From contig JASWJB010000200.1 of NCBI GenBank assembly GCA_032433595.1, forward strand, positions 17,777 to 81,776: a stretch of DNA of 64,000 nucleotides, written 5' to 3'. The position numbers were made by a program, and so were the translations under genes. The notes under the pieces are model-generated. The model saw nothing but the letters and a program-made list of their open reading frames with translations. It was not told the DNA's origin and did not search any database. Shown in pieces: positions 1 through 64,000 of this stretch. Every line of letters begins with the position of its first letter. The stretch's first letter is position 1. The stretch is from Conoideocrella luteorostrata. Lineage: Eukaryota > Ascomycota > Sordariomycetes > Hypocreales > Clavicipitaceae.

Positions 1-363
1 GCTCCACTATATAAAGTCAGTTAACTCCCTGCCCTTAAGAGAATCTATATCTCTTGTCGCTATTATCTCCCCTCCTGTATCTCTATACTTCCTCGCTGCC
101 AACGGGTGCTTAGATCTTCGGATTAGATAACCTGGTTAGAGACAGTGATACCCATTAATCGCTTCCGCATCCGCGTTAACTACAAAGAGCATAGCTTAGA
201 ACTAAGTCATAAGCATAATTTCCACTTTAACCTCTGTCTTTAGCCCTTCTTTACCAAGATCAGTGGAGTTTAAACAAAAGTTATTAACTTCTGGATTATC
301 CTTGTCTTTAAAACGCTTAGACTATGTCATTTTAAAGTCTAAACATTTTGCTTAATCTACTGA

Positions 364-1540
364 TTAATCATAGTGATTATCAAGAGAACTGCCACCTTGA
401 TTCAGAGTCCTGCCCCTTTTCTAGTCTTTAAGTCGTTTTCTAAGAAAATCGCCATCCTTATTCTCCGTTGTAGGCACTGGTGGTTTGGGATCCTCTGGTG
501 TGGGTGGACTATGATCCTCGGGTACAGGTGGTTTGGGATCCTCTGGTGCGGGTAGACTATGATCCTTGGGTGCGGGTGGTTTAGGATCCTCTGGCGCGGG
601 TGGACTGTGATCCTTGGGTGCGGGTGGTTTAGGACCCTCTGGTGCGGGTGGACTGTGATTCTCTGGTGCGGGTGGGCTGTGGTCCTCTGGCTCTGGTGTT
701 GGAAGTTGCCCAGGTGGTGTAGTCTAAGCAGCTGCCTTCTTAGCCGCCTCCGCCTCCGCTGCCTTCTTGGCTGCCTCTGCTTCCACTGCCTTCTTAGCTG
801 CCTCCGCGTCCGCAGCCTTCTTTGCCGCCTCTGCATCAGCTGCCTTCTTAGCCGCCTCTGCTTCCGCAGCCTTCTTAGCTGCCTCCGCGTCTGTAGCCTT
901 CTTTGCCGCCTCCGCGTCCATAGCCTTCTTTGCCGCCTCTGCGTCCATAGCCTTCTTTGCCGCCTCTGCATCCGCAGCCTTCTTTGCTGCCTCTGCGTCC
1001 GCAGCCTTCTTTGCCGCCTCTGTGTCCGCCGCTTTCTTAGCCGCCTCCGCCTCCGCTGCCTTCTTAGCTGCCTCTGCGTCCGCTGCCTGCTTAGCGGCCT
1101 CCGCCTCCGCTGCTTTCCTAGTCTCCTCAGTAGTAGACTTAATAGCTAAGCCTTGTTCTTATAATATATGTTTTTTCTGAGGCAGAAGCCAGCTTTTATG
1201 CGTAACACACTCGCTAAACCATGTTTTATTTAGAATCTATTTCTGTTTCTTTATAGCGTCTGCGACTTCCTTGGTTAGGTTATTAAATATAGTATTAGTT
1301 ACGACTAGCATAGTGTAGTCCTCCCCTGATTTAGTAGCCTTAGTACCCCAGCTTTTTATTTTAGTACTTAAGTTTAAACAGTTATAACCGCGAAATATGC
1401 CTGCAAAGAGCATAAGTTAGTTCTCTGGTTTGGTTATAGTAGCTATAGTTGTTGAAGTGAACAGTGAAGTAAATATCTAATAGGGTATAGTGAGTGGTGA
1501 AATAAATGTTTAATGATACATATGTAAAGATTATAAGCAC
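364..1540 (-). pseudogene. RIP-broken low-complexity repeat protein
   Basis: One minus-strand reading frame can be followed from about 1540 to a TAA at 364-366, or to a TAG at 421. The N-terminal part (about 1150-1540) has no recognised domain. It is followed by about fifteen copies of a 9-residue repeat of the type EAAKKAADA (27 bp period, about 724-1130), then by a proline-rich repeat alternating PPAPEDPK and PPAPKDHS (about 470-710). The frame is interrupted only by TAG and TAA codons, for example TAG at the junction of the two repeat zones. Each is reachable from CAG or CAA by one C-to-T change, which is the RIP signature. The Ala/Lys/Glu repeats should form charged helix or coiled coil; the tail should be extended. 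Function is unknown. It is the leftmost of four minus-strand relics in the same decayed block. Confidence 0.6.
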
Positions 1541-2914
1541 TTTGCCTGGATTTATAGAAGAAGGTTTATATAACTACGTTAAGACATAGTTATTACGAAA
1601 AAGAGTTTTGCTAAGTAAAGTGTGTTAAAAATCAGCCCTAAGCGCTTACCTGCCTGTGTACTAAGATTAATCTAGCACTAATTCTAAACCTTACTACTAA
1701 TTTTATTAAATTAAAATTCACCACACTAGCTCTAACACTGCTAATGCTGGTTAGCGCTGTATCTAACCCCACAGTAGCCCTACATAGCGCTTGGAAGTCC
1801 TCTGTGATTATTAACTTATCGCTTAATAAATAGGTACAAAATCCTAGTAGATGTTAAGCGGGAGTTACAAGTTAAAGGCATGCATATAAAAAAATATTAT
1901 ACTAGCCCATCTATTTATATTAATTCATGCTTGCATATAACTGCACTATTAACCACCTAGTGTAACACACAATAGCCGCCGTATCTAAGCAATAAATTAA
2001 CAAATTATAAAAAGTGGCTAGTTTATTTGCGCTAATCCATTAAATAACAAAAAATATTAAAACTAGAGTAACTCTATAGCTAGAATATGTATTTAAACAA
2101 CAGAGTCCCCTCAATTCTTATCCTAGATATAACTAGCAGCCTGTTACATTAATAACCCAAAAAAACAATGTGTGCTTGACTTCATGGACTAGCTCGCTAG
2201 GGTGCCTAAGGCGCTGTGGGGGTATTGGGAGCCTCTGGCGGAAGCTTGCTCGATGGTTAGCTATGTTCCACTAGTGAGAGAGAGCGGGGGTTTAATGCAT
2301 ACCTCTTTCATAAGGGAGTTAACCTTGAACTTTAAATGCATCATTAAATTAGAAACATTGATATTAACTTCTGTCAACTTATTAATAAGAAATCTAATGT
2401 CTTCTCTCTTCCTTTGCAATGCTCTTTGCGTGTCCTTGAGGATAATAATACAATCTTTGACTACAGAGACTTTGTTATTTAGTGGCATAAAGCAGAAAGA
2501 CTTGGATTTAGCAAAAAGAGATAACATTATAGCAAAGTTAATAAGAAAAGTTTTTAGAATGTACTTATTTTCATTTTGCACAAGAAATGCCTAGAATTTA
2601 TAGCTACCGTTGCCCCTAATTGTGACCCATTCGTAAGATGCGTTATGTCTGCATTAAGAGCACCAACTATGGGGCTGGCGGCTGGAAATCTAGATGCAGT
2701 GCCGAAAATGGCGATGTGCGGATCCGCTACAGTGTCCGCATGACCACCAAAGTCCTAATTAGGTCACACTAAAATTACTGGCAACTCATAACTTCACTCG
2801 ATTAGGTGCACATCGAGCCAAAAATAAATTGCAAGGTTAGACCGGTTGTGCAATTAGGGCTTGTTGGTTCAGCGCAAAGGAGTACGTAAATAGAACATTA
2901 GCATCAATAGTGGG
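1541..2914. other. RIP-decayed AT-rich spacer
   Basis: This stretch is rich in TpA and poor in open frames. A minus-strand frame of 106 codons (2261-2581) survives but shows no motif I recognise and may be chance in AT-rich sequence. No LTR, terminal repeat or intact gene was seen. Confidence 0.4.
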
Positions 2915-3674
2915 CAAAACTACCGTGCTATAGGGAGGAGCTGTGCCATACTATAGGGACGTAAAAGCTGTGTAGCTAAGACTTCATGTTGCAGATCTAG
3001 ATACATGGTGTACGCGCTACCTCCTTGTTCCACCTAGCCATGCCATACTCTGTGACCGTGAGGTCCTTGGCTTCCTCCAGCGCTCGACTTCCTTGTAGGT
3101 CTTCCACCGCCACCTAGGTTAGTTTCCACATAACCTAGTATAACATACGTCCATTAGATACTTCACGTGCTTTAGCAAGGCAATAGAAGTCAAAGTACTC
3201 TGGGTTCCGGCTCAGAGATCGCTTCTTTTGACAACAGGGATTATCCAGATCTAAGTTATTTGTCAAAGCACGCTTCGTCTAGGTAGGCTTTAGGCCAGTA
3301 CCGCCAACGTGCGACGTTTCATTGCTCTTCGTCTTTCGCTGTGGTGCGGACTTATTGATTTTAAGAGATAAGGGATAAGTCACGCCGTAATTAACTGTCA
3401 CAGGTGCGGTGGGAGAATACAATATGCTATTGTCTTGGCTGATCTCTGGACTAACTGTTCTCGAAATTAAAGGGGCGGATTTATAGCGAACGCCCGTAAG
3501 ACAGTGTTAAGAAACAGAGTTATTGCTATTTATCTAAGAGTCCTCTTCGTTAGATTCCTTATTTAAGCTTAAGCTTTCATAAACCCTCTTAAAAATGTTA
3601 ATAAAATCTCGAGTCCTAGCTACCAATATGCCTTTAAAACGCGGTTTACGTGCTATATTAGCGCAGAGAGCCAT
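2915..3674 (-). pseudogene. RIP-broken gene with a chromo-like stretch
   Basis: The frame starts at an ATG at 3674 and can be read for about 250 codons, broken by several in-frame TAG/TAA codons. All of them can be explained as C-to-T changes of CAG/CAA or as TGG converted on the other strand. A C-terminal stretch (about 3000-3200) contains the order LAKAREV, a gap, then LY-stop-VMWKLT and EDLQGSRALEEAKDL. This resembles a chromodomain (aromatic/acidic strand, then VxWK, then an acidic helix), but the match is tentative. The promoter region has a TATA-like TATATAAGGGG at 3822-3832 and a 19-bp block at 3848-3866 shared with the next relic. Not expressed as a full protein in this state. Confidence 0.55.
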
Positions 3675-3847
3675 TATGCTATGGTTACAGGGGGGAAGCA
3701 AACGGAAGTAAAAGGCTTAATAGTGTAAAGACAGAGAAATGTGCTAAGGTAATACTAAGTGGTGATAGGGAAAGAAAAAAAGAGATCAAGGTTTTAAGGG
3801 AATGCTTATGGAAGGGACTAGCCCCTTATATACCCACGATCCGCTAG

Positions 3848-3866
3848 AGGTCACGGGTTTAGCCGT
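3848..3866 (-). promoter_or_regulatory. Shared upstream block, copy 1
   Basis: A 19-bp block 174 bp upstream of the ATG at 3674. It matches 17 of 19 bases of the block at 5078-5096, and both differences are transitions. A TATA-like element follows 16-26 bp downstream. This suggests the two relic genes were once co-regulated or share an ancestral promoter. Confidence 0.45.
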
Positions 3867-4177
3867 CTCTAAGTCAGCTAGGCTAACTTAAGCCTTTCCT
3901 TCACATGCTTAATCTCAATGTCTCCCCTATTATATATAAGAAACACACGTAGATCTAATTAACTAGGGGATTTTGGTCTTAACCCAATAAAATCCGGCTT
4001 CTCTGGATTAAGACTCACCGCATCTCACCTAAACACTGCTTATATACACAAAGAATATCTAGACACAAGAGCATTAAGCGTGACTTAGCCTTATTAAATA
4101 ATTTATTAAGTAATTTAATTTATTTAATATATATTAGTATAGCAAATAAGGAAATAAAAAAAACACTATCCAACGGT

Positions 4178-4927
4178 TCATACAGAAGTAACTTTAATAA
4201 GGATCAGATTACCACGCAAAGCCTGCTTCACTCCGATAAGTCCTGTCCTAATGCAATAAGAGTCGTGGCATAATCTAATCTAATCCGCGTAGTTATCAGA
4301 GCGGAGAAGAATCAATTGTCTCATATATATTCGCTTGACCCATAACCGGACCTGCCTGTATTGCTGTTTAATGTCCTGCGGTCAAAGAGGTGTGCCTTTA
4401 GAAGCGGCTAACCGCCGCTTTAAGTAGCAATCAAGATCAGGCACTTTGGTCCCATTAACTACAATCCAAGCCTTTAAGGCGTAATTCCACTTGAATGTCT
4501 TAACTTCAGCAACATCGTCATCACCGAAAAGCAGCTTAGCCTTAACCGCCCGGTAGTAGACTTGCTTTATGCCTCGCGAACGTCAATTAATTGCGCGTCT
4601 TGCTTGCCCCCTAATCCTCCTACTTCGCTTGTGAGAACAAACAGAGACATTCGCGGAAGACACCCCCAATTTCACGCAGCGGTTAGCTTCAGTGGCGGAT
4701 TAAACATTAGGGCGCGGCTCGTAGACCTAAACTTTGTCACGAGAATCTTCTCGATGGCGAGGTGCTAGCGAGAATTCTGACTCAGGTTCAGGGACATCCT
4801 CAGTGAAAATCACATTGAGTATTAATTAATCAACCCAGTCAGGATAGAATACTTCCAAAAATAAAGATAAGGGAGGGGCGGATTCGCTGTTTAAACCAGC
4901 TAACACCATGAATAAAGGGGATGCCAT
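4178..4927 (-). pseudogene. RIP-broken gene of unknown function
   Basis: The frame runs from an ATG at 4925-4927 for about 250 codons to a TGA at 4178-4180. It contains internal TAA, TAG and TGA codons compatible with C-to-T change of CAA, CAG or CGA. The recovered product is basic toward the C terminus: a stretch with KRSRR and RGQARRAI is followed by a better preserved segment (about 4390-4560) with YYRAVKAKLLFGDDD and WNYALKAWIVV. I do not recognise the family. It shares orientation and an upstream promoter block with the relic at 2915-3674, so the two probably belonged to the same element. Confidence 0.5.
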
Positions 4928-5077
4928 ATTTATAACAAGAAACTATCTGCAAATATTAATAAGCACTGGGTATAAGTGTAGTGGCGAACAATCAGAGGAT
5001 ATAGATAAAGGTTAGAGTTTTCTCCTAAGGGTTAGAGGGTGGCGTGGTCTCTTTATACTTTACCACCTATCGCGCCA

Positions 5078-5096
5078 AGGTCACGAGTCTAGCCGT
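5078..5096 (-). promoter_or_regulatory. Shared upstream block, copy 2
   Basis: Second copy of the 19-bp block, 151 bp upstream of the ATG at 4927. A TATA-like GTATAAAGAG (5049-5058 on the complement) follows downstream. It has the same order and similar spacing as copy 1 at 3848-3866. Confidence 0.45.
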
Positions 5097-5237
5097 GTGA
5101 AAGGTGACCAGGCTGTTTAGCCCCTTCTATTAACGTAGTGTTCTTCGCCTTTATGCTTATCCCGCTTATACTCAAGTCTAGTAAACAAGGGGCTTCCACA
5201 TAACACATCGCTGTAGCTGTCACCCCTCTCCTAGGCC

Positions 5238-7969
5238 TTAGTTTAAACAATCATCCGAGGTTATTAACTCCCAATCAGAGTCCGGTTTAGTGTGTAACCC
5301 TAGTATAGTATCATTAACTTGGTCTAACTTAGTCTCAGTCTTAGCTTCGAGTTACATCAGGTCTTGTGTAGGTGAAACAGCTCCTAATGAAGTAGTATCT
5401 ACGTAGCTATACATAAACCGCGACCTCTTTGGCCTCCTAGTCTTAACTAGCAAGTTAAAGGCTTGTTTTCTCGCGCAGGAGTTGCTCTACACTAGGAGAG
5501 GTAGTTCTAAGCTCTTTCTCTTATTTAGGATGCCCTTAACGAGGACAGCCCCTCCTAGTTCTGTCCCACCATGGTTATCTTGAATATAGGCTATCTAGCT
5601 ATCCTTATCGCCGATGACTCTTGTATTAGGAAAACATTTTAGACACGTGAACGGCTGGTTAAAAGCTTTGCTATAAGCTTTCAGCAGATATATAGAGAAT
5701 CCTTAACGGTGAAAGGTCTTATCGCATAAGAGGCATAACGCACAGGATAAGTCACAAATAAGGGGCGCATGCAGCTTCCCATGTACCCGCTCTATATGGC
5801 TGCACTAGGCCTCAAGACCAGCTGGTATTAAATAATCTCTATCTCTATTTACCTAACACTTAGGGCACTTAAGTGGCCTTTTGAAGACGTCTATGTGCAT
5901 AGCTTTAACGTGGTTAGTCAAATTCGTTTTATTGCTATACGTGCCACATCCAAGCAAGCATCTTGGTTATTCTTGTTTCTGTATTCTTATTTTGCCGGAC
6001 ACCTCTGCCTGGTTTGCCGGGCGGATTCTCTTAGTTAATTTTTAGTTCTGTAAATATAAAACAATCCAGTCTAGCAGACCTATGACGGGCTCTTTAGAGG
6101 TTATCATAGGAGCTAATGCTTTAGCAATAGCTAATATCTCTGTAAATATCCTCTTCCTGGGACTTTAAGCATTTTTTATGCGTAAATAAGTCGTAGATTC
6201 TTGCATAGCTCGCAACCAATCAACTTCGTTAAAGTATTGCTAGCGTTTCTTCTCTAGTAAAAGTTCTTCGCAGTAGTTAATAATCTAGAGAATTTTTGTA
6301 TTTAGTCTGTCTGCTTCTTTTTTGTTCCCTTCACGCGTTGCGATATCTCTTTCCTAGCTTAGACTAGTAATGTCCTTTCTCTTGTTAAAGTCTTCTAGCT
6401 CCTTGGATATAATATAGATAAGCGCTCTAGGATCCCTTTTCGAAGATAAGTCAACTATGGCTAACCATAGTGCTGGATTATGCTCTGCATGTTGACCCCA
6501 GGTTAGATTTACGAGATTATACTAGACTTAAAGCGGTTGATAGCTCTTTTTAAAAACCTCTATTGATTAAGATAAGATAAAGCTACTTAAAGAAGGCGTA
6601 AGACTTCCTGGGTTATTTATGTAGGTTAGCATAGTTTAGGTCTAGCTAGACATTAGTCTTTAAGTGAAGGGCTATACTATGTAATCTGCCAGCTACTCCC
6701 ACTCTTATCTTGTATGGTCGATGAGACTCTTGATTGCCCGCCACAATATTAACTCAATGCCACAATTTCAAGAACTATTTATATAGTATATTAATGATAT
6801 TTTTGTCTTTAAATTCCGTTTTCCAACGTAAATGCACATAGTTATTGCTATCCTCTAGAGATTTAGGTTAAAGAATCTCATCATAAGATATGAAATCCCT
6901 GTGGAATACACCATCTATAACCACTAAAGTTATTAACACTGTAATTAAACAGAGTAGCTTAAAAGGAACAAGGGTTACAGCAAAGCGAAACTTTGTCCAC
7001 TAGTCCCTGTGAATCTTATTTTGCTCCAGTTTAATATGGTAAATAGTGACGTATGTGACTAGCCAAATCCTTGTTCTAACATTAGGATCACGGACCTAAG
7101 CGATATTGATATCCTTGTATGCGATTTACACAAAACTACAGGGCCTAGTTCCAGTGATTCCAGCAATAAGGCCTGCGCCATGCCAGTACAGCCGCTTTCG
7201 CGGCTTACATAGAATGTCTTTTGCTCTTGTCCACATAGTATCGAATAGTGTGATTAAGCCAGACGAAGTAGCCGGTCTCTTTTCAAAACCCTGATATTTA
7301 TTAAGGCTAAGCTCATCGCATAATTTCGGAATCCACTAAAAGGGGCTTAATAATTAGCTAAGAGGAGCAAACCTTTAGGCATGCATAAAACTCACGCGGC
7401 TAACGTTATATACAAGAGGATAGCCCCGCCTACTCTTCCCTAAATAATACTTTACAGACCAAAAACTTGCTTTTTCACGGTTTACTAGTCTCTTTAGTTT
7501 CATGATCAGGTGGTTAGCCTCCCTCACGAGAAAGCCCCAAGCATCCTTGACCAAGGTACTACTGTCAATTGTTCGCACACTCTTGTATTCTTTAGGTCCA
7601 AGACATACGCGTTCTGTCGTTAAGTCCTGTATATATATCCTAAGAAACGTCTAAAAATATGCTAAACAACTTCTTTCTTTAATACAAAGGTTAATCCAAG
7701 GACCTTCAACTATGAGTCCTATTGCTTCCGTGAAACTTAATAGACATAAGTATCTTATCTATAGAAATAGCCTTCACAGACTCTATATACCTCTCTTAGT
7801 TCTTCTATATTCACTAACGACGCTGCTTAGTGCTTACGTTAACCTTGATTTCTTTGTCCAGAGGTACCGATTAATATTTCTCTAACTAAGCTAAAGCAAC
7901 CTTTAGGTTAAAGCATTGCATATAAGAACGCCAGAAGCGCATTATTTCTGGAGTTTTCACACGCAACAT
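5238..7969 (-). pseudogene. DUF3435/FluG-type tyrosine recombinase relic (Starship captain-like)
   Basis: About 2.7 kb of minus-strand coding sequence is recoverable in two or three frames, with more than a dozen TAG/TAA (RIP-type) stops and at least two frame changes. From the N terminus: a helical start with MRFWRSYMQ (near 7930); an ITGTRP motif (7141-7161) matching the first catalytic-arginine box of these recombinases; LLCLITVLITLVVIDGVF (6901-6955), matching the conserved LCP-ALA-DGVF region; HLRWKTE (about 6819-6837); SSKRDPRAL (6421-6446), matching the S-x-RDPRA segment downstream of the active site; and C-terminal C2H2-like fingers (Cys/His near 5895-5960, CPKC near 5865). Length and domain order fit DUF3435 proteins of 700-900 residues. 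These drive integration of Starship elements and normally sit as the first gene inside the element edge. Here the gene is dead. The exact start and any intron are uncertain. Confidence 0.72.
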
Positions 7970-8470
7970 AGCAACAACAAAAAATAATTAAAATAAAAGC
8001 AAAGAAGTCACTAAGCAAGTTCAAAATAACAACTAAAAGTAAGGGATTTAGAAAAAAAAAAAGGGAGGGTTAGGAGAGTACCCAATAAAGCAGTTAGCCT
8101 AGGCTAAGAAATAATAAGTTATACATAGTTAAACCAATAAGTAATCTTCTCTCCCGAAAGGAGGCGTAGTTACTGCTTAAAGAGGCGTGCCAGCGCCTAG
8201 GAGGGGGTATAGGCATTCTTCTCTCCTAGCAATAACTAAATACAAGAACAATGGTTAGAAACAAACGCAGCCCTTCACGAGGCTAAGTTAACGTCCCGAT
8301 TAGGGAGGTTAATAAGAATATTATCCCAATTAGGAGTTAGAGCAATAGCCCGCGCTTTGGTATCAGAGGGCAGACAAAACAGTAGGAAAAAATAGGGACA
8401 GACGTTTCTGCCGCCGTAAGAGACGGAGAGATAATTCAGCAGAACATCAGGTAAATATGAGTGCACTGTT
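7970..8470. other. Edge of the RIP-decayed block / presumed element end
   Basis: Composition changes here from TpA-rich decayed DNA to ordinary sequence, roughly between 8,250 and 8,470. If the recombinase relic is a captain, the element terminus should lie in this interval upstream of its ATG. No terminal repeat can be proved because the other end is outside the window. A short minus-strand frame at 8275-8466 is not convincing as a gene. Confidence 0.35.
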
Positions 8471-10457
8471 CACGTGATCGAACCCTAAATGCTAAGCGCC
8501 GAGGGATACAGGTTGTCCTCCAACAATGAACGCCAGCACATCCATTAATGGAGGAAGATGCATCAAAAAATTAAGGTTAAATAAGACAATGGAAGATCTT
8601 GACGGGATCCCGAATTCTCTGGTAGGTATGGTCGTATGTGATGATTTGAGGAGTAAAATCAGGTTATGGTTGAGATTAGAGTGGCACCTTCGGAAATGGC
8701 TGATGCCTCGTATTAGCTAGATTCGTACGATAGTAGAAGAAGGTGGCACACGCCACTCGGATCCTGGCTTCACACTTGGCCTCTAGGACGCAGGGGTTGA
8801 GCCCACCCGCCTGTGACCTCGTCGAATTATTTCCTGTCGCCTACATCAAACCTGTGATTGTCCGATGGCTCGAACGAATTTTAGTACCCATGCCACGGCA
8901 CTGCTGCCATCGCCAACCGTAGTGTCCTTTCATGTTGGTGGCCGAAACAGCCTCGGGTAGCAAACGACAAGCCAGGCCATGTTTCGGAGAGGAAGAACAA
9001 AAAAAGCGGCGCACCACATCTAACTGGTTAAAAGCCTTTAGGCAGATGAACATTCCGCTGACAAGGACAGAAAGCTGACTGTCAGCAGCGGCACTGGCCT
9101 GCGAATTGTCCCTGTAGACACATTTTGGTGAGTGACTCTGGCATGGCATATGCCCGATGTTGCTGACGCGTCGCGAGGCACCGGTCTCACCATAACTCCA
9201 AAAACGAGCAGCGGTGGCAATGCCCATGAAACTGGTTGGGTGGAGGTAGTCTCGAATGTTCTTTCAAGGGGGATTGAAGGCCTAGGACGAGAAGCAGGTC
9301 GCCGAGTAGATGCGCTTGAAGCTTAAGAGTACCGCCAACGCCGGGCATATATTTGTATCGTTTTAGGCCCCGACTCATGATTATGATCCCCGTTTATTCA
9401 CTCATTGGCTTTAAACAGATTAAACAGCTCACCAGAGAGAGCAAAGATATGAAAAACTCCTTTGTAGGTTGTCAATTTGAGGCATCAAAATGTGTGTGTG
9501 TGTGTGTATTTTCCGTCCAATCGTCGTAGACCACTCAGGTCCCTCAGGCTGCTCCATTCTCGCCCCGGCTTCTTAACAGCGAGAAAGAGCAGGCCGCCCA
9601 CGCGTCCCGACACGACTAAGACTAGCTCCTGTTGTTCTGACTCTCGTTTGATGTATTATTGGCTGCGTGACCTTGGAAAAGAAGCTCTTAATAGCAGGAG
9701 CCCCATTGATGCGGCAGGAATCCATTCTCTGGCCTTTCCTTGCTCTTATTTCTGGATGCCGGCGTAGGAAGCCTTGTGCCCCATTCTTTCTAAGAGGCTG
9801 ATTATCGCCGCCCTTAATGAACCGTACTAATACCGCTTTGCATTCTGAATACTGTTGTAATGAGGTATCTGACATTGATCCAATAAGTTGCAGTGCCCTG
9901 TTCTCAGCCTATACTCCTCTGACATCAAGAAGTTCTCCCGGCGTAGCTACAAAAATCTGAGTTCCATCATGGCCTATGCGGACGTTTTCAATCACATGAA
10001 CGCGGCCCTCTGTGGTGCTGACGGTCTCATTAGTGGTGGTGCTTATGTCCTCCTGTGTCACACTTTGGTGGTATTCCTCACACAGTAAAAAAGGTATAGT
10101 TGCCTGCTCACTCTTGTAAGACACACTGTTTGTGTCACGGGCCATGCTAGATTCTCTCAACGCAACGCACAACACAAGCTAGTGGGCTGTGTTCTGTACA
10201 TTTCCTAGTTACTGCAAACATGGCTTTAACAAGCACCCATTTCATTAGAAGCGGGCGGTAAAGCACCTTGCTCCGCATGGCCTGCTACTAAAGAAAGAAG
10301 CATGAAATAATGGAGAGTTTTGGGTTTCGAGATATGTAGACTGTAACCCAATGGAGATTGCCTGGCTAGACATCACAGAAGAGTCAAATGGGTCCGTTGA
10401 ATGGGTGGATAATGCTACGGGCTAAGTATTTCATTAGTTCATTTCTGCCAGGAGGAA
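8471..10457. other. Intergenic, no gene seen
   Basis: Ordinary base composition. Several overlapping short frames (60-130 codons) occur on both strands, none with a motif, intron pattern or coherent start. A short GT microsatellite lies near 9490-9508. Confidence 0.4.
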
Positions 10458-10535
10458 AATATGAGCCTATTTAAGGGTCATGACTTTCACGTGAAGAGTG
10501 GCCTCTAGCTACGCTATTTTTGAGCGCGACAGTTT
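10458..10535 (+). repeat. Dispersed repeat C, copy 1
   Basis: About 80 bp beginning at an ATGAGCCTATT stretch. It recurs in similar form at 23115-23190, with roughly three quarters of bases matching by eye. Both copies keep the order TATT-AAGGGTCAT, then GAA-AGT-GCC, then ACGCTATTTTT. They may be remnants of the same larger repeat. Confidence 0.45.
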
Positions 10536-10919
10536 CGCTTTTTTCACTCCTGAGCCACAGGTTCGAGGCAGCCTCGAAGTCCTGAAGATCTTCTATTCTA
10601 CTTGGGATTTGGAGAGACAAAATATAGGTGTTCTATCACTATGTGGCAGCTACGAATCATCTGATGCTTTGCAGTGGAAAATTGTCCTTGATGTCTATCT
10701 AATTGACGGGGAATTTGACTGCCATTCATCTCTCTAGGATGCTTCTTCCGTATTCATCTGTTCTATTGCTTCTGGCGATATCTGACGCTTCAGCTGGCAT
10801 CGTTTGTTTCTGGCAGCATCGTACGTTTTCAGCAGCATCGTGCAATTCCTCGTATCCACGGAATTCTACGTGATTCCGGTTGACATGTTCTCTTGTTGAG
10901 TAAACATGGGCCGAGTCCA

Positions 10920-12482
10920 TCATGCCGGAATTATGAGGGATTCAATTTCCTCGTCACTTAGTGACGATATGTACCCTGCAGCTTTCTCCGCCGGCGGATC
11001 TAATTCAGGTATTTCCTCTTTACACTTGCCCATTAGATCCTTCGGTATGGTCTCATCCATGGCGACCATGGTCGACCCGCAATCTGCGCCTCGAGCGACA
11101 TAAACGCTGTCTTGATCTGGGTCGTAAATGACAAGTGACCTGCGCAAAAAGTGACCGCCGATCCATAAATCTAAGTAGAAAACACAGTTAGTTACCTATT
11201 AGCCAAAGAAAAGCAGCCCCTTTGTGATGTCGATAGAATAGAAGAGAGTTCTTACCAGCACCCAGGCCCCCGCTCCTAAACGCAATAGCTAATCTACACT
11301 CGTTGTCGTTAATTCTATTCATTAAGAAATCAGAGAGAGGTATCGATATCGTAGTTTTATCGGTCATTTGAAAATCCAAAGTCGTCATAGAGTCTACAGC
11401 GCTGCAAGCGACGTGCAGCATCTTGTTATTTACTGTAGCACCCATTATTTTCACAAACCGGTCTTGGTATTTTTGTGGTATTATCAAACCCGGGCTTCCA
11501 GAGTCTAGTCCAACTGTCAAAGACTTATCCGGCATGGTATTCTCGTCGAGCACGACTTGATGGCTAGTACTGCCATTACTAAAAGACAGGGATTGCATCT
11601 TGGCGTTGAATCTATTCGCGAACAGTTGTAAGCATGAAACACGATGGGAAAGAGTATGTATGCCTTACTGCTTTAACGTATTCTGCTGCTTGATCTTCGA
11701 TGGCAAACATCTCCAGTGGACCGGAGAACTTGCTCGTATCATATCCGCCAAATGTGACTGCACCCTGGTCTTTTTTTCGCAGGGCCATGCTATAAGCTCG
11801 ATTCTTAACGAGGTGCTTTTCCTTGAGCTTTGCTAGCACTGATCCATCATTGGTCTCACCAATTGTCAAGCCCATGGTCCCGACATTGCGTGATAAATAG
11901 GAAAGTCGGTGCTTCATATTAGCAATTCCAAAACTCATATTTCCAAGCGATACACCTATAGCATAGTAAATTAGATAATTCAGCTCGACATGATGAGGAG
12001 GAGCTTAGTTTACCTCCAACAGAAACAGTGTCGGCGAACATATCTAGTGCAACTTGCTGGCCAACATAGCTGATAAAACTGTCTCGTTTGAGATTTTGTA
12101 GAGAGCGGCTGGCCTTTTGCTCAAAGTACGTTGATTTAGAACCATCTCGCACCTTGCCGTCTGGGAGACCTTGTATCCAGAGTATCTCAGATGCAGTGTC
12201 TGGCTCGACAATAACTTTCTGGGGAGGCGTCCCGATTTCAAGAATAATTCCTAGTGCTTTGATCGGTTTACTGCCTTCAAACATATAATTCTCTAATTCC
12301 GTGGAGGCTTGACGTTTTGTTTTATTTTTTAGATTCGTCTCTATTTCAGGAGGAATAGTAAATAAAGACAGCTGTAGGATGCCTTCCTTGGCGACCTTAA
12401 CGCTAGGCGTTTTTTTAGAAGCTGACGGTGCTGCTATCGCCGTGGTCAGCATCATGCTGATGACAAACTTGATGAAACCCAT
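10920..12482 (-). CDS. Secreted pepsin-like aspartic protease (family A1)
   Basis: Four exons: 12482-12014, 11955-11669, 11598-11256 and 11170-10920, with introns of 58, 70 and 85 bp. The sum is 1350 bp (449 aa) with consistent phases. It has a signal peptide (about residues 1-18), a propeptide ending at a Kex2-type KR (56-57), GTPPQ in the N-terminal lobe, a first catalytic motif DTAS (Asp95), and a second motif DSGS (Asp284). The C-terminal GGHFLR-S-VIYD segment matches the end of the fold. These features indicate an extracellular or vacuolar endopeptidase of the yapsin/candidapepsin kind. The usual first motif is DTG; here Gly is replaced by Ala, which could lower activity. The C terminus is short and lacks an obvious GPI signal. 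The gene stands alone with no partner nearby. Confidence 0.85.
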
Positions 12483-13266
12483 AGTGACGACGTAAGACGA
12501 GTGATTTGCTCAAGTTATTGAGATGAAGTTGGGCTAGATAAATAAAGTAAAAAAAAAAAAAAAAACAGGTGTTATGAGTTGTTTCTTGGGCAGTGAAATC
12601 ACTATTCTTGCTAGTAATTTGAAAATATGAATTTAGCTTATAAAGCTTCTTATAGTCTTCTGGTGGGATTTTCTTATTTCAGCCACCGGTCGACCAACAT
12701 GCAATCTTACAGTTTTAAACAACAGTAATTTTGCATTGCAGGTTGCTCCCTTAGCTCTGTGCTTGAAAATTACCGGTCATGTGTTTGAAGCTATCACTCA
12801 TGTTTTGAATATATTACCAAAATCAAAAAGCTATCCAACAGACGAGTCATATCTTTGAAACTTGCTTTCGCCTGATGCCACATAAATCAAGCTCTTAGCC
12901 TTTGTTGCTGAGCTCTGTTCTCGGCGCGCTGCCTCAGACTGTTTCCAACTTGCTAATAGTCTCACCTGCAGACCACTTGTCATGTGGCCTCTCTTTCTTG
13001 CTTATCGACTCTGGCATTTAACTCAGCCAGTCTTCCTACATCTATTCTGAAACTGTTGGGGGACACGCAGCAGATGAATATATGCATCCGCCCCAACTCG
13101 GACTTGAGAAATCCGGACCTAAGACAAGACCCACGTTGCAGGGTATGTTGGTAACGCCATACAAGACTGGACATGACAGGACGGGATTTTGTGATTTTAT
13201 TTACCTTGGGAAATGTTGGAATACCCCGTCAAGCGCAGCGTACGGGCGCACACGTGCCCGGTCACA
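12483..13266. other. Upstream region of the protease, no gene seen
   Basis: A poly-A/T tract lies at about 12549-12565 upstream of the protease start. No convincing frame follows. Confidence 0.4.
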
Positions 13267-13312
13267 TGGCCACCCTAGCACGCCCCTTCTATACAGCGCG
13301 CTCGGGGGCATT
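13267..13312 (-). repeat. 46-bp inverted repeat, left copy
   Basis: This is the reverse complement of 22136-22181 with 45 of 46 bases identical; similarity continues a little into a flanking purine-rich AAGAAGAGGAAG stretch. The repeat contains a TATA-like CTGTATA. Both copies are GC-rich. They could be ends of one large element or two copies of a small repeat in opposite orientation. Confidence 0.6.
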
Positions 13313-16300
13313 GCTCTTCCTCTTCTTTTCCCTGAGCTAACTATGGTCAAAACGAGTTGAACACCTTGTCTTTACCTATTGCTTCGTGCAAGAACCTTTT
13401 GACGTCAAATCTGAAACCTTGTGCTCCCTAATGAACCTTGTATGATGTAGCGCCAATGGAAAGTGTATTGTCGTAATGTATTTTCATGAGGTAACAAACA
13501 GCCCGGGTATTAATGCAAGTTTGAAACAGATTAAATGGTGTGAAAGTCGTATTTGGAAATGAGCTTATTTAATGAAATGGAACACACTAAATTATGCAAA
13601 GTCACATTGAATAATAGAATAGGTGGGCATCTGCGCCGCTTCGGGCTTAGCTCCTACTTACTACATGATCGAAAATCTGCCACGGTGTTTAATTACTCAT
13701 ATTTCGTCGCATTGCGGCCCACGCGAAAAACCAAAAAGGACCCGGTCCACCGTTAGTTCAGCGTGACTATTTTTGTAATGCCAGATTGGTCTGCTAGGAT
13801 ATACAGGATACATGGCAGCGATTCATAAACCGGAGGTTTTAGGCTACGATTTCTGACTGCATCAATCGAATGGAGGATCATGCATATTGACCGGAAATTT
13901 GTGCATGAATAAACCGGACGACTGTGCGTCAGCTGACTAAGGAAAGAAGAGTCCACGGCGACTGATACTTGGGCGCCTGGGCGCGCAGCTGACTAATCGC
14001 TACTGATGCTTCTTCCTCATTGGCCCATCCAAAACGCCCTCGCCAGGTCGCATCCAAAGAAACGCCGCCTACCAACTGAACAGAAATGGCCGCGGAAACT
14101 TTTGTGGAAGATTTCCTTCCACCTTGAAGACCAGTACGAATCGCGCGAGGCTCTTCAAGCTTGTGGTGCTGCCTGAGACATGCATGCTTGATAAGAAATT
14201 AGCACACAATAATACTTCTTGCAAATTATTAAATAATCATGTCATGTCCCCGCCAGTATGATGTCATTAGCAGTGTAAATAATATGTCGTCGGACGTAAT
14301 CTGGTGCACTAAGAGATGCAATAACCCGCGGGAGCGTTCGCCGAGGACAGGTGGCCACGTCGACTGACGACCAGCAAGCCAAAGGATAAGCGTGCAAGGG
14401 GTTTGGTGGTATAAAATCGTGAAGTGGGATGCGTGGGCCATCCCTTTGACTGCTGCTGCTGCTGCTGCTCTCTCGCCGTCTCCAGCGAGTCGAGGCCACC
14501 TGTATCCCGGCAAGCCGCGCGCAACTCGCCAGCAGCCATAACGCCCCGTGGACCGCGGATGCTTATCTAGGCATAATGAGCTTATTCCATGCTTCTATCG
14601 TAGATGTTTACTGGTGTCGTGGGCAGGGGAGGCGGGTGAGTGTTGCAAATCTGTGCTCCAGCCATGTTTTCCGACCGGCTCCGTAATTTCGACATTTTTG
14701 ATTTTTTGGTGCCTGCCCGCCACAACCACCACGCTGGTGACTAAGAGGCTCGCCCCCCACTCCCCCCTGTTTTTTTTTTTTTTTTTGGCAGTACTAGTAC
14801 GGCACAGCACGGCAACTAGTTGTGTGTGCGCCGCGGGTTAGTCAGTTAGTTGGCTAGTCGGCTTAGCCCCAGAGGCGACGACAGATCCGTAAGGATGGAT
14901 ACATCCACGTCATGCTGACTGAAGGCGCGAGAAATCGATCGGCTTGTTGGTTGTCGGTGATCGGCAGTAACCTGGATTTAATCAGGTGGGGGGATAGAAT
15001 AAAAACCCACCCCACTAAACTCTGCAAGTAAATATGTTTCTAATTGTTTTTCGCCGACGATGCTTACCAGCGACGGTTTTGTTGCTTGGCAGTGCATTTG
15101 CTGCCGCTTCTACTAGCGCCTGAGCCTGGGATCGTTGGGGCATCTCATGCCAAATCCAGTCGTCTCTTCCGCAAGGCCCATTTATCGATGATCGATGAGA
15201 GCCTCACGCAACTGGCTTTTTGGTTGAGGAGTATCTTGACGGACGATGGCATTGAACACTTCAATATTGCGCGGGGTAGTTAAAGCCCGCGTCTCCCCGA
15301 TCAATCATAGACAGAGGCAAGACCAACATTTGTACGGAGTAACACGAGCCACTCCAGAAGCACGCCTCGTACGGAGTACACAGACGCTAGCTCATGGGTA
15401 TCATCGGATGGTGGGTTTGGAACAACCAACGTGGCTCCCGCTAGATGCTTGCTCTAGAAAAGTACTCCGTATATTTCCCCAAACGTAAAACCCCTCCCAC
15501 GCGCGGACGGAAGCAAGTCTTTCTCAAACACAGTCACGGTAAGTGGCAAAACCACCTGGACAATTACTCGTGGGTCCTACAATCTGTCACTGTTTCACGA
15601 AACTGTTGTTCTCCCGGTGCCTCCAAGCTGCCTGACACTAATTGCATTCGTCTCTGATCCACGTATAGTAATCAAGCTTCTCACTTGTTTCGGAAGCGAG
15701 AGCAACCACATTTCTATCCTTATGTTTTGCCGTTACTGCTTTCCAGCAGTATGTTGTTTCGCGCCAGCAGCTTACGTGCACACCTTACAGGTGATGCTGA
15801 TGATGATGCTGATGCTGATGAATATTAAAAGAAAGTGGCGGCTGTGCGAGGTACCTAAATGCATTGCGCCTCGCGACTAGGCTCGTCTTTCTTGCGGACG
15901 CATGTAGTATATATACAAAATAATATCAAGCAAGGTAGGTAGTGTGGAAGATTTTAAGCAAGCGTAGCTAACCACATTACGGCGCAATCGCTTTATTAAA
16001 AATACAAAGTAGCAATATTATTAAAACCCCCGTAGATTAAATCAATATTCTAAATTTCTTTTTTTTAACCCTTTATACACTTTGTCGTAATAATAGAGTG
16101 TTTTACACTTAGACAGCGGTTTTGGTCGCGGGGTAAGCCTCGGCTCGCAGAGGTCTTTAAGCTCGACGCTATTCATCCTTTCTCAACAGTCCTTATGAGC
16201 CTAAACCATTATCGGGCCCTGTTCTGATAGGCCCTACGAGGAGCATACTATGAAGTATTTGGATAGGTAAATGAAAGAATCGGTGTGTATTTATTTTCCT

Positions 16301-17056
16301 CCGCGAGCTTCTTCCATAGCAGAATCTGACCGCCTTCTTCCCGTGTCTTAGCGTTTCTCTACACCACATCTTCGCAATATAGTACATGGCAGGCGGCAGG
16401 GAAATCACATTATAGTAGCATCTTGCGCCGGGGACATGGCATTCGAACGTTCCAGGAGGTGATCAATTGAGCCAGGCCTCCACCGTTGAAGCACTGCATT
16501 CATCAAAACTTTCAACAGGTGGACTGTGAGGATTCACAATCCCTCATCATGTTGTGTGTATGTATGTGTGTGTGCGCTCACATTACTAGAAGAAATTGGA
16601 GAGGTTTAAATTTATGTGTTATGATGGGAAGAGCTGTGTTACAGTGATGATGGAGGCGGAATTCCTTGTGTAACGGCCTCGCCCAAACACCCTCATTTAT
16701 ACGCCTACAATCTGAGACGCCCCTGACTCGAATTCCTGACTTATGCCAAGGGCCCACGTAATCCTTCTCGCGCTATCTGTGTAAGCCACACACATCCTTG
16801 TTATTCGACAACGGAAGGTCGTGACAGATTATTCTCTTCGCCTCCCACGAGCTGGTACTCGTCGGGACAGTCTGCCTGGCTGCGATGACTGAGGGGGCTG
16901 TAAATCCTGTCTAAATGGCTTGGCATTTTTTGTGTGTGGCTTGAACGTATTGATGCAAGAGTATACCCGGAGCACAGCGGCGGGTTTGGTTGCCTTGGCT
17001 TTGACGCTCTAGCCGGTAGCCTAGTTTCCAATCCAATGACAGATTAGCTAATTTCG
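13313..17056. other. Gene-poor region
   Basis: No supported gene. It holds a CTG microsatellite (about 14448-14470), a T tract (14770-14786), a GATGCT repeat (about 15793-15823), several TACGGAGTA/TACTCCGTA 9-mers (15330-15480), an AT-rich and apparently RIP-decayed patch (about 15900-16190), a GT tract (16555-16575) and a solo LTR (16581-16810). Polyglutamine-like frames at 14300-14540 come from the microsatellite. Confidence 0.5.
16581..16810 (-). repeat. Solo LTR A, copy 1
   Basis: A minus-strand copy of the solo LTR family seen at five other sites. Its 5' end (16810 on the complement) is TGTCGAATAA, and internal blocks AAGGATTACGT, GTCTCAGATTGTAGGCGTATAAA and CCTCCATCATCAC are recognisable. 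A CA-dinucleotide expansion lies just outside the 3' end. No target duplication is visible. Confidence 0.55.
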
Positions 17057-18457
17057 TTATGTTTTGCTCGCATGCTTTGCGTCTTCGTACCTAATATGAT
17101 GCTGTGAGCCGAAGGAGCCGAAGGCTCGCGGCGCAATCCGCAGCAGGACAAGCCGCATGGTCGGCAAGCATGTGCATATGAAACCAACGCAGATTTCAAT
17201 GCTAGACCACCAAACTATACCCCATAAATCCCAGGTCGGATTCACTGTTGATGCAAATTGAGCAATCGATCGCATTCGTAGGAACGAGACAATCGTGACG
17301 CTGTACGTAAGTGTCCATGGTTAGCTCGGGCTGCCCTGTCGTGTTTGTAATTAAGACTCACATTGCGCCTGTTAAGAACATTAAAGTAACCCCAACTTTC
17401 TTCTTCCAATGAAGTTTGAGTACTCTAACTTGGCTGAGAGGGATCGCAAGAAGCCAAAAATCCGATGACACCGTAATCGCACCATTGGCCCAACCAGCCG
17501 CATTAACGTTAATGCAATGTCCCTCGCGTAGGGGGCCGTCGAACTTGTCCCAATTGTAACTGATGGGGGTACATTGAAAGATGGCCGCAAGAGTAAATGC
17601 AGCGCTGAATGCGACGTGGAATCCCATAGTCCACCATAGCAGGCGTCGAATTATCTTACCAGGGAAGATACTAAGATAGAAAAAGCATAACGACAATTTT
17701 AGTTGGGCCATAAGAGAGATATAAAGAATTTGGACAACAAGGAAGTAGGTGCCAAATAACCGTAAATGAGGCTGGCTTACTCCCCAAAGATCTTTACCTA
17801 GGCCATGTGCCGTTAAGCCGGTTATTGATAAGACAATAGTTGCTAGACCAATAGGAACTGCACTTAAAATTACCCAGTCATCCGTTTCCAGACGTTTCCT
17901 AGCGCTGTAAATTTGTTTATAGACAAGGCGAATAGCAACGACTAGTGACGAAGTTGTCCCAAGTATAATTACCATAATGTTGAACTGCTCTGCTTGGTCT
18001 CGAGGAGCGACTTGGCATATGGTTTTAGTACTATTATTAATATCTGTGAGCGCAGATTAGCCATGAAAAGCGTCCAGGAGGGTTTGGACACCTACATAAA
18101 GCTTCGGGGAGAGTGCAGGCAGCGAGAACTCTGTCGGTATTGTGATTCTCTGCTTCTATTTGGCAAATACAACTAATATTGGACAACGGGCATGATTCTG
18201 CTAAATACGACCGCTACACATCAAAGGTGTAGTTGTTAGTAGGTCTGGGAATTGCCAGATGTCCGTTCGAAGTTACTCACGGCACAAGAGGGCAGCTTTG
18301 CCAACTCTTCAGCCCAGCTGCTGTTCGTTGGCACCGCGATTGATACTGCTTGTTTCGCCAATAGCAGCATTGAGAGCGCCAATACAAGATGCCCTTTGAA
18401 TCCAGATACGGCGGCGGTGAGCGATGCATAGCTCCTCCCCCGCCCAGATGGCCGCAT
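17057..18457 (-). CDS. CFEM-containing PTH11-like GPCR (fungal rhodopsin-domain protein)
   Basis: Four exons: 18457-18281, 18213-18096, 18043-17362 and 17300-17057, with introns of 67, 52 and 61 bp. The sum is 1221 bp, 406 aa. It has a signal peptide (about 20-40), then a CFEM-like cysteine domain starting at LPSCA (55-59) with cysteines at 58, 67, 74, 76, 92 and 108, then seven membrane segments of the fungal rhodopsin-domain type. Recognisable parts are the RLETDDW loop, the CTPISYNWD segment and the NPTWD-GIVWWSSIEICVGF end. The family comprises plasma-membrane receptors implicated in surface sensing and appressorium signalling. Only six CFEM cysteines are visible where eight are usual. 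The tail after the last helix is short. No functional neighbour. Confidence 0.88.
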
Positions 18458-21400
18458 TCTGAGGTCAGTGTGATAGTTATTCGTGTCGTCGGCGACAAAT
18501 ATTGCACCGAGTTCGTAGCCAATGTCTTGCTGGACCGAAGTCTTTCAGAAAATTTGGGAGGCTTGCGCTGGAGGCGTCGTTGGAGACAATGCCCCAAGCT
18601 GTTGAAGGCCTCTTTAAAAGCGGCTGAGTGATGAGACACTGCCTAGCTTCTAAGATTGTTGCCATCGAGCTGCCAGGGGATTGACTGAGGGTATTGAGAA
18701 ACGAAACATAAACGGCCACATCTGTTTCTACATTGCCGTGCACTCTGCCTCTGCCCTGGGCGTCCCGATTAATTTGCCGACACCTTGATTGCCGATGCGC
18801 GTGCGTGGAGGAGGTAAGTTGGACCCAGACACATGCACGACTCATCTCGATCGACAGCAGGGGGTTCCTTGCGCAACGGGCCTCCAGAGCCTCTCGGACC
18901 CCCCACTAGCCACGTTGCCCTGGTGGCTTTTTAGTTTTTGAGCGTTTCGAACAGTCAGACAAGCTCAAAACGGTCCAATGAGCTGTAGGCTTGGCCTTCA
19001 ACTGGGGTCCTGGTTGCCAAGTCATATCGCACGTGCTAGCATACTCTAGGTCGAAAGGAGGAAGCCAAACCCGAGCAATATCTACGTTCCATCCCCGTCC
19101 TTTATTTTTCCCTTTTTTTTTTTCCTTCTTCCCTGTGTGAAGAGGGATCTTCGCGAGACCAGATGGTGTGATAGACGGACCCTAACCTCGTAGAGTTAGC
19201 ACGGTAACTAGAAACTCGACATTACGGAGTAAGACATACTCGGTTCTCCGGATACTCCGTACGGGGAACGCTAGTGCTCCACGTGGACCACCAAACTTAT
19301 ATCTGCCATGCTAGGGACAGTTTAACCGAACCCTTTCAATTCGAACGCCCACCACGAATGCAATTAAAGCTTATTAATAATAAATTTTATTATGTAAATA
19401 GCTAACTAAGCTATATAATAATTAATGCATTTTTTTCCGTTTAATTTTATGGGGTTTTGGGTCGCTGAGGCATTATCTCTTGCGAAGCTAATGCTACATC
19501 GATGGCTCAGTTAAATTGACCCCCGCTTGTCTATCAACCGGCAATAGTTAACCCCGAGTCCAGTGGAGTTTGCAGTCAGCCCTCGTTCGGCCCCAGCCGC
19601 CGGGTCCCGAAATGAGACCAGAAAGACGCCTCATGGATTCCCTGGCAAAAAGTGCTGTTTGAGCCCACCACCATTTTTTCGAGACTAAGGCCCTGTCTTA
19701 CTAGTGGTTTCTCCAGACAGAGCGAGTATTCCGGCTAAATTCTGTGTGGCTACAAGTTGACAGAAGTCACCCAATCCCCCACCAATTCCCCACCTGCCGT
19801 GATAACAAAGGTGTCACGATGTGAACGGCTATCGACATCCGATGCTTGCAGCGGAGAATTCTCCTTGATCCTTATCTGACTTGACCAGGAATTTGGCAGC
19901 TGTTTATACCTGAAATCCACCTTAGATGCCGTCAATCTAGAAATTCCGTCTGACGTAGCTGAATTTATTGAATTCGACAGTTTCCTCTTAACCCAATTTT
20001 TTTTTTTTAGTGCTGGCTCGGTGGCTTGAGCTAATCTCTTAGCGCCTCTTATCATTATCTATTGCTGCCCATTGTGGCGTGCGGCTAAACTTTCAGCTCT
20101 TTTATTGTGAGCAGAGATGAAGCTTTTGCTAGTATGTAGAAGAGTAAAAAAAAATATATAATTTAATAGCCTAAAGGAGTAAACTAGATTTCATAGGGTT
20201 CCATCGCGCATGTGACTCCTTGTTGTGCTATTGCGTGCGACAAAAGATGCCGCGTTTTGCCCGCAAAGAAATTAGGGCATGAGGCTGGAAAGTGGGGCTT
20301 TAGCTAGTCCTTTGTGTACTAGCTATTTGCGTGCACAACGGCCATCTTACCACGCGTAATATACGAGATACTCCATGCCCGCCGATTTCATCGGCATCAT
20401 AGGCACGGGGAAACCATCGGATTCGTTGACTATGCTGCTACTGCTGGCGATGCTACTGACGAAGGTCATGTTGCTTGATGTTTATGCCGCTGCTGCTGCT
20501 GACCGTCCAATCACTATACAGCGATCGCCCAGTGACTCATGAAAAGATTATTGTGGGTGTTAATCAATTCGTCTGCAGATCTCCTAGGCCGGCGTGGTCG
20601 TATTTCGCCGCCCCTAACTCGTGGATTGACGGGCGTAGTTCCGTTTAGGAGCTAGTGGCAGACATGCTTCCCAGGCCGCCAAGGACAATCGCAGCTCACA
20701 AAGGTCCGTGACGCTCTGGTTCGAGGAGACGGGAGGGATAGTTAGTTATCCAAACTGTTTGCAAGCTCGGCCTTGATTGCCTAGATCAGTTTCTGCCAAA
20801 GTTTGAAAGAGCCGTTTCAGAATCGGGAGGTTATGCTATCTACGGGGTCGACGTCTTTGGCACTAACCCGCTAGGCTGCACAATGCTTCCAGCTAGTCGT
20901 TTCGACGATAATGAAAGTCTAGAGATCCACTCATCTTTTTTTGATTCTTTTGAGAATGATCTCTAGCCAGCTGTAATTGACTTGACTGATTACAATACCA
21001 ACAAAGGGAGATGTAGGGATAAATCGACCCGGTTTTTGGTGTAGTACATGGCAAAAAGAACGACCAAAGGGGGGAACCGCCGGGTGGTAGAGCCAGCCAA
21101 ATGGTACAAGCTCTCTCCTCATCCGCCGCTCTATGTTTGGTCAAGGCGGACCAGGTTACAGACGACCAACGGGTCGTATACGCTAACCGCACAAGTAAAT
21201 GGTGCAAGACAGGTAGTTACTGACTCAGCGACGAGTCTGATCAGCCCCTATACTACTCGGATGAATCAAATGATAAGGAACAGACGGACGAGTGGAGTGG
21301 CAGTTAGGCGGGTGATGGCGGGAAAGAATCCTCCATGTGTACGGAGTATAAACACCCAATGAAGGAATGGTGGGTAATCTCCCTTGCACGCGAAGTGGAC

Positions 21401-22135
21401 CATTTTTTGGACAACAAGCCAGTGAATTATTGCCTGGGCTATCAATAGACAATGGCACCCCCGGAGGTAGAGCTTACAATCCTGGATCCTGGCCCTACCG
21501 CGGCCTGAGCGGCGCACCTAAAGTGGCCGAAGCGAAGCGTCGGTACTCAAAAGTCTTTTGCTTTTTTTGGATGTTGGAATGACATAAAAGAGAACAGAAT
21601 TAGCAGTGTTAATCGAACAAGTAATGTGAATTAGTAAAGCGGAAAGGAATAAAACGCACAGAAACTAGGAATAGCATTAGTCAGCTAATAAAGCTGAGAT
21701 GCACAGTGCAAATAGAAAACAGGGCAAGAAGGACAGCAAGTAATATCGTGCGCGTGACCCGCGATGGATTCACTGCTGCAAGCACGCAATACTGAATAAT
21801 AACCAGAGCGACGCATAGTACAGCTTATTCAGCGATGCGTGAATGCAAGTAATAGATAAGGCAGTATTATAAGTGGAGGTAGTTATTCCGTAAGGGGTGA
21901 GGGAGTTCTTGCTCTTCACTTTCGATTGTTCTTTAGTTAGTAACATCTTTCGATAGCGCGGGCTGCCTAACTTCAATATTTGTTGCCGTAACCATATGGA
22001 GACCTAGGGGGACGACAACCAACTTGCAGGGCTTCGGGTGACGAGGGTATCTATACCGGAACGTGAAGCAAAACAATGTGCAAAACGATTCAATTCATTC
22101 GTGACTATCTAGAAGAGAAGAAGAAGAAGAGGAAG
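18458..22135. other. Gene-poor region
   Basis: No confident gene. It contains an AT-rich patch (about 19360-19460), a T tract (19998-20008), a GCTGCTACTG/GCTGCTGCTG repeat patch (20430-20505), and TACGGAGTA-type 9-mers near 19205-19265 and 21337. A minus-strand frame of 101 codons (19750-20055) has no motif. Confidence 0.4.
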
Positions 22136-22181
22136 AATGCCCCCGAGCGCGCTGTATAAAAGGGGCGTGCTAGGGTGGCCA
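22136..22181 (+). repeat. 46-bp inverted repeat, right copy
   Basis: Partner of 13267-13312 in opposite orientation, differing at one base. It follows a GAA-rich tract (22110-22135) and contains CTGTATAAAAGGGGCG, which looks like a TATA box. Confidence 0.6.
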
Positions 22182-22399
22182 CGGGTAGCTCAAGGGGCGT
22201 CGGCAGCCCTCCAGTTTCGGAGAGGCCTACATTGTGTGTGATGCAGCGGAAGAAGCCGACTGCGCTCTCATTGTCGGTTCTAGGATGGCCTGGTGAAGGT
22301 TTTCTACCAAAGATTGTTTTAGGGACATCCATCTGGATGAGCCTTATCGTTGCACAGTACAGTCTTTACATTCCAACACGCATTCCGTGGAGGAGCAGC

Positions 22400-22860
22400 T
22401 GCGTCTGGTGCGCACTACCGCAACGAAAGTCCCAGAAAGGGCAGAAGTTAAGGGTGAAGCGAAGGTGACCTGGTGCCGTATAAATGGGCCAAGCGAGGCG
22501 GAAAATCGGGAACCTGGACCATGGCCTCGTCAGCATGTAGAGGGAACAGGACATCGTTCGTTGGTTTGGTTGTATGCAGACGTGTGCTGTGTCATTTCGG
22601 GCGAAAGAGTCTTTCCTAGATAGACCCTATATGCCGACCCGATTAGAGGAAGGCGTACGAGTACGCCATGAAAGGCTCGGAGGGCGACGGAGGGCGACGA
22701 CGGAGGGACTGTGACCTGGCCAGAGGATTACACTGGGAGCAGTGGACACCTCTTTAGCGAGAGACCGTGAATACATAGATGTGCGCACAGTCATTAGTGA
22801 CATTGACACAGAGCGTTGTAAGAACTACGTAGAGATGTAACAGTAACGATGATGGAAATA
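22400..22860 (+). pseudogene. Decayed paralogue of the orphan gene at 32969-33832
   Basis: The frame around 22387-22623 contains KVTWCRI, then VEG-G-----VWLYADVC, matching ITWCRM and LEGVG-WTAIWLYSDMC of the intact gene at 32969. About 40 bp further, AYEYAM and then HWEQWTPL-stop-RETVNT-stop-MC match the intact YEYAM and HWEKWSPLQRECVNTWMC in the same order. Two in-frame TAG codons stand where the intact gene has CAG and TGG. The centre is shortened. Only the middle part of the gene remains and there is no start codon. Function of the family is unknown. Confidence 0.65.
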
Positions 22861-23114
22861 ATTTCAGCCCTTGGAGATCTATTTTCCGCTATGATGGACA
22901 TACTTTTAATGGGGTAAACAAGTTTAGCCAAGAAGACGTTCGTGGAAGGAACGGAAACTCCGGAAGGGAGGGCACGAAAAAAGTAAACTATAGTTGCGAA
23001 TGGAGACAGATGTAAATGAAATGACACAGAATGGCGCATACGAGGAGCTGTTCATGACGGGCGTACAGACAGACAGCAATTGTAACGAGTGAAGACGGAT
23101 GTCACAGGAAATTA

Positions 23115-23190
23115 TGAGCCTATTCAAGGGTCATAACTACACATGAAAAGTAGCCACTTATTACGCTATTTTTTGTGTGACAACACTTGA
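23115..23190 (+). repeat. Dispersed repeat C, copy 2
   Basis: Diverged copy of 10458-10535, sharing TATGAGCCTATT-AAGGGTCAT and ACGCTATTTTT. It lies just downstream of the decayed paralogue. Confidence 0.4.
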
Positions 23191-24068
23191 CAACGTCACA
23201 GACGCAACGTAAGACCATGTAGAGTGAGAGCACTGTAAGTCGTTAGTGAGGAGCAATAAACCTCTGAATAAGTTAAGAACATCAAAGAAGTGCCGCAATC
23301 CGACCGCCTTGTGATAAAAGCGCCAATTATAAGTTTGAAAGTCACATTTGATGTAAGCATGCCATCTCACAAAACCCAGCAGCGCTGATGCTTTTTGTGT
23401 ATTAGAATGGATATAAGGTCACTAGTCTTGCTATCGATCACAGACAAGTCAAACAAGATGATACTATATTCCCGCCTACGATGAGCATTCGACACACCTC
23501 ACTGTAGTACTCCAGCATACCACCAGACAGCTTACTGCTCAATGAAGACTCTTTCACCGGCCAGGACCCTCTATCCACCGGCTATCAGCCACTGTCTTGG
23601 ATTTATTTTGCGGGCAAGGAAGGCAAAAGCTCGAAGCACGTTCAAGGCCCTCTGGTGCAAATCCCGCACCATCTGCATGGCTTGCAATTTGAGTACGATG
23701 AAGCTCGCGAGACGCGGGTTTCCGATAAGCTTGGTCGCTGCAATGAAAGTGAATCACCGGGCACACTATTTTTAATTGACGAACTCTCTATTCTGTTGAT
23801 ACTGACGATAGCAGGATGCTATATACCGCCTAGTAAGCCTGGGTGTCAGTCATATCCGAACAGATCGTCGATACACTTTAGGAATGGCAAATTAGACCTC
23901 TTCTTATAGATTACTTCTAGCCAGAGATTTCGCCATTGAATTCGTCACCGTCAGGGGCCTCGTTTCGGAGGCGTCAGAGGTGCTGTTTCGGAGCCGTGTG
24001 AGACATCGCAGGATAGCCCCCGTGGCATGTGGTCAATGAACAACACGAGCCATCGTAGCCCACACCTG
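23191..24068. other. Intergenic, possible unrecognised relic
   Basis: Both strands carry short frames at about 23540-23770. A minus-strand frame there reads like protein (LQAMQMVRDLHQRALNVLRAF) but matches no family I know and has no start or splice context. Not called as a gene. Confidence 0.25.
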
Positions 24069-24584
24069 CTACGTTATTGAGGCCAGAGCAATGCTGTCGG
24101 ATAGCTTAGGTGTTTGTGTGAGTGGGTTATATGGTTAGTGCCATAAGGATTACGTTGCCTCTGGGCATAGGGTAGGGAGTTATGATAAGGGCGTCTGGGA
24201 ATGTAAGGATATTAATAGGGGGATTTGGACGAGGGATTCTTCTTCCATCATCACTGATCTTTCCATCAATGTACAAGAATTTGAACCTCTCCAATTGATG
24301 CTAATAATTGCACATTGGAAAATTGAAGGAATGAATAGAAAGTGATGAAGTTGTTAATGTCTGATGCTTTCTAAATTGACGGGGAATTCCTCCCTTTTAT
24401 TCTTAGATTCCGGACTTTTCTAAACCGGCAGATTCCTTCGATTTCCTCTGAATTCCGTGACCGCACAGGTAAAAACCTCCTGCAGTCATCCTCTAGCTCG
24501 TTCAACTGCTTTACTAATTCCCTCACTAATCTAGCTATTTATGGCACTGATATTCCTGAAAGAAGCAATTCTCTTCTCAACAGA
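24069..24584 (+). repeat. Repeat B, copy 1 (interrupted by solo LTR A)
   Basis: Repeat B starts at CTACGTTATTGAGGC and is split at 24094/24307 by the LTR. It resumes as GCACATTGGAAAATTGAAGG and runs to about 24584. It aligns with 34784-35062 and 38328-38625, sharing TCTGATGCTTTC--AAATTGACGGGGAATTCC, CCTCCTGCAG and CACTAATCTAGC. About 280 bp without the insertion. Class unknown. Confidence 0.6.
24095..24306 (+). repeat. Solo LTR A, copy 2, nested in repeat B
   Basis: Begins TGTCGGATAG and carries the internal AAGGATTACGTTGCCTCTGGGC, TAGGGGGATTTGGACG and TCCATCATCACTG blocks of the family. The flanks AATGC (24090-24094) and ATTGC (24307-24311) are a 5-bp target duplication with one mismatch. 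Uninterrupted repeat B has GCAATTGCAC-like sequence at this point, which supports the insertion model. Confidence 0.65.
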
Positions 24585-24659
24585 AATATGTGTTAATATT
24601 GTAAACATTGTGTACACGTCTAAAATACGGAGAAAGTATTCTAGGGCAAACTGTATTAA

Positions 24660-24850
24660 GTCAGCAAGATATATCCTCTAACCCAAGATGAAAAAAGGCA
24701 AAGGCTTAGAATTAAAGCCTATATCCATTGGTAAATCAACTACGTCTGTAGTTACTAGTACAAAACAATACTTATAGCCAAGTGTTTTTTGTAGAAAAAG
24801 GGGACAAAAGAGTAAAATAGAGTATCTTAAATAATAAAGAGGTGCTGATA
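24660..24850 (+). pseudogene. Short RIP-decayed fragment
   Basis: A frame reading KIYPLTQDEKRQRLRIKAYI at its start continues with TAA/TAG stops of CAA/CAG type. AT-rich. It looks like a small piece of a transposon or foreign gene hit by RIP. Family not recognised. Confidence 0.3.
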
Positions 24851-25324
24851 CTTAGGCTACTAAAGAACAGAGGATCCTTGAGTGGACGAGGAACTGTACG
24901 ACTAAAGGGGGGTGAACGGTTTCAACGGGTTACATGTTGCGAATATCGAGCGTGGCACGCGTGAGAGATTCAAGATCCTTGAACAACGGCCCATAGAGCG
25001 AGCTCACATAACCCTGGTACGTCTCCTGAAACGTCGCTACCGTAATATTCGTCTCTGTAATGTGTGCGGTGTGTACATAAGAAAACAAAATTGTTTAAAA
25101 AGAATATAATTACGTTGGATGGTATGGGTCCATCAGGGTTATTTATGAGTGGCTCGGCCCAAATAACATGAGCCGATGGAAAGCTGAGGAAGACAGCGCC
25201 AATCACGGGCTGACCCCACGTGACCTCAGCAAATCGCTAGCAAAACCCACCTGCGTGACTCACCTACCTACGTTGCTACAACCCAACGCCGCAACCCGCA
25301 AAAACACCTTACACCACTATCAAA

Positions 25325-25964
25325 ATGCTCAGACCGAGTCAGCGGCCACAGACGCTTCAAGTGTCGGACTTTAAACATGTAAGCAAGTTGCAGCTCAGCT
25401 ATTCTGATGTATGAAGAAGTGTTGACAATTTTACAGTACCTGAGGTTTCCCATGCTCCTATGGTACTACAAAGAGATCAACAAGGCCGGTTCATTGGGGT
25501 CAGATGTTGATGCCTTCTACCTCAACTTCTTGGCGGTAATCTTCACTGCGAGAGACAACTTCGGCGTTGAACTAGAATCACGACCTGCGACATATTTAGA
25601 CCTGTCTGACAGACCAGACTTCACCATCCGCTGTGTTAGGTACTTCAAGAATGGCAGAACCAAAAAGGTCATACTTTACGAGAACAAAAGGGAGGGGGAG
25701 TCCCAACCGAATATATGGACCGATGCGTTGGATCAAGTTGTCAAGTATGCGAACCTGGTCCGCGAGGAAGATCAGAGTGACGATGATACCATTTACCTCA
25801 CGGTAAACGTCGGAACCTATCTCCGGTTCTATGAGCTTCCTGGAAAATCGAGCGAGCCAATAGACTGGGCGCCAGCAGGAGGCCGCTACTACGAATTGGC
25901 TGATGACGAGGAGGACGTGTGGAAGTTTTGGAATCAAATTCGTGACGTAGTCAAGTCACCTTAA
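25325..25964 (+). CDS. Small PD-(D/E)XK nuclease-like protein
   Basis: Two exons: 25325-25378 and 25437-25964, with a 58-bp intron (GTAAGC..TTACAG) and phase 0; 193 aa. The ATG sits in a CAAAATG context. The central part has RPDFTI (about residue 77) followed about 20 residues later by VILYENKRE. The Asp ... Glu-x-Lys arrangement, with a helix after it (DALDQVVKYANLV), is the hallmark of the PD-(D/E)XK restriction-endonuclease fold. Fungi carry many small orphans of this kind in accessory regions; their substrates are unknown. The product is acidic, with no signal peptide. Neighbours are repeats and pseudogenes, so a mobile or recently acquired origin is plausible. Confidence 0.65.
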
Positions 25965-26111
25965 TGCTGGTGTTGTCGGATATCACGGAGGGATATCGCG
26001 GCGGCTATCACTAGGGCTTACAGCAGCAAATTGATGGAAGACGACGGAGTTGAGAGGAATCGGGAGGCCCCACAAGCAGGAAGAAGAGGTATAAATTGAA
26101 GCATTCTGATG

Positions 26112-27180
26112 AGTCTGTCGGAGGAGGAAATCTGCATCTTTCTGTGAGCCGGTTATACATGAGAGCATAGCGAAACATAATCTGCGTATTGAATGTCTAC
26201 AATGCAGAGAGTACTTTGCTGACGATGAGGCATTCCACAACCACGCAGAAGAACGACACCCAGCATTCGCAACAGCTTATTACCAAGCACGCCGAAAGGA
26301 CGATAGGCCGTACGTTCTTATGAAAGGGTTTTGATTTCGGGGAAAGCGGAACATTATCAGAGCTAAGGGCAAGGCCAACGAAGTTCAATGCCCAATGCCA
26401 AACATAATATGCAAATCGTCGTATTTTACGGCAAATTTCATCAGACGCTTTCGACTTTCTCACGCGCGCGAAAGATTTCAGTGCCTCCGCTGCAATAAGA
26501 GTTTAGGTCAATCGTCATTAAGGTGTCATGATAAGAGCTGTTGTGTTGAAGCTGAAAACCCGAAGAGGCCTCATCTTGCTCAACCTTCGGAGGTAACCAC
26601 AGCAGAACAAGACAACGCTCTCAATAATATCACCAATACACAGAGTATCAGCTGCAATCACATCTTGAGCTCATCGCCACTGTCTATTAGGCATAGCCCG
26701 GCCCTTCAAATGTTACAGGGGGTTGTTTGGTCCACCGATCAGTACTCCACTCCGGACTACGCGGAACCACAGCCGGCTCTTGGTCTCAATATGCTGAATT
26801 TGGATTACGGTAAAGATAATTTTGGATCCTGTCAGCCGATGGGACATTTTAGCCTTCTAGACGCCACTAGAAGATTCCACATTCCCTGTGAGCTGGAACT
26901 GTTGGATTACACGGGTGTGTGTGTGGACCGGATATGTGGATACACGGGCTGTGAGAGAAAGGTTACGTGGCCTCTGGGCCTAAGGCAAGAATTCAGGACG
27001 AAAGTGTCTCAGATTATAGGGGTATTTATAGGGGGATTTGGACGGGACCATCAGACGAGGGATTCTGGATCCATCATCTAAGTAACACAGCTCATCCCAT
27101 GAATGCAAACATCGTTGAACCTCTCCTATCAATTCCAACAGGAACATGAATCCCAATTTGGATTTCTACAATCAGCCTGA
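26112..27180 (+). pseudogene. C2H2 zinc-finger gene, broken by a stop and a solo LTR
   Basis: One frame runs from a TGA near 26111 through a single internal TGA (26332-26334). It encodes at least three fingers: CLQCREYF..H-H---RH (26190-26260), CPMPNIIC..H (26388-26460) and CLRCNKSL..C (26480-26540), followed by a Ser/Pro-rich region. The internal TGA could come from CGA or TGG. The 3' end is split by a solo LTR at 26900-27140: the frame runs into LTR sequence and stops at 27081. Skipping the LTR and one target copy, it continues for about a dozen codons to a TGA near 27180. No ATG is found in frame at the 5' end. Probably once a DNA-binding protein; now broken. Confidence 0.65.
26895..27145 (+). 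repeat. Solo LTR A, copy 3, with perfect target duplication
   Basis: The LTR proper is 26900-27140 (241 bp), with ends TGTTGGATTAC and AATTCCAACA, the typical Copia-type TG..CA inverted termini. It is flanked by GGAAC on both sides (26895-26899 and 27141-27145), an intact 5-bp duplication. A TATA-like GGGGTATTTATAGGGGG lies inside. The intact termini and duplication suggest this is the youngest copy in the window. Confidence 0.85.
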
Positions 27181-27194
27181 GAATTCTTGCGTAG

Positions 27195-27280
27195 AATATA
27201 AGCCCTAATTACGGCAACTGGAGAAGAATTCAGTGGGCCTACACTTTTGCTCCATAGTCGAGGGGTTAGTTGTTCCAACA
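27195..27280 (+). repeat. Direct repeat pair, left copy
   Basis: About 86 bp ending in TTGTTCCAACA, repeated in diverged form at 27423-27510. Shared blocks are AAGCCCTAATTACGGCAACTGG / GAGCCCCTAATTGCAGCTACTGG, then AG--GGCCTACACTT. The spacing is about 230 bp. Confidence 0.5.
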
Positions 27281-27422
27281 GGAATGCGGCTTAGTACGAA
27301 AGCTACTGCGCAAGGTTAGGAGTCACGGCTGAAGTACAAGAAGAATCCTCTACATTGATCGTTGGCAAGCCAGGTTTGTGCAGAAGCGAAGATGCCGGAG
27401 TGCCAGTTACATTTGTCGGGCG

Positions 27423-27510
27423 GAATCTGAGCCCCTAATTGCAGCTACTGGAAAGTCCAGTAGGCCTACACTTCTCTGCTCTAGTGGTCGAGCGGTAAAT
27501 TGTTCCAACA
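27423..27510 (+). repeat. Direct repeat pair, right copy
   Basis: Second copy of 27195-27280, ending in the same TGTTCCAACA. The two copies may be remnants of a tandem duplication. Confidence 0.5.
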
Positions 27511-27760
27511 AATGGAAATTCCTTCCGTTCCTAGCTAATTACGTCGCGATCTGGTTGGACTTAGGAAGCTAAGCCAGCGACAATCTCATCCCAATTAATT
27601 TGCGTAGCGGCTTGTACTCGGTCGCGTGTGCAGGAATACGCAAGTCATTACTCCGTAGCGAGGTGGTGTATGCGGAATTAGTCCCCTTGTCCACCTCTCC
27701 CCCGTGTCTTACGAGGCCGTCTTGATTGGTTTCAAGAGCCTGAGCTAATGGATGCCTGAT

Positions 27761-28312
27761 CTAGAGAACCAGCAAGGGAGTCTTCGACGCGCCTTTGTGT
27801 GGCTTTCGAACGTAACTGTCCCCATCAGTCCGAGGTGATCCCTGACCGAGACATTGTGGTAGGCTCTTGCGAAGCTTAAACTCGCTGCTGACGAGATTGG
27901 GCAGAGACCAAACATACTCTAGCTGATGCTGAGATGGGAAAAAGGCTTCGGACAGGAAGGACGGGCATGAAGCAACTTGCTTCCAGAGATTTTCTCGTTC
28001 GCTGGCAAAATCTGTCCATGGGATGATGCGTTGAGGATAAGATCGGCCGGTCGGGCTGGTAGGTTCTCCTTGAGACGTGGGGGAACGATCTGACACAACC
28101 ATGAGATTGAAATCGGGAGTGAGACATCTTTCGAGATACCGGAGTAACGTTAACGGTAGGGATGAGCTTGCTTCGCGTCGGAGTTGTTCCCCCTCGCAAC
28201 GTCGTTCTGCAAAGGCGCGGCTTTCAACAGCTATATGCAAACATCTTTCTTTCTCGCGAAGGCGTTCTTGTGCTTGGAGCTGCTCCCGCAGCCTCTTTAT
28301 GTCTTCTTCCAT
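27761..28312 (-). pseudogene. Truncated N-terminal fragment of a large fungal kinase/nuclease-type orphan
   Basis: Starts MEEDIKRLREQLQAQERL, a coiled coil of about 45 residues. It then contains LLRYLERCLTPDF and a segment with PTSQGEPTSP and RIIPWTDFASER. This pattern (coiled coil, then L-EYLE-CH, then a PW-DF block) opens a widespread fungal family in which a PD-(D/E)XK-like region and a kinase domain normally follow. Here the frame shifts near 27840: a different minus-strand frame carries HLGLMGTVTFESHT, the expected next motif. The rest of the protein is missing. The remaining 183-codon frame is therefore a fragment. Confidence 0.5.
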
Positions 28313-29526
28313 AAAGCCGATTTGGCTGCAAGTAGCCGGCCGTTACCCTGGGATTCGAAGAGAAGCGCATGGCGAAAGTGGCGGATGTTTATGCTCTATG
28401 TACCTGGCCTTATTCTCGTGCCTGTTGTCTGGCTGTGGCGTAATTAGCGTTGGGCATTCTGGTTGTGTTGAGTCCTCCCTCTCCACTACATCCAAGACTG
28501 ATAAATGGAGTCCGTACTGGCTCCTGTATTTATACTTGAAGCAAAGTACGCACTGCTCCACCTGTTCTACACACTAGGTGTCCTCATTGCTACCCGGCCG
28601 CGATGGGAAGTTGTGACATACTGTTGAGTTGCGACTTGTACCTTGAGCTACAAATTTGACGTCATCATCATTACTGTGAGGCGTTCTCACGGTACATGGC
28701 GGACATTAGATGAGAACGAGATCGCAGCCGTTTAGGCTTTGTTGGCGCGTTCGTTAACAAATACTTCGTCAAACCCTTTAGAAAGAGCAGGGACTGACTG
28801 AGGTTTATTGAAGGACGCGAGAAGCCATACACCTTTGTGTCATTGCCACCGTAGACGATCTTGCCCCGAACAGCCAGTTGCATTTAAAACATTGTTGCGT
28901 ACCTGACGGACACTAATTGGCGGCCGTCTCAGCGCCACTCATATCTTTTTCTTCTTTTGCCGTCTTATGTTTTGGAGAAAGATCATCATACCCTCGCCCC
29001 ACACTCGGCCGCCAGCAATGGCTACGGCCTTGACCGCAGAGAACACAAATCAAATTTGCAACGCGGACCGATGACGGCCGTCGTGGTCGTAGGTGGCGGC
29101 GAAGCAAGGTCGGCACGACACTACTGGCCGTCAAAAGGAAGCGATCTCAAGAGTCTCCACCACTCTCACTTCCCTGATAGGCGAGGAGCAGGGATCCGGC
29201 TACTTCCGTTCCCCTGTTGCCTCCCATTCGCGGCCCCGTGTCTGTCGCCCGTTCTGAGTCCTGGCCTGTCACACGTACCATTTGCTCGCCCGGACTCGGT
29301 CCTCCAGCGGAAGGGTCCTACACGATGTGGAAGTATCTGTACCTGTGACATGCAGTTGTTGCTTGTTTCGCTGCGCGTCTTGTTTTGCTGCGTGTCCGTC
29401 TGGGTAGTAGGGGATGCATCTTTCTCAGCTGGCCGCGCAGTTGTCTCCCGATAGGTGCAGCCCAGCTTTTCCCCCTTGATCAAATTACTGTCTCGTATGG
29501 ACGGGCCGAAATCCACTCTCTAATGC
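28313..29526. other. Intergenic, no gene seen
   Basis: Overlapping frames up to 165 codons occur on both strands (28957-29454 plus, 29166-29516 minus). None has recognisable features; they look like chance frames in GC-balanced DNA. Confidence 0.4.
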
Positions 29527-30845
29527 ATGTGTTGTTTAAATATTGCCACATCAAACGATGTTTCGCGTTTTCATCGCCATCTGGCAGCCTCGATCAATCC
29601 CATGATGTCTCTCGACTCTCACATTAAAACTGGGCATGGGCCTCCCACATGTGTTGGAAATTCACATACAATTAAACTGCCATCCAGCCTGAACGACCTG
29701 GCAATCAAATCGGCTCCGTCCGGTCGCTCGCCAAAGTCCAACGCTATAGTAGGTAAGTCGAAACCTTTTTGTCAGCTAGCGTTGGTACACAATAGCTAAC
29801 CTAGTATTATTACTACTTAGGCACCGTAACGCCTCCCGCCAATGGATACACCCCATGGATGCCTGGTGCATATCGGTCTGAACAAACTACAATCGGGCTC
29901 CCGCCCCCCCCTTCGACCCCAGAGAGTAACAGCTCGAAGGACAATTCGGCTGAAGGCAAGGCGCTGCTATCATCAACGGCTACGGCAGTGATAACAAATT
30001 CTCCTCAGAAACTCAGTTCTATGCTGGCTCCTCGGCTTTCCCACAATGAATCTTCTGATGCCCGGATTGGGGACTCTCTGAACAAGAAGCCATCAGCATG
30101 CTCCGTTCAATCAGCCGTACGCAATTTGCACCGTGGCAACCGCACTACCCAGGCCTTGCGGCAAGGCGAGTCTGCCGTCAGATCTGGCGCTCGAGGCGAG
30201 CACGTTCATAAGAGTGCTATTGGTGACGGCGACGATACTTTTGACTGGGAGGACGACATTGAAGATGATGGCAAATCGAGCATCGATGATACGGTTTTCC
30301 AGCGCATTGAGTGTACGGACAACCTAGCCTCACGCCCATCCCTCATCACGCTCATGTTGGCGCAGAACGAGCGAGCCAATCTTCTGACCAACAACACCTC
30401 GCAACCCCCACCTCCTATCCAGGAAACCCGTGTCGCTCGCCATGAGCCCTGCATGGGAGAACCTCCCAAAGACCCGGATGAAGCTCTTCCTATGCGATCT
30501 TTGGGTGTCAAACCCATCAGCAAAGTTCCTCGATCCAGCAGCGCCCAGCCCATCACAGCGATTCCCACACCTATCCTCTACCAGGCGGCTCTTTCTCCCC
30601 AAGCCACCCGCCGCAACATGGTGGCTACCGAGCTTTCCGAATCTCTCCGATGTAACATGCTCTTAGAGCGACAGCAGAAAACAAAAACTTCGCAAGCGTC
30701 CCTTAAGCGACGCCATACTTCTCATGATGTTGCCAACCTAAAGCAATATCCTTGTATGAAGGCAAGCGAGGACGCGGTAGCCCGCAGCTGGAATGAATAC
30801 CTTTTGAAGGACGCTTTTAACGGATACCACTCCAGGGGCTGGTAA
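29527..30845 (+). CDS. DUF3295-domain protein (Reg1/areA-like regulator family)
   Basis: Two exons are supported: up to 29752 and 29821-30845. The intron is 68 bp (GTAAGT..TACTACTTAG), phase 1. The C-terminal part has TFDWEDDIEDDG, then SRPSLITLMLA (about residues 170-215 of the model), and near the end RRNMVATELSESLR, ERQQK, KRRHTSHDVANLKQYP and a final YHSRGW. These are the conserved segments of PF11702 (DUF3295). Members often have an N-terminal DUF1752/areA GATA-like domain and are linked to glucose or nitrogen regulation. That domain is not visible here, so the gene may be 5'-truncated or have further upstream exons. Possible starts are 29527, 29602 and 29605. A solo LTR begins 36 bp downstream. 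Confidence 0.75.
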
Positions 30846-30881
30846 ATGTTCATGCACGCCTCAGCCAGTATGGATAACTCT

Positions 30882-31116
30882 TATCGGAACCATTTGGAGA
30901 GGTTCGAATTCTCGCGCATTGATGAGAAGATCTGCGTTACATTGATGATGGAAGAGAAATCCCTCATCTGACGGCCCTGTCTAAATCTCTCTACTTATAC
31001 CCATACATTCCTAGACGACCTTGTCATAACTTCCTGCCCTGTTCCTAATGGCCACGTAATCCTTATGGCATTGACCGTGTAGTCCACGCTCTCTCTCATA
31101 CATGGGCCATCCAACA
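30882..31116 (-). repeat. Solo LTR A, copy 4
   Basis: Minus-strand copy of 235 bp. Its 5' end on the complement is TGTTGGATGG (31116) and its 3' end is near 30882. Flanks ACTCT and ATTCT are a 5-bp target duplication with one mismatch. It carries the conserved AAGGATTACGTGGCC and GGGATTT--CTCTTCCATCATC blocks. Confidence 0.65.
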
Positions 31117-32968
31117 ATTCTTCGAAAGCTGCGCGGTGGACTGGACCAGCAAAGCATCAACGTTATTTTTCTCTCTATCAACTTGAGCAAGCGGCCGCGG
31201 AAACAATGAATAACTGAGCGTCAATTCAGCCTCGCCAAACTCTCGCGAGGTTGCCAACCCAAACCCATAACCCGACCAAGTGTGTATGACGGCCAACATT
31301 GGACTCGGAAGAGCCAGCTACGTTCAGTACTTGCCAACGGAGCCGCGAACCATAATTCCGGCAAAGAAGGAGTGAAAACCAGTAGCACTCACGACTTTCA
31401 TAATAGTCGGCGCGACAGACAATATCCACAGTTCACCACCAAATGTTTGCGGTAGTGAATTGTCACCGCTGTGACTTTAGCTTTATCCTTCTTTTGCTTC
31501 AATTTATGTTCTTTCTTTCCTTTCTCTCTTTTCTTCTTTTCTTCAGCTCTCTTGGTCTTTCGCCTTTTATCATTATGAGTATATTTCGTCCGTTCTATGC
31601 AAAGCATGAATATGCAAGCCAGCACAGTCACCTGATCCTCTTTGTTCTTGATCAGTCAAAAGGCGCTAGACGAGTTCCATTGTTTGTTTTTATTTCGTCT
31701 TTATTTTTCCTTTTCGTCTGTCATGACTATATATTATACCCTGTTGGAATCGACATGCGAGACTGGTACACTACAGCGCGTGATAATAATGTTAGTTGCA
31801 AGCATTTATACCTCAAAATCATTCAGAACTTGTGTTTTTATGGGCTTAGCGGACTGGGTAGCTTCGTAAAGCCTCAGTGTGGAACAGGTGTGAAAAACAC
31901 CGAGCCATGCATGTCTGTGGGTTGCACAGGGTGTTGTGTAAGGTATTGATATCAGCGCGGTTAAAATGTAATGTAATATATTCAATAATTTGTTCTCTAT
32001 CTAAGACGAGGAAACAAGTCAGGGAGAAAGCCCTGATATCATCGAATAAATATTGTGGCCAAAAGGTGACCACGTGACCTGCTCCGTGCTTCCTATTGTG
32101 CTCGACGAGGGATGCTAACAATGTCTAATAGCCATCGCTGTAAACCAATGAAACCTGGCAAGTCCGCTAACGTTGTTGGTTCTAATATCTCGTGTTGTGA
32201 GCTCTATGTCGTGGTTTACCATGATGCCGTACAAGAAAGTGTCTTGTTTCGACGATCGATCCTTTGAACGAGCGAAGTAGCTTCGGCCGAGGCGGCTCAA
32301 CCGGTCGTGCACGTGCCGGAAGAACCATCGCCGTGAAAGGCGGAGCTAGGGCTCTTTATGATGGCGGCTCTGAGACCCAGTAATCACATTCCAGCTCACA
32401 TAATTGGTATTCCAGATCAGCTTCAGCGCAGGCCTGGGTACAAAGAGGGGCGACTTGCCCATTCATTGCCCCATCGTCGCGAAGTGTGCAGTCAATCTAC
32501 GCTGGGATCACATGAAGAGGAATCATGAATTTGGCCAGCTCGCCGATTGAGTTTATTCACGGAGTATCACCAGGGGTGGTGGATCGAAGCGATTTCGTGC
32601 AAAGAGGACTTTGAGCACTGGCTAGTGTGTCATAAAGAGATATTGAGAGTCCTAACTATCTAACGCCTAGCTGTGAATTAATAGCCCTAATAATGCCGCA
32701 AGTAATTAGTGAACTGGCCTTTTATCACGTGGAGTGCGACCATGATGTGTCACCATTGTTCAACAGAGTTAGAACAATGTGGTGTATATAGTGTTCATTG
32801 GGCAACGTCCTTTATTGGAATACAAGTGTCTAGCTGAGCATCCAACACTACTAAAAGCAGGGGTTTCTCACCCATTTAGGGCCCCATAGTGTATTGCTCT
32901 CTTTTCATAATTTGAAGAATTAAGATCAGTTTGCCGCGTGCAAATTAAAATCCACGGAAAGTAGAGAG
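31117..32968. other. Intergenic, no gene seen
   Basis: A long pyrimidine-rich tract (31480-31600) creates a T-rich hydrophobic frame of 168 codons that I do not accept as a gene. Nothing else was supported. The last 100 bp are AT-rich and likely hold the promoter of the next gene. Confidence 0.4.
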
Positions 32969-33832
32969 ATGTCTTTCATTTGGGGAACAAAAGAACCGGA
33001 CAGCCCAGAGCAGGGTCCAGAGGTAATGCCACCGACGGATGCTATGCTGTTTGGATCGGACTACGTGGAGTGCGCATATGTTGAAGGTGCAGACTGTGGG
33101 TTGGTCTTGAAATGGGACATTGAATTAGCCTCGGACCGAAGACAGTGGATTTTGGACATGGTTGAAGACCCGGCGTATGTGGCGGCGGTACAGTCCCTGC
33201 AGACGGAAGCGGTTTCGGTTCAGCATCGGTTGCGTTTGGCACGTATATTTGCACACAAGGTGCTACTAGAAGCAGAGAGACGGGGGGACGCTACTATTAC
33301 GTGGTGCCGTATGGACAAGACGAAGGGAGTGTCGAAGTGGGATACGAGGAAGGACATCCGGCTGGAAGGAGTAGGACCGTGGACGGCTATCTGGCTGTAT
33401 TCTGATATGTGCGACGCTGCGACATGGGGAGAAAGACGAGGAGGAAGGCAAAGGGGGCTGGCAATGCCTTGGGTTAAGCCTCTCTGGTATTCGCGGGGTG
33501 GAACACCGTATGAGTACGCGATGATGAGAGTTGCCGGCGGGAGCATATATCGACCTGATGCGTGTTGGCTGAGCGTTGGGTATCACTGGGAGAAGTGGTC
33601 TCCACTGCAGCGAGAGTGTGTGAACACATGGATGTGTCTACAGTCGGTGGCTATTATCGGAGAGCATTCGGGATACGTGAGACGCGATGGTAAGCCCGAT
33701 GACTGTGTGAACGGACCTGTTTTCAACAACGATACAGGAACAGAGATTGACTGGTGGAATTCGCTACGAGACAGGGTAGGAGTACTGCTGATAAATGCGT
33801 TTATCACTCAGGGACAAATAGAAGAACTGTAA
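32969..33832 (+). CDS. Orphan protein, tryptophan-rich, unknown function
   Basis: A single exon of 287 aa with clean coding character and ATG at 32969. It has no signal peptide or membrane segment. It is rich in Trp, with motifs WDIELASDRRQW, ITWCRM, WTAIWLYSDMC, GGTPYEYAM, HWEKWSPLQRE, NTWMC and EIDWWNSLRDR. I do not recognise the family. A decayed paralogue at about 22400-22860 conserves the ITWCRM-to-WMC core in the same order, which indicates a real, formerly expanded gene family. It lies between a repeat-rich segment and a solo LTR 96 bp downstream. Confidence 0.7.
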   Translation: MSFIWGTKEPDSPEQGPEVMPPTDAMLFGSDYVECAYVEGADCGLVLKWDIELASDRRQWILDMVEDPAYVAAVQSLQTEAVSVQHRLRLARIFAHKVLLEAERRGDATITWCRMDKTKGVSKWDTRKDIRLEGVGPWTAIWLYSDMCDAATWGERRGGRQRGLAMPWVKPLWYSRGGTPYEYAMMRVAGGSIYRPDACWLSVGYHWEKWSPLQRECVNTWMCLQSVAIIGEHSGYVRRDGKPDDCVNGPVFNNDTGTEIDWWNSLRDRVGVLLINAFITQGQIEEL

Positions 33833-33927
33833 GGAAGGCGAAATGGAAAACATGGAATTATTCGATCACATCAAAACTGGGAATAGCTTCTGTTCAACTT
33901 CAAGAGGTACCAGCAGGAAGCTAACCC

Positions 33928-34151
33928 TGCAGGATTACACGTGTGTGAGAGTGGATATGTGGATACACGGGCTGTGAGAGAAAGGATACGTAGCCTCTGG
34001 GCCTAAGGCAGGAATTCAGGACGGAAGTGTCTCAGATTGTAGGGGGATTTGGACGGGACCGTCAGTCGAGGGATTCTGCATCCATCATCTAAGTAACACT
34101 GTACATTCCATCAATGCGAACAAATTTGAACCTCTCCTATTAATTCCAACA
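33928..34151 (+). repeat. Solo LTR A, copy 5
   Basis: Begins TGCAGGATTACACG and ends AATTCCAACA (224 bp). Flanks AACCC (33923-33927) and AGCCC (34152-34156) are a target duplication with one mismatch. Closely similar to copy 3, including TGTGGATACACGGGCTG. Confidence 0.7.
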
Positions 34152-34156
34152 AGCCC

Positions 34157-34783
34157 CCGGAGTGAAGGACAGGTTCCGATTCAGCTACTCGCAGGGTAGT
34201 ATGGGGCGCAGTCGGATCGTAGCACTATTCTTTATCTTTTCTTCTTGTTCTTTGTTTTGTCTTTGTTCGAGGTACCGAGCGGGGTTTATGAATACATCTA
34301 TTTTGCGGGGGCACAACATGCTAACAGGGGTATTTTTAAAAATTAAAAAGGCCGAAAGACGTTACCTAAAACCTAGGTGCGAAAATTTATTTTTAGAAAA
34401 TTAAAAATAAAAACAGAGAGATAAATAAGTCCATGTAGTCTCAGCGTAGTGTCGATGAAAAAGCCAAGTACGCCTTGAACATCACTCACCAATACAATAT
34501 AGCCTATACTTGTGTCCCAAGCCTATAATATGTTCCACGTGTTCGAGGCGCGCTAGTACCGCAATTGCTACTATGCTATAAGATTCAGCAGAGGGGGAGC
34601 TTCTCTATACTTTCGGATGTTTATTGCCGCACATAGATACTCTTATGGACACTTAATCTTATAGGTCCAATTATCCCTATGCTTTTGTGGCATTCCAATG
34701 CAAACCAACATCGAGGAAGTCCGCCAAGACCCTCGGACCTAGCAGAATTTGCACTAATGAAGATGCATAAATACAGCAATACT
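34157..34783. other. AT-rich spacer, no gene seen
   Basis: Contains an A/T-rich stretch (34330-34420). A short frame at 34162-34404 has no motif. Confidence 0.35.
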
Positions 34784-35062
34784 TGTTACGTTATTGAGGC
34801 TAGAGCAGTTGCACAGTGGAACCTTGCTTGGAATAAATAGATTGAAATGAATTGATAATATTGATGCTTTTTATATTAACGGGGAATTCCTTCCATTTAT
34901 TCAACTAATCCGTTAGATTCGTTCAGATTCCACGACGCCCTGTGCAGCTGAAATCCTCCTGCAGCTACTCACTAGCTTGTTCAGCTGCTTTAATAATACC
35001 CTCACTAATCTAGCAATTTACGGCATTGATTTTCCTGACAGAAGCATTTCTCCTCTCAACAA
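34784..35062 (+). repeat. Repeat B, copy 2 (uninterrupted)
   Basis: About 280 bp starting GTTACGTTATTGAGGC. It aligns with 24069-24584 (minus its LTR) and 38328-38625. This copy shows the uninterrupted sequence at the point where the LTR sits in copy 1. Confidence 0.6.
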
Positions 35063-35906
35063 TATTAGCTGGCATTTATGTGTCTGGTAAGGAATACCTG
35101 GAAGTTCACTGAGTAGGCAATCTTCTCTTAAATAGTAGTTAACACGGAGCAAAAGAGCTAAGCATGGGCGATCTCCTGCTCTGCCACAAAACACGTGTTT
35201 ATGAACCTTTTTTTGTGCAATGGGATAACCGGGTTGACGACTGGATCGAGACCCAGAAGCGGCGTTTTTCCTGTTTTTATCGATCGTTGTACATTACTAT
35301 ACAGCAAGTAAGTAAGTAACTAAACGATAACACCTTAAGAATATTTAAACTAATCTAGTGTTATTGTCAAAGGCTATATAAGATGTATCATTCACGCTAT
35401 TGGTGTGGAGCTTCACCTTATACTGAGTTTTGTACAAAGCGTACATATTACGCGCACATACGAAGGCGATGTGCCTTGAAGATTCAAGGCGAACTCCTAC
35501 TAATACTATATACTGCGTGGCCCAAGAGCAAAACTAAACCCAAAGGCAAAGAATAGTTTACGAGGGGTGCATTAGTGCTCAAATGGCGCAGTTAAGCTCG
35601 AGAAAAACGATTTCCCTCCTCGTCTAGGAAGGTTCAGCTGACAAGGAGGTGGCACGACTCTAGGGGGGATACTTTTTACCCCAGAGGCGCTTCTGGTCAC
35701 GGAAATTGGCAGTCCAGGTCATTCGATTGAGCTACATGGCAGCACAATTGCCGCGCTAACATGCAAGACACAACTACCCGACTTGGAGCAGATTGCCTGG
35801 AAGCCTGTTTTCCATCCTGTGTATTCGAAATATTTTCATGTCTCACGTTGAAATAATTTATAGTGTAAATATTGCTTTAACTACTACTCATCCATGTCTA
35901 ATCCTG
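35063..35906. other. Intergenic, downstream of the SET gene, no gene seen
   Basis: Moderately AT-rich. No frame with coding character. Confidence 0.4.
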
Positions 35907-36841
35907 TCACAATTGGATAACACACACTTTTAAGTTGAGTAAATGGCATACCAAGTCTTCGTCCCAGCTGCTTGGAATCAGCCATTTTCGACAATTGCCC
36001 GTGCCGCACAGACATCTCTGAATGCGCTTTGGAAAGGCTTTGTTAAAGTTATGATCGGCTGCCAGCTCTTCAAGGTGTTTCATGGTCGCATCAGCACCGT
36101 TCATTAACCATCCTAGGCAGTTACTACCACTACCACAAGAACATCTTTGGATGTGATGTGGGAATATAGGATTATAGTTGTAGTCAATTGTCAGCTCCTC
36201 GCCACGCTTGATAGACTTGAGAGTGAAAACACCCATCCGATGCTTTTCGGAGACGACCCATGTCTGCATTTCACAGTTTGGTTGGCAGCTATGGTTAATA
36301 AACCGTGCATTGCTACCACCATTTGTGGCATCAATAAACTCGTTGTTGTTAAGCTCAATAATGTAGTGGTTCTAAGAGAGACTTAGTAAATATTGGCTTA
36401 ATCAACCGGGGACTGAAGTACCTTGTTTCCAGCGCAGTCATGCATTATGCGGCGCGCACACTCCTTAGCACTGATATTTTCTTTGCCGGTAAACTCAAGA
36501 ATAAGCTTCTTTGGTTCCACAGGGTCTATACTCCGAATGCCGTATCCGCGGCCGTTTTCAGTTCTAAACTTCTGAATTTGCCCATTTCCTGTATTCTCCA
36601 ATGAGGCAAAACATCGGTTTTTGCATCCGGTCGGCGCACTGCAATTAGTTTCATCACACTCAATCTGCATGCATCTGTTCTCGCAGTCATCCCCACATCC
36701 GTCCTTCTCCCTGCAATCGCAAGAGTCTTCCCGGAATTTAACCGTGTTTCTACTACGCCTCGGCAGTGTCCGAGCAGAAGCTCCAGATTCGGCGGACCGC
36801 TGCTTGGCCCTGGTGACCATGTTATGCATGGAGGCAGCCAT
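35907..36841 (-). CDS. Minimal AWS-SET-post-SET lysine methyltransferase
   Basis: Two exons: 36841-36422 and 36371-35907, with a 50-bp intron and phase 0; 294 aa. Residues 41-79 form a cysteine-rich AWS/pre-SET-like region (CDC-x6-C-x3-C-x3-C..C..C). The SET domain starts at GRGYGIRS (98-104) and includes EFTGKENIS (117-124), IDATNGGSNARFINHSCQPNC (153-173) and EELTIDYNY (198-206). The cofactor and active-site residues NHSC and the terminal Tyr are present, so methyltransferase activity is plausible, likely on histone H3 as in SET2/ASH1 relatives. The protein has almost nothing outside these domains. Oddly, two post-SET-like Cys clusters follow: RCSCGSGSNC (216-225) and RCLCGTGNC (259-267), each preceded by N-x(1-2)-FP--IQR. 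Confidence 0.82.
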
Positions 36842-36989
36842 GCTCTTGGGTCTTAACTTCGAATGTCAGCACCAATACGGTAGTTTGCCAATGCAAGAGA
36901 AGGGATAGTCCAGAAATTTGGTTATACTCACATATGTTTTTATATGTTATATTTCGAACTTTTCCTCCTGGAAAAGAGACAAGACTACT

Positions 36990-37175
36990 CTATTTTTTCT
37001 CCAACGAAGCCATTCGTATTAGCTTAATATGCTCCTTCAGCTTCGGAGTTATTGCACCCTTCAGATCTTTAAGCTTTATATGAAGCTTATTCACCCCTGC
37101 TTTTAGTGTAAAATTATCGCCTCTTAGCTGAAGGCCCTCACCTGCTATATCCGAGCAGTTGGCTTGGTGTCCTGC
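36990..37175 (-). CDS. Unassigned coding-like exon upstream of the SET gene
   Basis: A minus-strand frame follows a good splice acceptor (GGCTAAGCAG, ending at about 37175). It reads HQANCSDIAGEGLQL, then LKAGVNKLHIKLKDLKG and KLKEHIKLIRMASLEKK before a TAG at 36990-36992. It looks like real lysine-rich helical protein, but the preceding exon could not be fixed. It may be a remnant or a 3' exon of a small gene. Confidence 0.3.
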   Translation of the reverse strand, partial: AGHQANCSDIAGEGLQLRGDNFTLKAGVNKLHIKLKDLKGAITPKLKEHIKLIRMASLEKK

Positions 37176-37631
37176 TTAGCCATTATACTACTACAATCAC
37201 ATTAGCAAGTATACTTTGGCTTGTGAAGTGTGCAATACCTACTGACTTAGAACTCGTTGGGATGGATTCGCCGTTGCTTGAGATAAAGTTTTGGTCGTGG
37301 ACTATGGATAGATTTTTGGGTGAGTGTAGAATTGGAAGGAAGTGTTATTGTAAGTAATAAAAGTCATGGTCGCAATGAGAGAAGTTCCCTTAATTTGTAC
37401 TGCACTAACCCTGATCAATTGAGCATTCAACTCTAACGATGCAGTGAGTTTGCAAGCTACGGCGAAGATAGGTATTGTTCATTATTGCTGTTCATTGTTG
37501 TTGATCGTTGTGCTGCCGCACTATTCGTCCTGCAGCTCTACTGACGCCACGGTCTGACTCACAGGCTGCTGCGCGCTGCCGCGCGCTGCCACACAACGCA
37601 TATTCGCAAGTCGGCAGAGTACTGTGACCTG

Positions 37632-38273
37632 CTACTGTTGGTTAATGTTCTCCGGCAGGGTATAGTCGGCATTTAATGTGTTTTTTATCGTAAGATTAGT
37701 CCATAAGGGATAACAAAAATTACCCTTAAAACATATTTCGAATTTTTTGTGTAAACAGTGCTGCTCACAGTGCTTCGCAAACGCCTTGGTCGCTCTAAAA
37801 TCTAGAAACGCGATTTTTACACCCCCTTGAAGTAATTCGACGCAGTTTTCTACTCTCAAGAAATACACCGTAACCGCTATTGCATTGAAACTCATATATC
37901 GCCGACGGAGGGATTTAGTATTAGTAACTCATGGGGTGGCACTCAAATCGGTTCGTTTGCTCCATCCACATTAGGACGAATTGATGGTCATCATCTTGTA
38001 CGCCATTGGGTGCATTAATACTGTTCATCGTAAGTGCATCACTTGTATCGTTGGACGGCACTGATCTTCCCATATAGCTTAATCTTCTGCGGCTGGATCC
38101 CGACTTCCGTGGAAGTGTTTCATCAGAAGCAGAGCCAGAATTACCACCGAAGTACGTGTCAATTACGTATGATGGGTCCAGGGGATCTCGTATAGCCGAA
38201 AAGCTAGATTTATCTTGACCTGGTAGCCGTCAGTAATCAGAGCAGGAGTCAGGGCATCAAGGCCAGAGCTACC
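37632..38273 (-). pseudogene. Unidentified gene remnant
   Basis: Two coding-like minus-strand pieces lie end to end. The upstream one (about 37927-38273) has LDALTPALITDGYQ, then after a one-base frame change FSAIRDPLDPSYVIDTYFGG and a Ser/Arg-rich stretch ending HQFVLMWMEQ before a TAA. The downstream one (37632-37895) starts with an ATG and has several cysteines. The family is not recognised. The frame change and the adjacent repeat B suggest a truncated gene. Confidence 0.3.
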
Positions 38274-38327
38274 TAATGGATTCGGTATCGGTCACTAAAA
38301 TACATGGCCTAATACCTCAACATATCT

Positions 38328-38625
38328 GTTACGTTAATGAGGCCAGATTCATAGAGCAATTGAACGCAGTGGAAATTTATAGGAATGGATAAATTAATGA
38401 TGTCTGATGCCTTCCAAATCCACGAGAAATTTCTTCCTTTTGACTAGAATTTTGACCCAACTAATCCGGCGATTCCCTTCGGTTTCCCTCGTCATCTGGG
38501 GTGCCTTTGCACAGCTGGAAACCTCCTGCTGCCACCAACTAGCTTAATCAGCTGTTCACTAATTCCATCACTCATCTAGCTATTTGCAGCACTAATATCT
38601 CCAACAGAAGCGATTCTCTTCTCAG
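38328..38625 (+). repeat. Repeat B, copy 3
   Basis: Starts GTTACGTTAATGAGGCC and aligns along its length with copies at 24069-24584 and 34784-35062, with more divergence. It is followed 75 bp later by a solo LTR A. Confidence 0.55.
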
Positions 38626-38699
38626 CACTAGCGTCTCTCGGCAATATTTGTGCGATGCCCTAGTACTATCTAAGGCTGGTATGCGCGATTCCCGCTTGT

Positions 38700-38924
38700 T
38701 GTTGGACAACACGAGTATGTGTTGCTTACGCGGATAGTGAGAGAAGTATTACGTATCCTCTAGGCATAAGACTGGAGTCCGAGATAAAGGCTTCTCAGAT
38801 TATAGGCATATAAATAGGGGGATTTAGATGAGGCCGTTAGACGAGAAACTCTGTCCCCACCATCATCGTAACACTGGTCCCCATCAATACACGAGAATAT
38901 GAATCTTTCTATTTGTTCCCAATA
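38700..38924 (+). repeat. Solo LTR A, copy 6
   Basis: Begins TGTTGGACAACACG and ends near TTCCCAATA. Internal TCTCAGATTATAGGCATATAAATAGGGGGATTTAGATG carries the family TATA box. The target duplication is not clear, so the right end may be off by a few bases. Confidence 0.6.
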
Positions 38925-38979
38925 ACTTTACACAATCTACATACAAGGAACCAACTACAATGTGTTCGACGAGGAAACT

Positions 38980-39290
38980 ACAGCATGCATTTCAGCAGGC
39001 TGGAGAACATCGAAATCCCAGCGCACACCGCTCGACCTTGCCGCACATAACCTCAAATATAAGGCCGTGAAGATGTTACTTGCCGTGCCTCACCATCGCC
39101 GCAAGCTGTCGGCACAGCTTAGCTTTCACATGGGTTGGTTGCAGACAAGAATATTCTGCGGAAATAGGGCCAGTTGGTTATCGCCAAGTCGCTTCTTGAG
39201 AAAGGGGCGGGCGTAGATTAACCGCCGATGGTAGGAGATGGCCCTCTAATAGCTGTTGTCCGCGAAGGCCACACTAGACCCTAGTTAGCG
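38980..39290 (+). pseudogene. Ankyrin-repeat fragment
   Basis: One frame has TPLDLAAHNLKYKAVKMLLAV, a near-canonical ankyrin repeat. Another frame further on has VIAKSLLEKGAGVD, a stop, then GDGPL and VVREGHT, also ankyrin-like. Frames and stops are broken. It lies on the strand opposite to the intact NLR downstream and could be a decayed piece of a related gene. Confidence 0.45.
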
Positions 39291-39480
39291 ACAGCGATAT
39301 CAGCAGCAATGTCCGCAGCAACATCGTTAGATACCAGCGCCCTTTTCCGCAGCAACATTATCAGCGGCAACATGATCGGCGGTGATGGCATCGGAGGCGG
39401 CATCACCGTCAAGCAACAAGACCTCGTTTGCAGCAGCAGCATCAGGTAGCAAAACCTTCATCGGCAGCACTTATGTTGGA
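39270..39480 (+). repeat. CAGCAACATCG-type degenerate repeat
   Basis: Imperfect repeats of GCAGCAACATYG and related units, including CAAGCAACAAGACCTCG. Similar patches occur at 60414-60610 and more weakly at 20430-20505. Open frames here (39382-39576) are by-products of the repeat. Confidence 0.45.
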
Positions 39481-39723
39481 ATCCCTCCGTCAAGCACAAT
39501 AGGAAGCACGGAGCAGGTCACGTGGTTACCTTTCGGTCACGATATTTATACAGCGATATCGAGCCTTCCATCTTGACTTGTTTTCCTCTTCTAAGGCAGA
39601 TTTGAAAACATTGGTACATACTAGTTATCCCATGTTACCACTCACCCACTGGGTATTAACCGGAAGCGACGAAAAGGAACAATTAAGCCTTAAAACTCTA
39701 TTTATTGCTAGAATATCTGCTGG

Positions 39724-42700
39724 TTATTTCAAAGCGCTACCTGCCTTTAGAAGATTTTCAATCTCGACATAGCCTTCTCTAGCTGCTTCTTGGAGCGCAG
39801 CCTCTCTGCTATTAACGTCAGCTCCCGCTACTAATAGCTTCTCAACTACTTCGAGATAGCCTCTTCTAGCTGCTGCTTGGAGCGCAGTATCTCCGATATT
39901 AGTAGTATTAACATCAGTTTCTGCTCCTAGTACCTTTTCAGCCATCTCGAGATAGCCTCCTTTAGCTACTACACAGAGCGCAGTCCCTCCGCTATGAGTA
40001 GCAGTATTAACCCTAGCTCCCGCTGCTGGTAGCTTTTCGACCACCTCGAGATAGCCTCCTTTAGCTGCTACACAGAGCGCAGTCCCTCCGCTATAAGTAT
40101 TAGTATTAATGTCGGCTCCCGCTGCTATTAACTTTTCGACCACCTCGAGATAGCCTCCTTTAGCTGCTACATGGAGCGCAGTCTCTCCGTTATAAGTAGC
40201 AGTATCAACGTCGGCTCCCGCTGCTAGCAGCGTTTCGACTACCTTGAGATAGCCTCCTTTGGCTGCTACTTGAAGCGCGGTCCCTCCACTATAACCAGCA
40301 GCAGTAGCATTAACATTGGCTCCCGCTGCTAGCAGCGTTTCGACCACCTCGAGATGGCCTCCTCCAGCAGCTGCTTGGAGCACAGTCTGTCCGCCGCGAC
40401 TAGGAGTAGCAGTAGCATTAACGTAGGCTCCTGCTGCTAGCAGCTGCTTGACTACGGACTCGTGCCCGTTTTCGGCAGCATACCATAGCGGCGTTTTTAC
40501 GTCAGTATCCTTCAGATCTGGACCATGTCCAAGTTCAAGAAGTTTATGAGCGGCATTGCTGACTCCAAAGTATCCTGCTAAGTGTAGTCCTCTCACTCTC
40601 CTTGGGACTTCTTGACTCTTCGTAAAGTCTTGTGGATATAGATTGGAGACCATTAGCGCTTGACTCGCCGCTTCGACCTTTGCTTTAGTTTGCAGGAAGC
40701 TAATAACCACTTGACTCGGTGTTGCGGCCTTGGAAGCATGGTGACCCCAGTTGCACGCAGCGTAATTGTAGAGCGGGTTTGACTGTAATCGCTCCTTAAA
40801 TTTGTGGGCTGTGGTGCAGAACCCGCTCTCAAATTTGGCAAATGAGAGGTAGGTGATGCAGGTTGTCGTGATTTCAGATTCTACGCCCGGAAACCATTGT
40901 TCCTTCGTCTGCACGAGGTATTCTTGCGTTGTATAGTGAACTAGCCGGATGGCGTCGCTTTTATCATCGACTGTTACCATTCCAGCGCAGAAGGAGATCA
41001 TATCTTCGATATGTGGCAAGTCTCCAGAGTCAAGGTCAAGTTTTCCCGGCTTTGTTGCGAGGGCGTGCTGCAGCTCTAACGTAGTGAGCTGTCTCTCTGA
41101 GCATGCGATCCACGAGAGGACCTTCATTGCCAGTTCCTTCATTCCCGACATCTGTCCATTGATCCTCTCCATGGTCTGTTCATAGGCACGATCCAGGATT
41201 TCATGCTTCTGATCTTTACCTAGCTCTCGATATCGCTTCCGGAAGGTTGCTATTGCGCTTCGGATAGCATTCGGTGTCAACTTATCTCGAAGCAAACCAA
41301 GATAGAGTTGTGCCAAGAGAAACCTGCTGAATATTAGTGATTACATTTTTCTTCATTCTCTATGAACGTACATTCCATCGACAACTTCTGAAATACCTGT
41401 CGTAATCTCGTCTTGCAGCTGTTGATCCTTCTGGACAACAGATGGCAGTTCCTTTATGTGACATTCGAGGTATCTTGTTACATCGTTAGTACTTGCACGG
41501 ATCTCCAATGAAACTCTGGCTTTAAATTGCTCCATAATATCCGGAATAAATCTCGACGTTGCGAAGATGTTTGTCCCGTGTCGTTTCTGAAGGTCGAAAA
41601 GTTCCGTGAGAAACTTCTTTCGGCAGTTACCAGATGCTTGGCATTCGTCAAGCGCGTCAACGATAACGAAGACTCTCGAATACATAGCCGCCACAGATTG
41701 AAGCAGTCCTATAATCTCGTCGAGTGATGGTCGCGTTTGGCCGGTTTCGTGCTGATTATAAAGAACTTTTACACTCTCCGGCAGGGACGGCCGACGCTTG
41801 GCTAACTGCTTCAGAACGCTCGCCAGCAAGCGATTAAGATTCTGCTCCTCTTGTCGCTGGAAGTTGCAGTATATGAATGCCAGGCCGGTCTCTGAGTCGT
41901 TGCGAAACCTTAACTCCAGATGGTCAGTCACAATTGAGGTCAGGATCGTTTTCCCCGCCCCAGGGATGCCTGGACAAAACAAGGTCTGTTTGTTTGTAGC
42001 CAGCCAGCCTTGGAACTCCTTCGAGTCAAGGAGCCATTGGCCAGTTCCAGGCTGTCGTCTTGCGAAATAGTCGCTCTGCGTCTCCCCGTAATTGACAGTT
42101 GTGAGCCAATTCAGGATCTTAAGGTCTTCTTTTCTGCCCAAATCGGACTTGATCTGAGCGACATCCTCTCGAGCTGCAGACGTGTCGTATTGAACTGCGT
42201 CTATGATTAGGACTGATCTGTACGCCTATAACGGGAATGACTAACCCTGCTTCAATAAGTCCTGCACTGAGAGCTCCCCCTCTACATCGCTCGGCTGAAC
42301 ATACTGCAAAAGCTCCTTGGCGAACGCCGCCGCCATCGCCGCCGCGTGCTCCTGCCAGTCTTTGTTCTTGTGCGAATCGGCGTAATCGCAGATGCCCCGA
42401 ATGACAATGCATGGGAAGTCGTTCATCAGTCCTGCTGCTTCCGTTTCGACGCAAAGGACATGGCCGCCAAGATCCTTGTCGAGTCTGTCTCGGAAGGCAT
42501 CGTCCTTTATGACTTGGTTGCCCGACGCGATTAGGCCATAGTGCACACACACTTCTCCAAGACTGTCAGAAGCACCGCCCGGCGTCATAGGGTCTTCAAG
42601 TGACTCTGACCGGACGTACTTTGCCGCCAGTCTTGGATATTTCTCCTCCAGCTCCTTTAGATAGTCCGGGATCTTGGATCCCACCATCTCGTGTTCCGTC

Positions 42701-43245
42701 TTCAATTTTGTCAAAGCCGTGCGTAGCGAGGCGGGTGGACTGGTCAGCGATCCGGTCCGCAAGAAGCTGCCGCCTTCTGTCGCCTTGCCAAGATCCCATT
42801 GAACCACCCCAGGATGCTGAGCTCCAGGTGTGCTGACCACGATATCGCCTAGTCGAACCTTGGACGGGATGCCTCCGCCGATGCCAACCATCAAGCCAAA
42901 TTTAATAGATGGAAACGTGGAGATCATTCGGGTCGCGACTTTCGCTGCTGAATTGGTCCCGATCTCACCTTCGGGTAAGCAGGCTATCACGATATTGTGC
43001 TTGCCGATAGACCCTAGGGTGTACGCGTTGGGGTCATTTGGCGGCTTCGGAAGATCGGGGTGCCTTCGCTCCAGCATGGCCGTCGCCGCGGTCTGCTCTT
43101 TTGACAGCGCACATAGCCATCCTACAACGAAGTCGCTGTATGTTAGTTCCTTCTTCCCTTTCTCTGCGCACTTTGGCGTAGCTTCCTCGCTTTCGCTGGC
43201 TTCCATTGGTCTCCTCGGCACCGCCGAGTCGCCAGGCGCAGCCAT
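39724..43245 (-). CDS. NLR-type protein: PNP-NACHT-ankyrin
   Basis: Three exons: from 43245 (an alternative Met is at 43344) to 42246, 42194-41372, and 41323-39724. Introns are 51 and 48 bp, giving 1140 aa (1173 from the upstream Met). Residues about 15-290 form a phosphorylase-superfamily (PNP_UDP) domain, with MVGIGGGIPS and the terminal ETEAAGLMN..RGICDYADSHKN. A linker helix follows, then a NACHT ATPase with Walker A GIPGAGKT (about 410-417) and Walker B VFVIVDALDEC (about 509-519). The C-terminal third (about 850 to the end) has about nine ankyrin repeats. Five or six of them are nearly identical (ALxVAAKGGYLEVVEKL), even at DNA level. Fungal proteins of this build are cytosolic nonself or incompatibility receptors: the repeats bind a ligand and the NACHT oligomerises. 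The 43245 start is preferred for its GACAATGGC context. Confidence 0.9.
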
Positions 43246-44230
43246 TGTCAGGCCCCGGATTGAACAAGTCGTGAGAGTGAGGGTTACGCTCAATCTTTGG
43301 CAGCGAACAGCTAGATTTCTGAGACTTCCGTACAATGCAAGCATACGCGAACCACCAAGAAGGCACCGGAGGGCTACAAGGCGAGCGTGTTAGCAGTGAG
43401 GATTGAAGACTGCAGATGTCGGACTATTGCAGCCTGATGAGGGGCGTGGTTCCGCAAGGCGCTTGCAGGGATCACAACCATTCGTCCGCTCGCGCACAGC
43501 TTCGAACGTCCCTGTATCTTTGTCGAAAAGGCATCCCCTCAGATCTGCGCTAGCGCCACGACGTTGGTCGGATGAACAGTTGACGGAATTGCAACACAGC
43601 GTTTCGATGGTGTGTCACACCACGTCGCGCGCAGTGTCCACACAAGCCAACCTTGTCCGACACAGGACATGCTTATCGCCTATTATAAAATATAACTACG
43701 GAGTAGTGGGGAACTAATATACGGGCATAACCTAGACGTTAGGCCCCACCTCGCTCGAACCTGAGTCAATTATGCTCCATATTGTCTTCGACAACGCTAT
43801 AGACAGCTTTGCGGGACTAGACGAGCTAGTTACGCCTACTTACGGAGTACAATAGACAGGCATGTCTATAAGTTCTGCTGCACATGGGCTTGTCTGTCGT
43901 GGCGCCCTCTCTGGCGTGTAGGGGTGCTAGTAGACGCACGGGGGCGATTCTACGCTGAGAGCAAGGAAATAGTGTGTGGGAAGAGCTGCGAAGAACTGTG
44001 TACACTGCGTACATATTGTGTACGTACCCTTTTTTATCGTCATGAGGGCGTCGTGGCTATCGGACACTTGACATGGGTTTGCAAAGCAAGCCATTTTACT
44101 CGACGCAGCGACTCTCGGCTCAGTACAAGCCCATGTATTTCGAAGCAGTCCATGAACAGCATCTACGCATGTATTTTGACCTTCGGCATGGTTAAATTAT
44201 TCCCACGAGCCACGATCGGGCTACAGTGGC
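43246..44230. other. Intergenic, upstream of the NLR
   Basis: Holds TACGGAGTA 9-mers near 43691 and 43842 and the first copy of repeat D (43815-44095). No gene. Confidence 0.4.
43815..44095 (+). repeat. Repeat D, copy 1
   Basis: A segment with AGCTAGTTACGCCTA, TATCTATAAGTTCTGC-like sequence and GTGGCGCCCTCT--GGCG, then GGAAGAGCTG-GAAGAACTGTGTAC and CATGGGTT. It recurs at 45090-45345 with the same order and partly at 44710-44945. Segmental duplication of about 270 bp. Confidence 0.55.
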
Positions 44231-44518
44231 ACCCAGCCCAACTTCTTCGTCGAGGCCAAAGCCCCACGCGGAGGTGCCGACGTGGCCAAAAGGCAGGCTT
44301 GTCTAGACGGAGCTGTTGGTGTTCGTGCTATGCACAGCTTGCAGAACTACGGCAAGGAAGACCAGCCAGTATATGATGGAAATGCCTATACCTACAGCTC
44401 GACCTATCACGCGGCACGGGCACCTAAGGTCGCGGCGCCGTCGCGATTAGGGCCCGCGGCCTACCAGCTGGGCTTGGAGGAGAAAATCCTTCAGCCAAGG
44501 CTGATCGCCCTAGATTAA
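44231..44518 (+). pseudogene. Fragment of a fungal PD-(D/E)XK-like orphan family
   Basis: The open frame reads TQPNFFVEAKAPRGGADVAK and continues through RAMHSLQNYG and YDGNAYTYSSTYH before diverging and stopping at 44518. The F-VEAKAP motif supplies the Glu-x-Lys of a restriction-endonuclease fold, and the HSLQNYG and NAYTYSSTYH segments are typical of a common fungal orphan family of several hundred residues. There is no start codon and no N-terminal half; the C-terminal part is replaced. It is a truncated copy embedded among D repeats. Confidence 0.55.
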
Positions 44519-44709
44519 GTTCCCGATTATGGGCCTCGCTGCCTTGGAAATGGAGACAATATACTGCAACAACAAGAAGGGAAAGGATGTGATAGCTCTG
44601 TATGAGCTAGAAGGTTAAGGTGTATATACCCGCCCCGCCGGTGAGGCGGCTGGTCATCCGTCGGCCCGCTTCGAAACTAAAAAAAAATCGGAGCGGCATA
44701 GCAGGGCCG

Positions 44710-44945
44710 CCACCTGTGCAGCATAGCGAGCTCATTGTGGCGCCCTCTAGCGTATGTATAGAGGTAATCGCTGGTAGATGGCGCGATTCCGCGCCGAGGA
44801 CAGCACAAGAGCATGTAGAAAATGCTACCTAGGAATTGCTAGTTTCTGGGTGCTGTACGGAGTACACGCCGAGGAGATACCGTTTTCCCACGGCCACGAC
44901 GCGTGGCAGCCGCGAATGAGTTTGCACGGGTTAGCCAAACACAGG
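44710..44945 (+). repeat. Repeat D, partial copy
   Basis: Shares GTGGCGCCCTCTAGCG, GCGCGATTCCGCG and the terminal CACGGGTTAGCCAA block with the two fuller copies. The middle is diverged. Confidence 0.4.
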
Positions 44946-45089
44946 CCGTGTGCAAGACTACACCCGTTACCGTCCTAACTACGGAGGAACTGCCCTAGTC
45001 CCGCAAAAGCTGTCAGCTCGGAAAATAAAAAAAATGGAGCGGGCTAGCAGCGCCCTAGACGACAACAAACCTAGCATATATAATAGAGG

Positions 45090-45345
45090 CGTAGGATAAG
45101 CTAGTTACGCCTAGATAATAGCCATATCTATAAGTTCTGCACACGGCTTGTTTGTGGTGGCGCCCTCTGGCGCGTAGGGGCGCTAATAGACACGCGGGGC
45201 GATTCCGCGCGCTGGGAGCAAGGAGATAGTGTGGAAGAGCTGGGAAGAACTGTGTACGGCGCGCATGTGTTGCATTGTGTGTAGTTTTTCGCCGTCGCGA
45301 GGCGTGGTGGCTGGGGGGCACTTACATGGGTTGGCGAGAATACAG
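45090..45345 (+). repeat. Repeat D, copy 2
   Basis: Closest match to 43815-44095, sharing the AGCTAGTTACGCCTAGA start, CTATAAGTTCTGC, GGCGCCCTCTGGCGCGTAGGGG and ACATGGGTTGG. Same orientation, about 1.27 kb apart. Confidence 0.55.
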
Positions 45346-47059
45346 GCGGCATTTGCCAGAAGACCCGGGGGGGCCACGACTTTTGCTATACCAGTCTTCT
45401 GTACGGAGTACTCCGTACCGAGTATAGCTCTCCGACAGGGCTCTCCGGTACAGCTATGACTCTCCAGCACAGCTACGGTTCTTCAACTCACTCTGCAACG
45501 CGCCTCTGACTGGTTTGGATGGCTCCAGTCCAGCACGCCGTGGTCTGGTCTGGTCTGTTGTCACGGAGTGAAGGTGGGAACAACTCAACCGGGTTGGCAT
45601 CCACCCGCCCACACTCTTTATATGATATGAACCTGGAAAGAAAAGCTGGGAATTGAATATAGTATCTCGGCCGGCGATGTGAATTTCATCGAAATTAGGC
45701 TATTATCGAAGGCGTCGCCCGCGTGGCAGCCAAGGAAGTCAATTCGAACCTTGTGGGGGCTCGACTCGACCCGACTAAATTTGTCGGGCGCGTGGGGAGT
45801 CGTGCTCCAGCTGCAGTTATTGACTAGGAGCCTGTTCTACGAACCCGGAATACCGAGCAATATTTGTGGAGCATGGTTGCAAGACGCTTTTGCTGTTTGC
45901 TGTTCTGGGGCAGAGGAAACGCAGCCTCTTCACGTACTTGCTCGGATGTTCCGCACCTGAACTTCCTCTAGCTTGGGGGACTGATTATAAGCGCACACGG
46001 GGCATTGATCAGGAAACATGGTATGCTCCTTGGTCTAAAAAGAATTGACCTTCACGCAGCAGTTTGGATAGAAACGGCGATATCTTTCTTCCAGGAGCTA
46101 GTCTCTTGTACTCTCAGCGGTGCGAGCTCCATCACTCGTGCGGACGAAGACGTTGTCGTCTGTCACTGTCGTCTGTCATTATGATTCCGTGGCGGTGGAG
46201 GATAGATGATGAAATAGGAGTATTGTAAAGGCTACCGGCAAGCTATAAATCCATAGCGAATGACGAAGGAGTTTACCCCACAGGACAGGCTGTATGTCAG
46301 AGCAAACAGCGGACATGTCTTCTGTTGCGCCAAGATTGGCCCCCACGGGCATTTACAGGGGATACTACGGAGTACAGGCCCGTGAAATCCCCGAGATGAA
46401 AATAACCGGCACCACCTACGGAACAATAGTCGGGCACCTTGTACGGCGTAGGAAGGAACTCGATTGAACTTGACCAACGACGGGCACAGGCGGCACGGCA
46501 CGGCACGTCCCTCACTTTACTCCGTAGCGCTGTCTGATATGCTTCCCAAATCTTTCTTCTCTGATTCAATATCTCTTACGGGTTGTAACTGCTCATTTAA
46601 TGTAATAATTTCGCCCATCTGCAACATTTTCGGTCCGAGTGCTTTATTTATTATGAATAGGCCTCGTGCGACTAGTATAGGCCCTAATTTGCGCCCGTCA
46701 CCATGTTCTCGAAACTGTTCGGTGCCTTTCTGCCACGACGGCCCACTCTACAGATCAGTACGGCCTTCTTAAAATGCCATTTACACAACCCGCTGACGGT
46801 CATCGGCGTAGTTTAAGATTTTCGACGGCATTTGCTGCATCTCTGCTGGACGATTCCGTGCTACGTTTGATGGAATCGCTTACCATTGTACTCAGAGTGC
46901 CAGAGCATCAGATGGTCGTCTCTTGATCGGGCCATCACCAAGGAGGGGGGGGGGGGGGGCAATCACGTGTCTGACGCTTTCGCGCAATCAAAGAAGAGGC
47001 CCTCGTGGCTGCGACACATCCTTTCTTGTCGTGATCGAGAACCCGGCTGAACGTCACAA

Positions 47060-49000
47060 ATGACAACTCCACGTGGAGTGCTGGACATGGCAGCCCTACC
47101 CAGAACCGATGAACATGTTCGCGTTCGGCCCTATTGCGGCATCTGTGACGGCTCAATAGGAATCACTGAGCGGGTTGTCTTGCGTAAGTTCGCAGCTTGT
47201 TTATACCTTTCCCGACTTTTCCGTTCTAACCCGCAACCTGCTTATCTAGTCCTTGGTAACGTCAACTCGACTGGATTTTCTCATAGCCGCGGCCCTTATC
47301 TCTTCCCCAATTACGGTCATCGTGTACCGGGCAGGGACGACATATATCTATGTCGGAAGCCCACCTGTAGCACCTGTGACGCCGCTGCTGAAGCTGCAAA
47401 TGTACACGCTGATTGTGTCGAGATACTTGAACTGCGGTGTAATTTGCGCTCAGTTTTAGACCATTTATGGATTGTCACTGCCTGGAGTTCTCCTTGGCGT
47501 AAAGCGCCCAATTTATGTTCGGAAGGATCTTCTATTGCACCAGATTCTGAGATGTTTAATAATATTGGTATGCCGAGAATGGCGATGCTTCCCCTGGATG
47601 TACTTCAAATGGTGTATCGGTATTCGACGACTGGTCTGTTCTGGCGGTACAGCGCAGCCGCAGAGATCGTTCAACAACTATCCGCTTTCTCAAAGCTCTT
47701 ATCGATTCCACTAGACACAGTTGCGACTTGGACTCGCGGCAGTCAACCAGTTGTCGCGATCGCCCAGCAATGGACAATTATTCGGTTAACAATTGATTCA
47801 AGGGGAATCAGAGAGGTTGAGAGATTACCAGAGCATCCGCGGTTTAAGAGCTGGAGGACAGATAACCTCGTATTCATCGTATTAGACCAGAGAAATCTCA
47901 AAGACGTTACAGCGCATTTCAAGGTAAAAATCTTTCCATGAAAATAACTTGACTAAGTTATCCCCCCAAGACTCACGATGACATATCTTAGTTTGGCCTA
48001 CTGCGTTTAGACTTGCCTAAGTCTTGGGATGGGCTCCAGACATGGGACACACCCACGCCCCCGGAACTAGGGAAATGCAGCTTTTATCCCAGATACATTA
48101 CCCAGCACACGCAGTTCAGGACAATTGAAATGAGCAAAATAACTGGTATCACCTTTTTCTTCTGCTGGGGAGATATCTACGCTATACATGCCCACACACT
48201 ATTAGATCCTAGTGCTCAGTCAACGTACAAGCAACTATCTCGCCGGCGCCAACAGTCGGTCTCTTGGGTGTACATGCCGATCTCTCGGAACGACTCTATT
48301 GCAACACTAGGTGCGCGGATGTCATTAGACGAGCAGAGCGGCTCCTTCGGACACACATGCTTACTAGTACGTATAACAAGAAATTTCTACTATAATACAG
48401 GACTAATAAGTAGCTCAGTTCCGCCTAAAACTAGGGGGTGACGTACCAATTGGCCTCACTTCGGCGAAACCAGCAAGGGATTTGCTACTAAGCAAGTCAG
48501 CTCCATCGGCGATTATATATGATATCCGCGAATTAGAAACTATTTCAGCAATCGGGGCCTGCTCTGAAAACGAAGGCAACCCACCAACAACACCGTTCCA
48601 TCATCCACTTGTCGGCGATCCTCCATTTCTGAATGCCTGCTTCTCTCTAGCCTCGCTAGAAAGCGTGAAGAGACTTGGAATTTTCAAGGATAGGCAGAGT
48701 GGGCCATGCGCAGGTATCCTATTAGAATATAATAATAATGGGCATCGGTCCCTTGGCCAATGCCGGATAGACGTGGACCCTGTCGAATACTTCGTGAGAC
48801 CGGCTTATATATGCCTACATCGCCGAACTTGTCTTCGACCGGGAACCACCGTTTCGCTGCAAACAACAGTGGTTACGTGCTCAAATATACGGGAGCATGA
48901 TCACGGTGAAGATGGATGGACGTGTTTCGCAATGCGGGGTGAGCTAGAATTTTGGTTCTCCTGTGAAGAAACTGAATTGATAGTAATCGTAGATAAGTGA
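47060..49000 (+). CDS. Fungal-specific orphan protein, about 600 aa
   Basis: Three exons: 47060-47923, 47992-48370 and 48435-49000, with introns of 68 and 64 bp. The sum is 1809 bp (602 aa) with consistent phases. An N-terminal YCGICDGSI looks like half of a zinc-binding site; CRKPTCSTC follows at about residue 95. The middle has LPLDVLQMVYRY, an F-box-like helix. The C-terminal half contains ITGITFFFCWGDIYAIHAH and, near the end, GIFKDRQSGPCAGILLEY, QCRIDVDP and ELEFWFSCEE. I recognise the C-terminal pattern from abundant fungal orphans of unknown function in accessory regions. A further 66-nt segment (47184-47249) has perfect intron signals (GTAAGT, TCTAAC, ATCTAG) and keeps frame if removed, so a 580-aa product is also possible. 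Confidence 0.75.
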
Positions 49001-50199
49001 ACTACAGACTAAAAGTTGTCGGCTCTCTCATCAACGTCTCGTCTTCTTCTCTTGGCTTTCTTCCTGCTCCAGTGCCTGATATGGCCTTCCAGGAGTAACA
49101 TTGGTAAGGGGTTCCGTTTACGTACGTGGTGCTTTGCACCCACTCATCATCTGGCACATGGATACGGCCCCCGGCGGCCCTCCACTCCAGCTCGTGTACC
49201 ACAATCTCGTGGAACTGACTCGCGTCCAGGACAGGGCCCAGATACTAGAACGTACTTGCCGGCTGGGACTGGCCAGTAGCTGCGTACCTAGTCTGACGGC
49301 TGCTGAAATGACGTAGAAAAGAAGAATTGCCGAGCAGAGTCGCGAATAGAAGATAGAAAGAATGAAGCGCAAGATCATCAGGAGCAAGCTGGCTCTACTT
49401 GGGCAATACTGGGCGGCAGATGGCCATCAAACAAGGCTGGCTGTTTCCTCTCTGGTCTTCTTTGGTGCATTGCTGAGCTGCTGCCACAAGCTTGCTGTCG
49501 TCCCATGAATCGTCAGCGACATAACTCGGCCTCGGCGGCACGCATCGAAAATCGTCACTCCGCACAACCCTCTTCAAATTCCAGCTTGCATCAAATGGGA
49601 CGAATCCACTGCATGTCAACTGTTGGGAGCTCAGCGCGTTCTGGTCATGTTCTTAACTGGCCCTGTCGCGATTGTATATAGACCTCTCATGTCGGTAGCA
49701 TCGTCGGCAGCATCAAGCTCCGAGACAGGCAGCGGGACACCGTCAAAAACAGCTGTACAGAAGCTTGCAGATGCCGCTTACTGTAACATGCCAGTCAGCC
49801 CGGCTGTCTTGGACCAGAACTCGAGCCGGTCGACGACCTGCTGCGGTGATGGGGCACTACAGTCCTCAAGTGGAGCTCTCATCTATTGTAGAGCTCTAAT
49901 GCCACTTTAATGCCGCTTTACATGGCGCCAGGAGACTCCATACCGTGCACCGTACTTATTCCGCAGGGTGTCTGCTCAAGTAGCACTGAGAGTTTAACAA
50001 ACTAGAATGCTTCGTTACAACTCACGTCCGGTCAAGTACGTTAGGTCCATATCCATCTCCCGCAGAGTTGGTGCCCACATGGAGACAGACGGAATGTCCC
50101 ACACATCTCTGGCGCTCGAAGCATCTTGTATTCTTTATCTCAATCAATCGCGAACTCAACATACACACAGGTACACACAGAGGAAAGAGACCAACAAAC
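49001..50199. other. Intergenic, no gene seen
   Basis: Short frames on both strands only. A Ser/Ala-rich frame near 49623-49910 arises from trinucleotide-like repeats. Confidence 0.4.
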
Positions 50200-51255
50200 A
50201 TGCTTCCAGAGAGGCCCGAGACACCTCCGTATGACATCCGGGGTTGGGATGCAGGCGATGATCACTTCGATCCAAGCATACGATTGAACGGCGTTCACTT
50301 TACAATCACGGTGTCTCCAGCCAACTGTATTAACTCGCCATACGCCACACAGGATTTTAACTAGATCTCCAACAGGATTTCTTTGGGGTAAGAAGACTGT
50401 CCTGAGGTTTGGGACTACAGCGAAAGCGTTGCAACCACTTTTCGACAAGGCATGGAACAGCTGTCGCCTGCTGTACTTCACACTAGAAAGTTGACATTGG
50501 CCGGCCTTGCTCCACCGGGAAGTTTCGGATGCGAGTATCTTGTCATAAACGAGAGGGCAAAGGAGGGTATCATTGCTCCTCACAACCTTGAAGTCACACC
50601 ATGCGAGGAGTGGGATGTTCGATCGATTCAATGTCATTTGCTCATCTTCGATCCTACTGACGTGGAGGTGCTGTATAGCGATGGCCGATCAATTTGCGAC
50701 ATCACACCACAGCATGTCTACGTCCACGCCAAAGGCTATTTCTACAAGCCATACTGGTCGCCACACGATGCCATCGAGGAAGTGAAGCAGTACTTCAAAA
50801 TAGCTGCGTCGGGCAAATGTGAACAACTTCGCACGTCGCGGCTTTCCAGCATAGTAGCAAGCGTTCATGGTCATGCCAAGGGGCTACTGTGTGACTGGAT
50901 TGAAATGCGTGGCGCTGGTGTGTTGACGCATATGCTTACACCAGACACACCAATCGCATTGCGGGAGAAATGGGCCACCCAGATCAAGAGCACCGTCACG
51001 GAACTCCACGGTGTGGGAGTTGTCTGGGGTGACGCAAAGCCAGACAATGTCCTAATTGATATAAACAACGATGCTATCGTTATTGACCTGGAGGGAGGCA
51101 CAACAAGGGGCTGGGTTGACCATGACGTCGGTAGTTTCCTCGAAGGAGATTTGCAAGGTTTAGGGAGGTTGATCAACTGTGTCCTCAACGATGAGCTGCC
51201 ACTCGGCCGGAGCCAAATGTCGGACGAGACCAGTAGTAGTAATGAATCAAGCTAG
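50200..51255 (+). pseudogene. Kinase-like (WGDAK-loop) gene, broken near its 5' end
   Basis: The 5' part starts at ATG 50200, with YDIRGWDAGDDHFDPSIRLNG and VHFTITVSPAN, and stops at 50360-50362. The 3' part is open to 51255 and holds a kinase-like domain: GSFGCEYLV, FYKPYW (Lys), RTSRL, and a catalytic loop ELHGVGVVWGDAKPDNVLID. The expected DFG is replaced by DLE. Between the two parts lie a 9-bp direct repeat ACAGGATTT with 14 bp between copies, which brings in a stop, and a one-base frame change near 50410. This looks like a transposon footprint plus an indel. A protein of 267 aa from Met 50452 remains possible. It is related to the intact gene 1 kb downstream. Confidence 0.6.
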
Positions 51256-52224
51256 GGAAATTGTAAAGCTCCAGGGCCTTCACTGGTCTCACGATACATC
51301 TCTATGTGCCGCAGTTGCCATATGCAACATCTCCCCCACATCGATCTGCAGTTACGGGGCTTCTTCCTAGGGTGTGTAGGCAGTCCCCGACTCTTTTTGT
51401 GTTGAAAAACAAAGCCACAAGAAGTACGAGAAAGGACACTTGGTGTCTTGAAAGACATCGAGGGATCAGCACGCAAGAAATTTCGCAGGCGATTGCCGAA
51501 TAGTTGGTGCTTGTTTTATTGACCGTGAGAACGGGTTACGGGAGCTTGAGCATGGACAATACATACATACATGAAATAATGGCACGACATTTCCCGAATG
51601 GCCATGGCTTAATACCTCTTTCGCGGAAAGAGCATGGGGTACGAAGTGACAAATTGAGTAAAATCGAGTATTCTACCCTACAGCCTGTGGGAACTCAACA
51701 GTTCCAGTGATGGATACAAGATTACACTAAAAACAAATGCCATGACACTCGCAAATAGTGCAATTGCACCCATGTTATTTGTTTCTCTATAGTATCTCAC
51801 TTTACACATTTGACCGTGACCTTACCTCTTTACAGCACCCGTTGAGGGCTTCTGCTCCACGCCCTCCATATCACCTTCTGCTGCCATGTGTAGATCGCGA
51901 TCGTGGCGTTCACGAGTTACGCTGATCTGTGACAAGCCGAAATCTACGAAATCTGCGACATTCACCCAGATTTGTCAAAATACAGGGGGCTACGAGTTTT
52001 TTTTGGCTACAAAACTATTTTGTAGTCCCTGTAGTCCCTGAAGCACACACATACGAGACTCACACATACTTTCACACACTCTACTGGCGGAAGAAGCTTG
52101 ATTTACCACACCCAACCTTGCCCCATTTTTCGTGCAGTGCCCGTGCCCCCCCACACGTTAGGGCGCCCGTCTCGCATCCTTCACTGGCATCCATCCTTCT
52201 GTCCCCCCCCCCAAGTGGAACAAA
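51256..52224. other. Spacer between kinase-like genes
   Basis: No gene. A C-rich promoter-like stretch (52140-52215) precedes the next start codon. Confidence 0.45.
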
Positions 52225-53376
52225 ATGGCTTCTGCGCAGCCCTTGCGGGACGTTTCAGAGTATCGTATATGTGGCTACAGCAAAAGCAACCATGGGGAAG
52301 CACCAGCGTGGTTTGCGCTTCAACTGCGCATGCATGGAAAGTCGTTTTCCATCGTGGTCTCCGAGTCCAGGTTTCGCAACTCACCACAAAGGGTGCTGGA
52401 GTTCCAAGAATACTTCAAATATCTGACATCTGATGAAGATGCATTTGAAGACTACGAGGACAATGTCTCAACGGGTCACGTCGACGAGGAAGGCGCCTCA
52501 CCAGATGCGGGAGGCCATGATGACACAGCTGAATGCGGAGGGATCGCGATTGGCGAGTGTTTTGCCTGGGCCGTACAACCATTCATCGAGTCATTCAAGA
52601 GCCTTGCGCCAAAACCAGCGCCTGCTTCAAAGATTACGCTTCAAGACTTCTTCAAGTCGGAGTCTTACGAGTGTCAACTCATGTCGCTTGACGATCATCT
52701 CTGTTCAGGAAACATCCAGTCCTCAGACATGGACTATTCTTTCGTTCCCCAAGGGCAGACCATAGATGGTAACCCCCAGCGGCACGAATCTCTCGCATCT
52801 TCTGGATTTCCAATATTTGCGCTACCAGAGCTCGAGATTGTGAGCGACTATCCGGATACCATCTTTGATGACGAACCTCACCGGGTATGCGTTCATGGCC
52901 AAGAATACTTTTTCAAATCCTTCGAAGAGGTTGGTGAGGATCTGGGAAGGCGAGAAATTGAAAAATATGAACAAATAGCCAAGGCCAATTTTGGTTCGGA
53001 TGTACGGACTTCTCGACTATTTGGAATCGCGCAGGATGAGCATTTCAAGATAGTTGGTGTTTTACTGTATCGTATTGACGAACAAACGACACTGGCAGAT
53101 GCCGCTGTACAGCCACAGACACCTGAAAGTACCAAGGCAAGATGGAAAGAACAAGTAAGAAAGACTCTAGAAGCATTACACCAAGCGGGCATCATTTGGG
53201 GCGATGCCAAGGCGGACAATGTACTCGTGGACATGGACGGGGGCGCGTGGATTGTCGATTTTGGAGGCGGGTACACCGAAGGTTGGGTTGACAAGGACAA
53301 CGCAGGCACGATTGCTGGCGATCTCGAGGGACTTGGACATATCATGCATTTTATTGATACGGGGAGCATGGCATAG
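52225..53376 (+). CDS. Fungal kinase-like protein with WGDAK catalytic loop
   Basis: A single exon, 383 aa, ATG at 52225 after a C-rich leader. The N-terminal 200 residues are family-specific, with an acidic stretch. The kinase-like fold starts near residue 215: YFFKSFEE gives the putative ATP-binding Lys, RTSRLFGI follows, then ALHQAGIIWGDAKADNVLVD (Asp at about 327, Asn shortly after) and IVDFGGGYTEGWVD as the DFG equivalent. The loop lacks HRD and resembles aminoglycoside-phosphotransferase/fungal kinase-like families. The substrate is unknown. The adjacent broken gene at 50200-51255 has the same catalytic block, which indicates tandem duplication followed by loss of one copy. Confidence 0.78.
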   Translation: MASAQPLRDVSEYRICGYSKSNHGEAPAWFALQLRMHGKSFSIVVSESRFRNSPQRVLEFQEYFKYLTSDEDAFEDYEDNVSTGHVDEEGASPDAGGHDDTAECGGIAIGECFAWAVQPFIESFKSLAPKPAPASKITLQDFFKSESYECQLMSLDDHLCSGNIQSSDMDYSFVPQGQTIDGNPQRHESLASSGFPIFALPELEIVSDYPDTIFDDEPHRVCVHGQEYFFKSFEEVGEDLGRREIEKYEQIAKANFGSDVRTSRLFGIAQDEHFKIVGVLLYRIDEQTTLADAAVQPQTPESTKARWKEQVRKTLEALHQAGIIWGDAKADNVLVDMDGGAWIVDFGGGYTEGWVDKDNAGTIAGDLEGLGHIMHFIDTGSMA

Positions 53377-53491
53377 ATGTGGACACTCAGCAATCGAGTT
53401 CGGTTTGTCTCGTCCAATACCTGCTGTCATGGGGCCACTAGACCACCAACCAACACCAGATCTGGAACCCCTTGTAATGTCGAAACCAATT

Positions 53492-53710
53492 TTAACAGGG
53501 CCAGTACATGACACACCTGGCTGCGGAGTGGTAGCATACCAGATCCACCAGCTCGGCTGGGAAAGGGGCCGGCAAGTTTTCATGTATACAGAGCCATCGG
53601 GATAACTGTGGTATTTTGGGTTTCTCGAAGCTCGGCTCCGCAATGTGACGCCATTCCCAACCGACTTCTTGGGGAACATCCGGTAGCTCGAAGCACGTTG
53701 AGTTTTCCAT
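53492..53710 (-). CDS. Possible short gene fragment
   Basis: A 72-codon minus-strand frame with ATG at 53710, containing PDVPQEVGWEWRHIAEP and RWLCIHENLPAPFPAELVDL. It reads like genuine protein but matches no family I know, and a longer overlapping frame exists on the same strand. Kept as a weak call. Confidence 0.25.
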   Translation of the reverse strand: MENSTCFELPDVPQEVGWEWRHIAEPSFEKPKIPQLSRWLCIHENLPAPFPAELVDLVCYHSAARCVMYWPC

Positions 53711-54254
53711 AAGCGCAATCTGGTCTTGTGTCTCACTACCCTACTTTTACTAGTTTTCGACGCATCTATGGTAAGTTACTATACAGATCCATTTTAAGAG
53801 CCTTGTTCTGCCTAGCTCTGCTGTCAATTCCACTTTCAAACTCTTCCGCCTGCCCTAATACTGGTCTTCAACATGGGCAGCCACGCATCAGAAGCTAACT
53901 ACCTCACAAGTGAACGCATTGCTATCGCGGGTAGCAGCTGCTGCTGCCCAGCGGTGCTTCGTCCCCATCAAAGCTTTGCTAGATACAAATCATAGAGTAG
54001 TTTGATCTTATGCCTAGAAGTCATATAATTGTGAAGGACTGGCCTTGGGGCGTCTGCATACAAGCGTCCAGAACAGTAACTACTAACTTGAGGAAGGAAG
54101 AAGAAAGGAGGAGAAAGAGGGATCCTGCCCTGCTTACGGTATTCTCTTCTCCCCCTAGTAAGGGTACGCGTGCGCGCGCGTTCAACCGGTCTGCGCACTA
54201 GAGGGGTTCTTTGCCTTATCAGATCGCAATGTCTAACAGTCTTAGTCGAACCGA

Positions 54255-54918
54255 TCACCTTGCCGTCCTAGCTGCCTCCTCTGAGCTGAGCGTCGGGCTA
54301 GGGCGAGGCATGGTCGGCGCTGCTATGGTTGCTACGGGAGCATGATCAAGGTGGGAATCCGTGACGGGGTACGATCTCTCCTTCGCGTCCTCCCGCTGCT
54401 GCTGCTGCTGCCAAGCGTAAACAAAGCTGGCGACGCCGTCCTCGACAACCACCTTCACCTCCCGCGACTCATCGTCTAGGATCACATCGCAGTCTCCCAA
54501 GTCCACGGCGTTGCCCAGCATATCCTCAAGCGCAAGCTCGACGATGACGCCATCCAGCTTGCGCCGCTCTTGACCATGATGCACATCCGCGCGGCACGTG
54601 TTGTAGCTTTGATTGGCATCTGTGCTATTCGCGAAGACGGATCCGACGTCGCGCTTCAACCATGCCACGCTGGCAACAGACGTCGGGCGTGCGTTGGACG
54701 ATGTCTTGGGGCCGGGCTTTACCTTCCAGTTTTGGCGCGGCCAGTTGTATGGAGCACCGTACATGCTGTGAGGGTTAGCAAGTCGTGGAGTACTGGTAGC
54801 TAATAAGACGTTACTAACGGATCATCGTTGAGCACGCGGAAGCCGTGGAACGAGCAGTATCCGTGAAATGCCGAATAGAGGAATTGAGCCGCGCGCCAAA
54901 GCGCTACCCCACCCGCTA
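54255..54918 (-). CDS. Unknown protein, 5' end unresolved
   Basis: Two exons are supported: 54918-54819 and 54765-54255. The 53-bp intron (GTTAGT..CTCACAG, with CTAACC branch) is clean. The upstream exon follows a TTTAG acceptor and reads LYSAFHGYCSFHGFRVLNDDP; the main exon starts MYGAPYNWPRQNW. It contains a segment of alternating acidic residues (DLGDCDVILDDESREVKVVVE) and a polyglutamine run QQQQQ from a CTG tract near 54396. The first exon could lie at 54930-55040 (an ATG at 55040). No known domain. It is divergent from the gene starting at 55097, so the two probably share a promoter. Confidence 0.5.
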
Positions 54919-55096
54919 CTAAACAATTGTCTCCTCTTCTCTCCGCCCACACAGTGCACTAAATAAATGCCCGTCTCCGCAAGGCTTTGCCACTCCTGAC
55001 AATATGGGCCCACCAACCCTCCATAACAGAATTGCGTCAAGTCATTGTATAAAACCCATCAAAGCTATCGACTCATAATCGATCCGGCTGGTCATT

Positions 55097-56566
55097 ATGG
55101 CGCTGAATCAGCTTCTCGATATCCAAGATGTGCTGGTAACTGCCGCAAACCCCGCACGCGCTGACGGTGACCTCGACGTAGAGCGCTGCGCCAGACTTCA
55201 TAACTATCTAGTCGCACTCACCTGGATGGAAAGGCATCAAAAGTCAGCGCAGGAGCTGAATGAGCTCATGGGCTCCAACCAGTGGTCCTACTTTACCGTG
55301 TTTGGCGACGAGGCGGACCAAGTGCGCGAGCGGCTCGACCCGCAGCTCTCAGCCCTGCTGGAGTCCATACTCGTACTGGAAGGCGAAGAAAGGCCAGAGC
55401 TGTTTCTCTGGGTGCAAGGCGTTGCCGCGCCTAGTGAGATCCAGAATGACGGGATCCTCGAAGCCTTCAATGTGGAGTATGAGCGGACCGACGACGACGT
55501 GCCGCTGATCGCCCTGCTCTATCCGATGGTGATGAACATCGCGCCGCACTCCCTGGGCGTGGTCTACCATCAGCAGCTCCGCCGCGTGGCGTTCGTCCAG
55601 ACCATGTGGGAAGCAGAGCTGGTTATGCCGCCAGACGAGCACGACGATGTCTGGGTTCCTTTGGAGAGCCTGCTGAGCCACTGGATCAACCTCGTGCGGC
55701 GCGGCAAGGTCTCGCTCGGAGAGCCGCGCTGGGAGGCAGAAAGCGTGCAGGGGGTTTGGCGCATCGAGGCGTTTGGGGACGCCCAAGTAGCCAGCACGGT
55801 CGCGGCATTTGACAGATTGGCGACAGCGATTGAGCAGCGGATGGACCTTTGTGCGCTGCTGCCTGTGGATGGCGACAAGCATCTTCTCAGCGACGCCGAT
55901 CTGGACGCTGCCGGAGCACCCGCGAGCTGCTTTGCGAGGTCCTTCCTCACGCAGGTTCGAACGCCTCGCTTTAAACACCTCGCGCCTGGCATCGAGGTGC
56001 CTCATGACGCAAGCGCATTTGCCGCGCGCCAAGCGTTCACGCAGCTTCAGCTGCAACGAGATGACGAAGACGACGATCGACCCATAGTCCCTCCGATTCT
56101 TATGTTTGCATCTTGCGATAGCCGCACGGTCAGTTTTGACGGCGCTGACGAGTATGAGAACAGGAACCCGTTCCCGCAGGAGCTGCACGTTGCCCCCGTC
56201 GACCACTCTGCGCCGGCCGGCCTCTACAGCGAGGCGGTGAAGCTGGGATCGTTGGATATGGCCGGCGAGAGCTTTCGGCTGTTGCTTCCCTTCGCGCTGG
56301 TTGGAGGCGACGGCGGCGCCAGGCTGAGCGATGGATCTCCTGTGAACGAGGGCTCGATATCCGACTTGTTCCAGCATGGAAGGTTCCCTCTAGGGGGTCT
56401 ACAGATGGCACAAAGGCTAGAGAGGCTGTTCGACGCTTGGATCGCACTTGTCGAGCGCGGCGTGTGGCGAGTAGGGCCTACTGGCGTGGAGGGATCGATG
56501 GACGTGTTTAGAGACGCGGATACTGCGTGGCACGATTACTGGATTCCTCTGGACCTGGAGATCTAG
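55097..56566 (+). CDS. Orphan protein, 489 aa, unknown function
   Basis: A single long exon with high GC at third positions and an ATG at 55097 in a CATTATGGCG context. The protein is acidic and helical, with no signal peptide or membrane segment. Notable segments are MERHQKSAQELNELMGSNQW, LVLEGEERPELFLW, DVPLIALLYPMVMNIAPHS, a DDEDDDRP acidic patch (about residue 325) and paired helices near the end (LERLFDAWIALVERGVWRVG). A similar WI-LV-RG-V--G pattern occurs near residue 200 (HWINLVRRGKVSLGEPRW), suggesting two related halves. No family recognised. The antisense frame of 342 codons is a shadow of this gene. Confidence 0.75.
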   Translation: MALNQLLDIQDVLVTAANPARADGDLDVERCARLHNYLVALTWMERHQKSAQELNELMGSNQWSYFTVFGDEADQVRERLDPQLSALLESILVLEGEERPELFLWVQGVAAPSEIQNDGILEAFNVEYERTDDDVPLIALLYPMVMNIAPHSLGVVYHQQLRRVAFVQTMWEAELVMPPDEHDDVWVPLESLLSHWINLVRRGKVSLGEPRWEAESVQGVWRIEAFGDAQVASTVAAFDRLATAIEQRMDLCALLPVDGDKHLLSDADLDAAGAPASCFARSFLTQVRTPRFKHLAPGIEVPHDASAFAARQAFTQLQLQRDDEDDDRPIVPPILMFASCDSRTVSFDGADEYENRNPFPQELHVAPVDHSAPAGLYSEAVKLGSLDMAGESFRLLLPFALVGGDGGARLSDGSPVNEGSISDLFQHGRFPLGGLQMAQRLERLFDAWIALVERGVWRVGPTGVEGSMDVFRDADTAWHDYWIPLDLEI

Positions 56567-58307
56567 TTGACCATGCTCTCGTATTCACCTCCTCTGCATA
56601 GCAGTCTCGTCGTAGCTCATAATTCATAAGATATCCAAGGGGTGTGCTGCCGTCATGTCGCAGTCGATATTCCAGCAATATTATAACCTGCGTCTCGGTC
56701 GCATATCTCTGCTTCACAAATATTACCGAACGCAGCTGCATTCGATTTCAAGCGAGTTCGTCGATCGTTAAGGTTGCAGGCCCATGTCTTTACTTCTGTC
56801 CTTTAGCAGCGAATTATTTAAGAGCGATGACATGCTGAACAGCGTAGACGTTCTTCATGGTTGATTGGGAAACCCAAGTCTTGGAGGATGAAGGAGGAGA
56901 GTAAGCTAAAAGATTTGGCAAGCTGTTATAGATAGCAACCCGCCATGGTAACAGCCCTCGTGACAGGGCCCGGTCGCTCTCCTGGTCCTTCTGTGCCTAG
57001 AATAGAACATAGAAGAGACAAGACGGGTGGCCGAACCGATGAAATGACCCGGAGTATGGCCGTAGTATGCGCAGTACGGCGACCCTACAGGTTGTTGCGT
57101 GTACGGAGTACACGTAAATATTTTCAGCGCCATTGTTCAATTTCGGCTAGGTATCTCGCTAGCTTAACGGCTTGTACGGCTGGGGTCACATTATTAGCAT
57201 GGTCCACGCAGGCATAAATTCAGCGCTACAGTGCGCACGAATAGCAGATCCTGCCGTTAGCGGACATGCTAACAAAACTGTGCTTATCTGTCTCTCTCCT
57301 TTCCTCCTTCTGTTGACTAGTGCAAGAGTAGACCAATGAAGAAAAATGGGTTTGCCAATCGATATCTCGTCCATGGACGATGTTGCTGTTGATATAGCAG
57401 TGTTCGGAAATTGGATATTTGACATTGAAAGCTGCAACCGGCTGTTATTTCCACACGCCAAATCTGGGAAACAAACCAGTAACATAGGGGGCTCCTTGTG
57501 CAGCAGGGTACTATGGCTGGAACGCCTGAAGAGAACTGTGTTACACAGGCAGTTACTCAGCGTACATAACAAAACAACATGCTACCTAGAGTGTGGCTAC
57601 CTCCTTGTCAGACACCTGTACCTGCCACTCTGCTTAATCCGTTATCACCCTACAGGTCAAGACCCCAAGTGCCATCAACTTAGCCTCTTGGCCACTTTCT
57701 CTTTTCCACGCACCTCTTCTTCTAGCACCTGCTTCATAATACAGTCTTAATCACAGCCTTTGGCTAACTTCTGTGTCAGTCTCAATAGTGGGTGGATGCT
57801 CCCACTGAGGCTGCAATTGCAAGGTCCGTCATTAGCGAGTCAAGAGCCGTGTGCTTGTCTCTCTTCGCCCATACTTGGTGATCTAGAGTTGCACATTGTC
57901 TATTGGTCTTTCTTTTCTTTTGTTTCCCTTTCCTTTCCCGGACTAAAATAAGCACAAAATAATGATGCCGCTCGAGGTTTAAAGAAGGTTTACCCAAGAG
58001 AATAGGACTAAGGGGTTTCGGTAAACTCAAGGCGGAACGCCAATCAACACTAACACTCTTGCAAATTCCAGCACATAACAAACGGTGGCAACTAGAGGTT
58101 CCTTCGTGTGTCCTTTAATGCGCTCGGTCTAGCTTTTACACCTAGAAACACCAAACTAACCCAACAGTCACCATGGTAAGCTTTCCTTCCTACTTGCGGA
58201 ACCTTCGTTTTGTTGAAGACCTCTCCGCGCAGCTATGTTCCTTCTAGAACTGCTACTAGACAGTGGAATTAAACAGGCGCCGCGCGTTTTCTAGCATTTT
58301 ATTCCGA
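56567..58307. other. Intergenic, no gene seen
   Basis: A TACGGAGTA 9-mer lies near 57110. Frames at 57346-57750 and on its opposite strand have no motif or splice context. Confidence 0.4.
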
Positions 58308-58585
58308 TCGAACTCGATAGCTGCCGCGAGCATCTTAGCCGGCAGCCTCCTTGCGAATTGATCCGACCATCGAGTTCAATAGCTGCCCCGAGCAGCCTAG
58401 CCAACAGCTTTCTTACGAATTGACCCGACCGTCATCGAACTGAATACCTAGCTTGCAAGCTGGCGGAATCCTTCCAAATCGACCTAACTATCATCGAATT
58501 CGGTAGCTACCGCAAGCATCTTAGCCGACAGCTTCCTTACGATGCCGACCGAATTAGACAGCTCGCAACCGTGCTAGCCGGCATG
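58308..58585 (+). repeat. Diverged tandem repeat, about 63-bp unit
   Basis: About four and a half units of a sequence with the order ATCGAACT-GATAGCTGCCGCGAGCATCTTAGCC, GGCAGC-TCCTTGCGAATTGA, then CCGACC. Units differ at many positions, with indels of a few bases, so expansion is not recent. Confidence 0.6.
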
Positions 58586-60413
58586 TCACAATGTGAGCAG
58601 CTATAGAAGTTGTCATCTGGTTCAGTGGGATTGTCCTTGTATTCTAGCTATTCTGACCAGGAATAAGACTATTTATTTATAGCCAGATTCCGTCCCTTGA
58701 TATCGATGACCGAGGTTATCGTCAACGTGGTCAGACCTCTAGCTTAGACCCCGATCGTGGCGAACCGCTGGTCTTCCAAAATCGTTGGACATGTAGTTCT
58801 CTATGACACGACAACTTCCCTCCTTTGAATTCAGTTCTCCCAATGTTGCGAAGCCGTTTCACGCCGGTATCTATAATCGACTAACCATCGTCGTCCTACC
58901 AGGAGCCAGGCCGGATGTATGTCTTATTGGATCTGGTACTTTGATGTATTGTAGATGTCGTTGGACCGAGACGTGGTGGAAGAAGTGCCGACTTGTGCCT
59001 TTGATGTGTTGACTCTAGCTCCTAGAAAGGAGGCGGAAAGGTATTGCTTCTCGTTGGTGGCGGAGGTCCCGCAAAATTCGACACGTTATTCAAGGCTGGC
59101 ATCAAGAGTATTCATCAGCTGATGAAGCTCGAGTTTTATCACATTGAGAGGATACTAAGCCAAAATGCTCCATTCGGGACCCCTTTTCTGTAATCCATAG
59201 CTGAATAACCACAACAGCAATTAACATAGCAGAGCCGCGAGCGAAGGACTTGAAGAGGACAATGGTACGTGAGAATGCACAGCAATAACAAGAATAACGA
59301 GCCATTAGTAGTCCTTTGACCTATGCAGTCTGATTATGCGCCTCTCGGCTCGCGAAACAACCTATATCGTAACAGCGAACCAACAATACCTAATCGGCAG
59401 GGGAGGGGAACAATCGCTACTCCACTCTTCATGTATAGGGTAGCCTCGGCAACATCTTGAACAAGGAGGTGTCTTGGTCGAAGGGGTTCATGTAAATGTT
59501 CCGATACGGGCGGGGCAACAATCGTAGTCACAACAGACAAAAATAATGTCCAATGGGCCTGGACAAGGTGAGGATCCAATCTTGATACAGGCCTAACCCC
59601 ATTTACTAAGATGTCACATATCCTGCGGGTGCAGGTGCAGCCTCGTGCAAGAGTTGCAGTTTTTCTGATCAACCTTTAGGAAACGTCGAAAAATCTACCA
59701 CTACAGGTCTTTCCCAGAAATCGGCGAAAGCCAGCTCAAGCGACCACACGTTCAGAATCAAAATGAGAGACACTGATTGTGAATCTAAGCCACGATTTCT
59801 CCAGCAAGGTAATGGGAACCCTACCATCCATACCCCCACCCCCCTCCTCCCAATTAGTTTTCGATACAAGCTAATACAGAGCAAATATAGCTAAGACATT
59901 GCTTTGCACGCTTCGCAGACATGACTTTTGCGGTATAGACATTCCCAAATCATCCAACACGGTCCCTCCCTACCTTTTGTCGCAGGACTAGAATATTCGT
60001 CTTAGACTCTACTGTCTAGCCATAGCTGCCGGGTTTTACTCCCACTCAATGGCCATAGCAAGCGGAAAAAAGTGAAGGTTGCATGTTTCGCGGATTCAGG
60101 GCTGCCGGCTCTTTCTGTTTTTTTTGTTTTAAATGTCTTCCTTGGGGCTGACAGCTTTTGCGGGCCTGGTTGCAGGGCGACGGATATGGTGGCCAGCCAA
60201 AGTCCCGTAACCAGCAGTTACTCCGTAGTTAGTCGTATTAGCCACAGCCGTGTGGCCGTTAGTACTCCGTACTCCACAGTCATGTTAGAGCGCCTGAGCC
60301 GTGTGTCAGCTGCTCCGTAGTTAGTACTCTGTAATATTCCAGAGTAGTACTCCGTAGTCCGTATTAGTCTTGCAAAAAGTCGTGGCCCCCCCGTATTGTC
60401 TGCCTACTTGTAC
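58586..60413. other. Intergenic, no gene seen
   Basis: A stop-interrupted plus-strand frame at about 58640-59030 might be a very old relic. Clustered TACTCCGTA motifs occur at about 60215-60360 (at least five in 150 bp). Confidence 0.35.
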
Positions 60414-60610
60414 CAGCTGCAGCAGCAACATCGTCAGGCAACAAGACCCTCGACAGTAGCAAGTTTATGAGGCAACAAAACCCTCGTCACCAGCAGCATC
60501 GTCATTAGCATCAGTACCAGTTTCATTACCCGATAATGCCGCTGCTAACGAGGGTCTTGTTGTCTGATGATGTTGCCGCCGATGCCGCCGCCCAACGATA
60601 TTGCTATGAA
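60414..60610. repeat. CAGCAACATCG-type degenerate repeat, second patch
   Basis: Repeats of CAGCAGCAACATCGTCAGG and CAACAAGACCCTCG followed by their inverted counterparts (GAGGGTCTTGTTGTC, GATGTTGCCGCC). The patch therefore has internal inverted symmetry. Related to 39270-39480. Confidence 0.45.
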
Positions 60611-61081
60611 TGACGTTGCTGCTGGCTATGGCGAGCATCTAACACAGCAGAATCTTACCCTCTCTTTTCCGTACATTAGGATTCCTTAGCACCACACCCC
60701 CGCATTACAATACATTACAATACATCATGAACTTCATCGAGAGAGGCAGAAAAATGGTCTCCACCTAGCACTAGCCCATTAAGGATGTAAAGCGATACGC
60801 TACACTCTCCCTGCTTGCCCTTACCCTTGCCTCGCTGAGACGAAATCTCAGGCAAAGCTCTTCCTTCCCTGATGGCAAGTTTGCCACTCCCATACCCCGT
60901 GCCCGGAGCATCTTTCCCATTTTCTTGAGTGTAAGATGTCCCAGACGAACAGCTGATACTGTTTTACTCCCATCCTGCGTGTCCCTACAGTGCGCCGTTG
61001 CCTAAGAGAGAAGAGGAGGGAGAGAGAAGGAGGGAGAGGGAGAGCGGGAGAAGGGGGGAGAGAGAGAGGTTGGTTGACCCT

Positions 61082-62296
61082 TTACATGACGTCTGCGCAG
61101 GGCGAAGTCCACGTCGGATCCATCTGCGGCGGTATCTCTGTGTCAACAAGACCCATAAACCTATCTTCCGGCAGTGGCGGTAAGAATTTGCATTCATCTC
61201 CGTCTCGAATTTCGAGCTTTGGGTGGTGCACGGCTGTGTCCGCCGAGGGTCGATCACCAGGATCCATTTGCAGCAAATACTTAACGACGCCGGCGCCGTC
61301 ATCGAACGCGACGTATCTGAATGTCGTGCACACATGAATGACCACTGCGTCGGGATAGGAGAGATGGCGGTTGGGAGGCGGCAGCCCGCAGAGCAGGTCC
61401 GCGCCGGCGACGCCGAGCGACCATATGTCGACGGTGCTGTCATACCTACGTTTCTCGTCGTCCGCATTGCAGATCTCCGGCGCCATGTAGGGCCATGAGC
61501 CGGCATACGAATCCATCTCGGCGTTGCTGCTCCCGGCATCGAAGTCGACAAGCTTGATGTGCAGCGGGACTCGCGTCTCCACCATGATGTTGTCCAGCTT
61601 CAGATCCCGGTGGGTGATGCCTCGCCCCGCCAAATGGCGGAGGGCCTGAAGAGCCTGCTGTAAGAACATCTTCATCTCCAGCAGGTTGAAGCGTCGAACG
61701 TCATCTGCGTCCCGAACGGTCCCTCCGGGGACGTACTCGGTGCAGAGTTCGAGCCTGCTTTCGTTGAAGAAAAGAAAAGAAACAATGTGCTCCTGCAATT
61801 CCCGCGCACATGTTAGCCGCCCCATTCATCGATCGATACGGTGGTGGGACGTTTTCTTTCTTTCCTTTGGAGGATTAGTATTTCTTACATGTCGGACCTG
61901 TGAAAGAAGGCGGGCCTCTCTCATCCCCTGTTCTCTGCTCCTGTAGCGTTTTACCGCGAAAACCTCTTTCGTTCGTCTACTAAACACACGAAACACAGCC
62001 GTCATGCGGCCGTGGGGGATTACCCTGATCTCACAGCCAAGCGACGAGCGAGCCATGGTCGGGCCGGCGAATGAATCCCAGTACGCTGGAGCTGACGACA
62101 CATGCGGGAGATCCACGAGAAGCCAGCCATCATCAGAGCCGTCTACGTCCGAAGACGATGACGGCAACGGCTCCTCGGCCGTCACATCAGGATCGTGGTC
62201 AGTCGACGGCGCAGCAAATTTATTCGGCCTATTCTCTTTGTGTGCTGCAACAAGATCGTTGTGCGTCTCGAAGAACACCTGCGATTGAGCTGGCAT
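61082..62296 (-). CDS. Serine/threonine protein kinase with DFD motif
   Basis: Two exons: 62296-61889 and 61792-61082, with a 96-bp intron (GTAAGA..TTGCAG), phase 0; 372 aa. Residues 1-85 are acidic and disordered-looking. The kinase domain starts near 88; no classical glycine loop is seen (VIPHGRMTAVFRV in its place). FAVKRY supplies Lys116, HRDLKLDN spans 197-204, the DFG position reads DFD (219-221), MAPE follows near 240, and TVDIWSLGVAGADLL lies after it. All main catalytic residues are present, so activity is likely. The closest general type is a CAMK/Chk2-like fungal kinase. The C terminus ends soon after the kinase fold. A GA-rich tract lies just downstream (61010-61070). Confidence 0.82.
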
Positions 62297-63827
62297 GGTG
62301 GTGTGTTCTGATCAAATAGATTCGTGGAGTTTGTTTTTAATGGGTGTCTCCCGTGAAGGCTAGGCGCATTCTGATGAGATGGTTTTGTACAGTTTGTTTT
62401 CAATCGGTGTCTCCTGCACAGAAACCCCCACTTGGGGAGGCTGGACGTATCCTGATTAAATAGATTTGTACAGTTTGTTTTCACAGTTGTCTCCTGTACA
62501 GACACTTTCGGGAGGCAGGGCGGAGTCGCAGTTCCTACATTGTACATCTGGGAAAAGAACATGCTCTCGTTCACTGAGCAGGTGGTCGTTTCAACAGAAC
62601 GACGTGAACCCCGTCCACCGCGAAAACAAGGACGGCTGCTGGCCAATGGAGGTGAGTGTGTGTCACACCAACCCCCCCAGCAGTACTCCGTACTTCCAGG
62701 CTCTACTTCCCAGCCGCATGTACTCCAAAGCCGTACTCCCAACAAGCTGTACGTCCAAGGCACCAACCACTACTCCGTACAGAGTATGACGGCGCGATTC
62801 TGGTTGCGTTTGGCTCTGGAGTTAAGTTCACCACTAGACGCCTTCCGCACGACGGCGCACGCTTAGATAACACGACCAGAATCCAGCACGTCTGGTAGCT
62901 ACCCCCACTCCCCACCGCTCCCTAACTAAGTGGACTTTCCCGCAGCAATCTCGGCCCGTACCGGCCCTTAACTAGGTAGTCAAGCAAAAGCTGCTGCTAC
63001 GGAGTATTCTTTCCAGTCAATCCAAGTGCCGGGAGAGCTGTTATTGGCATGGGACATCACACCCAGTTCGGAAGGAATCGAGGCAGGGGCAGCGAAACGG
63101 GCTCCGCTGCGGAGTGTTTGTTGGTCAAGCAGGCAGGTTGCTTGCTGCTGCTGCCTCTGCTGCTGCTGCTGCTGATGCTGCCGTCGCGATCTCGAGCGCA
63201 TCTCCTTGCCTAGAGGCGGTGCTGGCGTTTCCGCAAGGGGGGCTAACAACTTTTGCGGGACTGGCCGCATCTTAGTACCACAGAGCAGACGGCGCTGTAG
63301 AGCTGGCAGGCTTTTTTTTTTTCTTTTTCTTTTTCTTCGCGCCACGGCGCCGGTGGCCGCAGCATCATCGCCCAGCAGAAGCAGCCGGTTTGCATACAAG
63401 AGGTAACGGTTGCGAAGTGGCAACAGCTGTCAAGCACCAACGATTACTATTCAAAGAGACCTTTTTCGACGTGTGCACTGGCTGGTACAGGGTTGACCAC
63501 GGGAAGAGGGGGGCTACGTGTTTTCCACACATCAAAAGCAATGTTTCTCTTCCATCAAAAGCATGCCCTGCCCTGGGAACAAAAGTATTTAAGTGAATGC
63601 GGGAGCTCAACGGAGCGTCGCGGCCACAAGTCAGACCTCTCCAGCAACTGCTTTCTCTAATACTCTCGAGAGTTCATGCCCGCCCTCGTCTTCCTTTGAA
63701 TGACGCCCGTGTTGAAGGTTTTGCCACCATTATTAGTGCCGCTCGCTCGCTCCCTGCAGCTCATGCCGGCGGGTACTACAGAACCACTAGCTTTCGTCTA
63801 GTCCCAGATTTCCAAACTGAAATAGCA
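62297..63827. other. Intergenic with microsatellites
   Basis: Upstream of the kinase are several copies of TTTGTACAGTTTGTTTTCA (about 62382-62480), a local imperfect repeat. TACTCCGTA motifs occur at 62682, 62771 and 62998. A CTG tract (63145-63180) and a T/C tract (63308-63337) create polyglutamine and poly-Lys frames that are not genes. Confidence 0.45.
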
Positions 63828-63975
63828 ATGCCACTGTCGCAAGGGGCCCTTATTGCCGTCGCCAGCACCATCGGTGCGATCATCGTCGTAGCAGCGTTGG
63901 CTGTAGGATATGTGTTTTGGCACCGGCGGAAGAAGAGGACTGCTGGGGAGGAAGAACGAGTAGGGCGGCTTGACG
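63828..63975 (+). CDS. Single-pass membrane protein, first exon (partial)
   Basis: The ATG at 63828-63830 opens a frame with a short N terminus and a hydrophobic segment ALIAVASTIGAIIVVAALA (about residues 7-31 with its continuation), followed by a basic stop-transfer HRRKKR. The exon ends at a likely donor GTATGT at 63976. The rest is outside the window; a CA microsatellite follows. This arrangement resembles fungal single-pass sensor-like or mid2-like proteins, but too little is present to assign it. Confidence 0.5.
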
Positions 63976-64000
63976 GTATGTATAAACACACACACACACA

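Follow-up and report, generated by a model that had tools for sequence, protein, structure and literature searches.

Together with the decayed block of genes on its left, a dead tyrosine recombinase of the DUF3435 family in the genome of Conoideocrella luteorostrata very probably represents the 5' end of a derelict Starship. Starships are recently recognised mobile elements that have been linked to the transfer of genes from one fungus to another (PMC12289983, PMC11623301). The identity as a Starship is strongly supported by gene content and layout. The recombinase relic with its putative catalytic residues, the accessory relics in their order and the change in composition are observed, whereas we infer the borders of the element, its past mobility, the cause of its decay and the unity of captain and cargo; the status of captain derives from the homology, position and orientation of the recombinase and from the accessory genes.

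In the proposed element the captain, a DUF3435 tyrosine recombinase with C-terminal zinc fingers, would lie some hundreds of bases within the right border (near 8.0-8.5 kb) and would be read leftwards into the element; by the mechanism described in the literature, it would have moved the entire element in a cut-and-paste manner, using its active-site tyrosine for Cre-like strand exchange. The cargo behind it would comprise a small chromodomain-like gene, MADS-like genes and ferric-reductase-like (FRE-like), patatin-like and DUF3723 genes. The element would later have been inactivated by C-to-T decay, probably of the RIP type, and would now be immobile.

Sequence and Searches

The window is the whole stretch of 64,000 bases that was analysed, corresponding to bases 17777-81776 of contig C200 (81,776 bases), and coordinates are those of the window unless they carry a contig prefix such as C200:. 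The genome searched, that of a scale-insect pathogen, comprises 46.4 Mb in 620 contigs; for C. luteorostrata strain ARSEF 14590 the published assembly, built from Illumina reads, consists of 864 scaffolds and 47.39 Mb (PMC12352038) and, given the difference in size, may be another version; the word Starship is absent from this genome announcement. The PF11917 profile search of the genome scored 24 candidates with a cut-off of 25.8 bits, and the sequence to the left of the window (C200:1-17776) was scanned with Pfam in six frames at E 0.01. For comparison C24:1-40000 was chosen because this contig carries both DUF3723 and PF00319 matches, and stretches of C42, C97, C608 and C234 were compared with C200 in the same way.

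Extent and Homology of the Recombinase Relic

The recombinase occupies the following features of the window:

5502..7737, minus strand: dead DUF3435 tyrosine recombinase, the putative captain (tblastn of P0001-P0010, search of the species' own genome with P0001)
6793..7239, minus strand: PF11917 (DUF3435) profile match; two putative catalytic residues, the first Arg (in ITGTRP) and the Lys, fall within it (profile search, alignment)
5615..5960, minus strand: C2H2 zinc-finger-like C-terminal region, partly degraded (alignment to P0001)
7738..8470: unaligned N-terminal codons and the presumed 5' non-coding end of the element (residue 74 at 7737, CRI change at 8.25-8.75 kb)

The initial annotation had recognised DUF3435 motifs on the minus strand, and these are indeed found there, GITGTRP and LLCLITVLITLVVIDGVF sharing one frame and SSKRDPRAL and the C2H2-like cysteines lying in another. 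The test of the translated relic against PF11917 was likewise positive: the profile matches at 6793-7239 on the minus strand (C200:24569-25015) with 38.4 bits against the cut-off of 25.8 (E 1.3e-8), and a read-through piece of the relic matches profile positions 21-154 of 418 with E 1.9e-9. The 24 candidates scored in the genome gave 17 PF11917 matches, one of which is the window relic, and 16 exceed the family cut-off.

Used as a query in a database search, the read-through translation retrieved P0001 of F. albosuccineum (E 1.8e-79) and P0002 of F. keratoplasticum (E 2.4e-67), and P0001 recovers ten proteins including itself (P0001-P0010), all from Fusarium or Neonectria, with P0003 of F. keratoplasticum and P0004 of F. 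mangiferae among them; only candidates sharing short words were scored in this search, so relatives in other taxa may exist. All the captain relatives found belong to Nectriaceae, and seven of the ten are 775-849 aa long with the fingers at the C-terminus. These DUF3435-C2H2 proteins, which are 26-38% identical to the relic, are its closest recombinase relatives found.

The comparison of P0001 with window positions 1-9000 by tblastn gives E 2.3e-91: residues 74-407 align at 7737-6679 with 10 stops and residues 408-764 (of 842) at 6608-5538 with 13 stops, both on the minus strand. The tracts of the relic lie in two frames, 7737-6673 and 6608-5502, with 23 in-frame stops and one frame change in all. 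The alignment of one relative begins at 7740, and extrapolation from the 73 unaligned N-terminal residues would put the start near 7956. The relic at 5502-7737 is a nearly full-length, dead DUF3435 tyrosine recombinase; its location on the minus strand stands as first described, while the extent of 5238-8470 has to be reduced to a coding part of approximately 5502-7737, or 2.2 kb.

Across the 46.4-Mb genome P0001 matches the window locus and, weakly and through its own zinc-finger region, one locus on C93 (E 8e-4). Open reading frames (up to six per locus) from eight other DUF3435 loci gave nothing at E 0.01 in tblastn against C200:1-26776, and the relic is thus far from those. Regarding the zinc fingers, the family profile has weak matches in the PDB, the best being CTCF (2ct1, E 0.004), and a Pfam search of the zinc-finger piece of the relic returned no match; a sequence search of the PDB (27 matches at E 1) yielded zinc-finger proteins and one RNA-editing protein and no recombinase. 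The AlphaFold model of P0001, built with 10 sequences, is too poor to use (mean pLDDT 48, pTM 0.27). Elsewhere in the genome C326:1012-2004 and C326:20427-21308 are related DUF3435 genes, 75% identical and 19 kb apart, with no stops in the matched stretch, and are possibly less decayed recombinases.

Putative Catalytic Residues

Despite its stops, the relic retains all five putative catalytic residues, aligned to R251, K289, Y396, R399 and Y430 of P0001. In the family alignment Y396, R399 and Y430 are each present in 10/10 sequences, and R251 and K289 are each present in all nine sequences with a letter at that position. Over the whole alignment 228 of 678 aligned residues are identical, and among the 70 invariant or nearly invariant family columns that were tested, 41 are identical in the relic.

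The captain of Sanctuary has Y424, R427 and Y458, its two tyrosines being the counterparts of those that HhpA reportedly requires (PMC12506042), and the spacing of Y396-R399-Y430 in P0001 (+3, +31) is the same as that of Y424-R427-Y458. The R, K, YxxR and Y signature of Starship recombinases, as in Sanctuary and HhpA, is accordingly found by alignment, in the form of putative catalytic residues. When the profile was compared with three further DUF3435 proteins from this genome, YxxR aligned (92% probability, E 5.5e-7) but the nucleophile Tyr did not.

Decay and the Edge of the Proposed Element

RIP-type decay had been described as ending beside the relic, and the composite RIP index (CRI) does change sign at 8.25-8.75 kb, with a mixed pattern farther left. 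In particular, the CRI is +0.84 at 8001-8500, -0.24 at 8251-8750 and -0.56 at 8501-9000; of the 13 windows of 500 bases, each overlapping the next by half, that cover 5001-8500, 12 are positive, and the windows that follow, as far as 11,250, are negative. Slightly negative values occur in the 1-kb windows 1-1000, 2001-3000 and 4001-5000, and the RIP-like composition is mixed across the 17.8 kb to the left of the window.

The stops of the relic can be compared with the residues that its relatives conserve. Three are TAG at a conserved Trp (in 10/10, in 8/9, the ninth being a gap, and in 8/8 alignments), one is TAG at a conserved Gln (9/10 alignments, the tenth a gap), and the sole TGA is aligned to a conserved Arg in 10/10 alignments. 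These Trp/Gln to TAG and Arg to TGA stops fit C-to-T/G-to-A decay; the other 18 of the 23 stops follow no single pattern.

The orientation of the relic and the composition edge fit a captain that reads inward from the end of an element, and we infer the right border near 8.0-8.5 kb. A comparison of 7740-8700 with C200:1-9500 found a longest direct match of 11 bases and a longest inverted match of 13, the longest direct matches in 30 shuffles being 10-14, so that no terminal repeat, direct or inverted, stood out from the shuffles; only 17.8 kb of contig remain to the left of the window, and the contig may end inside the element. On the other side of the presumed border lies the remainder of the window:

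8500..64000: flank with mostly negative CRI, bearing DUF3295, NLR-like (PNP_UDP_1, ankyrin) and kinase-like genes and taken as outside the element

In this flank, the open frames at 39724-43344 on the minus strand are NLR-like, with a PNP_UDP_1 domain, a winged helix and ankyrin repeats. The frame at 29859-30845 is of DUF3295 type and its product is 100% identical to P0011 of C. luteorostrata; the full protein (P0011) lacks PF08550, which is present in many of its 120 listed relatives, and has a 65% identical paralogue in the same species.

Accessory Genes of the Decayed Block

Three more relic genes had been placed on the strand of the captain, downstream of it, and they differ in how far homology sustains them:

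2972..4026, minus strand: small relic gene behind the putative captain, its likeness to chromodomains seen only by eye (copy on C42, relative on C24)
4250..4945, minus strand: probable further relic gene (sequence; no homologue found)
402..1450, minus strand: relic gene with Ala/Lys/Glu-type repeats (repeat-type matches only)

The first holds up, since its copy on C42 shows 78% and 68% DNA identity and a relative is present on C24; Pfam gave no match for this gene, in the minus frames of the window, nor for the C24 relative. For the relic at 4.25-4.95 kb neither the Pfam scan nor the comparisons with other contigs of the genome returned a homologue, and that at 0.4-1.45 kb has a repeat-type match on C97 (E 3.5e-5) and a sub-cut-off match to Plasmodium_HRP.

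The rest of the element had been predicted to the left of base 1, and the 17.8 kb there do hold broken relatives of DUF3723 and ferric-reductase-like genes, besides a gene that is patatin-like by eye. The DUF3723 relic lies at C200:9746-10660 on the minus strand (Pfam, E 8.4e-42), which is the strand of the captain, as are two MADS-like PF00319 remnants at C200:7948-8061 (E 4.3e-6) and at C200:14490-14591 (E 0.0022, below cut-off); the sole other Pfam match in C200:1-17776 is a sub-cut-off Prefoldin_3 (E 0.005). The FRE-like relic at C200:15569-16791 matches C24:21801-23402 with E 4e-36, and this C24 stretch matches Ferric_reduct PF01794 with E 4e-5 (24.1 bits, below the cut-off of 28) and NAD_binding_6 with E 0.012. 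The gene at C24:23863-26537 lies in several frames; in a Pfam search at E 10 one of its pieces has a marginal RING-like match (E 0.11). The patatin genes of the genome (four of the six Pfam matches) do not match this gene or its C200 partner, the best E values being 0.17 on C24 and 0.024 on C200, so that the patatin-like identity remains by eye.

Most of the C200 partners contain stops, with 13 stops per 383 aligned residues in the FRE-like gene, 12 per 693 in the patatin-like gene, 6 per 444 in DUF3723, 2 per 60 in the small gene and none in a 52-residue segment at C200:6171. The accessory genes listed for Starships include DUF3723, FRE, PLP and NLR (PMC12506042); in the C200 block DUF3723 is found, together with a FRE-like gene whose C24 relative scores below the Pfam cut-off and a PLP recognised by eye only, and the Pfam scans of the block (five of six frames for window 1-5400) gave no NLR domain.

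The Related Block on C24 and Alternative Explanations

A related block on C24 shares five collinear segments with C200, at 26-39% amino-acid identity, the FRE-like gene and the last segment being flipped relative to DUF3723 between the two contigs:

C24:13551-14051 to C200:20985-20806: shared segment 1 (small gene)
C24:21801-23402 to C200:15569-16791: shared segment 2 (FRE-like)
C24:23863-26537 to C200:13648-11324: shared segment 3 (patatin-like by eye)
C24:26492-29464 to C200:10957-9626: shared segment 4 (DUF3723)
C24:33364-34100 to C200:6171-6480: shared segment 5

The accessory-block relatives within C24:13000-34100 (FRE-like, DUF3723, small gene) are largely open, and the neighbouring frames look metabolic by eye. 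Beyond the presumed border (C200:26-37.8 kb) C24 matches one dispersed repeat only; this repeat, at 16595-16792, is common to C24 and C97 at approximately 73-75% identity. PF11917 has no match on C24, and the accessory block is therefore no proof of a captain. The P0001 family gave weak alignments only against the stretches of C24, C42, C234, C97 and C608 at E 0.5, the best on C24 (E 0.024) falling inside the patatin-like gene.

The other contigs share less with C200. C608 has a DUF3723 match and C42 the copy of the small gene, the remaining matches, C97 included, being dispersed or low-complexity repeats; three short matches at C234:26030-26945 (60-390 bases, 69-85%) are collinear along C200:7608-9293, and their order indicates that a fragment of the far part of the block is also on C234. 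On C42 the copy of the small gene has an 850-aa open frame (C42:76378-78927) 0.5 kb away, which may resemble ADP-ribosylating enterotoxin A-chain proteins of insect-pathogenic fungi. The N-terminal part of P0001 matches weakly at C42:89061-89249 (E 0.002, 22% identity, one stop), about 8.4 kb from the same copy; this is perhaps another captain remnant, or due to chance.

DUF3435 was found on at least 11 contigs and DUF3723 on at least 13, and among the matches found C200 is the only contig with both. The pairing of the two families alone is weak evidence, since it occurs on 1 of 11 DUF3435 contigs (the counts being lower bounds) and chance alone would yield about 0.1 such pairs, at a distance of up to 15 kb, in the whole genome. 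A solo DUF3435 relic could have come to lie by chance beside an unrelated island of accessory genes, captain and cargo never having moved together; the C24 block without a PF11917 match, the ten other DUF3435 contigs without a DUF3723 match and the frequency of solo DUF3435 genes, which reportedly outnumber captains (PMC12134995), all agree with such an origin. It is nevertheless unlikely, because the relic is placed where the decayed block ends and is oriented towards its interior, and the small gene behind it is the outermost segment shared with C24, the place that a captain would precede.

Less probable still is an old host accessory cluster unrelated to Starships, in which C24 and C200 would have arisen by duplication of a host segment and the C200 copy would have decayed. 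The FRE-like and DUF3723 genes of C24 are open and the block adjoins open frames that by eye resemble ordinary metabolic genes, as a host cluster would have it, but Starships are reported to combine DUF3723 and FRE genes with a DUF3435 recombinase (PMC12506042). Moreover, the identity of 26-39% and the flipped FRE-like gene are better explained by diverged mobile elements than by a recent segmental duplication. A Crypton, or another tyrosine recombinase element outside the Starships, can practically be dismissed: the block holds Starship accessories, and Cryptons are not known to carry such genes. Cryptons are likewise fungal and have tyrosine recombinases, but these are very distantly related to those of Starships (PMC12134995), and PF11917 is the only Pfam family matched by the relic pieces (Pfam at E 1) and is carried by their relatives.

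Comparison with Known Starships and Significance

The derelict Starship proposed for C200 can be compared with described elements such as Sanctuary of Bipolaris sorokiniana (PMC12506042), which resembles the relic in length, C-terminal DNA-binding region and YxxR...Y spacing and the block in its captain reading inward from the edge and in its DUF3723 and FRE-like genes (the patatin-like gene by eye). In contrast to such Starships, the putative C200 captain is broken by 23 stops, neither borders nor direct repeats were found, and about 19 kb are seen (C200:6171-25513), which is not the full length of an element. Starships described as derelict or degraded have decayed cargo and a captain that is dead or missing, as proposed for C200 (PMC12134995); C200 differs from them in that its captain is still recognisable and a related block without a PF11917 match exists on C24. 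A Starship with a DUF3435 captain has been reported in F. xylarioides (PMC11620798).

It is also conceivable, at a rather low probability, that C200 and C24 hold two sister Starships sharing an accessory core, the captain being decayed on C200 and C24 having no detectable DUF3435, so that a captain would have been lost or replaced behind conserved cargo with the chromodomain-like gene as a fixed second gene. If true, this would show such a loss or replacement as it has occurred in nature. The pair, one member with a DUF3435 match and one lacking it but both with a common accessory core, lends itself to testing whether captains are lost or swapped. For Conoideocrella, a scale-insect pathogen, the C200 element adds a probable dead Starship.
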